Shown: positions 1 to 64,000 of the stretch, one piece after another | How positions within the stretch are numbered: position 1 is the first letter of the stretch | Layout: the number at the start of each line of letters is the position of its first letter | Assembly (NCBI GenBank): GCA_949383255.1 | Contig: CASJPF010000003.1 | Span: 62,001-126,000, forward strand | DNA: 64,000 nt | Reading direction: 5' to 3' | From: Lachnospiraceae bacterium | Lineage (GTDB): Bacteria; Bacillota; Clostridia; Lachnospirales; Lachnospiraceae | The notes under the pieces: generated by a model | Databases searched by the model: none | What the model saw: only the letters and a program-made list of their open reading frames with translations | What the model was told of the DNA's origin: nothing | Made by a program: the position numbers and the translations under genes

Positions 1-1995
1 CTATATTCTCTTAAAAATGCATTGAGCAAAAGAAATTATATTCCTCAATTTGTTCAATATACATGTATGTACGATTTACAATGGCGCTTAAATAAAGATC
101 CATTGGTGAATCCAGGGGTGCTATCGGAAGAAGAGACACAAAGGTATAAGGAGCTAATTACACAGACACTACAGTGTATTGATAATAAAATAATACTGGA
201 ACAAAAAAATATTGGAAACAACTATAAAATAGCATTATTGCTGTTTAAGGAGGACAATAAGAAAAAAGTCGAATTAGTTCCCTGTCCTAACGATTATAAA
301 GTTTGTATAGAAGATATTTCGTCAGCTTATGCGAGTTCTTATACAATGATTTTTGAATTTGCGGAAATTTTACCGCAAGAAATATTGATTGAAGGATATA
401 TTCGATACTTTGCAGAACTAGATAATATTGAAGTGATTTTAAAAGAAAAAAATCCAGAGACATCTATTGAATTTCAGGCAGAACTTATAGAACGCGAAGA
501 AAAACAGACACTTTGTATGGATGAAGTGATAACTAAGGCGAAAGGCTTTAAATTTCGGATTTGCCGTGATGAGATTCCAGATTCTTTGAATTTGTTGTTG
601 TATATACGCTATCGAGGAAATGATATAAAATGCAGTAATGTGTTATTTGGTAAATTTTTCCCAATTTCGACAAAACTAAAAAATAGTTATTTCTATCAGG
701 AAGGAATGATTTTGGCATATGCGGGAAAGATGCTAAAATTATGCAGTTGCCCAAATAAAAAAATAGCAAAAGAATGGGAAAAGAGGTTTCAAAAAGAGAT
801 ATTTTCTAAGAAAAATAAGATGATCCGTAGAGGCTGGATTGCCAGAAATATTTATCTTGTATTAAAACAATTTAAAAAGAAGGAGCTGTGGCTTATTAGC
901 GATAGATTGACCAAAGCAGATGATAATGGAGAGGCATTTTTCACTTATATGAATACCATTGGAAAGAATGAAGACATTGATACTTATTTTGTACTTGACA
1001 AAGGTTCGGAGGATTATGAACGATTGCGAAGTATAGGAAAGGTAGTTCCTTTTCATTCTACAAAACATAAGATCTTATCCTTGCTATGCGACAAAATAAT
1101 TTCATCACAAGGAGAGGATTATGTTTTTAATCGTTTTTACGATATGTCATATTTATACAAAGATATACAGCACCATCAAAAGTTTATATTTTTGCAACAT
1201 GGGGTTACAAAAGATAATTTGAGTCAATGGTTAACAAAAGCAAATAAAAATATAAGTTTGTTTGTTACTGTTACAAATATGGAATATCAATCTATTTTAG
1301 ATTATGCATATTATTATGATGAAAAGCAAGTTAAATGTATAGGTTTTCCCAGATACGATTATTTGTATGATAATTCTAAAGACCAAAATATAATTACTTT
1401 TATGCCTACTTGGCGCGCTTACTTAGTAGGAAAAATTGATGTAAAAACGGATTCTCGAAAATTAAAAAGCGGATTTGAAAACAGTGCTTATTGCAAAATG
1501 TATCAAATGGTATTTTCGGATAGTAGACTATATCAAACAGCAGAAAAATATCATTATCAAATTCGGTTGATGTTACATCCAACAATGCCGCGTGAGTGCA
1601 TTGAATATTTTGGCTGTAATGATTGTATTGAAATACTTGATAGGAATACGCGCTATCGAGATTTATTTGCAGATTCAAAATTAATTATTACTGATTATTC
1701 TTCCGCGGTATTTGATTTTGCATATCTTCGCAAACCAGTTCTGTATTATCAGCAGGATGCAGAAGAATTTTTTTCGGGAAAACATACTTATGACAAAGGA
1801 TATTTTGATTATGAAAGAGATGGATTTGGAGAGGTAGAATATACAGCGGAAAACTTGATAAATCGAATAATTGAATATATGGAAAATGGATGTCAGTTGA
1901 AGGTGCAATACCAAGAACGGATTGAAAAAACATTTCCATATAACGATAAAGAAAATTGCAGGCGGGTTTATGAGGAGATTATAAAGCTCTCTTAG
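1..1995 (+). CDS. CDP-glycerol glycerophosphotransferase (TagF/TagB type), 5' end outside window
   Basis: The reading frame is open from base 1, so the gene starts upstream of the window; the first in-frame start codon (TTG at 22) has no convincing ribosome site. The first visible residues (FVQYTCMYDLQWRL) resemble the end of a GT2 glycosyltransferase domain, so the full protein is probably a GT2-TagF fusion. The last 350 residues look like a glyphos_transf domain: FLQHGVTK, LHPTMPRE and the ITDYSS motif followed by FDFAYLRKPVLYY. Family members polymerise glycerol- or ribitol-phosphate from CDP-polyols at the cytoplasmic membrane face. It is followed 25 bp later by the next gene, suggesting one operon. 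The family is clear; the exact polyol is not. Confidence 0.85.
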   Translation, partial: LYSLKNALSKRNYIPQFVQYTCMYDLQWRLNKDPLVNPGVLSEEETQRYKELITQTLQCIDNKIILEQKNIGNNYKIALLLFKEDNKKKVELVPCPNDYKVCIEDISSAYASSYTMIFEFAEILPQEILIEGYIRYFAELDNIEVILKEKNPETSIEFQAELIEREEKQTLCMDEVITKAKGFKFRICRDEIPDSLNLLLYIRYRGNDIKCSNVLFGKFFPISTKLKNSYFYQEGMILAYAGKMLKLCSCPNKKIAKEWEKRFQKEIFSKKNKMIRRGWIARNIYLVLKQFKKKELWLISDRLTKADDNGEAFFTYMNTIGKNEDIDTYFVLDKGSEDYERLRSIGKVVPFHSTKHKILSLLCDKIISSQGEDYVFNRFYDMSYLYKDIQHHQKFIFLQHGVTKDNLSQWLTKANKNISLFVTVTNMEYQSILDYAYYYDEKQVKCIGFPRYDYLYDNSKDQNIITFMPTWRAYLVGKIDVKTDSRKLKSGFENSAYCKMYQMVFSDSRLYQTAEKYHYQIRLMLHPTMPRECIEYFGCNDCIEILDRNTRYRDLFADSKLIITDYSSAVFDFAYLRKPVLYYQQDAEEFFSGKHTYDKGYFDYERDGFGEVEYTAENLINRIIEYMENGCQLKVQYQERIEKTFPYNDKENCRRVYEEIIKLS

Positions 1996-2020
1996 GAGTA
2001 TAAGTAAAGGGGAGAATGAA

Positions 2021-4618
2021 GTGTGCACAAAAGACAATCTAATTAAAATATTTCATGTTTTTTTCTTTGGCATATTCTATTATTTACTAATTCTAGCAAT
2101 TGGAAATATGAATTTGCAGTCACCGCTCAGTGCATTAGCGATTGTTCCAATTGTTCTATTATTATATTATGCTGCAAAAACTGGGAGATTTACTGTTGTA
2201 AATTCTGTCAGAACATGGTATGTATTGCAGATGGCATCTAGTATGGTTATGCTAATAATCGCCTTTCAGTTGGAAGTTGACACAACATGGGATTGGGGAA
2301 GACTGATTCTCACATCGTACAATTATGCAACGACAGGTGTAATTGACCATCTGGAATATTTTATTCGATATCCGCAACAGCAATTTTGGCTAACTTGTCT
2401 GATTATACTCTTTAAAATTATCTCAAAATGTACTGGCAGTACAACATTTTTTGTTTATAAAGCGGCTTCTATGGCAGTGAGCGTGTTGATTGTTCAGGTA
2501 AGTATCAACATAATTTACAGGACGGCAAAATTAATTTGGAATGAACAAAGAGCGTTTTGGGTAGGAATAGCAGCATTATTATATATTCCTTTTTATCAAT
2601 ACGCATTATTTTTATACAATGATACACCTGGGGCATGTGGAGCAGCACTATTAATATATTGCTATATAAAATTATGTCAAGAACCAAAATCCCATAAAAA
2701 GATGTTTTGGGCAGCAACCATTGGCGTACTGGGAGCTTTTGTATTGCATATAAAAATTATTACTTTTATTGTGTTTATCGCACTTATGATAAATGGACTT
2801 CTGAAAAATAGGATAAAAACTATTGTTATGTTGGGTGTGATAATTGTATTCTTTTTTATTATAGGTTATCAGTTGATGGAGATTCCTGTCAGAACAGTTT
2901 TCAAAATTGAAGAGAGTGAGGTCAACCGATATGAATTTCCAAACACGCATTATATTATGATGATGCTAAATACGAACGGTGGATTTAAGCAAGAAGATGT
3001 GGATTATACATGGAGTTTTGATTCTTACGAGAAGAAAAAAGAAGCGAATATACAAAGGATAAAAGAACGATTATCAGAGAGAGGGGTTTTGGGAACAATA
3101 AAGCATATTCTATATACAAAACAACTTAGGACATGGGCAGATAGTTGTATTGCAGGAGATAATTATGTGAGCAGGACCCCTATTTATGAAAATTCCTTTA
3201 GCCAGCGCTTATTTTCCATCAATGGGGATTGGCATTGGGTTTGTTTGTTATGTACATGGATAGTACATATTATGTTGCTTACAGGAATGTTATTGTCAGC
3301 AGTATTATCTTTTCAGAAAAAAGCGGACGAACAAAAAATGCTTGTTGGACGGATTGCAGTTTTTGGGTTATTTTTGTTTCTCTCTATATGGGAGTGCAAT
3401 CCAAGATATTTGTTTACAATGATGCCAATAATGATTCTAGTGGCAGCAGATGGTATTTTTTTATTGTTAGATAGAATGACAGAAAATGAAAAAGAAACAC
3501 TTGTTTATCAAGTTGATACCTCGGGGGGGGGTATTGGTGGAGGCAGTATGAAAGCAACCACATTAAAGAGAAGTTTTGGAGTCGATATCTCCCTAGCGAT
3601 AAAAGGGATTGCCATTGCAATGATGCTTTTTCATCATCTGTTTCGGAATGGGTTAGGAGCTCATGAACAATATAATATTGTATATTTTCCTTTTCCAGAA
3701 ACAAATATGCGAAATATTGCCACAGTGTTCAAAATCTGTGTTGCGCTGTTTACATTCATCAGTGGATATGGTCTATATCTAAATTATAAAAAAACTGACT
3801 TATCTGATTCCCAATGGGTATTGCGGAGGATTGCCAAATTATTGTCTTCCTATTGGTTTGTAGTGATACTCTGTTGGGGAATCTTAAGCATTTTAAATGG
3901 ATATCCACAAAAACAGTATTTTGGAGATGGACTCTACCAAGGGATTACAAATATGGTCGTAGAATTTTTTGGCTGTGCAAATCTATTTAGAACGCCAACA
4001 ATAAATGACGTTTGGTGGTATATGAGTGCGGCAGTCATCTATATTGTAGTGCTGCCTTTTATAGTGGCACAGGAGGACAAACTTTTGCTGTTATTGTTTG
4101 TAATTACAATATTACCTAGGATTTTGGGCGTTGGATATCAAGGTGGAACATCAGCGTATTCCTTTTTGTTTATGTTCTTGCTGGGAATGTTTTGCGCAAA
4201 ATATGATTTGGTGAATAAATGGTTGAACTATAAACAGGAAAGGATTTTTTTAAAATTTTTGTTGGAATTGGTTCTTATCGTTATTGGATATAAATTTTAT
4301 AGAAAGATTCCATTGAAACTGTTTTGGGAATATCATTTTGGATTGTATCCGCTTTTAATAATTTTGTTTGCAGTAGAATTTATATGTTTTCTGCCAGTTA
4401 TAGGAAAAGCATTTTCCTTTTTGGGAAAACATTCCGCGAATATTTTCTACATTCATTCGTTTTTTATAATGTTTTCAGGATTTATTTATGAATTACGTTA
4501 TTTTGGGCTTTCCTATATTGTGCTGATGGGAATTTCATTAGGAGGTTCTGTTTTTATAGAAGTATTAAAAAAGGCATCTGGATATTATAAAAAAATGATA
4601 CGAAGAGGTTTGAGATGA
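2021..4618 (+). CDS. GT-C membrane glycosyltransferase fused to an acyltransferase-3 (OafA-like) domain
   Basis: The GTG start at 2021 has an AAAGGGGAG ribosome site; the nearby ATG at 2016 is out of frame. Residues 1 to about 490 form a multi-membrane-span protein of the ArnT/PMT-like GT-C type, which would transfer sugars from a lipid carrier outside the cell. Residues 510-865 form a complete acyltransferase-3 domain (about 356 residues, the usual length of a stand-alone enzyme) beginning GVDISLAIKGIAIAMMLFHH; such proteins O-acetylate surface sugars. The joint is a glycine-rich stretch encoded by a run of nine G. With eight G the first part would end at a TGA overlapping an ATG with its own ribosome site. 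The fusion may therefore be a slippage product, a phase-variable state or a sequence error. Confidence 0.8.
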   Translation: MCTKDNLIKIFHVFFFGIFYYLLILAIGNMNLQSPLSALAIVPIVLLLYYAAKTGRFTVVNSVRTWYVLQMASSMVMLIIAFQLEVDTTWDWGRLILTSYNYATTGVIDHLEYFIRYPQQQFWLTCLIILFKIISKCTGSTTFFVYKAASMAVSVLIVQVSINIIYRTAKLIWNEQRAFWVGIAALLYIPFYQYALFLYNDTPGACGAALLIYCYIKLCQEPKSHKKMFWAATIGVLGAFVLHIKIITFIVFIALMINGLLKNRIKTIVMLGVIIVFFFIIGYQLMEIPVRTVFKIEESEVNRYEFPNTHYIMMMLNTNGGFKQEDVDYTWSFDSYEKKKEANIQRIKERLSERGVLGTIKHILYTKQLRTWADSCIAGDNYVSRTPIYENSFSQRLFSINGDWHWVCLLCTWIVHIMLLTGMLLSAVLSFQKKADEQKMLVGRIAVFGLFLFLSIWECNPRYLFTMMPIMILVAADGIFLLLDRMTENEKETLVYQVDTSGGGIGGGSMKATTLKRSFGVDISLAIKGIAIAMMLFHHLFRNGLGAHEQYNIVYFPFPETNMRNIATVFKICVALFTFISGYGLYLNYKKTDLSDSQWVLRRIAKLLSSYWFVVILCWGILSILNGYPQKQYFGDGLYQGITNMVVEFFGCANLFRTPTINDVWWYMSAAVIYIVVLPFIVAQEDKLLLLLFVITILPRILGVGYQGGTSAYSFLFMFLLGMFCAKYDLVNKWLNYKQERIFLKFLLELVLIVIGYKFYRKIPLKLFWEYHFGLYPLLIILFAVEFICFLPVIGKAFSFLGKHSANIFYIHSFFIMFSGFIYELRYFGLSYIVLMGISLGGSVFIEVLKKASGYYKKMIRRGLR
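3523..3531 (+). repeat. G9 homopolymer at the junction of the fused gene
   Basis: Nine consecutive G lie at codons 501-504 of the fused gene. Loss of one G puts a TGA at 3549-3551 that overlaps an ATG at 3548-3550, and the sequence GGTGGAGG at 3536-3543 would serve that ATG as ribosome site. Poly-G tracts are well-known slippage sites, so this is a plausible contingency tract, though an assembly error would look the same. Confidence 0.7.
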
Positions 4619-4770
4619 TTCAAGCAATAGCGATTTTATATTGGCTTTTGTAAAATTCTAATTTATATTATGTGCCATATTTATTCATTGGAATTCGTAT
4701 TATGTATAGTTTTACAATGTGGAAAGATGTGATGTTTGGCGGTTTTGTATTATTTTTTATAAAGATATAA
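4615..4770 (+). pseudogene. Possible remnant of a small membrane protein gene
   Basis: An ATG at 4615 overlaps the TGA of the preceding gene. It reads 12 codons (MIQAIAILYWLL) to a TAA, after which the same frame continues with hydrophobic sequence (YYVPYLFIGIRI) to a TAA at 4768-4770. The arrangement suggests a translationally coupled gene that has been truncated and broken. I do not recognise the family, and chance cannot be excluded in such AT-rich DNA. Confidence 0.25.
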
Positions 4771-5159
4771 GGACAATCTATATACTTATTATGTTGTTTC
4801 TAAATTTGTAAAAACATATACTTTTTCGGTGCATCATATACGCAGTAAAGATTTCAATATAATGTATCTCTTTTATAGCTTGTAGTAATTTATAGCTATA
4901 GGATAACATTATTATTGAAGTCTTTTTATTTTAACTGGGTAAACTGGCTAAGCTAATAATAAAAGCAAGTCGAAAAGAATTTTGACATATCAAAAAAACC
5001 AAATTGTTTTCTATGAAAATAATCTATTCTTTTCTAATGGTTTTTATAATTACTATTAGCTATTTTAAATAGAAAAGAAAACAGGACTATTTAAAAGTGC
5101 ATTTGGGTAATATAAATAGATTCGTATTATTGTAAATTATTATTGAATATTATTTTTAT
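4771..5159. other. AT-rich intergenic region, no gene seen
   Basis: No supported reading frame is present on either strand. A roughly 10-bp inverted repeat (attcttttcta / tagaaaagaa) spans about 5025-5090 with a long loop. A TTGACA at about 4983 lacks a matching -10 box. The region separates the upstream operon from the recombinase cassette. Confidence 0.5.
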
Positions 5160-5190
5160 TTTCTCAGAATATAACCATCTGGGAAAAAAT
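5160..5190 (+). repeat. Left 31-bp inverted repeat, probable tyrosine recombinase core site
   Basis: The 31 bases from 5160 to 5190 are the exact reverse complement of 6650-6680. Within the repeat, two 9-bp arms (tttctcaga and tctgggaaa, 8 of 9 complementary) surround a 9-bp asymmetric centre (atataacca). This is the layout of a tyrosine recombinase core site. Inverted orientation of two such sites predicts inversion of the DNA between them. Confidence 0.8.
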
Positions 5191-5211
5191 TTTTATTACA
5201 TTTTTTTCTTT

Positions 5212-5229
5212 TTGATTAATTAGTATAAT
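5212..5229 (+). promoter_or_regulatory. Candidate promoter for the recombinase
   Basis: A perfect TATAAT lies at 5224-5229, preceded by TAG. No good -35 box is placed at 17 bp, so this is a weak call. It lies inside the inverted-repeat segment and would turn over with it. Confidence 0.35.
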
Positions 5230-5291
5230 TTTACCATAAATTTTTTAATACTGCAACCTTTTAAGATAAAAGATCACTTAGCATTTTTAAC

Positions 5292-5337
5292 AAAATTTAT
5301 GAAAAGCTCTAAAAATACGCAAAAAAATTTATGAAAA
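5292..5337 (+). repeat. Two 14-bp direct repeats upstream of the recombinase
   Basis: The 14-mer aaaatttatgaaaa occurs at 5292-5305 and again at 5324-5337, 32 bp apart, about three helical turns. A 9-mer atggtcaaa is repeated at 5389-5397 and 5401-5409. These could be binding sites for the recombinase or a regulator of it; AT-richness makes chance possible. Confidence 0.4.
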
Positions 5338-5450
5338 AGGGTAGTCAATTTAAAAATTTAGACCGAAAATTAAATAATTATAATATATATGGTCAAATTC
5401 ATGGTCAAAAAATAAAGATATTAGAAAACACGAAAGAGAAGGAGAAAATA

Positions 5451-6620
5451 ATGGGAAGACACGGAGAAAATATCAGGAAACGCAAAGATGGGAGATGGGA
5501 AGCTCGCTACATGGTATATGATACCCAGAAAGGAAAAAAAATTGGAAAATCCGTATATGGGCATACTTATGATGAAGTAAAAAGGAAACGTGCTAACATC
5601 ATATATCTGCTAAAAAATTCGTCTAAAAAAACAGACTCAAATGCAGAAAAGCAAGAAAAGAACTCATTGAAAGACGTTTTATTTAAAACAGTTGCTGAAC
5701 AATGGTTAGTTACAACAAAGGCAGATGACAACTTAAAGCCATCAACCCTTGAAAAATATAGTGTAATTTATCACACTCATCTTAAAGAGGTATTTGGTGA
5801 AACAAGCTTGGATACATTGACAGAATCTTTTGTAAAAGAAAAGATTTCAAACCACCTAGCTACAGTTATGCTGGCATGTAATACGCAAAAAGGAATTTAT
5901 TGTGTATTAAATCAGATTTTGAAATATGCTTCTACGCGTTATCCTATTATACTACCTTCTATAAAAAGACCATCTTTTAATAAGTATCAGAAACCAGTGA
6001 AAATATTTACAGAAGCAGAACAATCAAAGTTGCTTATAGCACTTTATTATCAAACTGATATTTTTAAGATGGCAATGTTGTTGTGTATGTTTGCAGGTTT
6101 GCGTATAGGAGAAACTTGTTCTCTAAAATGGTCAGATATTGATTCGGATAATAAAATACTTACCATAAAAAGAACAGTGCAGCGGTTATATGTAGAGGGC
6201 TTCAAAACAAAAACTGCATTGGTGGAGACTGTACCTAAAAGTATCCATTCTATGCGTGAAATTCCTTTGCCAAATTCTATTATAAAGTTACTCTTAGATT
6301 TTCAAAATGATAAAGAATATATATTTGGCGGTGATAAGCCACTTGACCCCAAAACAATGAGAAATCATTACAAGAAAATTCTTAAAGAAGTAGGCATTAC
6401 TTATAAAACTTTTCATACATTGCGTCATACTTATGCCACAAATTGCGTTGAAGGTGGTGTAGATACAAAATCTTTATGCGAATTGCTAGGACATTCTAGT
6501 GTCAAGATTACACTAAATTATTATATGCATCCATCAATTGATACCAAACGCAGATATGTTGATAAACTATATGATTTTTATGAAAAAATTCGTGGTCAGA
6601 ATGAGGGTAAAGCAAGTTAG
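5451..6620 (+). CDS. Tyrosine recombinase (phage integrase/XerC-D family)
   Basis: The ATG at 5451 is chosen because AAGGAG lies 6 bp upstream; an earlier in-frame ATG at 5331 lacks a good site and adds residues not typical of the family. The 389-residue product has an N-terminal AP2-like DNA-binding segment (KRKDGRWEARY), a SAM-like core-binding domain (about 85-180) and a catalytic domain with R218 (GLRIGE), H322 and R325 (HTLRH), H348 (LGHSS) and nucleophile Y357. All expected catalytic residues are present, so it should be active. It lies wholly between the 31-bp inverted repeats, which suggests that it inverts its own gene rather than integrating a phage. No excisionase or phage gene is nearby. 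Confidence 0.93.
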   Translation: MGRHGENIRKRKDGRWEARYMVYDTQKGKKIGKSVYGHTYDEVKRKRANIIYLLKNSSKKTDSNAEKQEKNSLKDVLFKTVAEQWLVTTKADDNLKPSTLEKYSVIYHTHLKEVFGETSLDTLTESFVKEKISNHLATVMLACNTQKGIYCVLNQILKYASTRYPIILPSIKRPSFNKYQKPVKIFTEAEQSKLLIALYYQTDIFKMAMLLCMFAGLRIGETCSLKWSDIDSDNKILTIKRTVQRLYVEGFKTKTALVETVPKSIHSMREIPLPNSIIKLLLDFQNDKEYIFGGDKPLDPKTMRNHYKKILKEVGITYKTFHTLRHTYATNCVEGGVDTKSLCELLGHSSVKITLNYYMHPSIDTKRRYVDKLYDFYEKIRGQNEGKAS

Positions 6621-6649
6621 TTTTTTTAATAATTTCTGGAATTTTAATT

Positions 6650-6680
6650 ATTTTTTCCCAGATGGTTATATTCTGAGAAA
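6650..6680 (-). repeat. Right 31-bp inverted repeat, probable tyrosine recombinase core site
   Basis: This is the perfect inverted copy of 5160-5190, starting 29 bp after the recombinase stop codon and 70 bp before the next gene. It has the same two 9-bp arms and 9-bp centre. Recombination with the left copy would invert a segment of about 1.5 kb carrying the recombinase and its promoter. Confidence 0.8.
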
Positions 6681-6750
6681 TTTTATTATATCAAACTCAT
6701 AAAACAGTATATCAACAATAAAAATAAAAGAGTGTAAAAGGAAGTAAGGA

Positions 6751-8139
6751 ATGCCTAAAAAGGGAACAAGGGCGAAACTGTTGGTCAGTGATGACAAAAA
6801 AGTATGTAAAGCCATACATCAGTATAGCAAGGGGAAAATCAGCAGTGAAAATATGGATGTACTCATGGAAATAAGACATGGGTGTATGGTGACAAAAAAT
6901 TATATATATCAAAGATATGGAGGTATTAAAAGCCTTGAAAAGTTATATCCTGGCTATGTTATAGAAGCAGAGGTAAGGGAAGCAGGATTTCGAGAAAAAA
7001 TAGGGCTTCCAAGTGTGTATTTTTCCGCAGCTATGGATAGAGCACTAGGAGATATTAGAATTATGTGGGCACAAGTGAAAAGTGGAATTAATGATGCAGC
7101 CAGCAAAAATGAAAGATTTTCACCGGAAGATAGGCATTATATTCGTTTTGCAATTAAAGTAAGCGGATGCTTTGAAAATATACTAAATGGAAAACCAGTG
7201 TCAGTGCCAAAGGAGATGCAGCCTAGATATAATAAAATTTTAATGGAACTTGGTGAGGAAAGCGAGCAGCGTGTCAGAGATCTCAATAGATTTGTATGTA
7301 GACAAGCTAGAAAGAGATTACGCAAGCAACATACAGATAATGAAACATATTTTGCCGTAAAAATGAAAGGGTACAAATATGGGGAGTTAGACGGAAAACA
7401 TGGAATATTTCTTACGACAAAAGTGAGCAGGAAAAGAATGTTTATACCACTGACTGACACAAACGTATATGACAGGACGCTCGACATAAAATTAAACACA
7501 CAAAAGAGAAGCATAGAAATAATTGTACCACTTTTTGTAAATGTAAAACAACATGAAGACTATACAAATGAAATAGGTATTTCACTTGGTTTGTGGAATA
7601 TGATTACGACAAGCACTGGAAATGTATACGGAAGTGAATTTGGAAAAATGCAAAATGAAATTTCCATGTATGTACTGAAGGAAATGAGTCAAAACGGAAA
7701 AGTAAAAACATCTGATACAAAAAAATATATAGCACATAAGGCAAAAATGGATGCAGCACTTAAAAACTATGTGAATATGGAGATAAATAGAATGCTAGGA
7801 AATGAAAAAACCAAAGTAGTTTATATGGCAAAGCTTCCACGTAATCCCGGTATGTCTATGAAAGGGACAGGTGATACTTATTTCCTTAGAATGTGGAAGA
7901 AGGGGTTTGTGACTGAAAGGATACAGTGGAAATGTCGAGAGAACGATATCAGACTTATAGAAGTGGTTGGAAAGGGAATTGGTACAGATTGTAGTGTTTG
8001 TGGGCAGAAGGGGTATATCGAAGATGAAAACTTTAAATGTCCAGTCTGTGGTTTTAATGAAAATAAAAAGGTAAATGGAGCAAGAAATGCTCTGAATAGA
8101 GGGAAAACAGGAAAACAACTTAACAAGAAATTGCCATAG
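6751..8139 (+). CDS. Nuclease-dead TnpB-like protein (IS200/IS605 OrfB family; TldR-like)
   Basis: The 462-residue product has a good ribosome site (aaggaagtaagga) before the ATG. The C-terminal half follows TnpB: a RuvC-I strand (EIGISLGLWNM), the RuvC-II region (KVVYMAKLPRN), a four-cysteine zinc ribbon (C414, C417, C430, C433) and the end motif VNGARNALNRG. At RuvC-I the catalytic Asp is Ser278; at RuvC-II residues 358-361 (YMAK) hold no acid; at RuvC-III the Asp is Lys440. All three catalytic acids are therefore missing, yet the frame is full-length. Known nuclease-dead TnpB relatives (TldR) are RNA-guided transcription repressors; that role here is inference. No TnpA is present. It probably shares transcripts with the recombinase in the present orientation, as no strong promoter is seen at 6681-6750. 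Confidence 0.85.
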   Translation: MPKKGTRAKLLVSDDKKVCKAIHQYSKGKISSENMDVLMEIRHGCMVTKNYIYQRYGGIKSLEKLYPGYVIEAEVREAGFREKIGLPSVYFSAAMDRALGDIRIMWAQVKSGINDAASKNERFSPEDRHYIRFAIKVSGCFENILNGKPVSVPKEMQPRYNKILMELGEESEQRVRDLNRFVCRQARKRLRKQHTDNETYFAVKMKGYKYGELDGKHGIFLTTKVSRKRMFIPLTDTNVYDRTLDIKLNTQKRSIEIIVPLFVNVKQHEDYTNEIGISLGLWNMITTSTGNVYGSEFGKMQNEISMYVLKEMSQNGKVKTSDTKKYIAHKAKMDAALKNYVNMEINRMLGNEKTKVVYMAKLPRNPGMSMKGTGDTYFLRMWKKGFVTERIQWKCRENDIRLIEVVGKGIGTDCSVCGQKGYIEDENFKCPVCGFNENKKVNGARNALNRGKTGKQLNKKLP

Positions 8140-8472
8140 AACAAATACAAGGAGATTACACAAAAAAATAAATGGTCAAACGATACATCTGGAAGATAAA
8201 CCGATTGGAAAGTCTGGTTTTACTGCAAGTAGATTTGCGTTAGCAAAAACAATGCAGACTGTGGCAGATGGTATCTTGATATAAAAAATTAAAAGGCATT
8301 GGGGATATACAAAAACAGGTATGCCTGTGTCTTGTGAACTTAGATTTTCAATAGATAAAATTAAGAGTAGCAGGACACGAAGCTGAATCAATTGATTTGG
8401 TACCACTTTGAAAGGTGGCTGTGGTTCCCTATTTATCCACTGCATAGCGCATAGCGCTCAAATGCTGTGCGC
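8140..8472 (+). ncRNA. Candidate guide-RNA region downstream of the dead TnpB
   Basis: TnpB guide RNAs arise from the 3' end of the gene and the DNA behind it. This non-coding stretch has a hairpin at 8403-8418 (ccac...gtgg, UGAA loop) with an alternative outer pairing of 8399-8406 to 8421-8428, and a second hairpin at 8447-8472 (gcgcatagc / gctgtgcgc, 8-nt loop). If the scaffold ends after 8428, the guide would begin near 8430. The upstream part shows fragments of broken reading frames (for example MPVSCELRFSIDK from 8321, continuing one frame away as LRVAGHEAESID), which suggests decayed coding DNA. RNA ends cannot be seen from sequence. Confidence 0.3.
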
Positions 8473-8520
8473 GGATATTGCAGGAATGATTTATTAGGAA
8501 GTTAAGAGCATGTAGAAAGG

Positions 8521-8532
8521 TAACAATTGTTA
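8521..8532. promoter_or_regulatory. 12-bp perfect palindrome upstream of the long glycan cluster
   Basis: The palindrome taacaattgtta lies 36 bp before the chosen start of the first cluster gene. It could be an operator, but no clear promoter was recognised around it. Confidence 0.3.
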
Positions 8533-8568
8533 TTAGATGATAGAAGAATCCGTAGAGGGGAAGAGCTT

Positions 8569-11094
8569 ATGAGGAAATCGCAGAAGAAAGAAATACTTGA
8601 TATTTTAAATAGTCTGCAAAAGGCTCATGAAGAAATAAGACAAGCACTGACAGGGCAAAATCATATGCTTGCTCAAAATATGCTTACGCAATGCCAGACA
8701 GCAGCAGTATCTCTTGGAGAGACAATTGAGAGATTGGAAGGTGAGGGACATATTACAGTGTCCTTTTTTGAAGAATACTGCGAACTGCTGTTTAAAATTT
8801 ATGAGGATATCAATAAGGGAAATATAAATAAAAACAAAGATTATAAGATGTTGCGCAAGCAACTTGTAAAAATAGAGAACAGTATAAAGAATGATATTGT
8901 TGTAAAAAAAGAGATTGTATTTTTTCCTTATAAAGCGTCTATGTGGGACAGCTTAGAGAGTATTTATTTTGCGGTAAAGGCAGATCTGGACTGCAATGCA
9001 TATTGTGTTCCAATTCCTTATTACGATTTGTGTCCAGATCATAGTCTTGGTCAGATGCATTATGAGGGATATAACTATCCAAAAAATATAGAGATTATCG
9101 ACTGGCAAAAATATGATTTTGAGAATAGAAAACCAGATATTATCTACATACACAATCCTTATGACGACTGGAATCTCGTCACAAGTATTCATCCAAGATT
9201 TTATTCGGCAAACCTTAAAAAATATACAGACTGTCTTGTATATGTACCATATTATAGCACAACAGGCGGCATGAGTGAGGGACAAAGGACGCTTCCTGTA
9301 TATTTTAATGCGGATTACATTGTGACACAGGCACCAATGTTTCGAGATTACTTTGACGAAAGAATACCTAACAAGAAGTTTCTGCCGTTTGGTAGCCCTA
9401 AGTTTGACAGAATTATTAATAAATGTAAGAATCCGCCAGAACCACCGGCAGAGTGGAAAAAGAAAATGGAAGGACGAAAGGTATATTTCTATAATACTAG
9501 TATTGGTGGAATGCTTGATAACACAGAAAATTTTTTAAAGAAAATGCAATATGTATTTTCTTGTTTTAAGGATAGAAGAGATGTCTGCTTATTATGGCGG
9601 CCGCATCCATTGTTAGAATCGACATTTGATTCTATACGCCCACAGTATAAGAAAAGATATGAAAGTTTAAAAAGTGAATTTGTATCATGGAATTTTGGAA
9701 TACTTGATGAGACTTCCGATATTGCAAATGCAATTGCATTAAGTGACATATATATTGGTGATGGAGGGACATCCGTTACCTCACTTTTCGGATTAGTCGG
9801 AAAGCCAATATTTATATTGAACAATCACCTACATAGTGAGCCAAAGGAAGATAGCTGGAGAGGGGAAATCTATCTAAATATAAACCCTTTTGAACAGGAT
9901 CAATGGCTTATCACACAGGGAAATAGGCTTTATAAGTCAGAACCGTTTGCTTATGATTATAAGTATTGTTTTGACTTGTCTAATTATATTGGTCCATATT
10001 ACTCAATTATTTTGGAGATAAATGGAAAAAAATATGCTTGTCCAGGAGATGCACAACATATCCTTGTACTTGGAGAAAACGGAATTGAAAAAAGAATAGA
10101 ATTAGAAAAGAAAACTGCAAAGAACGGTGCATTTTGTACAGCATATAAATATAAAAAATATTTGCTCCTTATTCCTTTTAACTATCCTGCTTTGGTATTG
10201 TATGATACCCAAACCGAAAAAATTATATATTTGCCAGAACACATTGATATTTTCATAAGAAAAGATGAAAAAGGTCAAACAATTATAGGTGGTGTATGGA
10301 TTTATAAAGATTTCCTTTATATAGCTTCTCCAACAGACAATTATGTATATAAATTAGATATAGAGAGTGAAATTTCACAGATATTAGAAATTCCGGTGGA
10401 AGGTTGGCAGGGATGCGCGATACTAATGGAATATGAAGGGGATTTTTGGTTGATGCCATACAAGGGAAAAGTGGTTCTTAGATGGAATATTGACAGGAAT
10501 GAAATAAAAGAATACACAGATTTTCCAGAAGACTATAAATGTGTAAATAAATTGTATGGATATGAATGTGATGAATTACCATTTGGTACACCTGCATTTT
10601 ACAAAAATAAAGTTTACTTGCCTCCGCTTTTTGGGAATATGTATTTGAAATTGAATATGGATACAGGAAAAATAACAAAATGGCAACCGTTATTTGAGGA
10701 AGGTGCAGGAGAAGAATATTACTACACAACTGTAAATGGATTTTTCCTTTGGCATACTCCACAACAAAAAAAAGGAAATTTGAAACTATATTCATATCCG
10801 AATCGTAAATTGTATGACATTAATCCTGAAACAGATGCGTGCAAAGAAATATCAGTCAAATTTGACCTTGATGAATTAAAGGCAAATGAACATGGATTTG
10901 GTGAATATTCTGAATGGATAGGGTATATATGCCTTGAAAATGCATTTAATTCTCTTACGAATTTTCTTGATGGAAAAATTAGAGGAAAAAAGTTTGATAG
11001 AGTAACACAGATAGCTACATATCAAAAGATAGCAGCAAATAATGATGGAAGCTGTGGGGAGAAAGTACATAAGTTTATAAAAGATCTTGTATAA
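8569..11094 (+). CDS. TagF/TagB-like GT-B transferase with C-terminal beta-propeller-like repeats
   Basis: The ATG at 8569 with AGAGGGGA upstream is preferred over the in-frame TTG at 8527. The product has about 842 residues. The N-terminal 100 residues are helical and charged. Residues about 115-460 resemble the CDP-glycerol glycerophosphotransferase fold: LLWRPHPLLES corresponds to the HP motif, and SDIYIGDGGTSVTSLFG to the ITDYSS region, with the DYSS changed to DGGTS. Residues about 490-820 contain repeated blades (IYKDFLYIASP, YEGDFWLMPYKGK, FYKNKVYLPPLFG) like a propeller or Kelch fold. It probably modifies or polymerises a polyol-phosphate chain; the altered motif leaves its activity open. 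It opens the long rightward gene cluster. Confidence 0.7.
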   Translation: MRKSQKKEILDILNSLQKAHEEIRQALTGQNHMLAQNMLTQCQTAAVSLGETIERLEGEGHITVSFFEEYCELLFKIYEDINKGNINKNKDYKMLRKQLVKIENSIKNDIVVKKEIVFFPYKASMWDSLESIYFAVKADLDCNAYCVPIPYYDLCPDHSLGQMHYEGYNYPKNIEIIDWQKYDFENRKPDIIYIHNPYDDWNLVTSIHPRFYSANLKKYTDCLVYVPYYSTTGGMSEGQRTLPVYFNADYIVTQAPMFRDYFDERIPNKKFLPFGSPKFDRIINKCKNPPEPPAEWKKKMEGRKVYFYNTSIGGMLDNTENFLKKMQYVFSCFKDRRDVCLLWRPHPLLESTFDSIRPQYKKRYESLKSEFVSWNFGILDETSDIANAIALSDIYIGDGGTSVTSLFGLVGKPIFILNNHLHSEPKEDSWRGEIYLNINPFEQDQWLITQGNRLYKSEPFAYDYKYCFDLSNYIGPYYSIILEINGKKYACPGDAQHILVLGENGIEKRIELEKKTAKNGAFCTAYKYKKYLLLIPFNYPALVLYDTQTEKIIYLPEHIDIFIRKDEKGQTIIGGVWIYKDFLYIASPTDNYVYKLDIESEISQILEIPVEGWQGCAILMEYEGDFWLMPYKGKVVLRWNIDRNEIKEYTDFPEDYKCVNKLYGYECDELPFGTPAFYKNKVYLPPLFGNMYLKLNMDTGKITKWQPLFEEGAGEEYYYTTVNGFFLWHTPQQKKGNLKLYSYPNRKLYDINPETDACKEISVKFDLDELKANEHGFGEYSEWIGYICLENAFNSLTNFLDGKIRGKKFDRVTQIATYQKIAANNDGSCGEKVHKFIKDLV

Positions 11095-11164
11095 AAGGCA
11101 AGGATGATTGGTACAGGAACAAAGCAATGTTTTCTGTATAAAATAGAAAGCTGTAGGACGCACT

Positions 11165-12514
11165 ATGGGAGACGGGATGATAAAGGTAATAACATATGGG
11201 ACGTTTGATCTGTTACATGAGGGGCATTATAGGTTGTTACAGCGTGCAAAGCAGCTTGGTGATTATCTGATTGTTGGGGTGACCTCAGAAGAATATGACC
11301 AAGCAAGGGGAAAACTTAACGTGATGGATTCCTTGATGACACGAATTGAGAATGTCAAAAAGACTGGTTTTGCAGATGAAATTATTGTTGAAGAGTCACA
11401 AGGTCAGAAGTTTCAGGATATTCAGAAATATGGGATTGATATTTTTACAGTGGGTTCTGACTGGATAGGGCAGTTTGATTATTTAAAGGACTACTGCAAG
11501 GTAGTGTATCTCGATAGAACAAAAAATATATCAAGTACAATGCTGCGCACTAAAAGAACTTCGATACAGAGAATAGGAATTATAGGAACAGGGCGTATAG
11601 CAAATCGTTTCATACCAGAAGCAATGCTTGTAAGCGGAGTAAATACACAAAGTGTGTATAATCCACATATTGAAAATGCACAATTATTTGCAAACAAGTG
11701 GGAAATTGATGCATATGAAGATCTGGAAGAATTTTATAATTCATTAGATATTGTATACATAGCATCACCACATGAAACACACTACAAGTATATAAAACAG
11801 GCATTAGAACACAAAAAACATGTTTTATGCGAGAAACCGATGTGTCTTTCAAAAGTGCAATCAGAAGAAGTGTTTAAACTTGCGATGGAGAAGGATCTAG
11901 TTTTATTTGAGGGTATTAAGACAGCATATTGTCCGGGATTTATAAAGTTGCTTGGAATTGCATGTGGCGGGATAATAGGAAATATTAAGGATGTAGAAGC
12001 CTGTTTTACAAAATTGGAAGATGACAATAACAGGGAATTAAAAGACAAAAAATATGGTGGAAGCTTTACAGAACTTGGAAGCTATTGTCTACTCCCAATT
12101 TTGAAAATATATGGTCATGATTATGAGGACATAAGGTTTGAGACAATCTGTGATGCCAATGGAATAGATATTTATACGAAGGTTTATCTGCGTTATCCAA
12201 ATGGTCTTGCTACTGCAAAATGCGGACTTGGCGTAAAATCGGAAGGAAAGCTTTTGATATCAGGGACAAGAGGTTATATCACAACAGAGGCACCGTGGTG
12301 GAAGACAAGTTACTTTGAAATACACCGAGAAAGACCAGATGATGTGGAACGCTTTTCGGAACGGTTTCTTGGAGATGGGCTTAGATATGAAATAAGTGAC
12401 CTATTGTCTATGATTAATGGAGATAAAAAAAAGGATTTTAAACTGACAAGAGGCGACAGTGTTGCTATGGCAGGGATTATGGAGGCATTTTTGAAGTCGC
12501 AGGGAAGGATTTAA
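11165..12514 (+). CDS. Bifunctional glycerol-3-phosphate cytidylyltransferase (TagD-like)-Gfo/Idh/MocA oxidoreductase
   Basis: Residues 1 to about 130 match TagD: GTFDLLHEGH holds the HxGH nucleotidyltransferase motif, with SSTMLRTKR at the end; this half should make a CDP-polyol from CTP. Residues about 137-449 are a Gfo/Idh/MocA dehydrogenase with an NAD(P) loop (GIIGTGRIA) and the CEKP motif. A fused cytidylyltransferase and dehydrogenase suggests that polyol formation and activation are coupled. ATG 11165 (AGGA 6 bp upstream) and ATG 11177 (GGAG 5 bp upstream) are both plausible; the second matches the usual TagD start. The next gene starts 3 bp after the stop. Confidence 0.85.
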   Translation: MGDGMIKVITYGTFDLLHEGHYRLLQRAKQLGDYLIVGVTSEEYDQARGKLNVMDSLMTRIENVKKTGFADEIIVEESQGQKFQDIQKYGIDIFTVGSDWIGQFDYLKDYCKVVYLDRTKNISSTMLRTKRTSIQRIGIIGTGRIANRFIPEAMLVSGVNTQSVYNPHIENAQLFANKWEIDAYEDLEEFYNSLDIVYIASPHETHYKYIKQALEHKKHVLCEKPMCLSKVQSEEVFKLAMEKDLVLFEGIKTAYCPGFIKLLGIACGGIIGNIKDVEACFTKLEDDNNRELKDKKYGGSFTELGSYCLLPILKIYGHDYEDIRFETICDANGIDIYTKVYLRYPNGLATAKCGLGVKSEGKLLISGTRGYITTEAPWWKTSYFEIHRERPDDVERFSERFLGDGLRYEISDLLSMINGDKKKDFKLTRGDSVAMAGIMEAFLKSQGRI

Positions 12515-12517
12515 GAC

Positions 12518-13246
12518 ATGAAAATATGGGCACATAGAGGATGCAGTCAGATGTATCCTGAAAATACGTTACTTGCGTTTGAAAAAGCAATAGAGATACA
12601 AGGACTTACAGGAATTGAGCTTGATGTTCAGCTTACAAAAGATGGAGAACTTGTGGTAATCCATGATGAGCGAGTGGATAGGACTACGAAAAGTATAGGG
12701 TATGTAAGGGACTATACATTGAAGGAATTGAAAAAGCTTGATATATATGCAGGAGAAAATAAGATACAACATATTCCAACAATGAAGGAAGTGGTTGATC
12801 TAATGGAACCAAATTTGAAATTGGGAATGAAATTAAATATTGAGCTGAAAAACAGTATTTATCCATATCATAGTATGGAGGAGAAAATTATAGAATTTGT
12901 ACATAAACGAGGCATCGAGAATTTTGTAGTATATTCGACATTTTATGCGAAATCTTTGGAAAAATTAAAAGAATTAGATTCACAGGCAGAACTTGCGATA
13001 CTTGACAGTAAAGTGTCAGATTGTCTATACAAGTTAAGAGGCGGATGCGGCGCTGTGGCAGTTCATCCGTTTTTATATGGAATTGATGTATTATTGGAAG
13101 AGTTGAAGGGATATAGAGTGAGAGCATGGATGGGAGGACATCTCTATCCAGAAAAACCAACTGGAACGAGACTTGATTTGGGTAAGCTGGAGAATCAGGG
13201 GATTACAGATATATTTTTAAATGAGCCTGAGAGATATTTAATATAA
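12518..13246 (+). CDS. Glycerophosphodiester phosphodiesterase family protein
   Basis: The 242-residue protein has the GDPD signature: AHRG near the N-terminus, ENTLLAFEKA, IELDVQLTKDGELVVIHDE and the later lysine-containing strand (LNIELKN). It has no signal peptide, so it should act in the cytoplasm. The family hydrolyses glycerophosphodiesters to glycerol-3-phosphate and an alcohol. Lying directly behind the TagD-like gene, it may recycle glycerol-3-phosphate for CDP-glycerol or trim polymer precursors. Confidence 0.88.
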   Translation: MKIWAHRGCSQMYPENTLLAFEKAIEIQGLTGIELDVQLTKDGELVVIHDERVDRTTKSIGYVRDYTLKELKKLDIYAGENKIQHIPTMKEVVDLMEPNLKLGMKLNIELKNSIYPYHSMEEKIIEFVHKRGIENFVVYSTFYAKSLEKLKELDSQAELAILDSKVSDCLYKLRGGCGAVAVHPFLYGIDVLLEELKGYRVRAWMGGHLYPEKPTGTRLDLGKLENQGITDIFLNEPERYLI

Positions 13247-13386
13247 TTCAGAGGCGATGAAAGTGACTATTGAGATTAAATAAAAGGAAATATAAAAAGA
13301 GAGTTGAGTACGACTATTTGGTTTGGAGGAAGACAAGTATATTTTTGAATTATATTAATAAAAAGTTTATTATAAAGGTAAAAAAT

Positions 13387-14442
13387 ATGACAGAATATTA
13401 TGAAAATAACTTATATAAAACAGAAATTAAAGAAATTGTGAATTATAGTTTACTTGATATATTAAAAGACAAAGTATTTGTTATTGCAGGTGCAAGAGGA
13501 ATGATTTGCAGTGAACTGATTGATACAATTATGTATGCTAATTTGAATTATGGATTAAATTGTAAAATTTATGGTATAGTCAGAAATATGCAGGCAGCTG
13601 AATATAGATTTAAAGCATATAAAAAAAGTATATATTTTCAGCTTGTACAGGCGGATATAAACAAAGATGTGATTAATATTGACAAAGATGTCGATTTTTT
13701 TATACAAGGGGCTAGTAATACACATCCAGTTTATTATTCGATATATCCGATAGATACAATATTAACCAATACTGTTGGGACAAATCGTATGTTGGAATTT
13801 GCTTCAAAACATAGATGCAAAAGATTTTTATTTTTATCTTCTGTTGAGGTGTATGGTGAAAATAGAGGGGATATAGATAAATTTACGGAAGGTTATTTGG
13901 GATATTTGAATTGTAATACACTTAGGGCTGGCTACTCGGAAGCGAAAAGATTAGGAGAAGCGCTTTGTCAGGCATATATAGCTGAAAAGGGATTAGACTG
14001 TGTAATACCAAGAATAGCAAGAGCTTATGGAGCGGGTCTTTTAAAGGAGGATTCTAAAGCACTATCGCAATTTATTCATAATGCATTAAAAGGTGAAGAT
14101 ATTGTATTAAAAAGTAAAGGGGACCAGTTTTATTCTTATGTTTATATTGCGGATATTGTAAGTGCGCTTTTGTTTCTTATTGCAAATGGAAAAACAGGAG
14201 AAGCTTATAATTTATCAGGTATCGAATCGGATATTACACTTGCAAAGTTGGCAGACTATATTGCCAACTTTGTTGGGACAAGAGTAGTATATGATATTCC
14301 TAGTGAACAAGAGGCAGCAGGTTATTCAAAAGCGACGAAGGCTATCTTGGATACTAAGAAAATAGAAAATCTTGGATGGCATTCGCGTTATTCGATCAGA
14401 GAAGGAATAAAACGGACATTGCAAATACAAGGGATTAATTGA
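13387..14442 (+). CDS. NAD-dependent epimerase/dehydratase (SDR) of the glycan cluster
   Basis: The frame is open from a TTG at 13270, but the ATG at 13387 with AAAGG upstream gives a normal SDR length (351 residues). The NAD loop is VIAGARGMICSEL and the catalytic pair is YSEAK; FLSSVEVYGE is the usual strand before it. The substrate is unknown. Its place just before the TarI/IspD-like gene and the LicD gene suggests it reduces or epimerises a sugar phosphate or nucleotide sugar used for CDP-activated residues. Confidence 0.8.
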   Translation: MTEYYENNLYKTEIKEIVNYSLLDILKDKVFVIAGARGMICSELIDTIMYANLNYGLNCKIYGIVRNMQAAEYRFKAYKKSIYFQLVQADINKDVINIDKDVDFFIQGASNTHPVYYSIYPIDTILTNTVGTNRMLEFASKHRCKRFLFLSSVEVYGENRGDIDKFTEGYLGYLNCNTLRAGYSEAKRLGEALCQAYIAEKGLDCVIPRIARAYGAGLLKEDSKALSQFIHNALKGEDIVLKSKGDQFYSYVYIADIVSALLFLIANGKTGEAYNLSGIESDITLAKLADYIANFVGTRVVYDIPSEQEAAGYSKATKAILDTKKIENLGWHSRYSIREGIKRTLQIQGIN

Positions 14443-14452
14443 GGAGTCGCTG

Positions 14453-15154
14453 ATGAATACAGCAATTGTGATAGCCGCAGGCGTAGGACGTAGAACAGGT
14501 CAATGTATACCAAAACAGTTCATTAATGTATTAGATAAGCCTATTATTGTATACACATTAGAAAAGTTTCAAAATTCAAAAAATATAGACAATATTGAAG
14601 TTGTTTGTTTAAGTGGGTGGGAAGAAGTTTTAAAGGTGTATGCTATGCAATATGGTATTGCAAAACTAAAGTGGATTGTTTCAGGTGGAAATAGCAGTCA
14701 AGAATCGATTTACATAGGGTTGAAGAATTTGGGAAGCATTTGTAAAAAAAAGGACATTGTAGTAATTCACGATGGAATCAGGCCAATGGTTGATGAGGAG
14801 ATTATTGATTCCTGTATAGATATATGCCAAAAATACGGAAATGGAATTACCGCACTTCCAGTTTATGAACAAGTTTTTAAGACATATGATGAGGTTTCAT
14901 CAAGGGAGTATATTCCAAGAGATCGTTTGAAAATTTTACAGACTCCGCAAGCCTATAAATATCAAGAAATAAGGACAGCGTATGATGAAGCATTCGCTAA
15001 AAAAATAGGCGTTCATATATCATCATATGCAAATACAATGATGACAGAATTGGGAAAAACACTTTATTTTTCTAAAGGTTCGACTAAAAATATCAAGATT
15101 ACAACAAAAGATGATATAAAAATATTTAAAGCAATGTTGAGGGCAGAACAATGA
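14453..15154 (+). CDS. IspD/TarI-type cytidylyltransferase
   Basis: The 233-residue protein has the family start IAAGVGRRTGQCIPKQF, the central HDGIRPM and the PRDRLKILQTPQ segment. IspD makes CDP-methylerythritol in isoprenoid synthesis and TarI makes CDP-ribitol for teichoic acid. The glycan context, the neighbouring LicD gene and the lack of an adjacent TarJ dehydrogenase point to a CDP-polyol role, possibly with an unusual polyol because a DXS-like gene lies 2 kb downstream. It overlaps the LicD start by 4 bp (ATGA). Confidence 0.85.
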   Translation: MNTAIVIAAGVGRRTGQCIPKQFINVLDKPIIVYTLEKFQNSKNIDNIEVVCLSGWEEVLKVYAMQYGIAKLKWIVSGGNSSQESIYIGLKNLGSICKKKDIVVIHDGIRPMVDEEIIDSCIDICQKYGNGITALPVYEQVFKTYDEVSSREYIPRDRLKILQTPQAYKYQEIRTAYDEAFAKKIGVHISSYANTMMTELGKTLYFSKGSTKNIKITTKDDIKIFKAMLRAEQ

Positions 15155-15966
15155 TTGAATTAGATCAAGAGACGCTTCGTAAACTCCAAATGACAGAATT
15201 GGAAATGTTGAAAGAGGTTGATAGAATATGTAAAAAATATAATATTAAATATTCTCTTGATGGTGGTACACTGTTGGGGGCAATACGACATAAAGGATTT
15301 ATACCTTGGGATGATGATGCAGATATCGTAATGTTAAGATCTGAATATATCAAATTTTACCAAGCGTGCAAAAAAGTATTAGATACTGATAAGTTTTTTT
15401 TACAGGATTTTAGAACAGATCCAAACTATCGTTGGGGATATTCTAAGTTACGTAGAAATGGGACCATCTTTTTGCGAGAAGGCCAAGAACATGGAAGATG
15501 GAACCAAGGTGTTTTTATAGATATTTTCGTGTATGACCAAGTACCAGATACATTTATTTTTCGCAGATTGCATTTGCTAATTTGTTTTTGCATTAGGAAA
15601 GGCTTGTATTCAGAAGTTGGAAAGAGAAATGCGGCGAATATATTAGTAAGAAAACTGTATCAAGTACTCAATATTGTTCCACGTGACAGATGGGTTAGGT
15701 AACTTGAAAAAATTGCAGAGATTACAAATAGGAAAAGAACAGAACTTGTTAGGCACATGACATATCCATATAGAAAAGAATGTCGATATGGATTGCCAAG
15801 AGAGTGTTTCGATTCATATATAGATAAGGAGTTTGAGGGACACAATTTCAGAGTATTTAAAAAATATGATCTCTATCTTTCACATTTGTATGGAGAGTAT
15901 ATGAAACTTCCGCCAGTAGAAAATAGGAAAGCACATTCCGTAAGTGAAATAAAACTAATTCATTAA
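15151..15966 (+). pseudogene. licD: LicD-family phosphotransferase gene interrupted by an in-frame stop
   Basis: Residues 1-183 are a typical LicD start (YSLDGGTLLGAIRHKGFIPW followed by DDDAD). The frame ends at TAA 15700-15702. The same frame then continues without further stops to 15966 (RTELVRHMTYPYRKECRYG and the usual LicD C-terminus), so a single codon change would restore a protein of about 271 residues. LicD proteins transfer phosphocholine or similar groups onto surface glycans from CDP-linked donors. Loss would remove such a decoration, unless the stop is read through or is a sequence error. Confidence 0.8.
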
Positions 15967-16114
15967 AGAAGCAGAGAAAAGGGAGGCAGCAGGAATTGAC
16001 TGAATATTCTATGAAATGATGACATAAATGTTGTATTTTTGTTGTATAAGATTGAATGTAGAGGATAAGAATTAATAGGGTTCTAAAAAAGGATTTTGCA
16101 GAATAGGAAAGGTT

Positions 16115-17317
16115 ATGTGGGATTTAGAAGAACGGATTGTAAAAGAAAAACAGCGATATTTAGATTTTGTCGAATTGAATAAGGGAAAACATATATATAT
16201 CTATGGAGCAGGGAAACAAGCAATTCCAATCGCTGATTTTTTCAAAGAAAATAATATTATAATAGATGGATTTTGTGTTACAGATCGATCAAGTAATAGA
16301 GGAAAGATTAATAAACTGCCTGTGTATCAAGTTGATGAGCTCCCATATCAGGATGCAGCATTTGTACTTGGAGTGCGCGTGCAATTAAACAATGAAATAG
16401 AAGCAATATTAAAGAACAATGGATATACAAATTATTTACTTGCATCAGATTTAGTACGATATTTAGGACCATATGGGTATAGTTTTTATATTAGTCCAAT
16501 GATTGAAATTACAACGAAGCTTGGGTGTGCGATAGATTGTAAATACTGCCCACAGGAATTATTTATTAGAGAATATTTAAAAGAAAAAAAATCGGATATG
16601 GTGTTATCTTTTGAAAATTATAAAATATGTATTGATAAATTGCCTGAGAATACATTTGTTGAGTTTGCTGGTTTTACGGAACCATTTTTTAACGCACAAT
16701 GCATGAAGATGATTCAATATGCAAAAGAAAAAGGACATCGAGTTAATTTATTTACAACGCTCAGGGGACTACGATTAGATCAAGTGGATGAACTGTTGAA
16801 AATAGATTTTGAAGAATTTGTATTGCATGTTCCAGATCAAGAAGGTTATGCCATTATTCCTGTGGATCAACAGTATAAAGAAATTGTCAAAAAACTAAGC
16901 AGGGCGAAAAAGAAAAATGGAAATAATTTTATTGACTATGCATGTGCTCAGGGAACAGTATTGAATGAAGTAGGAGAAATTCTGAAAAACAATATTAGGG
17001 TCTATGTAGTACTCAATAACCGGGCGGGTAATTTACAAGATAAGTGTCTGTATGGAAGAAAAGATATACAAGGTAGATTAAGATGTGAGCTTTCAAGAGA
17101 TATTAATCATAATGTGTTATTGCCGGATGGGCGTGTAATTTTGTGCTCAAATGATTGGGGAATGAAGCATGTTATGGGTAATCTGATATATGAAAGTTAT
17201 GAGCAGATTTTAAACGGAGAGGAAGCGCAAAAAATAAGGAAATCAATGAGTAATGAGTGTCAGGATTTTGTTTTGTGCAGAAACTGTTTTCAGGCAATAG
17301 AAGAAGGAGATCCCTAA
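16115..17317 (+). CDS. Radical SAM protein with N-terminal Rossmann module and C-terminal cysteine cluster
   Basis: Residues about 25-120 form the recurrent Rossmann module (IYIYGAGKQAIPIADFF). The radical SAM iron-sulfur motif is C138, C142, C145 (LGCAIDCKYC), and the C-terminal SPASM-like part (LLPDGRVILCSNDWG and FVLCRNCFQ) should hold a further cluster. The product would be cytoplasmic and redox-active; its substrate is unknown. The following DXS-like gene begins at the next base, so the two are tightly coupled and may act in one pathway. A 148-bp gap upstream holds no clear promoter. Confidence 0.8.
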   Translation: MWDLEERIVKEKQRYLDFVELNKGKHIYIYGAGKQAIPIADFFKENNIIIDGFCVTDRSSNRGKINKLPVYQVDELPYQDAAFVLGVRVQLNNEIEAILKNNGYTNYLLASDLVRYLGPYGYSFYISPMIEITTKLGCAIDCKYCPQELFIREYLKEKKSDMVLSFENYKICIDKLPENTFVEFAGFTEPFFNAQCMKMIQYAKEKGHRVNLFTTLRGLRLDQVDELLKIDFEEFVLHVPDQEGYAIIPVDQQYKEIVKKLSRAKKKNGNNFIDYACAQGTVLNEVGEILKNNIRVYVVLNNRAGNLQDKCLYGRKDIQGRLRCELSRDINHNVLLPDGRVILCSNDWGMKHVMGNLIYESYEQILNGEEAQKIRKSMSNECQDFVLCRNCFQAIEEGDP

Positions 17318-19090
17318 ATGTACATAGAAAGAATTGATAGCCTAATGGATTTAAAGAAATTAAATTTAGATCAATGTATGGTTCTGGCAGATGAAATACG
17401 AGAAGCGCTATTGAATACGATTAGTGTGACAGGAGGACATTTATCTTCAAATTTGGGGATTATTGAAGCGACAATTGCATTGCATTATGTATTTAATTCT
17501 CCTGAGGATAAGATTATATTTGATACGTCACATCAATGTTATACACATAAGATACTGACTGGAAGAAAAAATGCGTACTTAGAACCACAACAATATAAAA
17601 GATATTCGGGATATACAAATCCGGATGAAAGTGTGCACGATCATTTTAAGTTAGGGCATACTTCAACATCGATCAGTTTGGCATGTGGTTTGGCAAGGGC
17701 AAGGGATTTAAGAGGGGATAAGTCGAATGTGATAGCAGTTATAGGGGATGGTTCACTGAGTGGGGGAGAAGCGCTTGAAGGGTTAAACTACGGAGGGGCA
17801 GAAATAAAAGGTAATCTTATTATTTTGATCAATGATAATCAAATGTCTATTGCGGAAAATTATGGAGGAATATATAAAAATATAAAAACATTACGTGAAA
17901 CAAAGGGGAAAACAGATAATAATTTGTTTAAACTGTTAGGATACGATTATAGATATGTGGAAAATGGAAATGATATTCGGGAATTAGTGCCTGTATTGCA
18001 GGAAATTAAAAATATTAATCATCCAATTATTATTCATGTATGTACCATGAAGGGAAAGGGATATGATATAGCTGAAAATAATAAGGAAGAGACCCATTTT
18101 GTAAAACCATTTGATTTAAAGATTGGGGATATACAGAAACCAGTTATAGGCGAGAGATATGATGTGATTATTAGAGAATTCCTAATTAAAAAAATAAGAG
18201 CAGATAGAAATATTGTAATTATGACAGCAGCTATGCCAGTTGTTTTAGCGCTATCAAAAGATGTAAGGGAATCTATAGGGGAACAATACATAGATGTAGG
18301 CATTGCAGAAGAACACGCAATATCAATGGCTGGAGGAATAGCAAAAAGTGGTGGAAAACCAATATTTTTTACTAGGGCAACATTTTATCAAAGAACATAC
18401 GATCAAATATCACAGGATATTTGCATCAATAATCTCCCAATAACAATGATATTGATAAATGCATCTATATATGCTGCTACAGATATGACGCATATAGGGA
18501 TTTTCGATATTGCAATGATGGCTAATATTCCAAATCTCGTAATGTTGGCACCAACTAATAAACAAGAATATTTAGCAATGCTTAATTGGAGTATTGAACA
18601 GAATAAACATCCCGTGGCAATCAGAGCACCAAGAAATGGAGTGTATTATGCAAACTATGAAGTTGATACAGACTATGATAAGCTAAACAAATTTAAATTG
18701 GTTATTCAGGGAGAAGATATTGCGGTTATAGCATTAGGAGATTTTTATCAATTAGGGGAAGAGGTCATCAAATTAATGAAAGATAAGATTCATATTAATG
18801 CAAGTTTGATTAATCCAAGATATGCGACCGGAATTGATGAGACATTATTGAAACGAATTTCTGAAGACCACGATATCGTGATTACTTTGGAGGATGGTAT
18901 ATTGGACGGTGGATTTGGACAGAAGATTTCTGCATTTTACGGAAATTCAGATATAAGAGTATTAAATTATGGATTCAAAAAGGAATTTACGGACTGCTAT
19001 CTGGTGGATGAAATTTTAAGGAAAAATAGACTACAACCAGAAATGATAGTAGAGGATATTATTTCCTTAAAAGAGAAGATAAGTGTATAA
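17318..19090 (+). CDS. DXS-like thiamine-diphosphate transketolase, divergent paralogue
   Basis: The 590-residue protein aligns with 1-deoxy-D-xylulose-5-phosphate synthase along its length: DTSHQCYTHKILTGR, the thiamine motif GDGSLSGGEALEG...N, the VGIAEEHA glutamate and TFYQRTYDQ. However, the family-defining stretch DRAGxVGxDGxTHxG reads INASIYAATDMTHIG (residues 380-394): H392 is kept, but the Asp four residues before it is Thr388 and the Arg is lost. It is therefore probably not the housekeeping Dxs but an enzyme with another acyl donor or acceptor, serving the glycan. It lies directly behind a radical SAM gene and is overlapped by the next GT2 frame. Confidence 0.8.
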   Translation: MYIERIDSLMDLKKLNLDQCMVLADEIREALLNTISVTGGHLSSNLGIIEATIALHYVFNSPEDKIIFDTSHQCYTHKILTGRKNAYLEPQQYKRYSGYTNPDESVHDHFKLGHTSTSISLACGLARARDLRGDKSNVIAVIGDGSLSGGEALEGLNYGGAEIKGNLIILINDNQMSIAENYGGIYKNIKTLRETKGKTDNNLFKLLGYDYRYVENGNDIRELVPVLQEIKNINHPIIIHVCTMKGKGYDIAENNKEETHFVKPFDLKIGDIQKPVIGERYDVIIREFLIKKIRADRNIVIMTAAMPVVLALSKDVRESIGEQYIDVGIAEEHAISMAGGIAKSGGKPIFFTRATFYQRTYDQISQDICINNLPITMILINASIYAATDMTHIGIFDIAMMANIPNLVMLAPTNKQEYLAMLNWSIEQNKHPVAIRAPRNGVYYANYEVDTDYDKLNKFKLVIQGEDIAVIALGDFYQLGEEVIKLMKDKIHINASLINPRYATGIDETLLKRISEDHDIVITLEDGILDGGFGQKISAFYGNSDIRVLNYGFKKEFTDCYLVDEILRKNRLQPEMIVEDIISLKEKISV

Positions 19091-19109
19091 CAAGAAGAAA
19101 GGCATAATA

Positions 19110-20258
19110 ATGGTAGTATCAATAATTGTACCTATTTATAATATAGAAGCATATGTGGGAAGGTGTATTGAGAGTATTATCAACCAACAATATCGAAATA
19201 TCGAAATTATATTAGTAGATGATGGATCGGTGGATCATTCAGGAGATATATGCGATATGTATGCCCAAAAGGATTCCAGAATTAAAGTAATACATAAAAC
19301 AAATGGAGGACGTGTATCTGCTAGAAAAAGTGGAGCTGTTGTAGCAACAGGGGACTATATTATAAATGTAGATGGTGACGATTGGATAGAAAAAGCATAT
19401 ATCTCAAATTTTGTATCTGCAATAAAGAAAAGAGATTGTGATGTTGTATGGGGGATATCATATATTAAAGAACAAAATCAACACAATGAACTTCAAATAC
19501 CGATCTTTCTAAAAAATGTAACTGTAGAGACAGAAGAAATGCAAGAAAAATGTTTGCAATTAATTAAAGGGAATAGGGGATTTCAAAATGAAATAGACTA
19601 TTCTATTTGGCTTCAATGTACTCGAAGAGAAGTATATATTTCTGTTCAAAAGGAAGTAGATTGTAGAATATCCCGTGGGGAAGATTTGATATTATCATTG
19701 TTCCTTATCAATAAAACTAACAATATCTTTTTTATAAGGAATGATGGATATCATTATGTTCAGAGAGCTACATCATTGACACATAACAAAGCTTCTTATA
19801 GTTGGAATGAGTATATGATATTAAAGAATGCTTTGTCTAAGTATATGATAAAATATATATCTTTATATAATATTGCACAAGGATATTTAGTAAGTACGTA
19901 TATGGCATATTTTTTTGGAAGTTTACAAGATGAATCAAAAGAATATTTGTATCCTTTCCTAAAGGTAAAAAAGAATAGCCGTGTGGCTATCTATGGGGCG
20001 GGTAATATAGGAGAAAATATAGTTTCGTATTTGAATAACTCTAACGATTATCAAATGTGTATATGGATAGATAGAAATAAGTCCGACAAAAAAATAGGAA
20101 AATGGCAGGTAAAACCGATAGAGCAAATAGTAGATGTAGAATTTGATTTTATCATTTTGGCGACAAACAGAACCATATATATTGGTGAAATGTGGAACAT
20201 GGTTAAGAAATTAGGTGTACAAGATGAAAAAATTGTATCTGCATTTGATAATTTTTAA
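19110..20258 (+). CDS. GT2 glycosyltransferase with C-terminal Rossmann module
   Basis: The ATG at 19110 has AAAGG upstream and starts the canonical GT2 sequence (VSIIVPIYNIEAYVGRCIES, then VDDGSVD and DGDDW); the GTG at 19083 would overlap the preceding gene. The last 90 residues form the recurrent nucleotide-binding module (RVAIYGAGNIGENIVSYL). GT-A enzymes of this type transfer one sugar from a nucleotide donor onto the growing repeat unit on its lipid carrier. Donor unknown. Confidence 0.85.
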   Translation: MVVSIIVPIYNIEAYVGRCIESIINQQYRNIEIILVDDGSVDHSGDICDMYAQKDSRIKVIHKTNGGRVSARKSGAVVATGDYIINVDGDDWIEKAYISNFVSAIKKRDCDVVWGISYIKEQNQHNELQIPIFLKNVTVETEEMQEKCLQLIKGNRGFQNEIDYSIWLQCTRREVYISVQKEVDCRISRGEDLILSLFLINKTNNIFFIRNDGYHYVQRATSLTHNKASYSWNEYMILKNALSKYMIKYISLYNIAQGYLVSTYMAYFFGSLQDESKEYLYPFLKVKKNSRVAIYGAGNIGENIVSYLNNSNDYQMCIWIDRNKSDKKIGKWQVKPIEQIVDVEFDFIILATNRTIYIGEMWNMVKKLGVQDEKIVSAFDNF

Positions 20259-20354
20259 TATAACTTATTGGAGTTAGTACTTGAATTTTTGTTTAGATAG
20301 AATATTAGAGAGAAAATACAAGGGTAACTAATAAGGTGAAAGGTTATAACAATC

Positions 20355-21524
20355 ATGATTGAATTCAGTATTATAATGCCGGTATACAATAATGAAAAAT
20401 ATTTTCCATTGGCGGTAAAAAGCATTGAAAACCAAAATTATGATAATTACGAGCTTATTGTAGTAGAAGATGGTTCTACTGATAGAACGCCTCAAATAGC
20501 AGATTTTTTGGCAACAAAGAATATGCACATGAAAGTAATACATCAAAAAAATCAATGGATATACAATAGCTTTAATAATGGAATTGCCTTAGCATCAGGA
20601 AAATATATTTATATTTTAAATTCAGATGATGCCTTGATGCCAGGGACACTTGCATTATTTGAAAGAAAGATTAGAGAGTACAATCCAGATATTATATGGA
20701 CAAAAGTATTAATACATGAGTGCGATGCAGAGCAGAATATTATAACTTATGATAAATTGCATTTGAATCAATATGTAATAGAGGAACACTTTTATGGGAA
20801 TAAAAGTGAGGTGGAAAAAGCTTGGCCGTATTTTGTATCGAGTAAATTAGCTTGGAACCAGGCAAATTTGTATCGTCGGGAGATTATGCAGAGTCAATTA
20901 TTTCGGAATGATGTATACGGAGCAGATACTTTATATAATATTAGTATAGCTGATAAGATTCGTTCAGCATTGGTTTTGCAAGAACCAGTATATTTTCATT
21001 ATATATATGGCAATGAGACAATGAATGCATCAATTGGAAAATATTATTCTTATACGCAGGCAATGCATAATGAAATATATAATAACTATTTACATTTGTT
21101 TCAAAATTGGGGATTAGAACAAGAAAACTATATGGAGATGCTTTACAAGATCAGAATGTCAGCATTGACGGGTGAATTAAGAGCTTTACAAGCAGCAAAT
21201 TGCCCATTGTCTATAGAAGATAAATTACAATATGCATTTTGCGGATGCATAGATGAAACAGTTAAAAAGTGTGTGTTGAAAAGTAACCGTGATGAAGAGC
21301 TGGAGAGTCGTATTCTTTCTGGAGTAAGAGAATTGCTTTTAAAAGAAGATATAAATATAGATAATAAAATGTATTTTGCATATGAATTACTGAATTCTCT
21401 TTTATGTTATGAGAAAGATGACCAAGATTATAGAACGATTGAAAATGCAGTTAATCATCCGCTTAATCCATATCATATAGGAGGAGTTTTTTATAGAAAG
21501 TTAATAACAAATAAAGCACATTAA
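20355..21524 (+). CDS. GT2 glycosyltransferase
   Basis: The N-terminal 110 residues are a GT-A domain (FSIIMPVYNNEKYFPLAVKS, VVEDGSTD, LNSDDALMPG). The remaining residues have no domain I recognise; unlike several neighbours it has no Rossmann module. It is preceded by a 96-bp gap without clear signals. Likely a cytoplasmic-face glycosyltransferase of the repeat unit. Confidence 0.85.
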   Translation: MIEFSIIMPVYNNEKYFPLAVKSIENQNYDNYELIVVEDGSTDRTPQIADFLATKNMHMKVIHQKNQWIYNSFNNGIALASGKYIYILNSDDALMPGTLALFERKIREYNPDIIWTKVLIHECDAEQNIITYDKLHLNQYVIEEHFYGNKSEVEKAWPYFVSSKLAWNQANLYRREIMQSQLFRNDVYGADTLYNISIADKIRSALVLQEPVYFHYIYGNETMNASIGKYYSYTQAMHNEIYNNYLHLFQNWGLEQENYMEMLYKIRMSALTGELRALQAANCPLSIEDKLQYAFCGCIDETVKKCVLKSNRDEELESRILSGVRELLLKEDINIDNKMYFAYELLNSLLCYEKDDQDYRTIENAVNHPLNPYHIGGVFYRKLITNKAH

Positions 21525-21602
21525 GGGAAGGAATGTCAAGAGATGTTTAATGGAAATATCTTATGTGCAAAAGAAACTGAGAAGATGGAGGAGGCAGATA
21601 AA

Positions 21603-22712
21603 TTGAAAATTTTAGTTACTGGTTCAAATGGTTTTATTGCAAAAAATCTAATTGTAGAATTGCGGAATAAAGGGTATGAAAATTTGTTGCTTTGTAATCG
21701 GGATACGACACCAGAGAAGCTGGAACAATATATAGAAGAATGTGATGTTTTAATACATTTAGCGGGAGTAAATCGACCTTCCAGTGAAGAGGAATACTAT
21801 ATAGAAAATGTCGGTTTTACGAAAAAAATCGTAAGATTACTTAAGAATAATCACAAAAGGATATGTATACTTTTTTCATCAACTATTCATACAGGACGAC
21901 ACAAATGCTATGAGGAAAGTAAACGACAAGGAGAAAAGATATTGCAAGACTATGCAAAGGAATCAGGTTCCTCGCTTTTTATATTTCGTTTACCAAATGT
22001 TTTTGGAAAATGGTGCAGACCAAATTATAATAGTGTTGTAGCCACTTTCTGCTATAATATTTCACATGGACTAGATATTAAAGTTAACGATCCGGATGTG
22101 CAAATGAATTTAGTTTATATAGATGATGTTGTAAATGAATTTCTCTCTGTTATAGTTTTGGAAGTTGAAGAAATAGTTAAATATGTAGAGATTTCACACG
22201 CTTATCAAATAACAGTTGGAGAAGTGGCACAGGCAATTATATCTTTTGGTCAAAAACATAAAAGACTTGAAGTCCCACAGGTTGGCAATTCTTTGATAAA
22301 AAAGTTATATAGTACATATTTGAGTTATGTGGAACCTGAGAATTATCGCTATGAACTTAAAATGAATATAGACGCACGTGGTTCATTTACAGAGTTTCTA
22401 CATTCACAGGATTTTGGACAGGTGTCCGTAAATATTGCAAAACCCGGGATTATAAAGGGAAACCATTGGCATCATACAAAAGTTGAAAAGTTTCTAGTAG
22501 TGAAAGGTATAGCTTCCATTAAATTTCGTCATATGATAACAGGAAAAATGGTTGAATATATTGTGTCAGATAGAAAATTAGAAGTAGTGGATATTCCTGT
22601 AGGATATACACACAATATTACGAATATTGGAATAGAAGATTTGGTTACAATTATGTGGGCAAATGAAACATTTGATAGGGATAGACCAGATACATATTAT
22701 GAGGAAGTATAG
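21603..22712 (+). CDS. capF: CapF-type UDP-2-acetamido-2,6-dideoxy-beta-L-talose reductase/epimerase
   Basis: The TTG at 21603 is chosen because GGAGGAGG lies 8 bp upstream and the protein then begins at the NAD loop (KILVTGSNGFIAKN) with 369 residues, the normal CapF length; an ATG at 21543 is also in frame. The first two thirds form a short-chain reductase with YEESKR as its Tyr-Lys pair; the last 130 residues are a cupin (PGIIKGNHWHHTKVEKF) as in CapF. Together with CapG it makes UDP-N-acetyl-L-fucosamine. CapE, the first enzyme, is not in the window. Confidence 0.85.
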   Translation: MKILVTGSNGFIAKNLIVELRNKGYENLLLCNRDTTPEKLEQYIEECDVLIHLAGVNRPSSEEEYYIENVGFTKKIVRLLKNNHKRICILFSSTIHTGRHKCYEESKRQGEKILQDYAKESGSSLFIFRLPNVFGKWCRPNYNSVVATFCYNISHGLDIKVNDPDVQMNLVYIDDVVNEFLSVIVLEVEEIVKYVEISHAYQITVGEVAQAIISFGQKHKRLEVPQVGNSLIKKLYSTYLSYVEPENYRYELKMNIDARGSFTEFLHSQDFGQVSVNIAKPGIIKGNHWHHTKVEKFLVVKGIASIKFRHMITGKMVEYIVSDRKLEVVDIPVGYTHNITNIGIEDLVTIMWANETFDRDRPDTYYEEV

Positions 22713-22715
22713 TGT

Positions 22716-23855
22716 ATGAAACAGTTGAAGTTAATGACTATTATAGGAACAAGACCAGAAATTATTAGGCTTTCGGAAGTGATTAAAAAATGTGATTTGT
22801 ATTTTGATCATATTTTAGTTCATACAGGTCAAAATTATGATTATTCTTTAAACCAAATTTTTTTTGAAGAATTGGGATTGAGAAAGCCAGATTTTTATTT
22901 AGATGTTGTGGGTAAAAATTTAGGGGAAACAATAGGAAATATTATCAGTAAAAGTTATGATCTGATGTTGGAGCAAAAGCCAGATGCACTTTTGATATTG
23001 GGAGATACAAATTCGGCGCTTTCAGCAATTTCAGCAAAACGATTAAAAATTCCTATTTTTCATATGGAAGCAGGAAATCGGTGTTTTGATGAAAATTTGC
23101 CGGAGGAAATCAATCGGCGTATTGTAGATCATATTTCTGATATTAATATGTGCTATTCAGAACATGCTAGGAGATATTTGAATGTTGAAGGGATGGCAAA
23201 AGAAAGAACCTATGTGACAGGTTCTCCAATGGCAGAGGTTTTAAGTATGCATTTGAATAAAATTTTGGCAAGTGATGTTTTGGACAAATTAGGGTTAAAA
23301 GCTAAGGAATATATTTTGTTATCTGCGCATAGGGAAGAAAACATTGATAATGAAGATAATTTTTATAAACTAATGGATGCGGTTAACTGTATTACAGATA
23401 CATACCAGATACCAGTAATATATAGTATGCATCCGCGAAGTAAGCATTTTATAGAACAACGAGGATTTCAGTTTGGTTCTTTGGTACGAGAGATGCAACC
23501 ATTTGGTTTTATTGATTACAATTGCCTACAAATAAATGCGAAGTGTGTAGTGTCAGATAGCGGAACACTACCAGAAGAGAGTGCATTTTTTAGTGTAAAG
23601 GGATATCCATTTGCGGCTGTCTGCATTCGTACATCTACGGAAAGACCAGAAGCAATGGACAAAGGGAATTTTATTCTTGCGGGAATTGGTAGGAAAAGTG
23701 TATTGCAGGGAATTAATGTTGCAATACAAATGAGTGAAGCAAATATTATGGCATCCGAAGTTCCTGATTACAGAGAAGAAAATGTCAGTATGAAGGTAAT
23801 AAAGATTATACAAAGTTATGTATCTATTATAAATCGTATGGTTTGGAGGAAATAA
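22716..23855 (+). CDS. capG: CapG-type UDP-N-acetylhexosamine 2-epimerase
   Basis: The 379-residue protein follows the non-hydrolysing UDP-GlcNAc 2-epimerase fold: TIIGTRPEIIRLSEV, HTGQNYD, LGDTNSAL, FHMEAGNRCFDENLPEEINR, and SDSGTLPEES. The changes from classical WecB (DENLPEEINR, position after CapF) fit CapG/FnlC, which yields UDP-L-FucNAc. It starts 3 bp after the CapF stop codon, so co-translation is likely. Confidence 0.88.
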   Translation: MKQLKLMTIIGTRPEIIRLSEVIKKCDLYFDHILVHTGQNYDYSLNQIFFEELGLRKPDFYLDVVGKNLGETIGNIISKSYDLMLEQKPDALLILGDTNSALSAISAKRLKIPIFHMEAGNRCFDENLPEEINRRIVDHISDINMCYSEHARRYLNVEGMAKERTYVTGSPMAEVLSMHLNKILASDVLDKLGLKAKEYILLSAHREENIDNEDNFYKLMDAVNCITDTYQIPVIYSMHPRSKHFIEQRGFQFGSLVREMQPFGFIDYNCLQINAKCVVSDSGTLPEESAFFSVKGYPFAAVCIRTSTERPEAMDKGNFILAGIGRKSVLQGINVAIQMSEANIMASEVPDYREENVSMKVIKIIQSYVSIINRMVWRK

Positions 23856-23893
23856 AGTATGGTTTATTATGATAATGAATGTGGGAGGAAATG

Positions 23894-25153
23894 ATGAGAG
23901 TATTATGGTTGTGCAATTTAGTCCTTCCAGATTTCAGTCAGGAATTTGGAATAAAAAGAAATAATTTTGGTGGTTGGATGACAGCCATGATGTATGAATT
24001 GGAAAAAAGAGAGGAAATAAACATCAGTTTATGCTTTCCTATTTACGATAAAAGTCGATTGAAAGATGGAAGCTGTAATAACCATGATTATTATACATAT
24101 TTAGATAATATAAATGCAGAAACTTATGGTCCAGAATTGATTGAAGCATTTGAACAGATATTAAGAAAGGCAGATCCAGATATTGTCCATATTTGGGGAA
24201 CAGAGTATCCGCATACAACGGCGATGTTACAGGCATGTAAAAACAAAGGATTTTTGAATAAGGTTGTTGTAGATATTCAAGGACTTGTATCTGTTTGTTC
24301 TAAGCATTATTTGACTGGAATACCGAAGAAGTATAGAGCCTTAAAAAGTGGAGATATCACAAGTATGGAAGAGGACAAGATTTTATTCGAGAAACGTGGA
24401 AAGTACGAAATAGAAAGTATAAAGATGGCTTATCATGTATTGGGTCGGACAGATTGGGATAGGGCGTGTATTGAGACAATAAATCCCAATATTCAATACT
24501 ATATCTGTGATAGGATTTTAAGAACTATTTTTTATGAGTATGCTGCTAAATGGAAATATAAGGAATGTAAGAAGCATAGTGTCTTTGTAAGTCAAGCTTC
24601 TTATCCAATTAAAGGATTTCACTATTTATTACAGGCATTACCTGTTATTATCGAAAAGTATTCAGATACGCATGTATACGTAGCAGGAAAAGATATTTTT
24701 AATGTAGAAGAAAAGGAACCTTATGCGGTTTATCTTGAAGCGCTTATGGAACAATTGAATTTAAGAGAACATATATCTTTTATTGGCAAGTTGGATGAGA
24801 GGCAAATGATACAACAATACCTTAATGCAAATGTGTTTGTTTCAGCCTCTACAATTGAAAATTCTCCTAATTCGTTGAGTGAGGCGATGATACTTGGGGT
24901 GCCTTGTGTGGCTTCTTATGTTGGAGGGGTTTATAGTAAGATGACTTTTAATGTGGAGGGTTTTTTATATCCGCATAATGAACCGATACTGTTGGCATAT
25001 TATATTTGTAAAGTGTTTGAGAATAAAGATAATTTATGCGAAAAGTTTTCTAATAATTCGGTACATAAGATGCTAAAAATTGCTAGTCCTAAGCATAATA
25101 CCAATAGAATAGTACAGATATATAGAGAGATAGAGAGTAAAAATACTAAATAA
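23894..25153 (+). CDS. GT4 glycosyltransferase
   Basis: Three in-frame ATGs lie close together (23879, 23891, 23894); the last is placed best after GGAGG at 23884-23888. The GT-B fold ends with a GT4 domain (SQASYPIKGFHYLLQALPVI, VSASTIENSPNSLSEAMILG, SYVGGV), including the conserved glutamate pair region. In other bacteria a GT4 next to CapF/CapG often adds the FucNAc residue, so this is a candidate FucNAc transferase. That assignment is inference. Confidence 0.85.
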   Translation: MRVLWLCNLVLPDFSQEFGIKRNNFGGWMTAMMYELEKREEINISLCFPIYDKSRLKDGSCNNHDYYTYLDNINAETYGPELIEAFEQILRKADPDIVHIWGTEYPHTTAMLQACKNKGFLNKVVVDIQGLVSVCSKHYLTGIPKKYRALKSGDITSMEEDKILFEKRGKYEIESIKMAYHVLGRTDWDRACIETINPNIQYYICDRILRTIFYEYAAKWKYKECKKHSVFVSQASYPIKGFHYLLQALPVIIEKYSDTHVYVAGKDIFNVEEKEPYAVYLEALMEQLNLREHISFIGKLDERQMIQQYLNANVFVSASTIENSPNSLSEAMILGVPCVASYVGGVYSKMTFNVEGFLYPHNEPILLAYYICKVFENKDNLCEKFSNNSVHKMLKIASPKHNTNRIVQIYREIESKNTK

Positions 25154-25198
25154 GAATTTATAATATTAGTTTATTGATGGTTATTAATGGGGGCATTT

Positions 25199-25960
25199 AT
25201 GGAAACATTTCAAGATTATGCATATTATTATAATTCTTTTTACAAAGATAAAGACTATGGAGCGGAGGCGGGGATAATTGGTAGAATATTAGAAGGGTGT
25301 AACCCTCAAATAAGAGATATTATAAATTTGGGTTGTGGTACAGGGAAGCATGATATTGAAATGCATAAGCTGGGGTATTATTGCAAAGGAATTGATATAA
25401 GCCCTTTGATGATTCAAATTGCAAAAAACAATGCTTCTACAAATGAATACAATATTGAATTTGAGATAGCAGATGTGAGAAATTATAAGACAGAGAAAAA
25501 GTATGATGCAGCTATCTCGCTATTTCATGTGATGAGCTATCAAAATACGAATAAAGATATTTTTGATGCTTTTTGTTCAACACGAAAACTGTTGAAAGAT
25601 AAAAATGGATATTTTATTTTTGATGTCTGGTATGGACCGGGGGTGCTCAGTGAAAAACCATGTGTCAGGGTGAAAGAAGTTGAAGATGATGAAAATAGAC
25701 TAATCCGAATAGCACAGCCAATTATGCATGATAAGAAAAATATAGTGGATGTTAATTATGAAGTATTAATAATTAATAAAGAAACCAACATTGTGCAAAC
25801 AATAAAAGAAACACATAGTATGCGCTATTTTTTTAGACCTGAACTAGAAAAACTGCTGTCAGAAACGGGTTTTCAATTATTGGATAATATGGATTGCCAA
25901 ACTTTACGCGAGACAGATTATAATTCGTGGACAAGTTACTTTATTGCGAAGGCAGTTTAG
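25199..25960 (+). CDS. Class I SAM-dependent methyltransferase
   Basis: The ATG at 25199 follows a GGGGG at 5 bp; the ATG at 25187 is an alternative. The SAM loop is INLGCGTGKHD, followed by GIDISPLMIQIAKNN and AISLFHVMSY, typical of methyltransferase family 25. It probably methylates a sugar or a nucleotide-sugar intermediate of the polymer. Substrate unknown. Confidence 0.82.
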   Translation: METFQDYAYYYNSFYKDKDYGAEAGIIGRILEGCNPQIRDIINLGCGTGKHDIEMHKLGYYCKGIDISPLMIQIAKNNASTNEYNIEFEIADVRNYKTEKKYDAAISLFHVMSYQNTNKDIFDAFCSTRKLLKDKNGYFIFDVWYGPGVLSEKPCVRVKEVEDDENRLIRIAQPIMHDKKNIVDVNYEVLIINKETNIVQTIKETHSMRYFFRPELEKLLSETGFQLLDNMDCQTLRETDYNSWTSYFIAKAV

Positions 25961-25978
25961 AAGGAGAGTAATAGATAG

Positions 25979-27280
25979 ATGGTTAAATTGATGTCATATG
26001 AGGATAATTATTTTGACATTTGTGAGGCTTTGGGATATAAGACTGTGATTTATGGGGCTGGGAAGTGTGCAAAAAAAGCTTTTCCTTATTTGAAAAACGT
26101 AGCTTATATATGTGACAAACGTGCAAATGAATTGAAAGAGTTAAACGGGGTTCCTATCATATCGCTGAATGAGCTTCAAAAAATTAAAAAAAAATTGCTG
26201 ATCGTCATCTGTATAAAATCAGAAAGTGTAAGGGAGGAGATCAAGAATAATTTGGTAAATACACCAATAGAGGCTTTAATATTTGATTATTTTCATAATG
26301 TGGCGTTCAATCTTTACAAAGAAAGAAGATTGGTAAATTGTGATGGTAAGAAAGAAATACATTATGTACATTTGATATGTGAAGATGAAGGGTGGATTCT
26401 AAGAAAATTTGCCGTGAGGATAAAGGAAGAGTTGGAAAAACAAGGATATAAATGTTCTATTGGTAGTATGGTAGATCCCCTAGCAGATATAAATCATCAT
26501 GTTATTTATGCAAGTTGTGAACCGATAATTCCATGTAATGATACTTTTATGATTACGCATATTGATTCATATGATAAGATGGAATTTTTAAAACATCAGT
26601 TAAAATATGCGAAGATGGGAATATGTATGTCAAGGGAAACTATGGAGCGATTAGCAGCCTATGGTATACCACGGGAAAAATTGTGTTATATTAATCCAGC
26701 TCAGGATGGAGTAATAAAACCTAAGAAGTATGTATTAGGTATAACACATAAGACACATAATGATCATAGAAAAAATGAAAGTGTATTAATTACTTTATGT
26801 GAAGATTTGGATCCAAATTATTTTATATTTAAAATAATGGGTTCGGGTTGGGATGATGTTGTAAAATCTGTAAGAAATATGGGATTTCAGGTAGATTACT
26901 ATAATGATTTTGATTATGAGGAATATATGAAATTGATACCTTCACTTGACTATTATTTATTTTGGGGATTTGATGAAGGGTCAATGGGATATTTGGATGC
27001 ACTTGCTGCAGGAATCGAAACAATTGTGACGCCTCAAGGGTTTCACTTGGATATAAAAAATGGAATAACATATCCATGCCGCATACTATCTGATTTCAAA
27101 AATGTCCTTTTGGAACTTCAAAATAAAAGGAAAAAAATTATAGAGTCTGTAGAAACATGGACATGGAAGAATTATGTGGACAAGCATCTTGAAGTATGGA
27201 ATTATCTGCTTGGCAATACCAAAGATATGTATAAAAATCAGCATTTATATGAGGATGGTATTTTTTCAGTGCTAAAATAA
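25979..27280 (+). CDS. GT-B-like glycosyltransferase with N-terminal Rossmann module
   Basis: An AAGGAGAG ribosome site lies 10 bp before the ATG. Residues about 15-105 form the recurrent module (TVIYGAGKCAKKAFPYL). The rest resembles a GT-B glycosyltransferase in its C-terminal half (GSGWDDVVKSVRNMGF, DYYLFWGFDEGSMGYLDALAAG, VTPQGFHLDI), where donor binding would lie. No membrane span is seen. The match to a named family is weak, so the transferase role is a moderate call. Confidence 0.6.
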   Translation: MVKLMSYEDNYFDICEALGYKTVIYGAGKCAKKAFPYLKNVAYICDKRANELKELNGVPIISLNELQKIKKKLLIVICIKSESVREEIKNNLVNTPIEALIFDYFHNVAFNLYKERRLVNCDGKKEIHYVHLICEDEGWILRKFAVRIKEELEKQGYKCSIGSMVDPLADINHHVIYASCEPIIPCNDTFMITHIDSYDKMEFLKHQLKYAKMGICMSRETMERLAAYGIPREKLCYINPAQDGVIKPKKYVLGITHKTHNDHRKNESVLITLCEDLDPNYFIFKIMGSGWDDVVKSVRNMGFQVDYYNDFDYEEYMKLIPSLDYYLFWGFDEGSMGYLDALAAGIETIVTPQGFHLDIKNGITYPCRILSDFKNVLLELQNKRKKIIESVETWTWKNYVDKHLEVWNYLLGNTKDMYKNQHLYEDGIFSVLK

Positions 27281-27301
27281 TCATATAGAGGAAGAAGAGA
27301 T

Positions 27302-28426
27302 ATGAGCTTTATACCAGTTAATGAACCATTATTAGATGGAAATGAGAAAAAATATTTGTGCCAATGTATCGACACAGGATGGATTTCTTCTGAGGGTCCA
27401 TTTGTAAAAGAGTTTGAACAGAAAATGAGCGCAATCGTGAACAGGAAGTATGGTATTGCAGTATCAAGTGGTACTGCCGCGTTAGAGGTAGCTGTACAGG
27501 CACTAGGAATTGGGGAAGGCGATGAAGTTATTATGCCAACATTTACAATTATATCTTGTGCGATGGCTGTTACCAAAGTGGGGGCTGTTCCAGTGTTGGT
27601 TGACAGTGATATACATACCTGGAACATGAATATCGACGAGATAGAGTCGAAAATAACTTCAAAAACAAAAGCTATTATGATTGTTCACATATATGGTTTA
27701 CCTGTTGAAGCTAATAAAGTTCTTGAACTCGCAAAAGAGTATAATTTGAAAGTGATAGAGGATGCAGCGGAGATGCATGGTCAGACGTGTAATGGGGATC
27801 CATGTGGTAGTTTTGGAGATATCAGTACGTTTAGTTTTTACTCGAATAAGCACATAACCACAGGAGAGGGCGGTATGGTGGTAACAGATAATGAAGAATT
27901 GGCGGAGCGGTGCAGATTACTTAGAAATCTTTGCTTTAGAAAAGATATTCGTTATATACATGACGAAATCAGTGATAACTATCGACTTACCAATTTACAG
28001 GCTGCAGTTGGACTTGCTCAATTAGAACGATTGGATGAATTTATAAAGAAAAAAAGACAGATGGGAAGATACTATACAGAAAGATTGAAAGATGTAAAGG
28101 GGTTGATACTTCCAATTGAAAGAATGAAATATTCTGACAATATTTACTGGGTTTATGGAATTGTATTGGATAAAGAGGTTAAGGCTGACAATAAGGCTGT
28201 GCAAAGTTTTTTAGCACAAGAGGAGATTGGAGCAAGAACATTCTTTTGGTGTATGCATGAGCAGCCTGTATATCGAAAGAAAGGGTTGTTTGGAAACAAA
28301 TCTTATCCAAATGCGGAATATTTGGCGAGAAAGGGATTTTATATTCCAAGTGGACTGGCTTTGACGGAAATGCAAATGGATAAAGTGATAGACAAATTGG
28401 TAAAAATGATGGACATAATAGAGTAA
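27302..28426 (+). CDS. DegT/DnrJ/EryC1-family sugar aminotransferase
   Basis: The 374-residue protein has the PLP-dependent sugar aminotransferase pattern: VSSGTAALEVAVQALGIG, EDAAEMHGQ, and the Schiff-base lysine in SFYSNKHITTGEGGMV, then RLTNLQAAVGLAQL. Family members add an amino group to keto-sugars linked to nucleotides. It is the last gene before the internal promoter and terminator region at 28468. Confidence 0.9.
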   Translation: MSFIPVNEPLLDGNEKKYLCQCIDTGWISSEGPFVKEFEQKMSAIVNRKYGIAVSSGTAALEVAVQALGIGEGDEVIMPTFTIISCAMAVTKVGAVPVLVDSDIHTWNMNIDEIESKITSKTKAIMIVHIYGLPVEANKVLELAKEYNLKVIEDAAEMHGQTCNGDPCGSFGDISTFSFYSNKHITTGEGGMVVTDNEELAERCRLLRNLCFRKDIRYIHDEISDNYRLTNLQAAVGLAQLERLDEFIKKKRQMGRYYTERLKDVKGLILPIERMKYSDNIYWVYGIVLDKEVKADNKAVQSFLAQEEIGARTFFWCMHEQPVYRKKGLFGNKSYPNAEYLARKGFYIPSGLALTEMQMDKVIDKLVKMMDIIE

Positions 28427-28467
28427 GGTTAAGCGGATTATAAATTACTAAGAATATTATTTATCAA

Positions 28468-28496
28468 TTGCACATTGATAATTTCATACTTATATT
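28468..28496 (+). promoter_or_regulatory. Internal sigma-A-type promoter in the glycan cluster
   Basis: TTGCAC at 28468-28473 and TATATT at 28491-28496 are spaced by 17 bp in a 250-bp intergenic gap. It should drive the second half of the cluster. The bases 28458-28472, overlapping the -35 box, match 13 of 15 bases of the putative TnpB guide start at 8430-8444. Confidence 0.6.
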
Positions 28497-28573
28497 AACA
28501 AATTTATTATTAATAACTAAAATATATTTTATAGTATTATAACTTTAAATTAGATAATAGTATGAGGTGATTC

Positions 28574-28600
28574 ATGTGGAGTAAGAAAGAGATAGTTTAA
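28574..28600 (+). CDS. Possible 8-codon leader peptide
   Basis: ATG at 28574 reads MWSKKEIV and stops at TAA 28598-28600. AGGTGA lies only 3 bp upstream, a short spacing. It sits between the promoter at 28468 and the terminator at 28622, as in attenuators, but the peptide shows no run of one amino acid that would name a signal. Confidence 0.3.
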   Translation: MWSKKEIV

Positions 28601-28621
28601 CAATGCACTCAACGAAAGATG

Positions 28622-28665
28622 CGGATATAAGTATGAAACAAAAAATGCTTATATCCGGATTTTTT
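28622..28665 (+). terminator. Intrinsic terminator or attenuator inside the cluster
   Basis: A 10-bp perfect stem (cggatataag at 28622-28631 with cttatatccg at 28648-28657) is followed by six T at 28660-28665. It lies downstream of the promoter at 28468 and immediately before the ribosome site of the next gene, so it must be read through for the downstream genes to be expressed from that promoter. Confidence 0.75.
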
Positions 28666-28680
28666 ATTAAGGAGATTGTG

Positions 28681-29115
28681 ATGAGACAAGTAGAAGAAAT
28701 CAAGAAAAAGGATAGATTGTTAGCAATAATCATTCGTGACAATTATAATTGTGATGGGGTAGATTTTATTACTCCAAATGAATATTCACAGCAGGTGGCA
28801 TATATGCATCATCCAACAGGTAAAGCGATAGATGCGCATATACATAATTTAGTTCATAGAAACGTTGTATTGACACAAGAAGTTCTGTTTATTAAAAAAG
28901 GTATGTTAAGGGTAGATTTTTATGACGAGTATGAGGATTATTTGGAAAGCAAAGTTCTGCATATGGGAGATATTATCTTATTAGTTTCAGGGGGGCATGG
29001 TTTTACTGTTTTGGACGAAGTGGAAATGGTTGAAGTAAAACAGGGACCGTATGCAGGCGACAATGATAAGAAGAGATTTATAGGTGTAGACGAGAGCCAG
29101 ATTATATATAAGTAA
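28681..29115 (+). CDS. Small cupin-fold protein of the glycan cluster
   Basis: The ATG at 28681 has AAGGAG 6 bp upstream and gives 144 residues; the in-frame ATG at 28603 would run through the terminator stem. The sequence AHIHNLVHRNVVLTQEVLFI and VLHMGDIILLVSGGHGF fits a WxcM/FdtA-like cupin. Such proteins isomerise or bind nucleotide-sugars. It has HxH and a later histidine but the metal set is incomplete, so its activity is uncertain. Confidence 0.65.
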   Translation: MRQVEEIKKKDRLLAIIIRDNYNCDGVDFITPNEYSQQVAYMHHPTGKAIDAHIHNLVHRNVVLTQEVLFIKKGMLRVDFYDEYEDYLESKVLHMGDIILLVSGGHGFTVLDEVEMVEVKQGPYAGDNDKKRFIGVDESQIIYK

Positions 29116-29169
29116 AGGAGGCATCTGGTATAAAAGGCGAGAGTTATATAGGTTGAAAGGAATTACTAA

Positions 29170-30435
29170 ATGAAGGTAGTGTTATTTGGAGTTGGAAGAC
29201 ATATTAACACAATAGAAAGTTATCTGCAAGAAGATGTTAATGTCTTATTTTATTTAGACAATAATTCTGAAAAACAGGCAGGATTGAAAAATGGGAAGAA
29301 AATTTATTCTTTAAAAAAATTACTAGATGTATATTTTGATTATGTCATTATTTCTGCACTACACTATCAGGATATGGTGCAGCAGATATTGGAAGTGGGA
29401 TGTGAAAAAGATAAGGTTATTCCGTTTTTTAAAGAGAATTTTCCTTTTGAAAATTATGGGCATATTTTGAAACCTATGCAGTGTATGCGATATAGTATGG
29501 AGTGCCGATTTCAGTATCGCATAGAACAGATAGAAAACAAACAAAAGGTATTTTGGGAAAATATTATTTATGAGATGGCTGATAAAGTTAAAAAAGAAAA
29601 GATTGAACTGCCACAGATATGCACAGCAGAGGAGACTATGCAGAAAATAATTCATGACAAGGTATCTATCAGCAGGTATGGAGACGGTGAATTCCAGATT
29701 ATTTTAGGAGCTGCAAAGGATGTGTATCAAGATGATGATAAAGAATTAGGCAGGCGGTTACAGGAAATATTAACTTCAAATCTGGAAGGGCATATTGTAG
29801 CATTGGCAGATGATTATGGCTGCATGGAACATATACGGGAAGAAAATAAGAATGCAATTCGCAGATATATGAATCCAAAAAAACGTAAAGAGCATTATCG
29901 CTATATTGATATAAAGAAGCAATACTATAATGCGTATATTAGCAGACCATATGTTATTTATCCGCATGACAGAAGAGAAGAAGCATGTGCTAGATTTGAT
30001 ACTTGGAAGAAAGTTTGGGATGGGAAAAAAATACTTTTCGTTGAAGGCTGTTATACCCGAATGGGGGTTGGCAATGATTTATTCAACAATGCTGCATTGA
30101 TAGAACGGATTATAGCGCCTGATAAGAATGCGTTTTCCGTTTATCAGGAGATATTGGAAGTTGTACTGCAGACCGAAAAAGACAGAATTGTATTAATCGC
30201 GTTAGGACCTACAGCAACAGTTCTTGCATATGATTTGGCAAAAGAAGGGTATTGGGCGATTGATATTGGACATCTTGATTTAGAATATGAGTGGTATTTA
30301 AAAGCAGAAGGTTACAGCAGGGTACCTAATAAATATAATAATGAAGTGCCGGGGGGAACCAATGTGGATGCAATTTTTGACGAAGCATATGATAAATCCA
30401 TTATAAAAACAATAAAGCAGAGGGAAGAACGATGA
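29170..30435 (+). CDS. GT-D type glycosyltransferase (DUF1792) with N-terminal Rossmann module
   Basis: Residues 1-90 form the recurrent module (KVVLFGVGRHINTIESYL). Residues about 155-415 match the GT-D family: SISRYGDGEFQIILG contains the DxE-like DGE site, followed by RRLQEILTS, LFVEGCYTRMGVGNDLFNNA and LGPTATVLAYDLAKEGY. GT-D enzymes extend surface glycans, for example on serine-rich adhesins. The stop overlaps the next start (ATGA). Confidence 0.82.
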   Translation: MKVVLFGVGRHINTIESYLQEDVNVLFYLDNNSEKQAGLKNGKKIYSLKKLLDVYFDYVIISALHYQDMVQQILEVGCEKDKVIPFFKENFPFENYGHILKPMQCMRYSMECRFQYRIEQIENKQKVFWENIIYEMADKVKKEKIELPQICTAEETMQKIIHDKVSISRYGDGEFQIILGAAKDVYQDDDKELGRRLQEILTSNLEGHIVALADDYGCMEHIREENKNAIRRYMNPKKRKEHYRYIDIKKQYYNAYISRPYVIYPHDRREEACARFDTWKKVWDGKKILFVEGCYTRMGVGNDLFNNAALIERIIAPDKNAFSVYQEILEVVLQTEKDRIVLIALGPTATVLAYDLAKEGYWAIDIGHLDLEYEWYLKAEGYSRVPNKYNNEVPGGTNVDAIFDEAYDKSIIKTIKQREER

Positions 30436-31769
30436 TAAAAGTTTCTGTTATATTGCCATCATTGAATGTAGCAAAATACGTAAGAGAGTGTATTGAAAGC
30501 GTAATAAACCAGACATTGCGAGAAATAGAGATTATTTGTGTAGATGCAGGCTCTGATGATGGCACGCGTGAGATATTGCAGGAATATGCACAGAAAGATG
30601 ATAGAATATTAATTATTGATAGTAACATAAAGAGCTATGGCTTACAGGTAAATATGGGAATAAAAGCAGCAAAGGGAGAGTATATTGCGATTTTGGAAAC
30701 AGATGATTATGTGCTAAATGACATGTATGAAAAATTATTTAATGTTGCTCAAAAGCATAAACTTGATTATGTTATGGCAGATTATATGGCATTTTATGAT
30801 GATATTGATGGAGAAAGAAAATTCTTTAAGGTACAAAATTTTTCATCAGTTCCTGAGTTGTATCATGAGGTTTTGTCAATGGAAGCTCATGCACGCCTTT
30901 ACAGTATTGATGATACTACATTATGGAGAGGAGTTTTTTCAAGAAAATTTCTGTTGTCAAACGACATCAGACTTAACGAAACGCCGGGAGCAGCATATCA
31001 GGATATATGCTTTATGCACAGAGTTCGGATGAAAGTAAAAAGAATTATGTATATAAATGAATTCGGATATTGCTATCGCACAGACAGGGCAGAGTCGTCA
31101 ACAAATTCTATTAAAGGACTGCAATATGCAAAATATGAATATCAGTATTTGTTGGAACAGGATTGTATTCCAGAAATATACAAATCAAAAATATATTATA
31201 CAATGTCTTTGTCATTAGTGAGCGAGAGTAGAAATATTCTTCCAAGAACAGGGAATGTGTGGTGTACAGCAGATTTAGAATGTTATGAGTGGTTTAGAGA
31301 TATTCTTCTAAAAGCGATTAAAGATGGACAACTTGTAGAATCGATGGGAGGAGAATCTTGGTGGAAACCACTTTTAGTATTGCTTGCCTCTAGCGAGGAT
31401 TTTGCCGACAGGCTGAAAGCTGTTTCGGATAATCTTGAGAGGATTAAGAGGATAGCGTCAGATGCGGGATTTATAATAATATGTGGTGCTGGAATACGAG
31501 GGCAAGGGTTGGCAAGGATATTAAAAAAAGAAATTATATATGGTAGCAAAATAGATATACTATATGCTGACAATGATAGTAAGATTTGGAATAGCTGTAT
31601 AAGTGGAATAAAAGTTTTACCAATAGAATTGTGTGTGGAACAGCATCCAGATGCTTTTTTTGTAATAGCAAATAAGATGCACCATATGCAGATAAGAAAT
31701 CAATTACTATCAAAAGGGATTTCTGAAGAAAGAATATATGAATACAGACCAACAGCAAAATGGAAATAA
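30432..31769 (+). CDS. GT2 glycosyltransferase with C-terminal Rossmann module
   Basis: A GT-A domain occupies the first 230 residues (VSVILPSLNVAKYVRECIES, VDAGSDDGTREIL, LETDDYVLN). The C-terminal 95 residues form the recurrent module (FIIICGAGIRGQGLARIL followed by YADNDSKIW). It is coupled to the gene before it by a 4-bp overlap. Donor sugar unknown. Confidence 0.86.
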   Translation: MIKVSVILPSLNVAKYVRECIESVINQTLREIEIICVDAGSDDGTREILQEYAQKDDRILIIDSNIKSYGLQVNMGIKAAKGEYIAILETDDYVLNDMYEKLFNVAQKHKLDYVMADYMAFYDDIDGERKFFKVQNFSSVPELYHEVLSMEAHARLYSIDDTTLWRGVFSRKFLLSNDIRLNETPGAAYQDICFMHRVRMKVKRIMYINEFGYCYRTDRAESSTNSIKGLQYAKYEYQYLLEQDCIPEIYKSKIYYTMSLSLVSESRNILPRTGNVWCTADLECYEWFRDILLKAIKDGQLVESMGGESWWKPLLVLLASSEDFADRLKAVSDNLERIKRIASDAGFIIICGAGIRGQGLARILKKEIIYGSKIDILYADNDSKIWNSCISGIKVLPIELCVEQHPDAFFVIANKMHHMQIRNQLLSKGISEERIYEYRPTAKWK

Positions 31770-31784
31770 GTAGAGGGGATTAAC

Positions 31785-32855
31785 ATGAAAATTTTTATAT
31801 GGGGGACAGGTCATGTCGCGCATAGCTATTTATGCCAAAATGAGGTAACTGAAAAAGACATTGTAGGATTTATTCAGACAAATCGTACTCTGAAGGAATG
31901 GAAAGGCATAAAGGTGTATAAACCTGATGAAATAGAAAAGATAGCGTATGATTACATATTAGTATGTATATACGGCGATGCAAGAAATATAATCAATACC
32001 TGTAATAAGAACAAGATACCTCTTGAAAAAGTTTTATTAATAGACAACTATGAGTGGATAGATGGATCGTCAATGCGAAATATTCCAGAAAGTTTATATC
32101 AAAGTATTCAAATATCTAATGCGCAAGTACATGCAGAGAAATATTTTCCAATATTCCAAAGCATAAGGCTTGGAAGAGAAAATGAATTTAAAGAATATGG
32201 TATTATAAAGAAGAATAAATCAGATCATATAGAGAATAATTTACTTCAATCAGGATTGTTTGAGGATATAGTATATAAATTAGATTATTTTCGCTATCGA
32301 ACATTTGAACTAATTGCTAACGAAATTGAAAGAAATGGAATTTGTGGAAATTGTGCAGAAGTAGGTGTATATAGAGGAGAATTTGCAAGATTGATTAATG
32401 CAAGGTTTAAAGAACGCAAAATGTATTTGTTTGACACATTTGAATCATTTGATAAAAATGAATATATAGATGAGTTGGCAAGCGGAAATTGCAGTGAGGG
32501 ATTTAGAGAAACATTTACAGATACAAGCATAGAAAAAGTGTTACATAATATGATTTATCCGGAACAGTGCATTCCACGCGTTGGATTTTTTCCAGATACC
32601 GCCATAGGGCTTGAGGAGGAGCGCTATGCATTTGTATCTATAGATGTCGATTTTGAGAAATCTATATTGGAAGGATTACGTTATTTTTATCCAAGGATGA
32701 GTGAAGGAGGAAGAATTTTTATTCATGACTATAATAATTGTTTTCTTGGAGGAGTGAAGACCGCCGTTGACAAATATGAGATCGAAAATGAGATGCAGAT
32801 TGTAAAAATTCCCATTGCAGACGAAGGAGGAACATTAATCATTGTTAAGCAGTAA
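31785..32855 (+). CDS. TylF/MycF-type methyltransferase with N-terminal Rossmann module
   Basis: Residues 1-90 form the recurrent module (MKIFIWGTGHVAHSYL). Residues about 165-356 match TylF/MycF sugar O-methyltransferases: CAEVGVYRGEFARLIN, LFDTFESFD, FVSIDVDFEKSILEGLRYF, FIHDYNN. The acidic residues that bind the metal in MycF appear kept. It probably O-methylates a sugar of the repeat unit. The next frame overlaps its end by 14 bp. Confidence 0.82.
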   Translation: MKIFIWGTGHVAHSYLCQNEVTEKDIVGFIQTNRTLKEWKGIKVYKPDEIEKIAYDYILVCIYGDARNIINTCNKNKIPLEKVLLIDNYEWIDGSSMRNIPESLYQSIQISNAQVHAEKYFPIFQSIRLGRENEFKEYGIIKKNKSDHIENNLLQSGLFEDIVYKLDYFRYRTFELIANEIERNGICGNCAEVGVYRGEFARLINARFKERKMYLFDTFESFDKNEYIDELASGNCSEGFRETFTDTSIEKVLHNMIYPEQCIPRVGFFPDTAIGLEEERYAFVSIDVDFEKSILEGLRYFYPRMSEGGRIFIHDYNNCFLGGVKTAVDKYEIENEMQIVKIPIADEGGTLIIVKQ

Positions 32856-33999
32856 AAATGTGATTGGATCGTTAGATAAGTTATATAATATATTTAATTC
32901 GGATAAGCGTGTGAATTTCTATGGTGCAGGGGTGCGTTTAGGGTTGTTTTTTCAGACAATGGATGAATGTAAAATGACAGTCAGAGCTAATAGAATTCTT
33001 GTTTCATCAGCGAAAGGGAATCCCGAACAAATACGTGGTATTCCTGTCGTGGGATTTTCACCGGAGCTTCTCACAAAAGAAGATATTGTGCTTCTAACAT
33101 TAAGTGAATGTTATGTTGAGGAAGTGGAAAAGATGTTGGCATACACAGAGGCACAAATATATAGAATTGATTTTGATATTATTGATGATATTCCTTCAAG
33201 TGAGATAAGGAATTGTATTGCCCCATTTACGAAAAAATTTGAAACAGATTTTTCACAATGGAATATACCAAATGAAAAATATACTAGATGTGCATGGACT
33301 ATGTGGTGGCAAGGAGAAAATGTTGCACCTGATATTGTTAGGATATGTTGGAAAACTCAAAAAGAAAACCTTCCACATGGAGTGAAGCACAAAATTATTA
33401 CCAAAGATAATTTCAGAGAATATATAGATATTCCAAAGTATGTGTTGGATAAGTATGAAAAAGGTTATATTATGCCTGCACACCTTTCGGATATTGTAAG
33501 ATGCTGCCTGTTGTATAAATACGGTGGGATATGGTTAGATTCTACGATACTGATGTGTGAATTAATGCCAGAAGAGTGTATGCAGTATCCTATCTATACA
33601 AGAACGACAGTTGGGAGGGAATTTAACTCTAAGGCTGTATGGGCTATTTGGTTTTTGTGTGCTCGGAAAGGCGAAAAGCTTTTCAGGTTTGTGATGGATG
33701 CGTATTTTTATTACTTTCAGCATTATGATAAGGTAAAATATTATTTAATGACAGATTATCTAATAGGGATTGCATGTAATATGTTTCCAGATATATGTAA
33801 AAAACTGAATAAAATACCATATAACAATATAGGAGCTATGGAACTTGGAAAACATTTGGAAGAATCATATAATGAACAAGATTATAGAAAATATACAAAA
33901 AATACTTTTATTCAGAAACTAACATGGCATGGAAACCTGTATGCTGAAAATTCTATTTATAGTCATATAATACGCACATATGGAGGAATAGAAAACTGA
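32842..33999 (+). CDS. GT32-like glycosyltransferase (DXD motif) with N-terminal Rossmann module
   Basis: The TTG at 32842 has AAGGAGG 11 bp upstream; a GTG at 32860 is an alternative start. Residues about 20-105 form the recurrent module (RVNFYGAGVRLGLFF). The C-terminal part resembles capsular glycosyltransferases with a Gly_transf_sug domain: IVRICWKTQKENLPHGV, AHLSDIVRCCLLYKYGGIWL followed by DST. It overlaps both neighbours slightly, so the four genes from 30432 to 35090 are closely coupled. Confidence 0.75.
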   Translation: MLSSKNVIGSLDKLYNIFNSDKRVNFYGAGVRLGLFFQTMDECKMTVRANRILVSSAKGNPEQIRGIPVVGFSPELLTKEDIVLLTLSECYVEEVEKMLAYTEAQIYRIDFDIIDDIPSSEIRNCIAPFTKKFETDFSQWNIPNEKYTRCAWTMWWQGENVAPDIVRICWKTQKENLPHGVKHKIITKDNFREYIDIPKYVLDKYEKGYIMPAHLSDIVRCCLLYKYGGIWLDSTILMCELMPEECMQYPIYTRTTVGREFNSKAVWAIWFLCARKGEKLFRFVMDAYFYYFQHYDKVKYYLMTDYLIGIACNMFPDICKKLNKIPYNNIGAMELGKHLEESYNEQDYRKYTKNTFIQKLTWHGNLYAENSIYSHIIRTYGGIEN

Positions 34000-35090
34000 T
34001 GGATTTTGATAGGGAAATACAAGAAATACTTGAATTCGCACACAATATGAAGGAAATAAGAGCTATTAAAGAACAGGTGCTAGCTGGGAAAAAAATTGTT
34101 ATTTTTGGTGCAGGCAACTGTGGGCATGAAGTTTGGCGTTCTTTGTTAGATGAGGGAATAGAAGTGAAAGCATTTTGCGATAATCGACGTGCAGGAACTA
34201 TAGATAGAGAAACTTCTTTGCCAATAATTGACGCTATACAGATGGCAAATGACATAAAGAATTATTTTATATTAATAAGCGTAGCTGATAAACCTGTATA
34301 TGAATTGATATATCATCAACTGATACAGATGGGATTTCAGAGCAGTCAGTGTCTTTTTATGAAGGATTATATAGAAAAGATACCTGCCAGTTTCCTAATA
34401 AAATATAAGTATCAGTATCATAAAGTGTTTCATATGCTAGAAGACGAACTTTCTAGAAAAGTATATATTGAACGTATAAAAAGGGTATATATATTGTCCG
34501 ATATATTAGATGTGATGCAACCTGAAAAAGATCAATATTTTGACAAATTGGTAAAATTGACAGAGCAGGAGGTATTTATTGATTGTGGAGCATACATAGG
34601 TGATACAGCCATTGAATTTATAAAAAGAACAAATGGAAAATATCAGCAAATATATATGTTTGAAGCGGAGGAGTCTAAATATGCTCAAATTAAGAGCAGT
34701 TTGAAAGATTTTAAATACAAGTTGTATCCGTATGGTGTTTGGTCAGAAAATACAAAATTGTATTTCGAGGCTGGAGGGGGTTCTGCTTCAAAGGTGTCAG
34801 CAACAGATACTGGGAAAACAGAAATTGAAGTAGTTGCTTTGGATCATATTGCGTTTGATAAAGTTCCTACGTTTATAAAGATGGATATTGAGGGTTCTGA
34901 AAAACAAGCATTACTTGGAGCCAGAGAACTTATTTCAAAGTATACACCAAAACTAGCAATATGTGTTTATCATAAACCAGAGGATTTGTTTGAACTTCCG
35001 CTTCTTATTAAAGAAATCAATCCAAAATATAAATTGTACATGCGGCAGTATTCAGATCATTTTGCAGAAACAGTTTGCTATGCATTATAA
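33999..35090 (+). CDS. FkbM-family methyltransferase with N-terminal Rossmann module
   Basis: Residues about 25-110 form the recurrent module (KKIVIFGAGNCGHEVWRSLL). Residues about 185-363 are an FkbM methyltransferase: FIDCGAYIGDTAIEFI is the SAM loop, then YMFEAEESKYAQI and FIKMDIEGSEKQALLGA. It shares one base with the preceding stop codon. Likely O-methylates a glycan residue. Confidence 0.85.
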   Translation: MDFDREIQEILEFAHNMKEIRAIKEQVLAGKKIVIFGAGNCGHEVWRSLLDEGIEVKAFCDNRRAGTIDRETSLPIIDAIQMANDIKNYFILISVADKPVYELIYHQLIQMGFQSSQCLFMKDYIEKIPASFLIKYKYQYHKVFHMLEDELSRKVYIERIKRVYILSDILDVMQPEKDQYFDKLVKLTEQEVFIDCGAYIGDTAIEFIKRTNGKYQQIYMFEAEESKYAQIKSSLKDFKYKLYPYGVWSENTKLYFEAGGGSASKVSATDTGKTEIEVVALDHIAFDKVPTFIKMDIEGSEKQALLGARELISKYTPKLAICVYHKPEDLFELPLLIKEINPKYKLYMRQYSDHFAETVCYAL

Positions 35091-35126
35091 GATTGTTTCA
35101 TAATATAAAAAGGAAAATAAGCGGGA

Positions 35127-37475
35127 ATGACAGCAAAAGAACTAATTCACGAGTTGCCAAAGGGATTGATTAAATGGCATTCGTTTGAAAAAGGAAAACA
35201 GGCTTTATACATCACAGCATATACAGATTTGGACAGTGCATTTGCAGAGGCGCTTTCTGAGAGCGGAATTATAGTCGAATGTGTATCTGTGAAAGAGATG
35301 AAAAGTATTGTAAAAAATAGATACCATTATATTGTAGCATCATCAGTAGTTGAGAAAACGCAAGATGTATCATGTGTCCAAAATATTTTAAGAGAAACCT
35401 ACAGATTGTTGGAGAAAGATGGAAAGTTATTTTTGATTACTGAAAACCGGCTTGCAATTCGTTATTTTTGCGGAGACAGAGATCCGTTTACAGAGCGTAA
35501 TTTTGATGGGATAGAGAATTATAGACGTGTCAATTTTAGGGACAGAGATTTGCAGGAAGGAAAATTGTATTCTAAAGCAGAGTTTATAGAGGTGCTAGAG
35601 AAATCTGGTTTTAGATATCACAAATTTTATTCTATTTTTCCGGATATTTCATGTCCACAAGTAATCTTTGCTGAAGACTATATTCCACAAGAAGAACTTA
35701 ACATCAGAATTTTTCCACAGTACCATAATCCAGATACTGTTTTTATTGAGGAAGAGAATTTATATACATCTTTCATAAAAAATGGTATATTCCATGCTAT
35801 GGCAAATGGATTTTTAATTGAATGTCCATTGAACAATGAATTTTCAACTGTGAATCAAGTTACAGTTTCGATGGATAGAGGGAAAGAAAATGCTCTTTGC
35901 ACTATTATAAGACAAAATGATTTGGTAGAGAAAAAACCATTGTATGATGAAGGTGTCTGCAAATTAGCTGAATTGGCGAAAAACAGTAGGTATTTACAAG
36001 AACACGGTATTAGAATGATAGAAGGAAGAGTAAAAGATCATTCATATATTATGCCATATGTAAATGGAATCCCTCTTGTGAGATACTTTCGATTATTGGC
36101 GAAAACTGATAAACAGAAATTTTATAGGCAGTTTGATGCATTGTGGGATTTGATACAAAATTCATCAGAACATATATCTTATGACAAGATAGACTGGGAA
36201 CATTTTAATCCAATGTGGGATGAGATAAAAAGTGAAGTAGAACAAAGGAGAATTGACAGGGAAGAATGGAAACGTGTTTCGGAGTCGCAAAAAGGGAAAA
36301 AATATTTAGGACCTATATTGGCAAAAGGCTTTCCAGATTTAGTACTGGTGAATGGCATTATGACAAATGAAGGATTTGTGTTTTTTGACCAAGAATTATA
36401 TGTAAAACAGTTTCCAGCAAAAGCAGTAATGATTAGAAATATTGATTTTTTATATCATGGTGATAATGAGATAGAGGTTATATTACCCAAAAAAGAATTG
36501 TTGGAACATTATGGAATACAGGAAGCGTATTTTGAAATATATTATGCACACATCTCTCATTTTCTAACAAAACTTCGGAATGATGATATTCTTTTGGAGT
36601 ATCATAAATTATGTAGGACAAATTATGAAACGCTTCATTCCAATCGTCAACGCATGAACTATTCTGCTGAGGAATATCAGCGTATTTTTGTAGATATTTT
36701 TAAAGGTTTGGAAAACAGAAAATTATATCTGTTTGGTTCCGGAAATTTTACAAGAAAATTCCTTGCAATGTATGGAGAGGATTATCATGTGTGTGGAATT
36801 TTGGATAATGATAGACAGAAATGGGGAAATGAACTCGAGGGAATAAAGATTCAAGCCCCTTCCTTATTGGAAACGATGGAACCAAGTACTTATAAGGTAA
36901 TTATTTGCATAAAAGAATATACAGGAGTACTTAGACAAATTAGAAAATTGGGTGCCAAAAATATTGGAATTTATGAAACAAATATGGAATATCCCAGAAA
37001 AACAAAGAGAATATCAGTGAAAGATACAGCACAGAATACTGATAAAAAGAAATATCATGTAGGATATATCGCGGGAGTATTTGATTTGTTTCATATGGGG
37101 CATTTAAATTTGCTTCGGCGTGCGAAGGAGCAATGTGATTATCTTATAGTCGGCGTGGTGACAGATGAAGGTGTCAAACAGAAAAAAAAGACAGAAGGAT
37201 TTATTCCATTTGAGGAAAGGCTGGCTATTGTACAATCGTGCAAGTATGTGGATGAGGCAGTAGCAATCCCACTAGAATATAATGACACAAAAGATGCATA
37301 TTTAAAATTTCAGTTTGATGTACAATTTTCTGGAAGCGACTATAAGAATGACCTAATTTGGTTGGAAAAACGAGAGTTTTTGCGGAAACATGGAGCAGAA
37401 CTTGTATTTTTTCCATATACAGAAAGTACAAGTTCTACAAAGATAAAAGAAATGATTGAGCGAAAATTAGTATAA
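35127..37475 (+). CDS. Multidomain protein: methyltransferase-like, kinase-like region, Rossmann module and TagD-type cytidylyltransferase
   Basis: The 782-residue product is modular. Residues 1 to about 190 look like a SAM methyltransferase lacking a clear SAM loop (ILRETYRLLEKDGKLFLITE). Residues about 250-500 are of unsure fold; GRVKDHSYIMPYVNGIPLVR recalls choline-kinase-like proteins. Residues about 528-620 form the recurrent module (KLYLFGSGNFTRKFLAMYG, GILDNDRQKWG). Residues about 640-782 are a nucleotidyltransferase (GVFDLFHMGHLNLLRRA, SSTKIKEMI). If the middle is a kinase, the protein could phosphorylate and then activate a polyol or amino alcohol as a CDP-compound. This reading is inference apart from the cytidylyltransferase. 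Confidence 0.65.
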   Translation: MTAKELIHELPKGLIKWHSFEKGKQALYITAYTDLDSAFAEALSESGIIVECVSVKEMKSIVKNRYHYIVASSVVEKTQDVSCVQNILRETYRLLEKDGKLFLITENRLAIRYFCGDRDPFTERNFDGIENYRRVNFRDRDLQEGKLYSKAEFIEVLEKSGFRYHKFYSIFPDISCPQVIFAEDYIPQEELNIRIFPQYHNPDTVFIEEENLYTSFIKNGIFHAMANGFLIECPLNNEFSTVNQVTVSMDRGKENALCTIIRQNDLVEKKPLYDEGVCKLAELAKNSRYLQEHGIRMIEGRVKDHSYIMPYVNGIPLVRYFRLLAKTDKQKFYRQFDALWDLIQNSSEHISYDKIDWEHFNPMWDEIKSEVEQRRIDREEWKRVSESQKGKKYLGPILAKGFPDLVLVNGIMTNEGFVFFDQELYVKQFPAKAVMIRNIDFLYHGDNEIEVILPKKELLEHYGIQEAYFEIYYAHISHFLTKLRNDDILLEYHKLCRTNYETLHSNRQRMNYSAEEYQRIFVDIFKGLENRKLYLFGSGNFTRKFLAMYGEDYHVCGILDNDRQKWGNELEGIKIQAPSLLETMEPSTYKVIICIKEYTGVLRQIRKLGAKNIGIYETNMEYPRKTKRISVKDTAQNTDKKKYHVGYIAGVFDLFHMGHLNLLRRAKEQCDYLIVGVVTDEGVKQKKKTEGFIPFEERLAIVQSCKYVDEAVAIPLEYNDTKDAYLKFQFDVQFSGSDYKNDLIWLEKREFLRKHGAELVFFPYTESTSSTKIKEMIERKLV

Positions 37476-37532
37476 ATTTATGGGGGAGAATCGAAGAACA
37501 TTATATGCAATAATAAGATTTGGAGGGGGATT

Positions 37533-38759
37533 ATGAATATAGGCTGTCAAAGTGTCATCAATATAAAAAGACCAGAGCAGGGAACAGCAGATTTAAGGAA
37601 TGCTGGTATTAATAGGGTTTTTCTGTCCATATATGTAAGATTTCCTCAACAAGAAAGCGGGGAAAAGGCAGAGAAAGCTATAAAAAAATATTCTTCGGTA
37701 ACAATTAAGGAACGTTATGAAACAGTTGTCAAAAAGTGTATAGACAAGGGGATTCATATTACATTTATAAAAGCTCCAATTATTCCAAGAACATTAGATA
37801 TATATTCTGTGTTGCCAATACTGGAAACTGCCATACCACAATGCCTTGAACTATGTAGGATGGCAAAGTGTGGTTTTTTGCTCATAGAACTGCCGATTCA
37901 ATTTAAAGGGAATTATAGGGAAGTTCAACAGACAGTGTATGATTATTGCCTGGTTATGGCAAAAAAAGCTTGGGAATGTGGTGTAACGCTTCTGCTGAAA
38001 AACCAGATAAGGGATATAGGTGGGCATCTGGTGCGCGGTTTTTGTGCGGAAGCATCGGATGCTGTAAAATGGGTGGATAGTTTAAATAATAAACTTGGTT
38101 ATAATGCTTTTGGTTTCTGTGTGGATATGGGGATATGTAATCTTTGTGGAAATGATATTCAAGCTTATATTAACACGCTTGGAAGTCGTATAAAGGTAGT
38201 GATTCTAAGGGATAATGATGGACGTAATGATAGTTCACTTCTCCCATTTACATATGCAGATTCTGGAACAGACTGGCTCGGTGTTATCAGAGGACTTCGT
38301 GATATAAATTTTGATGGAGAACTTGTGGTAGATTTTTCAAGCACATATAGTTCATTTTCTCCACTTATTAGACCAACGCTTTTTAAACTTGCGAAGGAAA
38401 TTGGAGATTACTTTCAGTGGCAAATTGAGATAGAAAATAATTTAAAAAAACACCAAAAATTTGTTCTTTTTGGCGCGGGGAATATGTGCCGCAATTACAT
38501 GAAATGTTATGGCGAGAAATATCCACCATTGTTTACCTGTGACAACAATCCGAAACTTTGGGGAACAGCATTTGAAGGACTAGAGGTAAAAAATCCGGAG
38601 ATTTTAAGAGAGCTTCCCAAGGATTGTTGTGTGGTTATCTGCAATATTTATTACCGTGAGATAGAGGTACAGCTTCGTGAAATGGGAATTGAAAATATTG
38701 GGTATTTTAATGATGAATATATGCCGTCGTTCTATTTTGATAGATTGGACAATGAATGA
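37533..38759 (+). CDS. Sugar phosphate isomerase/epimerase-like TIM barrel with C-terminal Rossmann module
   Basis: Residues 1 to about 300 resemble the xylose-isomerase-like TIM barrel (AP_endonuc_2): LLLKNQIRDIGGHLV, AFGFCVDMGICN, VVILRDNDG, then a last strand with LVVDFS. Compared with its neighbour at 38781, several metal ligands differ (ILRDND for LHIHDND), so it may be inactive or use another substrate. Residues about 305-408 form the recurrent module (KFVLFGAGNMCRNYMKCYG, TCDNNPKLWG). Confidence 0.7.
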   Translation: MNIGCQSVINIKRPEQGTADLRNAGINRVFLSIYVRFPQQESGEKAEKAIKKYSSVTIKERYETVVKKCIDKGIHITFIKAPIIPRTLDIYSVLPILETAIPQCLELCRMAKCGFLLIELPIQFKGNYREVQQTVYDYCLVMAKKAWECGVTLLLKNQIRDIGGHLVRGFCAEASDAVKWVDSLNNKLGYNAFGFCVDMGICNLCGNDIQAYINTLGSRIKVVILRDNDGRNDSSLLPFTYADSGTDWLGVIRGLRDINFDGELVVDFSSTYSSFSPLIRPTLFKLAKEIGDYFQWQIEIENNLKKHQKFVLFGAGNMCRNYMKCYGEKYPPLFTCDNNPKLWGTAFEGLEVKNPEILRELPKDCCVVICNIYYREIEVQLREMGIENIGYFNDEYMPSFYFDRLDNE

Positions 38760-38780
38760 GAGATTTCAGGAGGGAACATA

Positions 38781-39719
38781 ATGGATATTGGTGTACAAAC
38801 CAAAAATATAATAAAGGACGAATGTCCGTTGGAAGGTTTTGAATTGTTACAGCAGACGGGTTTTACTTGTTGTGATTTCAGCCTAAATTCGTATCTATTA
38901 AATTCGTCTCTATACAGATTTGAAATTAATAATTTTTTTGACCAATCGGAGGTAGAACTTGAGACATTTTTTACACCACATAAAAGAGCAGCAAAAACTG
39001 CAAATATCAAGATAAATCAGATGCATATGCCATATCCAAATTATGTGCCAAATGGCGGAGATGAATTAAACGATTATCTAAAAAATATTGTTGCGCCAAA
39101 AAGTATGAAGATATGTGCTTTTATGGACTGCCAATATATTGTGATACACGGTTTTAAACTTGCGCACTACTTAGGATCAGAAGAAGTAGAATGGAAGAAA
39201 ACTCTGGAATTTATCGAGTTTCTTGCGCCGCTGGCAAAGGAGCTGGGCATTACCATATGTATTGAAAATATTTATACTAATATTGGAAATCATATTGTGG
39301 AAGGACCATGCTGTGATGCTAGAAAGGCAGCAGCTAGAATAGACACTGTAAATGAAAAATATGGTGCAGAAGTTTTGGGATTTTGTTTTGATACTGGACA
39401 CGCAAACCTTGTTGGGATTGACTTTGAGGATTTTATAATGGTTCTTGGAAATCGACTAAAAGTTTTGCATATTCATGATAATGATGGTGTTCGCGATTTG
39501 CACCAAATTCCTTTCACGTTTACAAGAAGTCGTGAAAATAAAACTTCCACGGACTGGGAAGGTTTTATTACAGGACTTAAAAAAATACATTTTAATCGTG
39601 TACTAAGCTTTGAGACTGCGCCAGTACTCACAGCTTTTCCAGATGCTATGAAGGTAGATACGCTCAGTTTTATTGCCAATATAGGAAAATATTTTTCTGG
39701 CGTTTTGGGGAAGAAATAG
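38781..39719 (+). CDS. Sugar phosphate isomerase/epimerase (xylose-isomerase-like TIM barrel)
   Basis: The 312-residue protein has the barrel motifs and probable metal ligands: IKINQMHMPYP, YIVIHGFKLAH, ICIENIYTNIG, GFCFDTGHANLVG, VLHIHDNDG and LSFETAP. It is a shorter paralogue of the preceding gene, without the Rossmann module. It may epimerise a sugar or inositol derivative feeding the polymer. It ends the cluster 48 bp before a terminator. Confidence 0.8.
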   Translation: MDIGVQTKNIIKDECPLEGFELLQQTGFTCCDFSLNSYLLNSSLYRFEINNFFDQSEVELETFFTPHKRAAKTANIKINQMHMPYPNYVPNGGDELNDYLKNIVAPKSMKICAFMDCQYIVIHGFKLAHYLGSEEVEWKKTLEFIEFLAPLAKELGITICIENIYTNIGNHIVEGPCCDARKAAARIDTVNEKYGAEVLGFCFDTGHANLVGIDFEDFIMVLGNRLKVLHIHDNDGVRDLHQIPFTFTRSRENKTSTDWEGFITGLKKIHFNRVLSFETAPVLTAFPDAMKVDTLSFIANIGKYFSGVLGKK

Positions 39720-39766
39720 GATAATTAGAAAATACATAATCACATCACAGCAGGAGATACTATAAT

Positions 39767-39799
39767 ATGCAGTCTGTTACAGACTGCATGAGATTTTTT
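39767..39799 (+). terminator. Intrinsic terminator at the end of the glycan cluster
   Basis: A perfect 10-bp stem (atgcagtctg / cagactgcat, loop tta) at 39767-39789 is followed by six T at 39794-39799. Confidence 0.85.
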
Positions 39800-39829
39800 G
39801 TAGCGCATAGATAAGAATGAGGTGTGATT

Positions 39830-40036
39830 ATGGATTATACAGATGGTTTGCAAGGCGGTGTGCTGCCGCTTGGGCTGGCGTTTGGATTAGCGATGGACGA
39901 GCAGGCAATCAATAATTATGGTAAGTTGACAGAATATGAAAAAGAACGAATTCTTGCGGAGAGCAAAAATGTGAAGAGCAAAGAAGAAATGCAGGAGTTG
40001 ATACAGCGTATCAGTGATGGAGATACAATGATATAG
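39830..40036 (+). CDS. Small conserved hypothetical protein
   Basis: The ATG at 39830 is preferred to the GTG at 39824 because GAGG lies 7 bp upstream. The 68-residue product starts MDYTDGLQGGVLPLGLAFGL and ends with a charged helix (YEKERILAESKNVKSKEEM). It looks cytoplasmic and helical. Function unknown; it is flanked by terminators on both sides, so it is a single-gene unit. Confidence 0.7.
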   Translation: MDYTDGLQGGVLPLGLAFGLAMDEQAINNYGKLTEYEKERILAESKNVKSKEEMQELIQRISDGDTMI

Positions 40037-40052
40037 TCAACAGAACGGCAGA

Positions 40053-40091
40053 AATGGCGGCAGAGGTCTAGAAAATGGCTTTGCCGCCATT
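40053..40091 (+). terminator. Terminator-like inverted repeat
   Basis: aatggcggca at 40053-40062 pairs perfectly with tgccgccatt at 40082-40091, with a 19-nt loop and a weak T-rich tail. It would end the transcript of the small upstream gene. Confidence 0.55.
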
Positions 40092-40159
40092 GTTATTTTA
40101 TACAAAAAATCATGGAATAAACTGTAAAAAAGTGAAATTTTTTTATTTCGCTCTTTTAA

Positions 40160-40165
40160 TATAAT
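40160..40165 (+). promoter_or_regulatory. Candidate -10 box
   Basis: TATAAT at 40160-40165 stands before the structured region; no good -35 is seen at 17 bp. Confidence 0.35.
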
Positions 40166-40171
40166 AGGATT

Positions 40172-40330
40172 TAGTGTATCATTGAGGAAGGAACATATTC
40201 AGAAACTGTAAGGATAGGTTACAGTTTGGTCTAGGACTTTGCATTTACTGCAAATTATGGCTTTATAAGCCACGTAAAATTGCGTAGTGGTAGAAACGCA
40301 TCGAGCATGTGGCTTGTGATGGCGCGGTTT
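40172..40330 (+). ncRNA. Candidate structured RNA or leader upstream of the zinc-finger gene
   Basis: Several stems occur in order: aaactgtaa / ttacagttt (40203-40227, 9 bp), tttgca / tgcaaa (40238-40254), and aagccac (40267-40273) with gtggctt (40309-40315), enclosing tgcgt / acgca (40281-40300). A shorter stem ggctt / aagcc (40259-40271) competes with the third. No known riboswitch consensus was recognised. It could be a small RNA or a leader of the gene at 40363. Confidence 0.35.
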
Positions 40331-40362
40331 TCGTATGATATAGAGTGATTAAGAGGGCAGCA

Positions 40363-40671
40363 ATGGATTGTAAAGAGGCGCAGCGATACATTCATCTGTT
40401 TTTGAAAGATGAACTAGACAGGGATACGGAGTATCAATTGGTGGAACATATAACTTCCTGCAGTGAGTGTATGGAGGAACTTACGGTTGAATACCTTTTA
40501 TTAGAAGGTATCAGCAGACTTGAGAATGATGAGGATATAGATGTGCAGAGTGAACTGGAAGATAGGCTGAATCGGATTATTACCCGCAAAAAGGTATTTA
40601 AACAGCTAAAAGCCGGTCTTTTTTTAGTTGGTTCGTTGATATTTTGCATATTTTTGCTGGGAGGGGTATAG
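40363..40671 (+). CDS. Zinc-finger (zf-HC2, anti-sigma-like) membrane protein
   Basis: The ATG at 40363 has AGAGGG 5 bp upstream. The 102-residue protein has an N-terminal zinc-binding anti-sigma fold (C-x-EA start, then H and CxxC in VEHITSCSECMEEL) and one C-terminal membrane span (FLVGSLIFCIFLLGGV). Such proteins usually hold a sigma factor at the membrane, but no sigma factor gene is adjacent. polA begins 6 bp after its stop codon. Confidence 0.72.
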   Translation: MDCKEAQRYIHLFLKDELDRDTEYQLVEHITSCSECMEELTVEYLLLEGISRLENDEDIDVQSELEDRLNRIITRKKVFKQLKAGLFLVGSLIFCIFLLGGV

Positions 40672-40677
40672 AACATC

Positions 40678-43392
40678 ATGAGCAGAATTGTTTTGATAGA
40701 CGGCAGTAATATTTTACAGAAGGCATTTTATAATGTGCCAATAATGACGGATGCGACAGGGCTTCATACCAATGCGGTTTTTGGATTTGTAAATATATTA
40801 TTAAAAATAGTAGAGAAGGAAAAACCAGATTACTTGAGTGTAATATTTGGAACAGGGGAGAGTGTACAGTCAGAGGCACTTAAAGAGCAAGGTCCTATTT
40901 TGAAGGATCTTTTGTCTGCGATGAAGATTTATTTTATGGAAGCGCAAGGAATCAAAACCGCAGATTTTTTGGGGAGCGTTGTAAGGTGTCTGGAAGAAGG
41001 ATTAGAAAAGGAAGAATTGGAGATTGTGCTGTTTACAAGTGAACGAAATATTTTGCAGCTTGCTTCAAGCAAAACAAGAATTTGTATTGTGGAAACAGGT
41101 GGCGGCAAGACGGCATTTCAAGAATATGGAGTGGATACAATACAAAAAGAATATCAGTTTGAACCTGCGTATTTTTATGTGTTGCAGGTATTGACAGAAA
41201 TAGCGCACATTGGGAAAAAGACAGCAATTGATTTGCTGCATACCTACGCTTCCGATGAGAATATGATAACCGCATTGTATGAACATTTGGACGAACTACC
41301 ACAAAAGAGTATTCAGGAAAGATTGTTGCAGAACAAAGAGGCAGTTTTGCACGATAAAGAGTTCTGGAAAATTGATAAAAATGTTGCGGTTGATTTTTCA
41401 CTGGAAAAGACAGTGTTTCATGCTGAAAATATATTTTCAATGGAGTCTAATGTTTTGCTGAAGAGACACTCCTTACACGGCAAATTTGGGCAGTCTGAAT
41501 TAGGGAACAATTCAGCAGCCATCAATGTAAACAAAGATATTAAGGTGGTTGCCATTCAAACGAAGGGGGATGTTCAAAGCGTTTTTGACAGGGTTATCCA
41601 AGCTGGTTATGCGGCAATACGACCAATTAGTGTTAGAGCCAAAGGTGTTGGTGAGTTTGGAGCACACGCAGATGGACAAATGTATTTGCAGATGGATGCA
41701 GAGGAAGCAATTTTTGGCTGTATGTTATGCGGTGGTTCGGATAATGAGCGAAATGTTTATTTTATGGAAAGTAGTGACACAATTTCTGCAGAGTATCTTC
41801 AACAGCAAATAGAGAGGATGCTTTTGTCAGAAAGGATGTCGGTTGCTGTATTTGATATTAAAAGCGATTATGGCAATCTGTTTTCGCAGGAAAATGACAG
41901 AAAGTTGTCGTCGCATGAGATGACAGAGCGGCTTTTTGACTGTAAGATTGCAGCATACTTGATGAATCCACTTAAAAGTGATTATAATATTGTAGATGTA
42001 GCGAATGAGTATCTGGGCATTCAGATACAGAAATGGGCAGAGGTATTTGGAAAGGAAGATTTTAGCATAGCGTATCGAAATCAGAGAGAGGAAGTTTTGT
42101 CTTATCTTGCAAAAGAAACGTATGTGTTGTACTGCGCAGAACCGTTGCTGGAAACAGCATTGGCGCAAAACAAGATGGATAAGCTCTTTCGGAATCTTGA
42201 GATGCCATTAACTTATGTATTGTTTGATATGGAGCGAGAGGGAATTCTTGTTCGCCCGGAGGAACTAAAGAGTTATGGCGAGGCGCTCAACGGTCGAATT
42301 AGCGAGTTGGAAAAAGCAATTCATACAGCGGCTGGGGAGGTTTTTAATATTAACTCTCCAAAGCAATTGGGGGAAATTTTATTTGACAAGATGAAATTGC
42401 CCGGAGGGAAGAAGACAAAAACTGGGTATTCGACGGCGGCAGAAGTGCTTGAGAAGCTTGCGCTAGAGAATCCAATTGTCAAGGATATTTTGGAATACAG
42501 GGGGCTTACAAAGCTGAAATCAACTTATGCAGATGGACTTGCTGTGTATATTGATGCGGAAAACAAGATACACACAAATTTTAACCAGACAATTACTGCG
42601 ACGGGAAGATTGAGTTCCACAGAGCCAAATTTACAGAACATTCCAATGCGTATGGAGCTTGGCAGACGAATTAGAAAGGTATTTGTACCCCAAAAAGGTT
42701 GTATTTTTATGGATGCAGATTACTCACAAATTGAGTTGCGTGTGCTGGCACATATGTCGGAAGATCAGCAGTTGATTGAAGCATATAAAATGGAGGAGGA
42801 TATTCATAGGATTACTGCGTCGAAGGTATTTCATACACCATTTGCGGAGGTTACGGACTTGCAGAGACGCAACGCCAAGGCAGTAAATTTTGGAATTGTA
42901 TATGGTATTAGCTCTTTTGGACTGAGTCAGGATTTGAGCATCACGCCCAAGGAGGCGAAAAGTTATATTGATGAATATTTTAAAACGTATCCCGGAATTA
43001 AGAAGTTTTTGGATAGGCTGGTAGATGACGCGAAAGATAAGGGATACTGTGAAACGATGTTTGGCAGAAGAAGACCTGTTCCTGAGTTGAAATCTACAAA
43101 TTTTAATCAGCGTTCTTTTGGAGAGCGTGTTGCCATGAACTCTCCAATACAGGGAACGGCAGCAGATATTATCAAATATGCAATGGTTCATGTTTATGAT
43201 GCGCTGAAGGCAAAGGGACTTCGGTCAAAGTTGATTTTGCAGATACATGATGAGTTGTTGATTGAGACAAGAAATGAAGAAGTTGAGGAAGTGAGGGCAA
43301 TTCTGGCACACGAAATGCAGAATGCATGTGAGCTCGCAGTAAAATTGGAGATTGATCTTCACACAGGGACTGATTGGTATGAGGCAAAATAG
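40678..43392 (+). CDS. polA: DNA polymerase I with degenerate 5' nuclease domain
   Basis: The C-terminal polymerase domain is complete: DADYSQIELRVLAHMSED, RRNAKAVNFGIVYGISSFGL and QIHDELLIE. The central 3'-5' exonuclease-like domain lacks the usual acidic residues, as in many Gram-positive enzymes. The N-terminal 5' nuclease domain keeps its first Asp (LIDGSN) but is otherwise damaged: FD becomes F57-G58, the EADD motif reads KTAD, the GDRD-type motif reads SERN, and the SDNIPG segment is absent. RNA primer removal would then need another nuclease. The gene heads a run with coaE and an ftsA-like gene. Confidence 0.92.
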   Translation: MSRIVLIDGSNILQKAFYNVPIMTDATGLHTNAVFGFVNILLKIVEKEKPDYLSVIFGTGESVQSEALKEQGPILKDLLSAMKIYFMEAQGIKTADFLGSVVRCLEEGLEKEELEIVLFTSERNILQLASSKTRICIVETGGGKTAFQEYGVDTIQKEYQFEPAYFYVLQVLTEIAHIGKKTAIDLLHTYASDENMITALYEHLDELPQKSIQERLLQNKEAVLHDKEFWKIDKNVAVDFSLEKTVFHAENIFSMESNVLLKRHSLHGKFGQSELGNNSAAINVNKDIKVVAIQTKGDVQSVFDRVIQAGYAAIRPISVRAKGVGEFGAHADGQMYLQMDAEEAIFGCMLCGGSDNERNVYFMESSDTISAEYLQQQIERMLLSERMSVAVFDIKSDYGNLFSQENDRKLSSHEMTERLFDCKIAAYLMNPLKSDYNIVDVANEYLGIQIQKWAEVFGKEDFSIAYRNQREEVLSYLAKETYVLYCAEPLLETALAQNKMDKLFRNLEMPLTYVLFDMEREGILVRPEELKSYGEALNGRISELEKAIHTAAGEVFNINSPKQLGEILFDKMKLPGGKKTKTGYSTAAEVLEKLALENPIVKDILEYRGLTKLKSTYADGLAVYIDAENKIHTNFNQTITATGRLSSTEPNLQNIPMRMELGRRIRKVFVPQKGCIFMDADYSQIELRVLAHMSEDQQLIEAYKMEEDIHRITASKVFHTPFAEVTDLQRRNAKAVNFGIVYGISSFGLSQDLSITPKEAKSYIDEYFKTYPGIKKFLDRLVDDAKDKGYCETMFGRRRPVPELKSTNFNQRSFGERVAMNSPIQGTAADIIKYAMVHVYDALKAKGLRSKLILQIHDELLIETRNEEVEEVRAILAHEMQNACELAVKLEIDLHTGTDWYEAK

Positions 43393-43393
43393 T

Positions 43394-43990
43394 ATGAAAA
43401 TTATAGGGATTACTGGCGGTGTTGGTGCAGGGAAAACAAAAGTTCTCTCCTATATAGAATTACAGTTTTCCTGTAGAGTTATAAGAGCAGACGAGGCGGC
43501 ACACAAGTTGTATGAGCCGGAACAGATATGTTATCAGAAGCTTGTTGCACTTCTAGGACAGGAGATTTTAAACTCTGATAATACGATTGATAAGGCTAAG
43601 ATGGCAACAGCTATTTTTGGAGATAATGTACTGTTGGCAAAAGTAAATAGTATTGTGCACCCAGAAGTAAAAAAGTATATCCTAAAACAAATTGCCATAG
43701 AGCGTGAAAGAGGAGCAGTGGAGTACTTTTTTATAGAGGCGGCACTTTTGGTTGAAGAGCACTATGACCAGATTGTGGATGAGATGTGGTATATCCATTC
43801 AGATGTGGCGATTCGGGAGAAAAGGTTGGCGCAGAGTAGACAGTATAGTGCACAGAAGATAGCAGAGATTATGAAAGGACAGTTACATGAGGAAGAATTT
43901 AGAAAACACTGTCAGGTGGTAATTATGAACAATGGCGATTTGGAGGAAACCTACAAACAGATTAATAAAATTATGGGGGTTAATATATGA
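43394..43990 (+). CDS. coaE: Dephospho-CoA kinase
   Basis: ATG 43394 starts right at the family N-terminus (MKIIGITGGVGAGKT), which is the ATP-binding loop; an earlier in-frame start would lie within polA. RADEAAHKLYEP and VNSIVHPEV are also typical. CoaE phosphorylates dephospho-CoA in the last step of coenzyme A synthesis. It starts 1 bp after the polA stop and overlaps the next gene by 4 bp. Confidence 0.92.
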   Translation: MKIIGITGGVGAGKTKVLSYIELQFSCRVIRADEAAHKLYEPEQICYQKLVALLGQEILNSDNTIDKAKMATAIFGDNVLLAKVNSIVHPEVKKYILKQIAIERERGAVEYFFIEAALLVEEHYDQIVDEMWYIHSDVAIREKRLAQSRQYSAQKIAEIMKGQLHEEEFRKHCQVVIMNNGDLEETYKQINKIMGVNI

Positions 43991-46374
43991 ACGAGAGGAA
44001 CGTGAATGAGGAGGAGCTTGTATTTGGATTAGATATTGGTACCCGAAGTATTGTGGGTACCGTGGGCTATAGACAAGGGGAAAGATTTGTCGTGATAGCG
44101 CAGGAAATTCGGCAGCATCAGACGCGTGCCATGTTTGACGGGCAGATTCATGATATCAACAGGGTAGCTGCCTCCATAGCGGATATCAGGCAATGTTTGC
44201 AGGAAAAGACAGGTGTCAAATTAAATGAGGCTTGTATTGCGGCCGCGGGGCGTGTGCTTAAGACAATGAATGTACATGCAGATATGGACCTTGACAAAGA
44301 GCGAAATGTCACAAAAGACGACATAAGCAACCTAATTTCGCTGGGAATAGAACAAGCATTTGCAGAATTTCAAGATAATAATGATACAGATATGCACTTT
44401 TATTGTGTGGGATATTCCGTCGTGCGCTACTATTTGAATGGATTGTGGATGGGACAGCCAGAACACCACAAGGCAAAAACAATTGGAGCAGATATTATTG
44501 CAACTTTTCTGCCAGATAATGTTGTGGATGGTTTGTACAGTGCAGTGGAACTTGCTGGACTGCGGGTTGCAAATCTTACATTGGAGCCAATTGCGGCAAT
44601 TCGAGTTGCTATTCCAGAGAAATTTAGATTGTTAAATATTGCAATGATTGACGTTGGTGCAGGGACATCAGATATTTCGATTACAGATGATGGCACTGTT
44701 GTTGCATTTGGAATGATTCCCTGCGCAGGGGATACACTTACAGAGCTTTTGGCAAAAACTTGCCTGATTGACTTTGGCACAGCGGAGATGATTAAGACAG
44801 CGGCGACACAGCAGGAAGAAATTGTGTATGAAGATATTATGGGTATGGAGCAGACGATTACTGCAAAGGAAGTAATTGCGATTTGTCAGAACGAGATTGA
44901 GCGAATGGCAAAGCTTGCGGCAAATACGATCAAGGAACTAAATGGTGGGACTTCCCCTAGCGCCGTATTTATTGTTGGCGGCGGTGGCAAAATTAAGGGA
45001 TTTGACGAGTTGGTCGCAGCAGAACTCGGACTAGACCCAAAGCGTGTTGCGCTTCGCGGGGAGGAGATTATGCGGGATATCGATTTTCCGGAGGGTGCAC
45101 TGAAAGATTCCACGATTATTACGCCGATTGGAATTTGTTTGACATATTATGAGCAGTACAATAATTTTATCTATATCACATTTAATGGCAATAAAATCAA
45201 GCTCTATGATAACAATAAGCTTACAGTGACAGATGCTGCGATACAGGCGGACTTTACGAGGGATGGTCTTTTTCCAAGACGCGGGGAAGAACTGCGCTAT
45301 ACTGTAAATGGCAAAAATCGCGTTACTAAGGGAGAATATGGTGAGAGCGCGCACATTTATGTAAATGGTGAGGAAGTGAGTCTTAGCCATAATATCAAGG
45401 CAAATGATGTGATTGTGCTTGAGGAATCCACTCTAGGGATACCCGCAGAAGAAAAGATTGCGGATTTGATTGATTATAATGGAAAGATTGTCGTCACAGT
45501 AAACGGTGATGAGATGCAGCTTCCAAAGCCCGTAAAGGTAAATGGTACAGCGGTTACAGAAGAGTATTTGATACAATATGGTGATGATATTGAGGTATTT
45601 ACTACCTATACATATGATGCGTTTTTTGCATTTATGGATTTAACACCAGAGGATATGATTTTATTTGTCAATGGTGAGCAGGCTGACAGTACAGTGGAGA
45701 TTCATGCTTTGGATAAACTTGAACTTAAGAATCGGAAAGAGCATGAACTTAAAAAAATTTACAAGGAATCACAACGGGAAGCAGTCAGAGATGCGGTGAA
45801 AGATCATGTGGCAAAAGCAGAGAAAAAAAGAGAACAGGGGACTTTGAATTCGGAGGAAAAACCAGAGGAAGCGCCAATACAGGAGACTGTTTCTGCAGTG
45901 TCAGACAATGAAAAAGGAAATACAGATTCCGATGCAAATAAGGATACCAAGACGCCAGTGGACAAAGAAACAAGAACAGAGGAAAAACAGGAGACAACTT
46001 TGGAGGTAGACAAGGCAGCGGCAGAGAAAGCGCCGATAGAGTCCGTAGCTTCAGAATCCGCAGCAGAGGAACCAAAGCAGGAAAATGCATCAGAAACAGA
46101 TAAAAAATCGGAGTTAGAGTCAGAGACAAAGAAAAAGGAAGAACAGAAGGAAGAAAAGGAGGAATCTGGAAAAAAGATTATTGTCATTGTAAATCAGAAT
46201 CCGATAGTTATGAGGGGCAAACAGAGTTATATGTTTGTGGATATATTTGATTACATTGATTTTGACACCAGCAGAGTGCGCGGAGGAGGGATTGCCACGC
46301 TTGTCAATGGAAAAGATGCGCAGTATACACAGGAAATCCATAATGGGGATAAGATAGAAGTATATTGGAAATAA
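43987..46374 (+). CDS. FtsA-like actin-fold cell division protein with long charged C-terminal region
   Basis: Residues 12 to about 385 are an FtsA/PilM-type actin fold: FGLDIGTRSIVGTVGYR (phosphate 1), MIDVGAGTSDISITDDG (phosphate 2), and FIVGGGGKIKGFDEL (adenosine motif), with an SHS2 insertion between. Residues about 395-590 contain two or three beta-rich repeats with VNGEEV/VNGDEM/VNGEQA turns. Residues about 600-730 are very rich in Glu, Lys and Ala, probably unstructured, before a last beta-rich segment. At 795 residues it is nearly twice the length of canonical FtsA. It may be a second FtsA homologue in cell division or envelope assembly. Confidence 0.8.
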   Translation: MNERNVNEEELVFGLDIGTRSIVGTVGYRQGERFVVIAQEIRQHQTRAMFDGQIHDINRVAASIADIRQCLQEKTGVKLNEACIAAAGRVLKTMNVHADMDLDKERNVTKDDISNLISLGIEQAFAEFQDNNDTDMHFYCVGYSVVRYYLNGLWMGQPEHHKAKTIGADIIATFLPDNVVDGLYSAVELAGLRVANLTLEPIAAIRVAIPEKFRLLNIAMIDVGAGTSDISITDDGTVVAFGMIPCAGDTLTELLAKTCLIDFGTAEMIKTAATQQEEIVYEDIMGMEQTITAKEVIAICQNEIERMAKLAANTIKELNGGTSPSAVFIVGGGGKIKGFDELVAAELGLDPKRVALRGEEIMRDIDFPEGALKDSTIITPIGICLTYYEQYNNFIYITFNGNKIKLYDNNKLTVTDAAIQADFTRDGLFPRRGEELRYTVNGKNRVTKGEYGESAHIYVNGEEVSLSHNIKANDVIVLEESTLGIPAEEKIADLIDYNGKIVVTVNGDEMQLPKPVKVNGTAVTEEYLIQYGDDIEVFTTYTYDAFFAFMDLTPEDMILFVNGEQADSTVEIHALDKLELKNRKEHELKKIYKESQREAVRDAVKDHVAKAEKKREQGTLNSEEKPEEAPIQETVSAVSDNEKGNTDSDANKDTKTPVDKETRTEEKQETTLEVDKAAAEKAPIESVASESAAEEPKQENASETDKKSELESETKKKEEQKEEKEESGKKIIVIVNQNPIVMRGKQSYMFVDIFDYIDFDTSRVRGGGIATLVNGKDAQYTQEIHNGDKIEVYWK

Positions 46375-46406
46375 AACAGATTGGTATAGAACAGGAGTAG
46401 AAGTAG

Positions 46407-47204
46407 ATGAGAATGTGCAGTATAGCCAGTGGAAGTAGTGGAAATTGTATCTATATTGGTACAGAGGCGACACATCTTCTGGTAGATGCGGGGATAAGCT
46501 GCAAAAGAACGTTGGAGGCACTCAATCAGTTTGGATTGACGGGGAAAGATATTGATGGAATACTAATCACGCATGAACACGCAGACCATATTAGTGGTTT
46601 GCGTGTATTGTGCAGACAATTTGGCATACCAGTCTATGCTACAGAAGGAACAATAGCTGCCATGAAAAAAGTGAGTAATCTTGCAGGGATAGAGGACTCA
46701 CTTTTTCATGCAATTAAAATTGACAAAAAATTTATTTTAAAGGATATCACAATCAATCCAATGAAAATATCCCATGATGCAGCTCAGCCAGCGGCATACA
46801 GATTTCAGTATGGAAATAAACGTATGGCAGTTGCAACAGATTTAGGTACTTATGATGCATATACAGTTGAGAGTCTTCGAGGGACAAATGTTCTGTTGCT
46901 GGAGGCGAACCATGATGTTAATATGCTCCAAGTAGGACCATATCCATATATGCTCAAACAAAGAATACTAGGTAAAAAAGGGCATTTATCCAATGAACTT
47001 TCGGGTAGGCTTTTGAGCCAATTGTTGCATAATGATTTAAAAACAGTATTTTTGGGACATCTAAGCAAGGACAATAATTTGGCGGAGTTGGCATATGAAA
47101 CGGTGCGATTGGAAATTTCTATGGCAGATAACCCTTATAAACCAGATGATTTTCCAATCTTAGTGGCAAGTCGAACTGAAGTGTCACAGATGGTGGAAAT
47201 ATAA
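46407..47204 (+). CDS. Metallo-beta-lactamase-fold hydrolase (YycJ/WalJ-like)
   Basis: The 265-residue protein starts with CSIASGSSGNCIYIG and has the metal site THEHADHISGL, as in YycJ. Family members are cytoplasmic and have been linked to 5'-3' exonuclease activity in DNA repair. The match is full-length. It follows the FtsA-like gene by 32 bp. Confidence 0.85.
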   Translation: MRMCSIASGSSGNCIYIGTEATHLLVDAGISCKRTLEALNQFGLTGKDIDGILITHEHADHISGLRVLCRQFGIPVYATEGTIAAMKKVSNLAGIEDSLFHAIKIDKKFILKDITINPMKISHDAAQPAAYRFQYGNKRMAVATDLGTYDAYTVESLRGTNVLLLEANHDVNMLQVGPYPYMLKQRILGKKGHLSNELSGRLLSQLLHNDLKTVFLGHLSKDNNLAELAYETVRLEISMADNPYKPDDFPILVASRTEVSQMVEI

Positions 47205-47243
47205 AAGGTAAAAGATATAAGTAAAAGATAGGAGTCATAAATT

Positions 47244-47516
47244 ATGAAAAAAACAATTATTACTGTAGTGGGAAAAGATACTGTTGGAATCATTGCAAAG
47301 GTATGTACATATCTTGCTGAGAACAGAATTAATATTTTGGATATTTCACAGACGATTGTGGACGATTATTTTAATATGATGATGATTGCAGATATGGGGC
47401 AGGCAGTCAAGTCGGTCAGTGAAATTTCCGATGATCTTGACAAACTTGGAGCGGAGATAGGTGTTATTGTCAAATGTCAGAGGGAGGAAATCTTTAATAG
47501 TATGCACAGATTATAG
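47244..47516 (+). CDS. ACT domain protein (UPF0237)
   Basis: The 90-residue protein is a single ACT domain (TVVGKDTVGIIAKVCTYLAE, NILDISQTIVDDYFNM). ACT domains bind amino acids or other small ligands. In many Gram-positive genomes it stands directly before the UPF0210 gene, as here, suggesting a sensor for that protein. Confidence 0.88.
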   Translation: MKKTIITVVGKDTVGIIAKVCTYLAENRINILDISQTIVDDYFNMMMIADMGQAVKSVSEISDDLDKLGAEIGVIVKCQREEIFNSMHRL

Positions 47517-47569
47517 TTTGCGTGCAAATAAAGATATTTTTCGGAAATCTATAATGGAGGACATTTAAG

Positions 47570-48934
47570 ATGATAAACATAAATGAAGTATTGGAAACAA
47601 ATAAAATGATTGAAAAGGAAAATCTGGATGTCAGGACAATCACGCTTGGCATTAGTCTGTTGGATTGCATTGATTCCGATCTTTCCCGATTAAATGAGAA
47701 GATTTACAATAAGATTACGGTTGTGGCAAAGGACTTGGTGACTGTAGGAGAAACAATTGAGAAGGAATTCGGGATTCCTATTGTAAACAAGCGAATTTCT
47801 GTCACACCAATTGCTTTGATTGGTGGGGCTGCATGTAAAACTTCTGAAGATTTTGTGACGATTGCTAGAACCTTAGACAAGGCGGGAAGAGCGGTTGGTA
47901 TCAATTTCCTTGGAGGTTATTCTGCATTGGTATCAAAGGGAATGACAAAGGCAGATGAGTTGTTATTGCGCTCGATTCCGCAGGCACTTGCACAGACAGA
48001 ACTTGTGTGTAGTTCAGTGAATCTTGGTTCTACCAAGACAGGGATTGATATGGATGCGGTTCGGCTGATGGGGGATATTATTAAAGAGACAGCAGAGTGC
48101 ACAAAGGACAGGGATTCAATTGGATGTTCTAAGTTGGTGGTGTTCTGTAATGCGCCAGATGACAATCCATTTATGGCAGGAGCATTTCATGGTGTCACAG
48201 AGGCGGATGCCATTATTAATGTTGGGGTTAGTGGTCCGGGAGTTGTCAAGAACGCACTGGAGCGCGTGCGCGGAGAAAATTTTGAAGTGCTCTGCGAGAC
48301 TATTAAAAAGACAGCTTTTAAAGTGACACGTGTCGGACAGCTAGTGGCGCAGGAAGCATCAAAACGACTTGGTATTCCCTTTGGCATTGTAGACCTTTCT
48401 CTTGCTCCTACACCTGCAATTGGTGATAGCGTAGCAGATATTTTGTGTGAGATTGGGCTTGAGTATGCAGGTGCTCCGGGGACAACAGCGGCACTTGCCT
48501 TATTAAATGATCAAGTGAAAAAAGGTGGTGTAATGGCATCTTCTTATGTAGGTGGTCTGAGTGGTGCGTTTATCCCAGTCAGTGAGGACCAGGGCATGAT
48601 TGATGCCGTCAATGCAGGAGCGCTAACGCTAGAAAAGCTCGAAGCCATGACCTGTGTCTGTTCAGTTGGTCTGGATATGATTGCAATTCCCGGCGATACC
48701 AAGCCAACGACGATTGCGGGTATTATAGCAGATGAGCTTGCGATTGGAATGGTCAATCAAAAAACGACTGCCGTGCGCATTATTCCTGTGATTGGTAAGA
48801 CAGTAGGAGATAGTGTTGAGTTTGGAGGACTACTTGGATATGCGCCAATTATGCCTGTCAACAAATATTCTTGTGATGCATTTGTTAATCGTGGGGGTAG
48901 GATACCTGCACCAATCCATAGCTTTAAAAATTAA
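47570..48934 (+). CDS. PFL family protein (UPF0210)
   Basis: The 454-residue sequence matches the UPF0210/DUF711 family end to end ([43 protein letters not shown]-like segment, [11 protein letters not shown] at the end). The function is not established. An AGGAGG-like site (ggagga) precedes the ATG. Its last 11 bp overlap the convergent tmcAL gene. Confidence 0.85.
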
Positions 48935-50195
48935 CTTTAATCAGTTCACAGGTCAGTTCGCTTTGTCGTAAGAGACTAGCAGTGTTAGCTGGTTGGCATC
49001 GTTTTTTTTGCTGTAGAACACTCTCGTAAATATTAGCAGCAAATATATCAGATTGCAGAGATGTCAGTGCAATATCACTTAGATGTTTTAACGCATGGGC
49101 AGGTTTTGTTATAATAGGAATCGATGCATTTGCTTTAATGGATTTCAACAGGTTTTGACCGCAAGGAGTAAATCCAAGCAATCTGGCATAAGGGGTGTAA
49201 TCACGTTCTTTTAAGGCATCTGCGCATTCCTGTGTCAATCCCAAAAGAATATGCATTAGACCACGGCAGATACGAGAGTATGTTAAATTTTTAGTCTTAC
49301 ACAATAGTGCAAATTTCTCAAAAGAAACAAAGCGAGAAAGGTTATTGTGCAATGTATGTGATAGTTGTCTTCCAATATCAAAGTAATTGGCGTATACATC
49401 TTTGTGACCATAAAGTTGCAGCATCTTATATAGAAGGATTTCAGAAAAATCCTCAGCATACAAATGTTCTTTGTTTTGTAATAGAGTATATATGTCAACT
49501 GGCATATGATTTTGCACTGGAGATGTGACAATATTATTCAATGATTGATGCAAAAGTGCATTTCGTATGGCATTTGCAGAGATAAAGCTATCTGATTCTA
49601 TATTGACAGAAGTATATGCAGCGCCTTTTCTCGTAAGTGTTGCAGGTTTGATTGCACTGTTTCGCTGTATAAGAGCTTTGACATACTCTACTCCAAGGAT
49701 ATTGTTGGAAGCGCTGAGAAAGTTTTGAGTATCCTGATTTGGAAAGAGTTCTGACAGTGCATTGCTTCTGGCTGCAGGAAAAGAACAGCCTTGCTTTAAA
49801 TGTCGATTTAATGCTGTTTTGTACGCGTCAGATTCGCTGGCAAGGGTGTGGGCATATTGTAAAATTTGGGAAATATTTCCCGATTCGCTGCCAAAATGCA
49901 ATGACTCGACAACACCGAGCTTGTCCGCCAAAGAAACTGCTCCCTGTGCAAAGTATTCGGCACTGCCAAGTGCAAAGTAAACTGGCAACTCAAAAACAAG
50001 GTCGGCACCATGTAGAAGCGCCATGCGACAGCGCTCGTATTTGTTTACAATAGCAGGAATACCGCGTTGCATAAAGTTCCCACCCATAATGACAAGAATT
50101 ATGTCCGCATTTTCTGTATGGCGTATCGTATTTAACTGATAGAGGTGCCCATTGTGAAATGGATTGTACTCAGCAATTACGGCTGTGACTTTCAT
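48924..50195 (-). CDS. tmcAL: tRNA(Met) cytidine acetate ligase
   Basis: On the minus strand, a 423-residue protein starts [19 protein letters not shown], with the HxGH nucleotidyl transfer motif; [20 protein letters not shown] and the [15 protein letters not shown] segment are family-typical. TmcAL uses ATP and acetate to make N4-acetylcytidine at the wobble position of elongator tRNA-Met. Its stop lies inside the end of the UPF0210 gene on the other strand. Confidence 0.9.
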
Positions 50196-50471
50196 AATGT
50201 TTATCCTGCCTTATTACAGTTTGTTTTGGAAGAAACTACAAGGTTCTAATTACATATTACATTAGGAGTGTGTGAAAAACAAGCATTTTGGCGCATGATT
50301 TTCACGTTATTATTCATGGTTTAATAGATCGCTTATAGTAACTATTCCAAGCGATACTTGAAGTTTTACTGCGCAAAAATCGCTCTTCACTCCTGACCCG
50401 TGAAGAATAACATTTTCGTTTCTGCAGAGGCGTGAAAAGTAATAAAACGTCTTCCATTATTTTGATAGTCA
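50196..50471. other. Intergenic region with several stem-loops
   Basis: No gene was accepted. Two stems are visible: atcgctt / aagcgat (about 50326-50353) and ttcttcac-type pairing around 50385-50410 (cttcac / gtgaag). It may be an intergenic repeat element, but this cannot be told from one copy. Confidence 0.35.
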
Positions 50472-50480
50472 TGCTATAAT
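50472..50480 (+). promoter_or_regulatory. Extended -10 promoter for the hemerythrin gene
   Basis: TGCTATAAT at 50472-50480 is a perfect extended -10 element; the -35 (TTCCAT, 50452) is weak, which is normal for this type. It lies 87 bp before the start codon. Confidence 0.55.
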
Positions 50481-50503
50481 TTGGTAGTAAAGGATGGAAT
50501 TCA

Positions 50504-50539
50504 CATTTCAATTGATATTTCGATTGACATTTCAATAGC
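50504..50539 (+). repeat. Three tandem 12-bp repeats in the leader
   Basis: catttcaattga, tatttcgattga and catttcaatagc follow one another without gaps, 10 of 12 and 9 of 12 identical to the first. They lie between the promoter and the start codon, so they could bind a regulator. Confidence 0.5.
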
Positions 50540-50566
50540 AGTTATTATGGGGCAAAGGAGAAAAAA

Positions 50567-51937
50567 ATGGGAAATCAATTAGTATGGGACGAACGATATA
50601 ACATTGGGGTAGAAGTTATTGACAAAGAACACAAGAAATTGTTCAGTATTTTGAACAAGCTATTTGACTTTGGACGGCAGGAGGAAAAAAGCCAATGGGT
50701 TTGCCAGGAGGCAGTAAAATATTTTAGAGATCATGCAATCCAGCATTTTGCGGATGAGGAGAGCTATATGATTTCTATTGGGTATGAAGGACTTGAGACA
50801 CACCAGCGCATCCATAGAAATTTTAGGGATAGAACGATTCCAGCATTGGAACGTGAGTTAGAGTTAACAAACTACTCAGAGGATTCGGTCAATCATTTTC
50901 TTAGTGTGTGTGCAGGATGGCTGATTGGACATACAATGATAGAAGATCACGCGATTGTGAGTGGCGAAACTGTAAAGCAATGGGAAAATATGATGCCGGA
51001 GGAAGAACAGGCGGTGATGGGGCAAACGATTGCGAATCTGTTACATAGTATGTTTCAATTAGACCCACGGCTAATTAGCAATTATTATGGTGGTGAAAAA
51101 TTTGGAGATGGCATTTATTATCGTTTGATTTACAGTACTAAGGAAAAAAAGAGGTGGGAATTTTATCTAATTTTTGAACAACAGCTTATTGTTAGTACAA
51201 TTGGCAGTGTGATAAATACGAAATCGGAAGCATTGAGTGTTATGTTAATGAATGCGGCCAGATATGTTGCAAGGCAGTTAGTAGAGCGCGTTAAAGGATA
51301 TTTTCCATCTTCTGATAAGTTCCAAATTAAAGAAGAGCAATTGCTTACTTATGAACAGTTCCAGAAGGTATTTGAGAAACAAAGTCCACAGTTTAGCTTG
51401 TTGTTTGATACTGGTAAGGGATATTTTGCTTACTGTGTAGCAGCGACGGATATGCTTCAGCCAGAAGGTGGTGTCTCTATTATTACAGAGAATGCCATGA
51501 CTGAGGTTGGGAAGTACCTAAACCAAAACAACGTTGAAAAAATCGAGATAAGTCACAAAAAGAAAGTTTTAGTAGTGGATGACTCTGAGTTTATGCTGCG
51601 TGCAATCCATGATTTGCTTAGCAGTGATTATGAGGTGATTACAGCAAAGTCAGGATTATCTGCAATTCGGAGTATTACGCTTGATAGACCTGATTTGGTC
51701 TTGTTGGACTATGAGATGCCGGTTTGCAATGGAAGCCAGGTGCTTGAGATGATTCGCTCCGAAAAAGATTTTGCAGATATTCCAGTTATCTTTTTGACCA
51801 GTAAGGTAGATAAAGAAAGTGTGAGCAAGGTAATTGCGCTCAAGCCAGAGGGATATTTATCCAAATCTATGTCGCCAGAAACTGTAAAAAGGGAAGTGGA
51901 TCACTATTTTGAAAAAAAAGATCGTGTAAAAAGATAG
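50567..51937 (+). CDS. Bacteriohemerythrin-response regulator hybrid
   Basis: Residues 1-135 are a hemerythrin domain with the expected iron ligands (DKEHKKL, HFADEE, HQRIH, HTMIEDHAI). Residues about 150-310 resemble a CheX-like phosphatase fold (YYRLIYSTKEKKRWEFYLIF, FSLLFDTGKGYFAYC); this is a weak match. Residues about 325-456 are a receiver domain (VLVVDDSEF, VLLDYEMPVCNG with the phosphorylated Asp, IFLTSKVDKES). There is no output domain at the end, so it may act in chemotaxis or as a phosphate sink, sensing oxygen or nitric oxide through the di-iron site. It is a single-gene unit. Confidence 0.82.
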   Translation: MGNQLVWDERYNIGVEVIDKEHKKLFSILNKLFDFGRQEEKSQWVCQEAVKYFRDHAIQHFADEESYMISIGYEGLETHQRIHRNFRDRTIPALERELELTNYSEDSVNHFLSVCAGWLIGHTMIEDHAIVSGETVKQWENMMPEEEQAVMGQTIANLLHSMFQLDPRLISNYYGGEKFGDGIYYRLIYSTKEKKRWEFYLIFEQQLIVSTIGSVINTKSEALSVMLMNAARYVARQLVERVKGYFPSSDKFQIKEEQLLTYEQFQKVFEKQSPQFSLLFDTGKGYFAYCVAATDMLQPEGGVSIITENAMTEVGKYLNQNNVEKIEISHKKKVLVVDDSEFMLRAIHDLLSSDYEVITAKSGLSAIRSITLDRPDLVLLDYEMPVCNGSQVLEMIRSEKDFADIPVIFLTSKVDKESVSKVIALKPEGYLSKSMSPETVKREVDHYFEKKDRVKR

Positions 51938-52022
51938 AAAAGTATGAATAATTTTCCTTTCTTGTCCATATAATGATTACATATAAAATAAAAAAGTATG
52001 TGTTAGCATGAGGAGAGTCACT

Positions 52023-52244
52023 ATGGCAAGAGGAGTAAAGAAATCATTACAAGAAAAGATTACACAGAAGGAAGAGCTGATTGAGGCGCTTTCTACGCGC
52101 ATTAAGAAGGAGAAAGAAGAACTGAACGAGCTTTTGGAGATGCAGAAGATGGAAGAGCTGAATGAGCTCAGGGCAGTTGTACAGAAATCTGGCATGGAGA
52201 TAGCAGATATTATTCAGATGGCACAGATGCAAGCTGCTCAGTAA
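52023..52244 (+). CDS. Small coiled-coil protein
   Basis: ATG 52023 has GAGGAG about 8 bp upstream and is preferred to the in-frame ATG at 52008. The 73-residue product (MARGVKKSLQEKITQKEEL) is nearly all charged heptads and predicts a coiled coil. Function unknown. Confidence 0.65.
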   Translation: MARGVKKSLQEKITQKEELIEALSTRIKKEKEELNELLEMQKMEELNELRAVVQKSGMEIADIIQMAQMQAAQ

Positions 52245-52259
52245 TGTAGAGTATTCAGG

Positions 52260-52330
52260 AAAAGTCCAGACATAAATGCGTACATAGCCTGAAAAGGGTA
52301 TCGTGGGAAGCAGGGTGAATGGACTTTTTT
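52260..52330 (+). terminator. Terminator-like inverted repeat before asnS
   Basis: aaaagtcca at 52260-52268 pairs with tggactttt at 52320-52328, followed by T in a six-T run ending at 52330. The 51-nt loop is long, so this may be an attenuator or a plain terminator. No T-box consensus was found. Confidence 0.45.
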
Positions 52331-52358
52331 CTTTTGAAAAGAGAAAGGAAGAACAACA

Positions 52359-53741
52359 ATGATAAACATACGTGAATTACAACACAACTATAAGGACTAC
52401 GCAGAGCAAGAAGTGACAGTGGGGGGATGGCTTAGAAGCAAGCGAGACTCTAAAACCTTTGGGTTCTTGGTCATCAATGATGGTACATTTTTTGAGCCAC
52501 TTCAGGTGGTTTATAGTGATAAATTAGATAACTTTGCGGCTATCTCAAAACTGAATGTGGGGGCGGCGGTGATTGCAACAGGAATTGTGACATTGACGCC
52601 AGAGGCAAAACAGCCGTTTGAGATACAAGCTGTAAATATTGAGATTGAAGGCGATTCAACACCAGATTATCCATTGCAGAAAAAGAGACATAGTTTTGAA
52701 TATCTCAGAACAATTTCGCATCTGAGACCGCGTACCAACACATTTCAGGCAGTATTTCGTGTGCGTTCCCTCTGCGCCTATGCGATTCATAAATTTTTTC
52801 AGGAGCGAGATTTTGTCTATGTCCATACACCACTGATTACTGGAAGTGACTGTGAGGGTGCAGGTGAGATGTTTCAGGTGACAACGCTGGATTTAAAGAA
52901 TCTGCCAATGGTGGACGGGCAAGTTGATTTCAGTCAAGATTTTTTTAACAAGCCTACGAATTTAACGGTGAGCGGACAGTTAAATGGTGAGACCTATGCG
53001 ATGGCGTTTAAAAATATTTATACCTTTGGACCAACCTTCCGGGCAGAAAATTCTAATACAACCCGACATGCAGCAGAGTTCTGGATGATTGAGCCAGAGA
53101 TTGCCTTTGCAGATTTAAAAGACGACATGATGCTTGCTGAGAGTATGCTGAAATACATTATTAACTATGTACTGGAAAATGCGCCGGAGGAAATGGCATT
53201 TTTTAATCAGTTTGTGGACAAGGGATTGATAGAAAGGCTTCGTCATGTGGCAGACTCAGAGTTTGGGCATATTACCTACACGGACGCCATCACAGAACTT
53301 GCAAAGCACAATGACGAGTTTGAGTATAAGGTATCTTGGGGCTGTGACTTGCAGACAGAACATGAGCGATATTTGACAGAAAAGCTGTTTGGCCGCCCAG
53401 TATTTGTGACTGATTATCCAAAAGAAATTAAGGCATTTTATATGAAATTGAATGAGGATAACAAAACTGTTGCAGCGATGGATTGTCTAGTGCCGGGAAT
53501 CGGGGAGATTATTGGCGGAAGTCAGAGAGAGGATAAGCTGGAGGTTTTGGAAAGAAGAATGCAGGAATGTCATCTAAATCCCGCAGATTATGATTTCTAT
53601 CTTGATTTAAGACGCTATGGCAGTGCAAGACATGCTGGCTTTGGGCTTGGATTTGAACGCTGTGTAATGTATCTGACAGGCATGGGAAATATTCGAGATG
53701 TCATTCCATTCCCAAGAACAGTCAATAATTGTGAGTTGTAA
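52359..53741 (+). CDS. asnS: Asparaginyl-tRNA synthetase
   Basis: The 460-residue protein has an N-terminal OB-fold anticodon-binding domain ([18 protein letters not shown]) and a class II catalytic core: [38 protein letters not shown] and the C-terminal [16 protein letters not shown] with motif 3 Arg. The AsnRS type is favoured over AspRS by the [11 protein letters not shown] motif. It should be monocistronic. Confidence 0.93.
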
Positions 53742-53845
53742 GAAACTGTAAAGAAATAACATCGCAAGAAGGCTTTGCTCGTTTCCTAAGAGCTGTAGAA
53801 ATGCAAATAAAAGGCTGTGGTTGAGTTTCATATAACGGATTCAAT

Positions 53846-53981
53846 ATGCGGCCACAAATAGGTGAAAGTATCAGCAAATTTCGATAGAATCAGAATATGG
53901 CATAGGAGAAGTTTGCGTTGTAAACTGGGAGTAACGTCGCAGGCAGTGAGCAAGTGGGAGCGAGGAGTTTCCCATAATTAA
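53846..53981 (+). pseudogene. Decayed XRE-family transcriptional regulator
   Basis: An ATG at 53846 begins MRPQIGESISKFR, then TAG codons interrupt at NQNMA and the frame must shift by one base to continue as LGVTSQAVSKWERGVS, the classic XRE helix-turn-helix. Two stops and at least one frameshift show the gene is dead. Only the DNA-binding part remains. Confidence 0.75.
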
Positions 53982-54042
53982 AGATACCACATCAAATAGG
54001 AAGAACCCACGCTTATATATTTTATCAGCTATAATAAAACGC

Positions 54043-54075
54043 AAGGACAGCAATTTGATACGGCTGTCCTTTTTC
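54043..54075 (+). terminator. Intrinsic terminator
   Basis: aaggacagc (54043-54051) pairs perfectly with gctgtcctt (54063-54071), followed by TTTT and more T-rich sequence. It lies behind asnS and the XRE remnant. Confidence 0.8.
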
Positions 54076-54152
54076 TTTATTTATAGATAGAATCAATAGA
54101 TTTAGAAATCTTGTAGACCTATATGGATAGAAGATTATTCGGCAATGGTGGA

Positions 54153-54181
54153 TTGCTATTGTTTGGTTAAACACCTATAAT
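54153..54181 (+). promoter_or_regulatory. Sigma-A-type promoter for the two-component/ABC operon
   Basis: TTGCTA at 54153-54158 and TATAAT at 54176-54181 have 17 bp between them. The start codon is 222 bp further on. The leader (54250-54400) shows a broken coding stretch (for example LCADNRINSVVHPNRV) of no known family. Confidence 0.65.
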
Positions 54182-54403
54182 ATATGGTGAATATTTTGTA
54201 GGGTATTTATTATGTTTGAACATATGATAGTACAACAGACAATAAAAAATGGGAGGCGTCTAAGCGGAGCTTTCAGAAACTTTGTGCTGATAATAGAATC
54301 AATAGTGTGGTACATCCTAACCGAGTTTGACCGATACTAAAAGATATAGAAAAGCCTATTGATGGGTCAACAAAGAGCAAAACAAAATGGGAGGAAATTA
54401 ACT

Positions 54404-55087
54404 TTGGATAGATTATTATATGTTGAAGATGATTTGAGTTTGATTGACGGATTAAAATATACATTGGAAACTAATGGATATATTGTAGATAATGCACGAA
54501 CTGTAAAAGAAGCACTTTCTTTTTATCAAAAAAACTGCTATGAGCTTCTTTTACTTGATATAACTTTGCCGGATGGTACTGGATTTGATATTTGCAAAGA
54601 GGTACGTAGTCAATCATCAACTCCCATTATTTTTTTGACTGCATCGGATGAAGAAATTAGTATTGTCAGAGGACTTGATATGGGCGGTGATGACTATATT
54701 ACCAAACCATTTAAGCTCAATGAATTGCTTTCCAGAATTAAAGCATTGCTTCGGCGTTCAGCACAGTTTTCAAAGGCAGATAGGATTTTGGAGGCAAATG
54801 GTGTCAAGGTAGATGTAGTGGAACGCCTTGTTTGGAAAAAAGGGATTTTGCTAGATGTTACGCTTGTTGAATATAAGTTACTTTGCCTGTTTATGAGAAA
54901 TCCAAATCATTTATTGACACGAGAAGTAATTTTAGACCGCCTTTGGGATGGCAATGGAAATTATGTTGATGATAACACATTATCCGTTTATATCCGTCGA
55001 TTGCGAAGCAAAGTCGAAGAGACACCAAACATGCCACAATTTTTGATGACAGAACGTGGTTTCGGTTACAAGTGGATTGTGAAATGA
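54404..55087 (+). CDS. OmpR/PhoB-family response regulator
   Basis: The TTG at 54404 gives the normal start (MDRLLYVEDD) with GGGAGG about 9 bp upstream; an ATG at 54359 in frame lacks a ribosome site. Residues 1-115 are a receiver with the phosphorylated Asp in LLLLDITLPDG and Lys in DDYITKPF. Residues about 130-228 form a winged-helix domain (TLVEYKLLCLFMRNPNHLL, DDNTLSVYIRRLRSKVEE). It should control the ABC genes downstream. Confidence 0.9.
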   Translation: MDRLLYVEDDLSLIDGLKYTLETNGYIVDNARTVKEALSFYQKNCYELLLLDITLPDGTGFDICKEVRSQSSTPIIFLTASDEEISIVRGLDMGGDDYITKPFKLNELLSRIKALLRRSAQFSKADRILEANGVKVDVVERLVWKKGILLDVTLVEYKLLCLFMRNPNHLLTREVILDRLWDGNGNYVDDNTLSVYIRRLRSKVEETPNMPQFLMTERGFGYKWIVK

Positions 55088-55096
55088 GGAAATGCT

Positions 55097-56332
55097 ATGA
55101 GAAAGTTGGGAAAAGATACAAAATATTTATTGTATGGAATAACAATGGTTTTTATTATTTCTTTTCTGTTGGTCGTTGGCATTTCTTATATGCTTGCAAC
55201 GAATTTTCAACAAGAATTGATAGTCCATGATTATGCTGTGGCGGGTTATCAATTAAATCACAGCAATGAATTAGAAGTTTCAGCTTTTACTGCTGAAAAA
55301 TGTCCAGATGATATAATGCGTGGTCGCATTGTTTTGGAAACTCTAGGCTATAAGGAAACGGTTGCTATGGAGCTGTTGCCTGCTGTTTTCTCGTATCGAA
55401 ATTATATAATGATTTCAATTTTCTTATTATTGCTATTTGTTTTCGGAATAATATATACTCTTTTGTTTTTTTATCTGTATAGACAACAAAAAGTTATAAG
55501 TGAAGCAGAAACTTCTATTCGGAAATTTTTGGATGGCGATACAATGTGTCGTATAGAAAGTGAACAGACCGGTGATTGGTATAGCCTTTTCCACCAAATC
55601 AATGAACTTTCCTCTATTCTTTCTGCTCATGCGGAAAGGGAGAAAAACACAAAGGAATTTTTGCAGAATATTATTTCTGATATATCACATCAAATTAAAA
55701 CGCCATTGGCAGCGTTAAAAATGTATAATGAAATTATTGGTAGTGAGAATGCAGACATGGATACAAGAAGAAGTTTTTTTCAAAAGTCTACAAGAGAGAT
55801 TAAACGGATTGAAGATGTCATTTATACCTTATTGAAATTAGCACGACTGGATGCAGGTATTATTCAAATGGAAAAGTCGCAGGAAGATTTGTCTATTCTT
55901 ATACAAGATATTCTTGAACGATTTGAAGTCTGGGCTGATCGAGAAAAGAAAACTATTCAGTTTATTAGAAAAGAAAATTTAACACTCTATTGTGATGCAC
56001 TCTGGATTTCTGAAGCCATTGGAAACATTGTAAAGAACGCATTAGAGCATACAGAGGCGGGAGGGCATATTACTATTCGATTGGAGCAAACGCCCTTAAT
56101 GACCCAAATTATCATAGAAGATAATGGCAATGGTATTCATCCAGATGATTTATATAATATTTTTAAACGTTTTTACCGCAGCCGCTTTTCGCAGGATATT
56201 CATGGTATTGGGTTAGGATTACCTCTTGCAAAATCCATTGTTGAGATACATGGAGGGGCTATTTCTGTAACAAGCAGACTGGGGATTGGAACTACTTTTA
56301 CTTTGAATTTTTTCAACCTTACAAATAAGTAA
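55097..56332 (+). CDS. Sensor histidine kinase
   Basis: Two membrane spans (about 12-36 and 100-125) enclose a short outer loop of about 65 residues. The dimerisation box is SDISHQIKTPLAAL with the phosphorylated His, followed by N-box (AIGNIVKNALEHTEAGG), G1 (IEDNGNGI), F and G2 (GIGLGLPLAKSI). It starts 9 bp after the regulator stop. A small outer loop and a neighbouring transporter suggest the transporter helps detect a peptide or lipid-targeting drug. Confidence 0.9.
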   Translation: MRKLGKDTKYLLYGITMVFIISFLLVVGISYMLATNFQQELIVHDYAVAGYQLNHSNELEVSAFTAEKCPDDIMRGRIVLETLGYKETVAMELLPAVFSYRNYIMISIFLLLLFVFGIIYTLLFFYLYRQQKVISEAETSIRKFLDGDTMCRIESEQTGDWYSLFHQINELSSILSAHAEREKNTKEFLQNIISDISHQIKTPLAALKMYNEIIGSENADMDTRRSFFQKSTREIKRIEDVIYTLLKLARLDAGIIQMEKSQEDLSILIQDILERFEVWADREKKTIQFIRKENLTLYCDALWISEAIGNIVKNALEHTEAGGHITIRLEQTPLMTQIIIEDNGNGIHPDDLYNIFKRFYRSRFSQDIHGIGLGLPLAKSIVEIHGGAISVTSRLGIGTTFTLNFFNLTNK

Positions 56333-56395
56333 GATAAGATTCATCTGATTGTAAGGCAAAGGAAGTATTATAGTTCCGAAAGGTAGGTAATAACT

Positions 56396-57079
56396 ATGAA
56401 TATTCTTGAAGTACAAGATTTGTGCAAAACTTATGGCACGGGAGATGCAGAAGTCCATGCACTGAATCATGTTTCTTTCTCCGTCAAAAAGGGAGAATTT
56501 GTTGCCATTGTTGGAGAGTCGGGCTCTGGCAAAAGCACATTACTAAATATAGTGGGAGCATTAGATGATCCCACTGCTGGAAAGGTTTGGATTGATGGAA
56601 AAGATATCTTTTCCATGCCAGAAAAGAAATTAACTGTATTCCGGCGACAACATATTGGATTTGTCTTTCAAGCATTCAACTTAATTTCAGAGTTAAATGT
56701 GGAACAAAACATTGTGTTTCCGCTTTTGCTCGATTATAAGAAACCAAACTTCCAATTTATAAATGAACTGTTGAATGTGTTGGGACTTACAGAACGACGG
56801 AACCACTTGCCCGGACAGCTTTCTGGCGGTCAGCAACAGAGGGTAGCGATTGGCCGGGCTTTGGCGACACGTCCTGCTTTAATCATGGCAGATGAACCAA
56901 CTGGAAATCTTGACAGTAAAAACAGTCAGGAAGTGCTTGCACTTTTGCAGTCTATGTCGACAAAATACCAGCAAACTATTTTGATGATTACTCATAATGA
57001 AAATCATGCGAGTGCCGCTGACCGGGTTTTCCGTATGACAGATGGTGCGTTGAAAGATTTGGGGGTATCATCACAATGA
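56396..57079 (+). CDS. ABC transporter ATP-binding protein (MacB/LolD type)
   Basis: The 227-residue ATPase has Walker A (GESGSGKST), the Q-loop (FVFQAFNLI), the signature LSGGQQQRVAIGRAL and Walker B (LIMADEPTGNLD). It overlaps the permease gene by 4 bp (ATGA), so the two are co-translated. Confidence 0.92.
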   Translation: MNILEVQDLCKTYGTGDAEVHALNHVSFSVKKGEFVAIVGESGSGKSTLLNIVGALDDPTAGKVWIDGKDIFSMPEKKLTVFRRQHIGFVFQAFNLISELNVEQNIVFPLLLDYKKPNFQFINELLNVLGLTERRNHLPGQLSGGQQQRVAIGRALATRPALIMADEPTGNLDSKNSQEVLALLQSMSTKYQQTILMITHNENHASAADRVFRMTDGALKDLGVSSQ

Positions 57080-59403
57080 AAAGTTATTTTGATTTAGTTC
57101 CTCAATATGAAAAAGTCCATTGGAAAAACAATAAAATATCTGTTTTGTGTATTGTTCTTTCGGTACTCCTTGTAACAGCTATTTTCAGTATGGCAGATAT
57201 GGCAATCCGGGCACAAACAAACTATTTTATCAAGACAAACGGAGAATACCACATCAGTCTGACCGAGATTGACGAATCAACCGCTAAAGTAGTAGATTCA
57301 AGAATTGATGTAGCTGCTTCTGGCTGGGCTTATCAAGGATGTACTGGAACTATCAAGCAAAAAAGTGTAAGCTTTGCCGGGGCAAATGAAACAACATTTA
57401 CAATACTTACAGAAATGAATATGGAGTGTGGAACATATCCAACGAGGACTAACGAAGCCTTATTGAATAAAACAGCTCTCAATGAATTAGAGCTTTCTAT
57501 GGGAGATACAGTAACGGTCACTGTTCCAGACGGTTCACAAAAGAGCTATCATATTACAGGCATTCTTGAAGATATGGGAAGTCTGCTCAAAGCTGATGTT
57601 TACGGTATGGTTTTAAGTGAAGATGGTTTCCGAGCGATTGCCGATAAAGGTGCAAATGACGGAACAACTTTTCGTGTTCAGTTCAAAAACGGTGTTGATA
57701 TTCAAAAAGCTATCAGAGAAATAGAAGAAGTATACGGACTTTCTGAGAATCAGGTATCTGAAAATACCGCTTTGATTGGTCTTATGGGACAAAGCGAAAA
57801 CAGTACTATGCAATCCTTTTATATTGTAGCTGCATTCTTGGTTCTATTGATACTGATTGCAGCAACTGTTATGATTGCCGCCAGTTTCAATACAAATGTT
57901 TTGGAACGAGTACAGTTTTACGGAATACTCCGCTGCCTAGGTGCTTCCACACAACAAGTAAAAAACTTTGTTATTCTTCAAGGCTTACGTCAAAGCATAA
58001 GAGGTGTTCCTATTGGCCTAATTGCAGGACAGATTATTACATGGTGTGCGTGCTTGCTTTTGAAATCTGTAATTGTAGGACGTTTTTCAGAAATTCCACT
58101 TTTTCGATTTAGTGTGATTGGATTGATTACCGGGGCTATTGTCGGGTTTTTAATTGTGTTTTTGGCTTCGTTATCCCCAGCGAAAAAAGCATCTAAAGTT
58201 TCACCGATAATTGCAATCAATGGAACCAGTCAGCTTACAAAAAACAAACGAGCGGCAAATACAAAACTATTCCGAGTGGAAACCAGCATGGGAATTTTTC
58301 ATGCACTGTCAGGTAAGAAAAATGTATTTCTTATGACTTGCTCTTTTGCAATTAGTATTATGCTGTTTCTGTCTTTTCAGGTAATGGTGGTGTTTCTTAA
58401 TCAGGGGATGCCTGCACTGTCAGCTTCCGCAGCGGATGTATCTGCTATTATGGGAAGTACATCACTCGATAGAAAACTTGTGCAAAAAATTTGTGTGATT
58501 GATGGTGTAGGCAAGGTGTTTGGCAGGATGGAAAAAGCAGATTTGCCCATTTTAACAGGGAATGGTACTGGTACTATTACTTTAATTTCCTATGACGATA
58601 ACCAGTTTAAGTGGGCTAAGGAAGAGCTGAACAAGGGAAAAATCAATTCTGTTCAAGAAAACCAAAATAGTGTTTTAGTTACTTATTATGAGGGGGCAAG
58701 ATGGAACGTAGGAGATATTATTACTATCCATGCTTCATCAGAGGAAAAGCAGGTGACTGTGGCGGGAATATTGACTACTACAAATGCAACAAATCATGCA
58801 GGCAGTAAGGGTTATATGATTTGTTCAGAACAAACATTTGTTGAGATTGCCGGGGATTTGGGTTACACTTCACTCGACGTACAATTATCTAAATCAGGCA
58901 ACGATAATACAATTTCGGCGATAAGAAAGCTAGTCCCGGCTGATAGCTCGGTTTTAGATAATCGGCTGTCAAATTCCGAAGCACAAAGTTCGTATTATAT
59001 AGGAGCTATTTTCATTTATGGATTTCTGGTAATTATTGCATTGATAACAATGTTTAATATTTTTAACAGCATGAATGCCAGTGTAACAGCTAGGACGAAA
59101 CAATATGGTATCATGCGATCGATCGGGATGGATGCAGGTCAGCTCTACAAAATGATTGCGTCCGAAGCATTTACCTATGCTGCGTTAGGCTGCATAGTAG
59201 GGTGCATTTTAGGTCTGCCACTTAACAAAATGATGTTTCAATTTTTGATTTCTGATAAATGGGGAACAAGTTGGCAAATTCCATTGAGTTCCCTCTTGAT
59301 GATTATATTACTCTGTTTTGCGTCGGCGGCAATCGCTATCAGGCATCCAATCAAACAGATTGGCAAAATGACTATTGTGGATACTGTCAAGCAACAACAA
59401 TAA
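57076..59403 (+). CDS. ABC transporter permease with two FtsX domains
   Basis: The 775-residue protein has an N-terminal span, an outer domain (about 45-235), an FtsX block of three spans (about 245-365), a fifth span at about 415-440, a second outer domain (about 445-640), and a second FtsX block (about 650-765). This is the permease form used with MacB-type ATPases for export or removal of antimicrobial peptides or lipoproteins. The TCS next to it supports a detoxification role; the substrate is unknown. Confidence 0.88.
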   Translation: MKSYFDLVPQYEKVHWKNNKISVLCIVLSVLLVTAIFSMADMAIRAQTNYFIKTNGEYHISLTEIDESTAKVVDSRIDVAASGWAYQGCTGTIKQKSVSFAGANETTFTILTEMNMECGTYPTRTNEALLNKTALNELELSMGDTVTVTVPDGSQKSYHITGILEDMGSLLKADVYGMVLSEDGFRAIADKGANDGTTFRVQFKNGVDIQKAIREIEEVYGLSENQVSENTALIGLMGQSENSTMQSFYIVAAFLVLLILIAATVMIAASFNTNVLERVQFYGILRCLGASTQQVKNFVILQGLRQSIRGVPIGLIAGQIITWCACLLLKSVIVGRFSEIPLFRFSVIGLITGAIVGFLIVFLASLSPAKKASKVSPIIAINGTSQLTKNKRAANTKLFRVETSMGIFHALSGKKNVFLMTCSFAISIMLFLSFQVMVVFLNQGMPALSASAADVSAIMGSTSLDRKLVQKICVIDGVGKVFGRMEKADLPILTGNGTGTITLISYDDNQFKWAKEELNKGKINSVQENQNSVLVTYYEGARWNVGDIITIHASSEEKQVTVAGILTTTNATNHAGSKGYMICSEQTFVEIAGDLGYTSLDVQLSKSGNDNTISAIRKLVPADSSVLDNRLSNSEAQSSYYIGAIFIYGFLVIIALITMFNIFNSMNASVTARTKQYGIMRSIGMDAGQLYKMIASEAFTYAALGCIVGCILGLPLNKMMFQFLISDKWGTSWQIPLSSLLMIILLCFASAAIAIRHPIKQIGKMTIVDTVKQQQ

Positions 59404-59423
59404 TTTGATTATGTAACTCATTA

Positions 59424-59462
59424 AAAATCTGGTCTGCAAACTTTCTTGCAGAGTGGATTTTT
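59424..59462 (+). terminator. Intrinsic terminator of the ABC operon
   Basis: tctgcaa (59433-59439) pairs with ttgcaga (59446-59452), and outer bases aaaatc / gatttt extend the stem across a small bulge, ending in a T run. Confidence 0.65.
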
Positions 59463-59642
59463 AATTTTAACTTACAAATGAGTAAGCTGAAATTTACCCT
59501 AATGTAAGCTGATTTTGATAAAATGGAGGAAAGTAAGAACGGAGTGATTGAGAGGTGGTTTTATGGGAAATTAGCTGTATTTGATATATCTGAATCCGGT
59601 AGAGCGATTGGTGAAAAGCTAGTGCTTCCTTAAAGTATTTCT
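59463..59642. other. Intergenic region without a clear gene
   Basis: The short GTG frame at 59543-59632 (about 29 codons) has no good ribosome site. A 9-bp direct repeat gtaagctga occurs twice (about 59484 and 59504). Nothing else is supported. Confidence 0.4.
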
Positions 59643-59893
59643 CTATTGGTACATTGCCTCTAATTCTTCTCGCAGTTTAAGAATTTCTTTTATTGTGTTA
59701 TAATCTTTTTTTATTTTGGGGCTTGTTAATTCTATCAGAAGATGGCAATGCATTCTTCGCGGAATTGTTTGCCACGCAGAGATAGCAGCCTTGGATACAC
59801 CATATTCAACTGTGGTGCTTTTGTAAACACGTGTTTCTCCCTTATGAAGACGAACGATCTTCTTTTAAATTCAGTTGTGTAGTTTTGTGACAT
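59643..59893 (-). pseudogene. Remnant of an IS3-family orfA
   Basis: On the minus strand, ATG at 59893 reads MSQNYTTEFKRR; after a one-base shift the frame continues as KKIVRLHKGETRVYKSTTVE and YGVSKAAISAWQ, a helix-turn-helix typical of IS3/IS911 orfA, and ends at 59643 with ILKLREELEAMYQ. A frameshift and the absence of orfB or inverted repeats nearby show it is an inactive relic. Confidence 0.7.
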
Positions 59894-59900
59894 AATGAAG

Positions 59901-59930
59901 AAAATCTCCTGCTGTACAACAGGAGATTTT
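59901..59930. terminator. Bidirectional terminator
   Basis: aaaatctcctg (59901-59911) pairs perfectly with caggagatttt (59920-59930), with T-rich ends both ways. It probably ends the chemoreceptor transcript on the minus strand. Confidence 0.75.
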
Positions 59931-59979
59931 TAATATGCAGAGGAAATAAGTTGTTAAGATGGTTGAAAAGCAGTTGTTT

Positions 59980-61677
59980 TTACTTTTTTAGAGAGAACTG
60001 CCCAATTAATCCGTTGAGAATGGTTGCTTGAGCAGACAATTCTTGACTCGTTGCAGATGCTTCCTGCGCAGTCGCCGCGTTGCTTTGCACAACTTCAGAA
60101 ATTTGATTAATGCCCTGTTCTGCTTGACGCATTGCGTCGGTTTGGTCCTCTACCATTGTCTTAAGATTTTTGGAGAAATCGGCAATCTGCTTGATTCCGT
60201 CTACGACAGATCCAATTGCATGGGCGGCGTTTTCCGCTGCACGATTTCCTTCAGTAACTTCACGGATTGAGCCTTCAATTAATTCTCTAGTATCAACAGC
60301 CGCCTTGGCACTTTGGTTTGCCAGCACTCGAATCTGGTCGGCGACAACTGCAAAACCACGGCCTGATTCACCGGCTCTTGCTGCCTCAATAGATGCATTT
60401 AGAGATAGAAGATTTGTCTGAGAGGCGATGGATTCAATCTCAGAGATAATATCACCAATTCTGTTGGAGGCTGCATTGATGCGTTCCATCGCAGCCATCA
60501 TAGAATTCATTTCCTCACGGCTGTTATCTGCTTTTTCTGCATAATGTTGCGCTTTTATGTAGGATTCATCTGCGCTCTGTACGCTCTTTTCCATTGTGGT
60601 AGTAATATCAGAAATTGTGGCGTGTAATTCCATAACAGCGTTCGTCTGTTCTGTGGCACCTTCTGCAAGAACCTGTGATGCTTCTGCAAGATCACCGGAA
60701 CCAGAAGTTACTTGACTGGAAACTTCGCCAATGGATGTGAGAGTGTCTATCATCTGATCTCGTAATCCGCGCATAGATTCATATAATTTTTGAAAATCAC
60801 CAGTATATTTTTCAGAGTATTTTGATTTGACAGCATAGTTTCCACTTGCCATCTCACCGAGCACCTCACTAATGTCATGAATAATAATATTGAGGTTGTT
60901 TGCCATTTCTGTTGCGTCTTTTTCCATGTGTTCTACTTCGTCACCTGTTTCAACCATAGGGAATGGTGAGGTTAGATCTCCAGTGGAGAACGTCTTGAGA
61001 CGTGACCCAAGTTTTCCAAGAGGAGCGGCGATTCCCTTGGCAATTTGTTTGCCAATTTTCGTTGATAATATCATTGCAGCGATAACAACAATAATTATTG
61101 CAGCGGATAAAATTAAGCCTGTAGCGGTAAGCTTGGCAGAGAGACTGTTTCCCTCAGCTACTTTGACATTCAAAAGCGATTCAAGGTTGGCATAAATACT
61201 GTTGTATATGCTTGCCAATTCATTTATGGCAATATCTTGTGCCTGCTTACAGAGTTCGCGGTCTGTTGTTGCGCCCAGTTCCATAATTTTTGTGTCCAGT
61301 TTCCAATATTCGTCTAACTCTGTGCGAATTTCATTGTATGTTTTTCTACCGTCTTGTGATACAATCGTCTCTTCAATTTTTGCAAAGTTTTCCAAGAAGG
61401 CTGTTTTATGTTCATCATGTTGTTTTACTACAGCAGTGATAACGTCTGCTTCGTCATAACCAATGGCAGCTCGCAATGAGGATCTGACATCGGCAAATTC
61501 AAACATTGCTTTGCCTATATCTCCCTGAGCAAAACCAAAGTTTTTCAGTGCATAAGAGTATCTGTTTGATATGACAATGAGGACAATCAATCCAAGGATT
61601 GCCACGCTTGCTGTAATGGATGCCACCTTAAAAAATGATTTGGTTAGCTTTTTTTCGATGCTTTCTTGTTCGTTCAT
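59980..61677 (-). CDS. Methyl-accepting chemotaxis protein
   Basis: The 565-residue protein has an N-terminal span (about 15-38), a four-helix-bundle sensor domain (about 40-185), a second span (about 190-212), a HAMP domain (about 215-270) and a cytoplasmic signalling domain with the hairpin tip [20 protein letters not shown] and [19 protein letters not shown]. The ribosome site is GGGGAAA before ATG at 61677. It sits at the membrane and signals through CheA; its ligand is unknown. Confidence 0.93.
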
Positions 61678-61750
61678 TGTTAATTTCCCCTTTCTCTTAC
61701 TACAAAGATACCTTCTATCTGCTTACACACAATAAACAGCGTTATCTCTT

Positions 61751-61778
61751 ATTATAGACGAATAAAAGAAATTTGCAA
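61751..61778 (-). promoter_or_regulatory. Promoter of the chemoreceptor gene
   Basis: On the minus strand TTGCAA (61778-61773) and TATAAT (61756-61751) have a 16-bp spacer. This is a sigma-A type promoter rather than the motility sigma type often found for chemoreceptors. Confidence 0.6.
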
Positions 61779-61870
61779 TATAAAAGAAGCGAAATTCAGA
61801 CGAATTAATGCGAAAACAGTAACAGTTCAGCCGCTTACTGAAAACAGATTCTATCATAAATCTGAAGGAC

Positions 61871-61903
61871 AGCATTGTATTTGCACGAAAACAATGCTAT
61901 GAT
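61871..61903 (+). promoter_or_regulatory. Promoter and operator-like palindrome of the MATE gene
   Basis: TTGTAT (61875-61880) and TATGAT (61898-61903, preceded by TGC) are 17 bp apart. A perfect 8-bp dyad agcattgt / acaatgct (61871-61878 and 61891-61898) covers the spacer and both boxes, suggesting a repressor site. Confidence 0.55.
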
Positions 61904-61932
61904 AGAAAAACATGATACAATTGGAGGAAGCT

Positions 61933-63321
61933 ATGAAAAAGATAACAAAATTTATTGGGAACAGGGATTTTTACAAGATGGTATTGATGATTGCTGTGCC
62001 AATCATGATACAGAATGGAATTACGAATTTTGTCAGCCTGTTGGACAACATTATGATTGGGCAGGTAGGAACAGAACAGATGTCGGGTGTTGCCATTGTA
62101 AATCAATTGATTTTCGTCTATAATTTGTGTATTTTTGGCGGCGTGTCCGGTGCTGGTATTTTTACAGCACAGTATTTCGGACAGGGAAACCATGAGGGTG
62201 TGCGCCAGACAATGCGTTTTAAACTGTGGATGGTGATTGTAATTACAGCATTGACCGCAATTCTTTTTTTATGTGGCGGAACAAATTTAATTAATGCTTA
62301 TTTAAAAGGAGATGGCTCGGCAGAAAGCATTGCTGCAACGCTATATTATGGGGAAAAGTATTTAAAGATAATGTTAATTGGTCTGCCAGCCTTTGCAATC
62401 GTGCAAATTTATTCTAGTACACTGCGCGAGTGTGGACAGACAATATTGCCTATGAAGGCAGGCGTTGCGGCAGTTATTGTGAATCTTCTATTTAATTACA
62501 TATTGATTTACGGAAAATTTGGTGCGCCAGCGCTTGGAGTAAGCGGTGCAGCGATTGCGACAGTGCTCTCACGATATGTTGAGATGCTGATAACAGTGAT
62601 TGGCGTACACAGAAAAAGAAAGGATACCTATTCTTTTGTCACAGGGCTCTACAACACATTAAAAGTGCCAAAAGAGTTAACTTTAAAAATTATAAAAAAA
62701 GGCAGTCCGCTATTGTTTAATGAAACGTTATGGGCAGCGGGCATGGCAATGTTGACACAATGTTATTCTGTGCGTGGTCTAAATGTTGTGGCAGGATTAA
62801 ATGTGTCCAATACAATTAACAATGTGTTTAATATTGTTTTTATTGCACTGGGAGATTCTGTTGCTATTATTGTAGGGCAACTTCTTGGCGCAGGCAAGAT
62901 GAAGGAAGCAAGAGACACGGACAATAAGATGATTGCGTTTTCGGTAATGTGCTGTACGCTTGTGGCGCTGGTTATGTTTCTTATGGCGCCGCTGTTTCCA
63001 AGACTTTATAAGATTAATGACGAGGCGCGGTTACTCGCAAAGTATTTTATTATGGCCACAGCACTTTTTATGCCACAGAATGCTTTTCTACACGCGACTT
63101 ATTTTACATTGCGTTCAGGTGGCAAGACAATTATTACATTTTTGTTTGACAGTGTGTTTATCTGGTGTGTGAGCGTGGTGATTGCATTTGTGCTTAGCCG
63201 TTATACTGGACTGCCTGTCATTGCGGTCTATGCAATGGTACAACTCGCTGACATTATCAAGTGTATTATTGGGTTTATCCTTGTCAAAAAAGGAGTTTGG
63301 CTGCAAAATATTGTCGCATAA
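61933..63321 (+). CDS. MATE-family multidrug/Na+ antiporter
   Basis: ATG 61933 follows GGAGGA by 5 bp and gives 462 residues; the ATG at 61912 lacks such a site. The protein has about 12 membrane spans in two homologous halves (IAVPIMIQNGITNFVSLLDN and GSPLLFNETLWAAGMAML). MATE proteins export cationic compounds in exchange for Na+ or H+. It is regulated perhaps through the palindrome upstream. Confidence 0.9.
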   Translation: MKKITKFIGNRDFYKMVLMIAVPIMIQNGITNFVSLLDNIMIGQVGTEQMSGVAIVNQLIFVYNLCIFGGVSGAGIFTAQYFGQGNHEGVRQTMRFKLWMVIVITALTAILFLCGGTNLINAYLKGDGSAESIAATLYYGEKYLKIMLIGLPAFAIVQIYSSTLRECGQTILPMKAGVAAVIVNLLFNYILIYGKFGAPALGVSGAAIATVLSRYVEMLITVIGVHRKRKDTYSFVTGLYNTLKVPKELTLKIIKKGSPLLFNETLWAAGMAMLTQCYSVRGLNVVAGLNVSNTINNVFNIVFIALGDSVAIIVGQLLGAGKMKEARDTDNKMIAFSVMCCTLVALVMFLMAPLFPRLYKINDEARLLAKYFIMATALFMPQNAFLHATYFTLRSGGKTIITFLFDSVFIWCVSVVIAFVLSRYTGLPVIAVYAMVQLADIIKCIIGFILVKKGVWLQNIVA

Positions 63322-63347
63322 AGAACAGATGATAATTAGGTGAGCGT

Positions 63348-64000
63348 ATGAGAAAAGATAAAGATATGACAGTGGGAAATCCTTTTAGATTAATTGGCAT
63401 GTTCTCTTTTTCGCTGATCGTAGGAAATTTATTTCAGCAATTGTATACGTTTGTGGACACGATTATTATAGGAAAGAAAATTGGAACGTTGGGGCTTGCG
63501 GCAGTTGGCGGAACAGAGTGGCTAATTTTTCTTGTAAATGGAGTTGTAATTGGTCTCGTTCAGGGTTTTTGTATTCTTTTGGGAAATAGCTATGGAGAGG
63601 GAAATGAACGGGGATTTGAGACTTATTATACAAAAGCAAAAAAGATTTGTTTTGTGCTTGCTATTGGATTGCCAGTATTCTTTTTCTTGGTTTCAGGGGT
63701 GACTTTGCGTCTGCTTGGCACAAAAGATGAAGTGTATGCAATGGCGCAGGAGTACATATATGTTATTTTTCTGGGGATTCCTTTTTTAGTCTTTTATCAG
63801 TTGTTTTCTGGCGCATTAAGAAGCAGGGGAAACAGTCGAATACCACTGTTGGCAATGACAATTTCTTCATTGTGCAATATTGTGTTAGATATTTTATTTG
63901 TTAACGTATTGGAGTTCGGGATTATGGGAGCTGCATTAGGAACGATTGTTTCAGAGTGTGTTGTAATGCTCTTTTGCGGTTACTATTTTTATGCGGAAAA
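63348..64000 (+). CDS. MATE-family transporter, 3' end outside window
   Basis: ATG 63348 follows AGGTGAG and the frame stays open to the last base (217 codons seen). The start GNPFRLIGMFSFSLIVGNLF and QQLYTFVDTIIIGKKIG is typical of the other MATE branch (NorM/DinF-like), so it is not a recent copy of the gene 26 bp upstream. Both are probably one operon. Confidence 0.88.
   Translation, partial: MRKDKDMTVGNPFRLIGMFSFSLIVGNLFQQLYTFVDTIIIGKKIGTLGLAAVGGTEWLIFLVNGVVIGLVQGFCILLGNSYGEGNERGFETYYTKAKKICFVLAIGLPVFFFLVSGVTLRLLGTKDEVYAMAQEYIYVIFLGIPFLVFYQLFSGALRSRGNSRIPLLAMTISSLCNIVLDILFVNVLEFGIMGAALGTIVSECVVMLFCGYYFYAE

Follow-up and report, generated by a model that had tools for sequence, protein, structure and literature searches.

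A nuclease-dead TnpB-like protein between an invertible segment and a polysaccharide operon in Lachnospiraceae, a candidate RNA-guided repressor

In the Hin/FljBA phase variation of Salmonella, an invertible segment carrying a recombinase and an outward promoter drives an antigen together with a repressor of the alternative antigen. The locus described here would work by the same logic; the repressor of that system, FljA, is not known to be RNA-guided or related.

Nuclease-dead TnpB proteins acting as RNA-guided repressors (TldRs) come close to it in another way. The CsrA-associated TldRs of Oscillibacter and Flavonifractor are reported to have guides within fliC reading frames, predicted cross-targeting among the four loci of a single genome, and hin and inversions upstream (PMC13418256). 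We liken the present family to them by features and not by descent (PMC13418256): in both cases a chromosomal nuclease-dead TnpB has an adjacent guide RNA, the guides point into the reading frames of surface-antigen genes that are paralogues of one another, a genome can have several loci with predicted cross-targeting, and an invertase gene and DNA inversions are found upstream. The two differ in that flagellin is the target there and a gene of a polysaccharide operon here, that the csrA partner has no counterpart that we noticed here, and that the present loci more often have a tyrosine recombinase, its gene being inside the segment, in hosts which are Lachnospiraceae (PMC13418256). With respect to the CsrA-associated proteins the target class, the operon and the tyrosine recombinase would be new, as would the evidence, in group 2 of our family (see below), of self-avoidance in codons and flank. 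The FliC-associated TldR of Enterobacter prophages resembles our case in that the locus encodes both a substitute surface antigen and an RNA-guided repressor acting on the resident antigen; however, it is prophage-borne and aimed at a promoter, whereas here the operons are of chromosomal type and the site is a coding one (PMC13418256). Finally, ISDra2 TnpB and AsCas12f are active nucleases, whereas all three acids are missing here. In a literature search whose coverage excludes most subscription journals, we found neither a Lachnospiraceae case of an RNA-guided transcription factor joined to promoter inversion nor a published description of a dead TnpB in the context of a polysaccharide operon and an inverton.

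A TnpB-like protein without its RuvC acids

The window, that is, the whole 64,000-nucleotide stretch of DNA that was analysed, contains the following gene:

6751..8139, + strand: nuclease-dead TnpB-like protein of 462 aa (open reading frame, profile matches and alignment)

The frame is uninterrupted by stops. Its product matches the NCBIfam profile guided_TnpB at E 9.6e-15 over residues 187-450 (54.7 bits, below the 100-bit cut-off) and the Pfam profile Cas12f1-like_TNB at E 3.7e-9, and the TnpB/Cas12f fold spans residues 16-459. The preliminary description had presented it as a full-length TnpB which lost all three RuvC acids while keeping its zinc ribbon, and both statements hold. When the protein is aligned with its intact relatives (seven rows, two of them identical), the RuvC-I Asp of GIDKG, GIDLG or GLDAG corresponds to S278, the RuvC-II Glu of MENL, YEDL or MEDL to A360 and the RuvC-III Asp to K440, so that the D/E/D of active TnpB is absent; the CxxC...CxxC of the zinc ribbon is kept. 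The acids might have been shifted rather than lost; in this alignment they are missing, and we saw no shifted acids able to restore the site.

Homologues were found in 9 of the 299 Lachnospiraceae-family genomes of a first draw, in at least 18 of the 397 of a second, overlapping draw (profile search), in 28 of the 38 genomes of the window's genus, and at 7 loci in named Lachnospiraceae MAGs, one of which is nearly identical to the window. They split into group 1, which includes the window, and group 2. Among full-length aligned members (pieces were not judged), the residues replacing the three acids are S/A, A/P/V and K/R in group 1, and H/Y, T/P and A/S/P in group 2. An intact relative (L125, genome G617), which reads GIDKG, MENL and SDTN, was the sole relative besides the window in a profile search of 291 genomes of the class; six further intact rows come from the phylum. 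We built a tree of 55 rows, near-copies included, with a midpoint root: a branch supported 100/97 separates the 48 dead rows, which fall together, from the 7 intact rows, two of which were flagged for long branches, and the two dead sets (33 and 15 rows) are each supported 100/99.

The homologues, which could have turned out to be riddled with stop codons, are open and constrained: dN/dS is 0.06-0.18 in 11 of 12 pairs, the twelfth being saturated and several having dS > 1. Some copies are broken, one by a TGA (L031, G196) and another into pieces (given as L013 and as L033; G283:C75), and despite these the dN/dS values and the open frames rule out a pseudogene. Since full-length homologues lack the same acids and are under purifying selection, the loss reflects neither chance nor decay. 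A single inactivation of the RuvC site followed by purifying selection would be the simplest account. We also rejected a mobile phage or plasmid gene: a pattern scan, sensitive to close relatives only, found no relative on viral contigs, and no plasmid or phage match covered 80%.

A structured RNA, its guide and the gene c1

Downstream of the dead tnpB gene, we recognised an RNA and an operon:

8170..8438, + strand: structured guide-RNA-like transcript, scaffold and guide (conservation, fold z and group-2 covariation; 5' end uncertain)
8295..8299, + strand: 5' strand of helix A, GGCAT, partner 8321-8325 (ATGCC); the same helix was counted in group 2
8315..8318, + strand: pseudoknot strand ACAG, partner 8419-8422 (CTGT), by eye; the pseudoknot was counted in group 2 alone
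8425..8438, + strand: putative 14-nt guide TTCCCTATTTATCC, placed after the pseudoknot as in group 2; target tentative
8569..11094, + strand: c1, first gene of the polysaccharide operon, without Pfam family; its paralogues bear the guide target sites
9154..9167, + strand: group-2 target site in the window's own c1, atacac followed by AATCCTTATGACGA, mismatched
9244..9255, + strand: group-1 candidate target site (V-P-Y-Y codons) in the window's own c1
11165..19090, + strand: operon genes after c1 (cytidylyltransferase-oxidoreductase, GDPD, epimerase by eye, IspD-like, LicD, radical SAM/SPASM, DXP-synthase-like)

A conserved block 3' of the stop codon is recognisable in 54 of the 55 loci (the exception is L025), its 3' end having been recognised by pattern in 51 and by hand in 3 (L029, L103, L116). 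The fold z is -3.8 for window positions 8100-8520. We counted covariation in 22 of the 23 group-2 cores (L124 left out): 97.7% of the 440 cells are paired, 11 of the 20 pairs are changed on both sides, and there are 56 compensatory cells where shuffles give 16.8. The signal is lost when the strands are slid, although the structure, having been written by hand from the same alignment, is favoured over these slid controls. In the pseudoknot, the four bases before the TA of the ATGCC/ACGCC strand pair with four bases near the 3' end (group-2 column: GC 11, CG 5, UA 5, AU 1). In group 1a we read the pseudoknot by eye: the window pairs ACAG with CTGT, and L022 and L096 pair TTAG with CTAA. The intact relative L125 shows a similar frame with the pair CTGG/CCAG, and this kinship between the RNAs is likewise an observation by eye only. 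Rfam gave nothing in window positions 4600-8800 at E up to 1, and tRNAs only in five loci at gathering scores. The dead gene thus has, like TldRs, an adjacent guide-RNA-like transcript with a conserved scaffold, the covariation coming from group 2.

Further elements lie near this RNA. Behind the guide, a hairpin of group 1a at window positions 8439-8487 keeps both arms in L016 and L018-L020 (by eye), and L017 and L021 have an extra hairpin inserted ahead of it. Several of L105, L108, L112, L114 and L123 share, by eye, a second leader element (AAAACGAAA-like arm ... TTTCGTTTAAAAGAA) between guide and c1.

Within the available stretch, c1 lies downstream of the dead tnpB in 41 of the 55 loci and is the first gene in 35, which amounts to the stable link with a non-transposon gene that is expected of TldRs. 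The first two further genes per locus, taken from 50 loci, make 96 genes with 17 CTP_transf_like, 17 GFO_IDH_MocA and 14 GDPD domains, the rest including sugar-nucleotide and glycosyltransferase domains. From these domains, together with LicD and IspD-like, we read the clusters as surface-polysaccharide clusters, probably with glycerol-phosphate parts. In the window, the IspD-like, LicD, radical SAM/SPASM and DXP-synthase-like genes occupy positions 14453-19090 of the operon. The c1 family has forms of ~450 and ~850 aa sharing one N-terminal part (MRKAQK...). At L104 and L120 c1 is upstream, not downstream, of the dead tnpB, and at L120 the inverton is upstream too. Paralogues of c1 occur in all 30 genomes tested, and 25 of these have a c1 without dead tnpB within 2.6 kb upstream, which we call unlinked; the scaffold motif was found upstream of 0 of 26 unlinked c1.

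A first placement of the guide, in the variable nucleotides after the conserved end, was 9-14 nt too far downstream by our later reading and was abandoned. Its 12-mers were not enriched among the loci, and it gave no convincing target in G429/G430, G000/G403 or G397: a 13-nt match in G000, the window's genome, lay within a reverse-transcriptase-like gene (named by eye), and G429 and G430 gave a 12-nt match, RBS-like and orthologous, ahead of a gene that by eye resembles glgA.

In group 2, the putative guide is the 14 nt which follow the pseudoknot and two spacer bases, AATCCTTATGATAA with variants, and it matches the N-P-Y-D codons of c1, in frame. It was placed after the matches had been seen; the whole-genome search, the c1 paralogue data and the full-site counts then added unseen data. 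Across six whole genomes the 14-mer AATCCWTATGATAA has 19 matches. By their coordinates, 10 of these are the loci's own RNAs; a further 8 lie in c1, at the same codons, and 1 in an unrelated gene. The backwards control has 1 match. Of the eight c1 matches, five reproduce a resident guide exactly and the other three depart from it at the W base; among the eight is L117's own c1. Among 982 c1 positions (c1 below 350 bits left out, identical c1 collapsed), NPYD is the best-matching site for group-2 guides. The unlinked c1 beats the own c1 for 17 of the 18 group-2 guides, out of 23, that could be paired (two-sided p 1.4e-4; 16 of 18 without L214, which has no upstream sequence; no pair for L106, L113, L115, L118 and L124).

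The flank is kept as well: ATACAT stands before the best unlinked site of all but one of the 21 guides (14 of 15 distinct sites). Among the unlinked c1 of group-2 genomes, 13 of 19 carry the full site (ATACAT followed by AAT[CG]CNTATGATAA); among own-linked c1 it is 1 of 20, and among the unlinked c1 of other genomes 2 of 14 (Fisher p 4e-5 and 0.004, respectively), "other" meaning that group 2 is absent among the candidates listed and L236 having been called group 2 by hand. These counts become 13/20, 1/22 and 2/13 when G424, which carries group 2, is reassigned by hand. Four of the 19 are unlinked in a weaker sense, with less than 1 kb of upstream sequence (L214, L235) or with c1 just before the dead tnpB (L104, L120); once they are dropped, the full site is found in 12 of 15. 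As the loci are related, all these p-values overstate independence. It counts against self-avoidance that the guide of L117 matches its own c1 14/14, with the flank atacac there. The guide of L102, in G414, fits two genes 14/14, namely the unlinked c1 and the c1 of a group-1 operon (L099). For group 2, then, the guide matches a host gene related to its partner gene, as TldR guides do.

For group-1 guides against unlinked c1, the best of the 982 positions is the VPYY site, ~90 nt after the group-2 site, with 8.4/12 (z 4.9, 9 pairs) in group 1a and 7.8/12 (z 5.2, 17 pairs) in group 1b. No self-avoidance was seen in group 1b, where the own c1 gives 8.0/12. The guide of the window matches the unlinked c1 of its genome weakly, at 8/12, equal to its own c1 (this unlinked c1, the same as that of G403, was restored by hand for the comparison), and has no second match with fewer than 2 mismatches within the 64-kb window. 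Because the own c1 match equally well in group 1b and in the window, we hold VPYY as a tentative group-1 target, by extension from group 2.

Control by leader systems is common in polysaccharide operons, and the conserved block stops 10-115 nt short of the next same-strand gene in 27 of the 46 loci measured. The RNA might therefore be the 5' UTR of the operon, whose nascent transcript would be bound by the dead TnpB, which would control the elongation or translation of its own operon with no guide acting in trans. We consider this unlikely. Terminator-like sites between the stop codon and the next gene occur in 2 of the 55 loci only, both overlapping the scaffold, on which count we rejected an attenuator in the leader; moreover, a leader acting in cis explains neither why the 14 nt prefer the unlinked to the own c1 (17/18) nor why the site is retained in unlinked c1.

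The target site is conserved in codons, and therefore part of the guide match is expected. Pushed further, this would mean that AT-rich 14-mers match conserved NPYD/VPYY codons by chance and that the true target is elsewhere or absent. The group-1 matches of about 8/12 only go in this direction, as do a permutation of genome labels, which gives p 0.038 for the guide-c1 match, and the four guides with GC for CC that have an unlinked c1, of which two (L108, L123) face an Ala codon and two (L105, L122) a Pro codon. However, 8 of the 9 non-self matches genome-wide are in c1, against 1 match for the backwards control, and synonymous positions and flank are kept in unlinked c1 of group-2 genomes (13/19) and not elsewhere (2/14), which makes chance a quite improbable account.

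The invertible segment

Upstream of the dead tnpB, the window has the following features:

5160..5195, + strand: left inverted repeat of 36 nt, dyad TTTCTCAGA-N10-TCTGGGAAA, 94% complementary to 6645-6680
6645..6680, - strand: right inverted repeat of the invertible segment, pairing with the left one (shuffle and window controls)
5331..6620, + strand: tyrosine recombinase within the segment (Phage_integrase 2.3e-26; true start perhaps 5451)
5228..5256, - strand: promoter-like TTGCAG-17-TAAAAT directed away from the dead tnpB (by eye, below the scan threshold)

Ahead of the inverton, a single 865-aa frame (window positions 2021-4618) combines PMT_2-like and Acyl_transf_3; these are two frames in L015.

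Inverted repeats with a score of at least 16 were found upstream in 28 of the 51 loci tested (four with less than 600 nt upstream were excluded); 255 shuffles gave none, and 127 same-locus windows gave 3, two of these three being from L116. A long frame of recombinase size is present in 15 of the 27 scanned segments. The segment with its recombinase is reversed in L029, L090, L091 and L120 relative to the other loci; at L120 the reversed segment precedes c1, further upstream. The contig of L116 (G397:C23) contains both orientations joined by N, and at about 6376-9241 it forms a 2.9-kb near-perfect palindrome of the inverton around the N, the assembly having retained both orientations. This means that inverted repeats and both orientations are found across related loci, the scaffold of L116 being nearest to a one-strain case. 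The recombinase and the glycan cluster, which the preliminary description had pointed out as neighbours, would together make the context a phase-variable polysaccharide operon.

In 11 of 12 recombinase-forward segments, a promoter-like match lies 83-129 nt inside one end and points outward, away from the dead tnpB. The remaining segment is that of the window, whose match at 5256-5228 (minus strand) is also directed away. In the reversed segments of L029, L090 and L091, the match lies 75-175 nt from the near end and is directed at the dead tnpB. The scan across relatives was run without shuffled control and lists weaker or competing matches too, and the window has about as many promoter-like matches as chance would give (24 against 20.6). 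If the match at 5228..5256 is the promoter of the operon, the window assembly may represent the OFF state.

In 28 of the 55 loci, the 3.5 kb upstream contain a recombinase cluster gene (one member per cluster was scanned), and the dead TnpB could accordingly be an accessory of its neighbour, for instance a directionality or architectural factor for inversion. This is very unlikely, as the partner belongs to the tyrosine cluster in 20 loci and to the unrelated serine (Resolvase) cluster in 8, and 27 loci have neither, yet all loci but one have a recognisable RNA (54 of 55). Defence against mobile DNA by binding alone, in the manner of CRISPR-Cas12m, which is reported to act through binding (PMC11013384), would suit a dead effector with a Cas12/TnpB fold, but with a single guide per locus and a group-2 guide matching host c1 we give it hardly any credit.

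Proposed mechanism and meaning for the family

We propose, with a probability of about 0.7, that the protein is a TldR-like RNA-guided repressor of competing polysaccharide operons under inverton control. A TnpB ancestor would have lost its RuvC site once and become an RNA-guided DNA-binding repressor. A site-specific recombinase would flip the upstream segment so that the outward promoter faces the dead tnpB, and this inversion would switch the unit made of dead tnpB, guide RNA and polysaccharide operon on or off. In the ON state, the unit would yield the repressor, the guide RNA and one polysaccharide. The protein would bind the pseudoknotted RNA encoded 3' of its own gene, and the ~14-nt guide directly after the pseudoknot would bring it to a short site in the coding part of c1 of the other polysaccharide operons of the same genome, where the RNP would block the RNA polymerase. 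The own c1 would be spared through mismatches and a different 5' flank.

The preliminary description had already suggested a domesticated protein of the TldR type. The loss of the acids and the purifying selection support this suggestion, and it is strengthened because the RNA scaffold covaries and because guides of the sister clade, group 2, match the partner gene. We find slightly better than even odds for a broader statement, namely that Lachnospiraceae have a phase-variable fleet of dead TnpB proteins effecting RNA-guided allelic exclusion of surface polysaccharides: an ON inverton would express one glycan operon together with an RNP silencing the default and the other phase-variable operons at the ~14-nt coding site, self and non-self being told apart by synonymous codons and by the 5' flank ATACAT. 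Both readings are somewhat weakened because the GC-for-CC change has its counterpart in c1 in two of four cases only and because no self-avoidance is seen in group 1b.

The system lends itself to testing, since the guide is short, the site is defined and the paralogues differ from it at few, mostly synonymous, positions. If our reading is true, RNA-guided transcription factors extend from flagellin to surface polysaccharide, RNA-guided repression is joined to promoter inversion in a large gut family, and a natural dCas12-like repression has been kept across a genus in which 28 of 38 genomes have a member.
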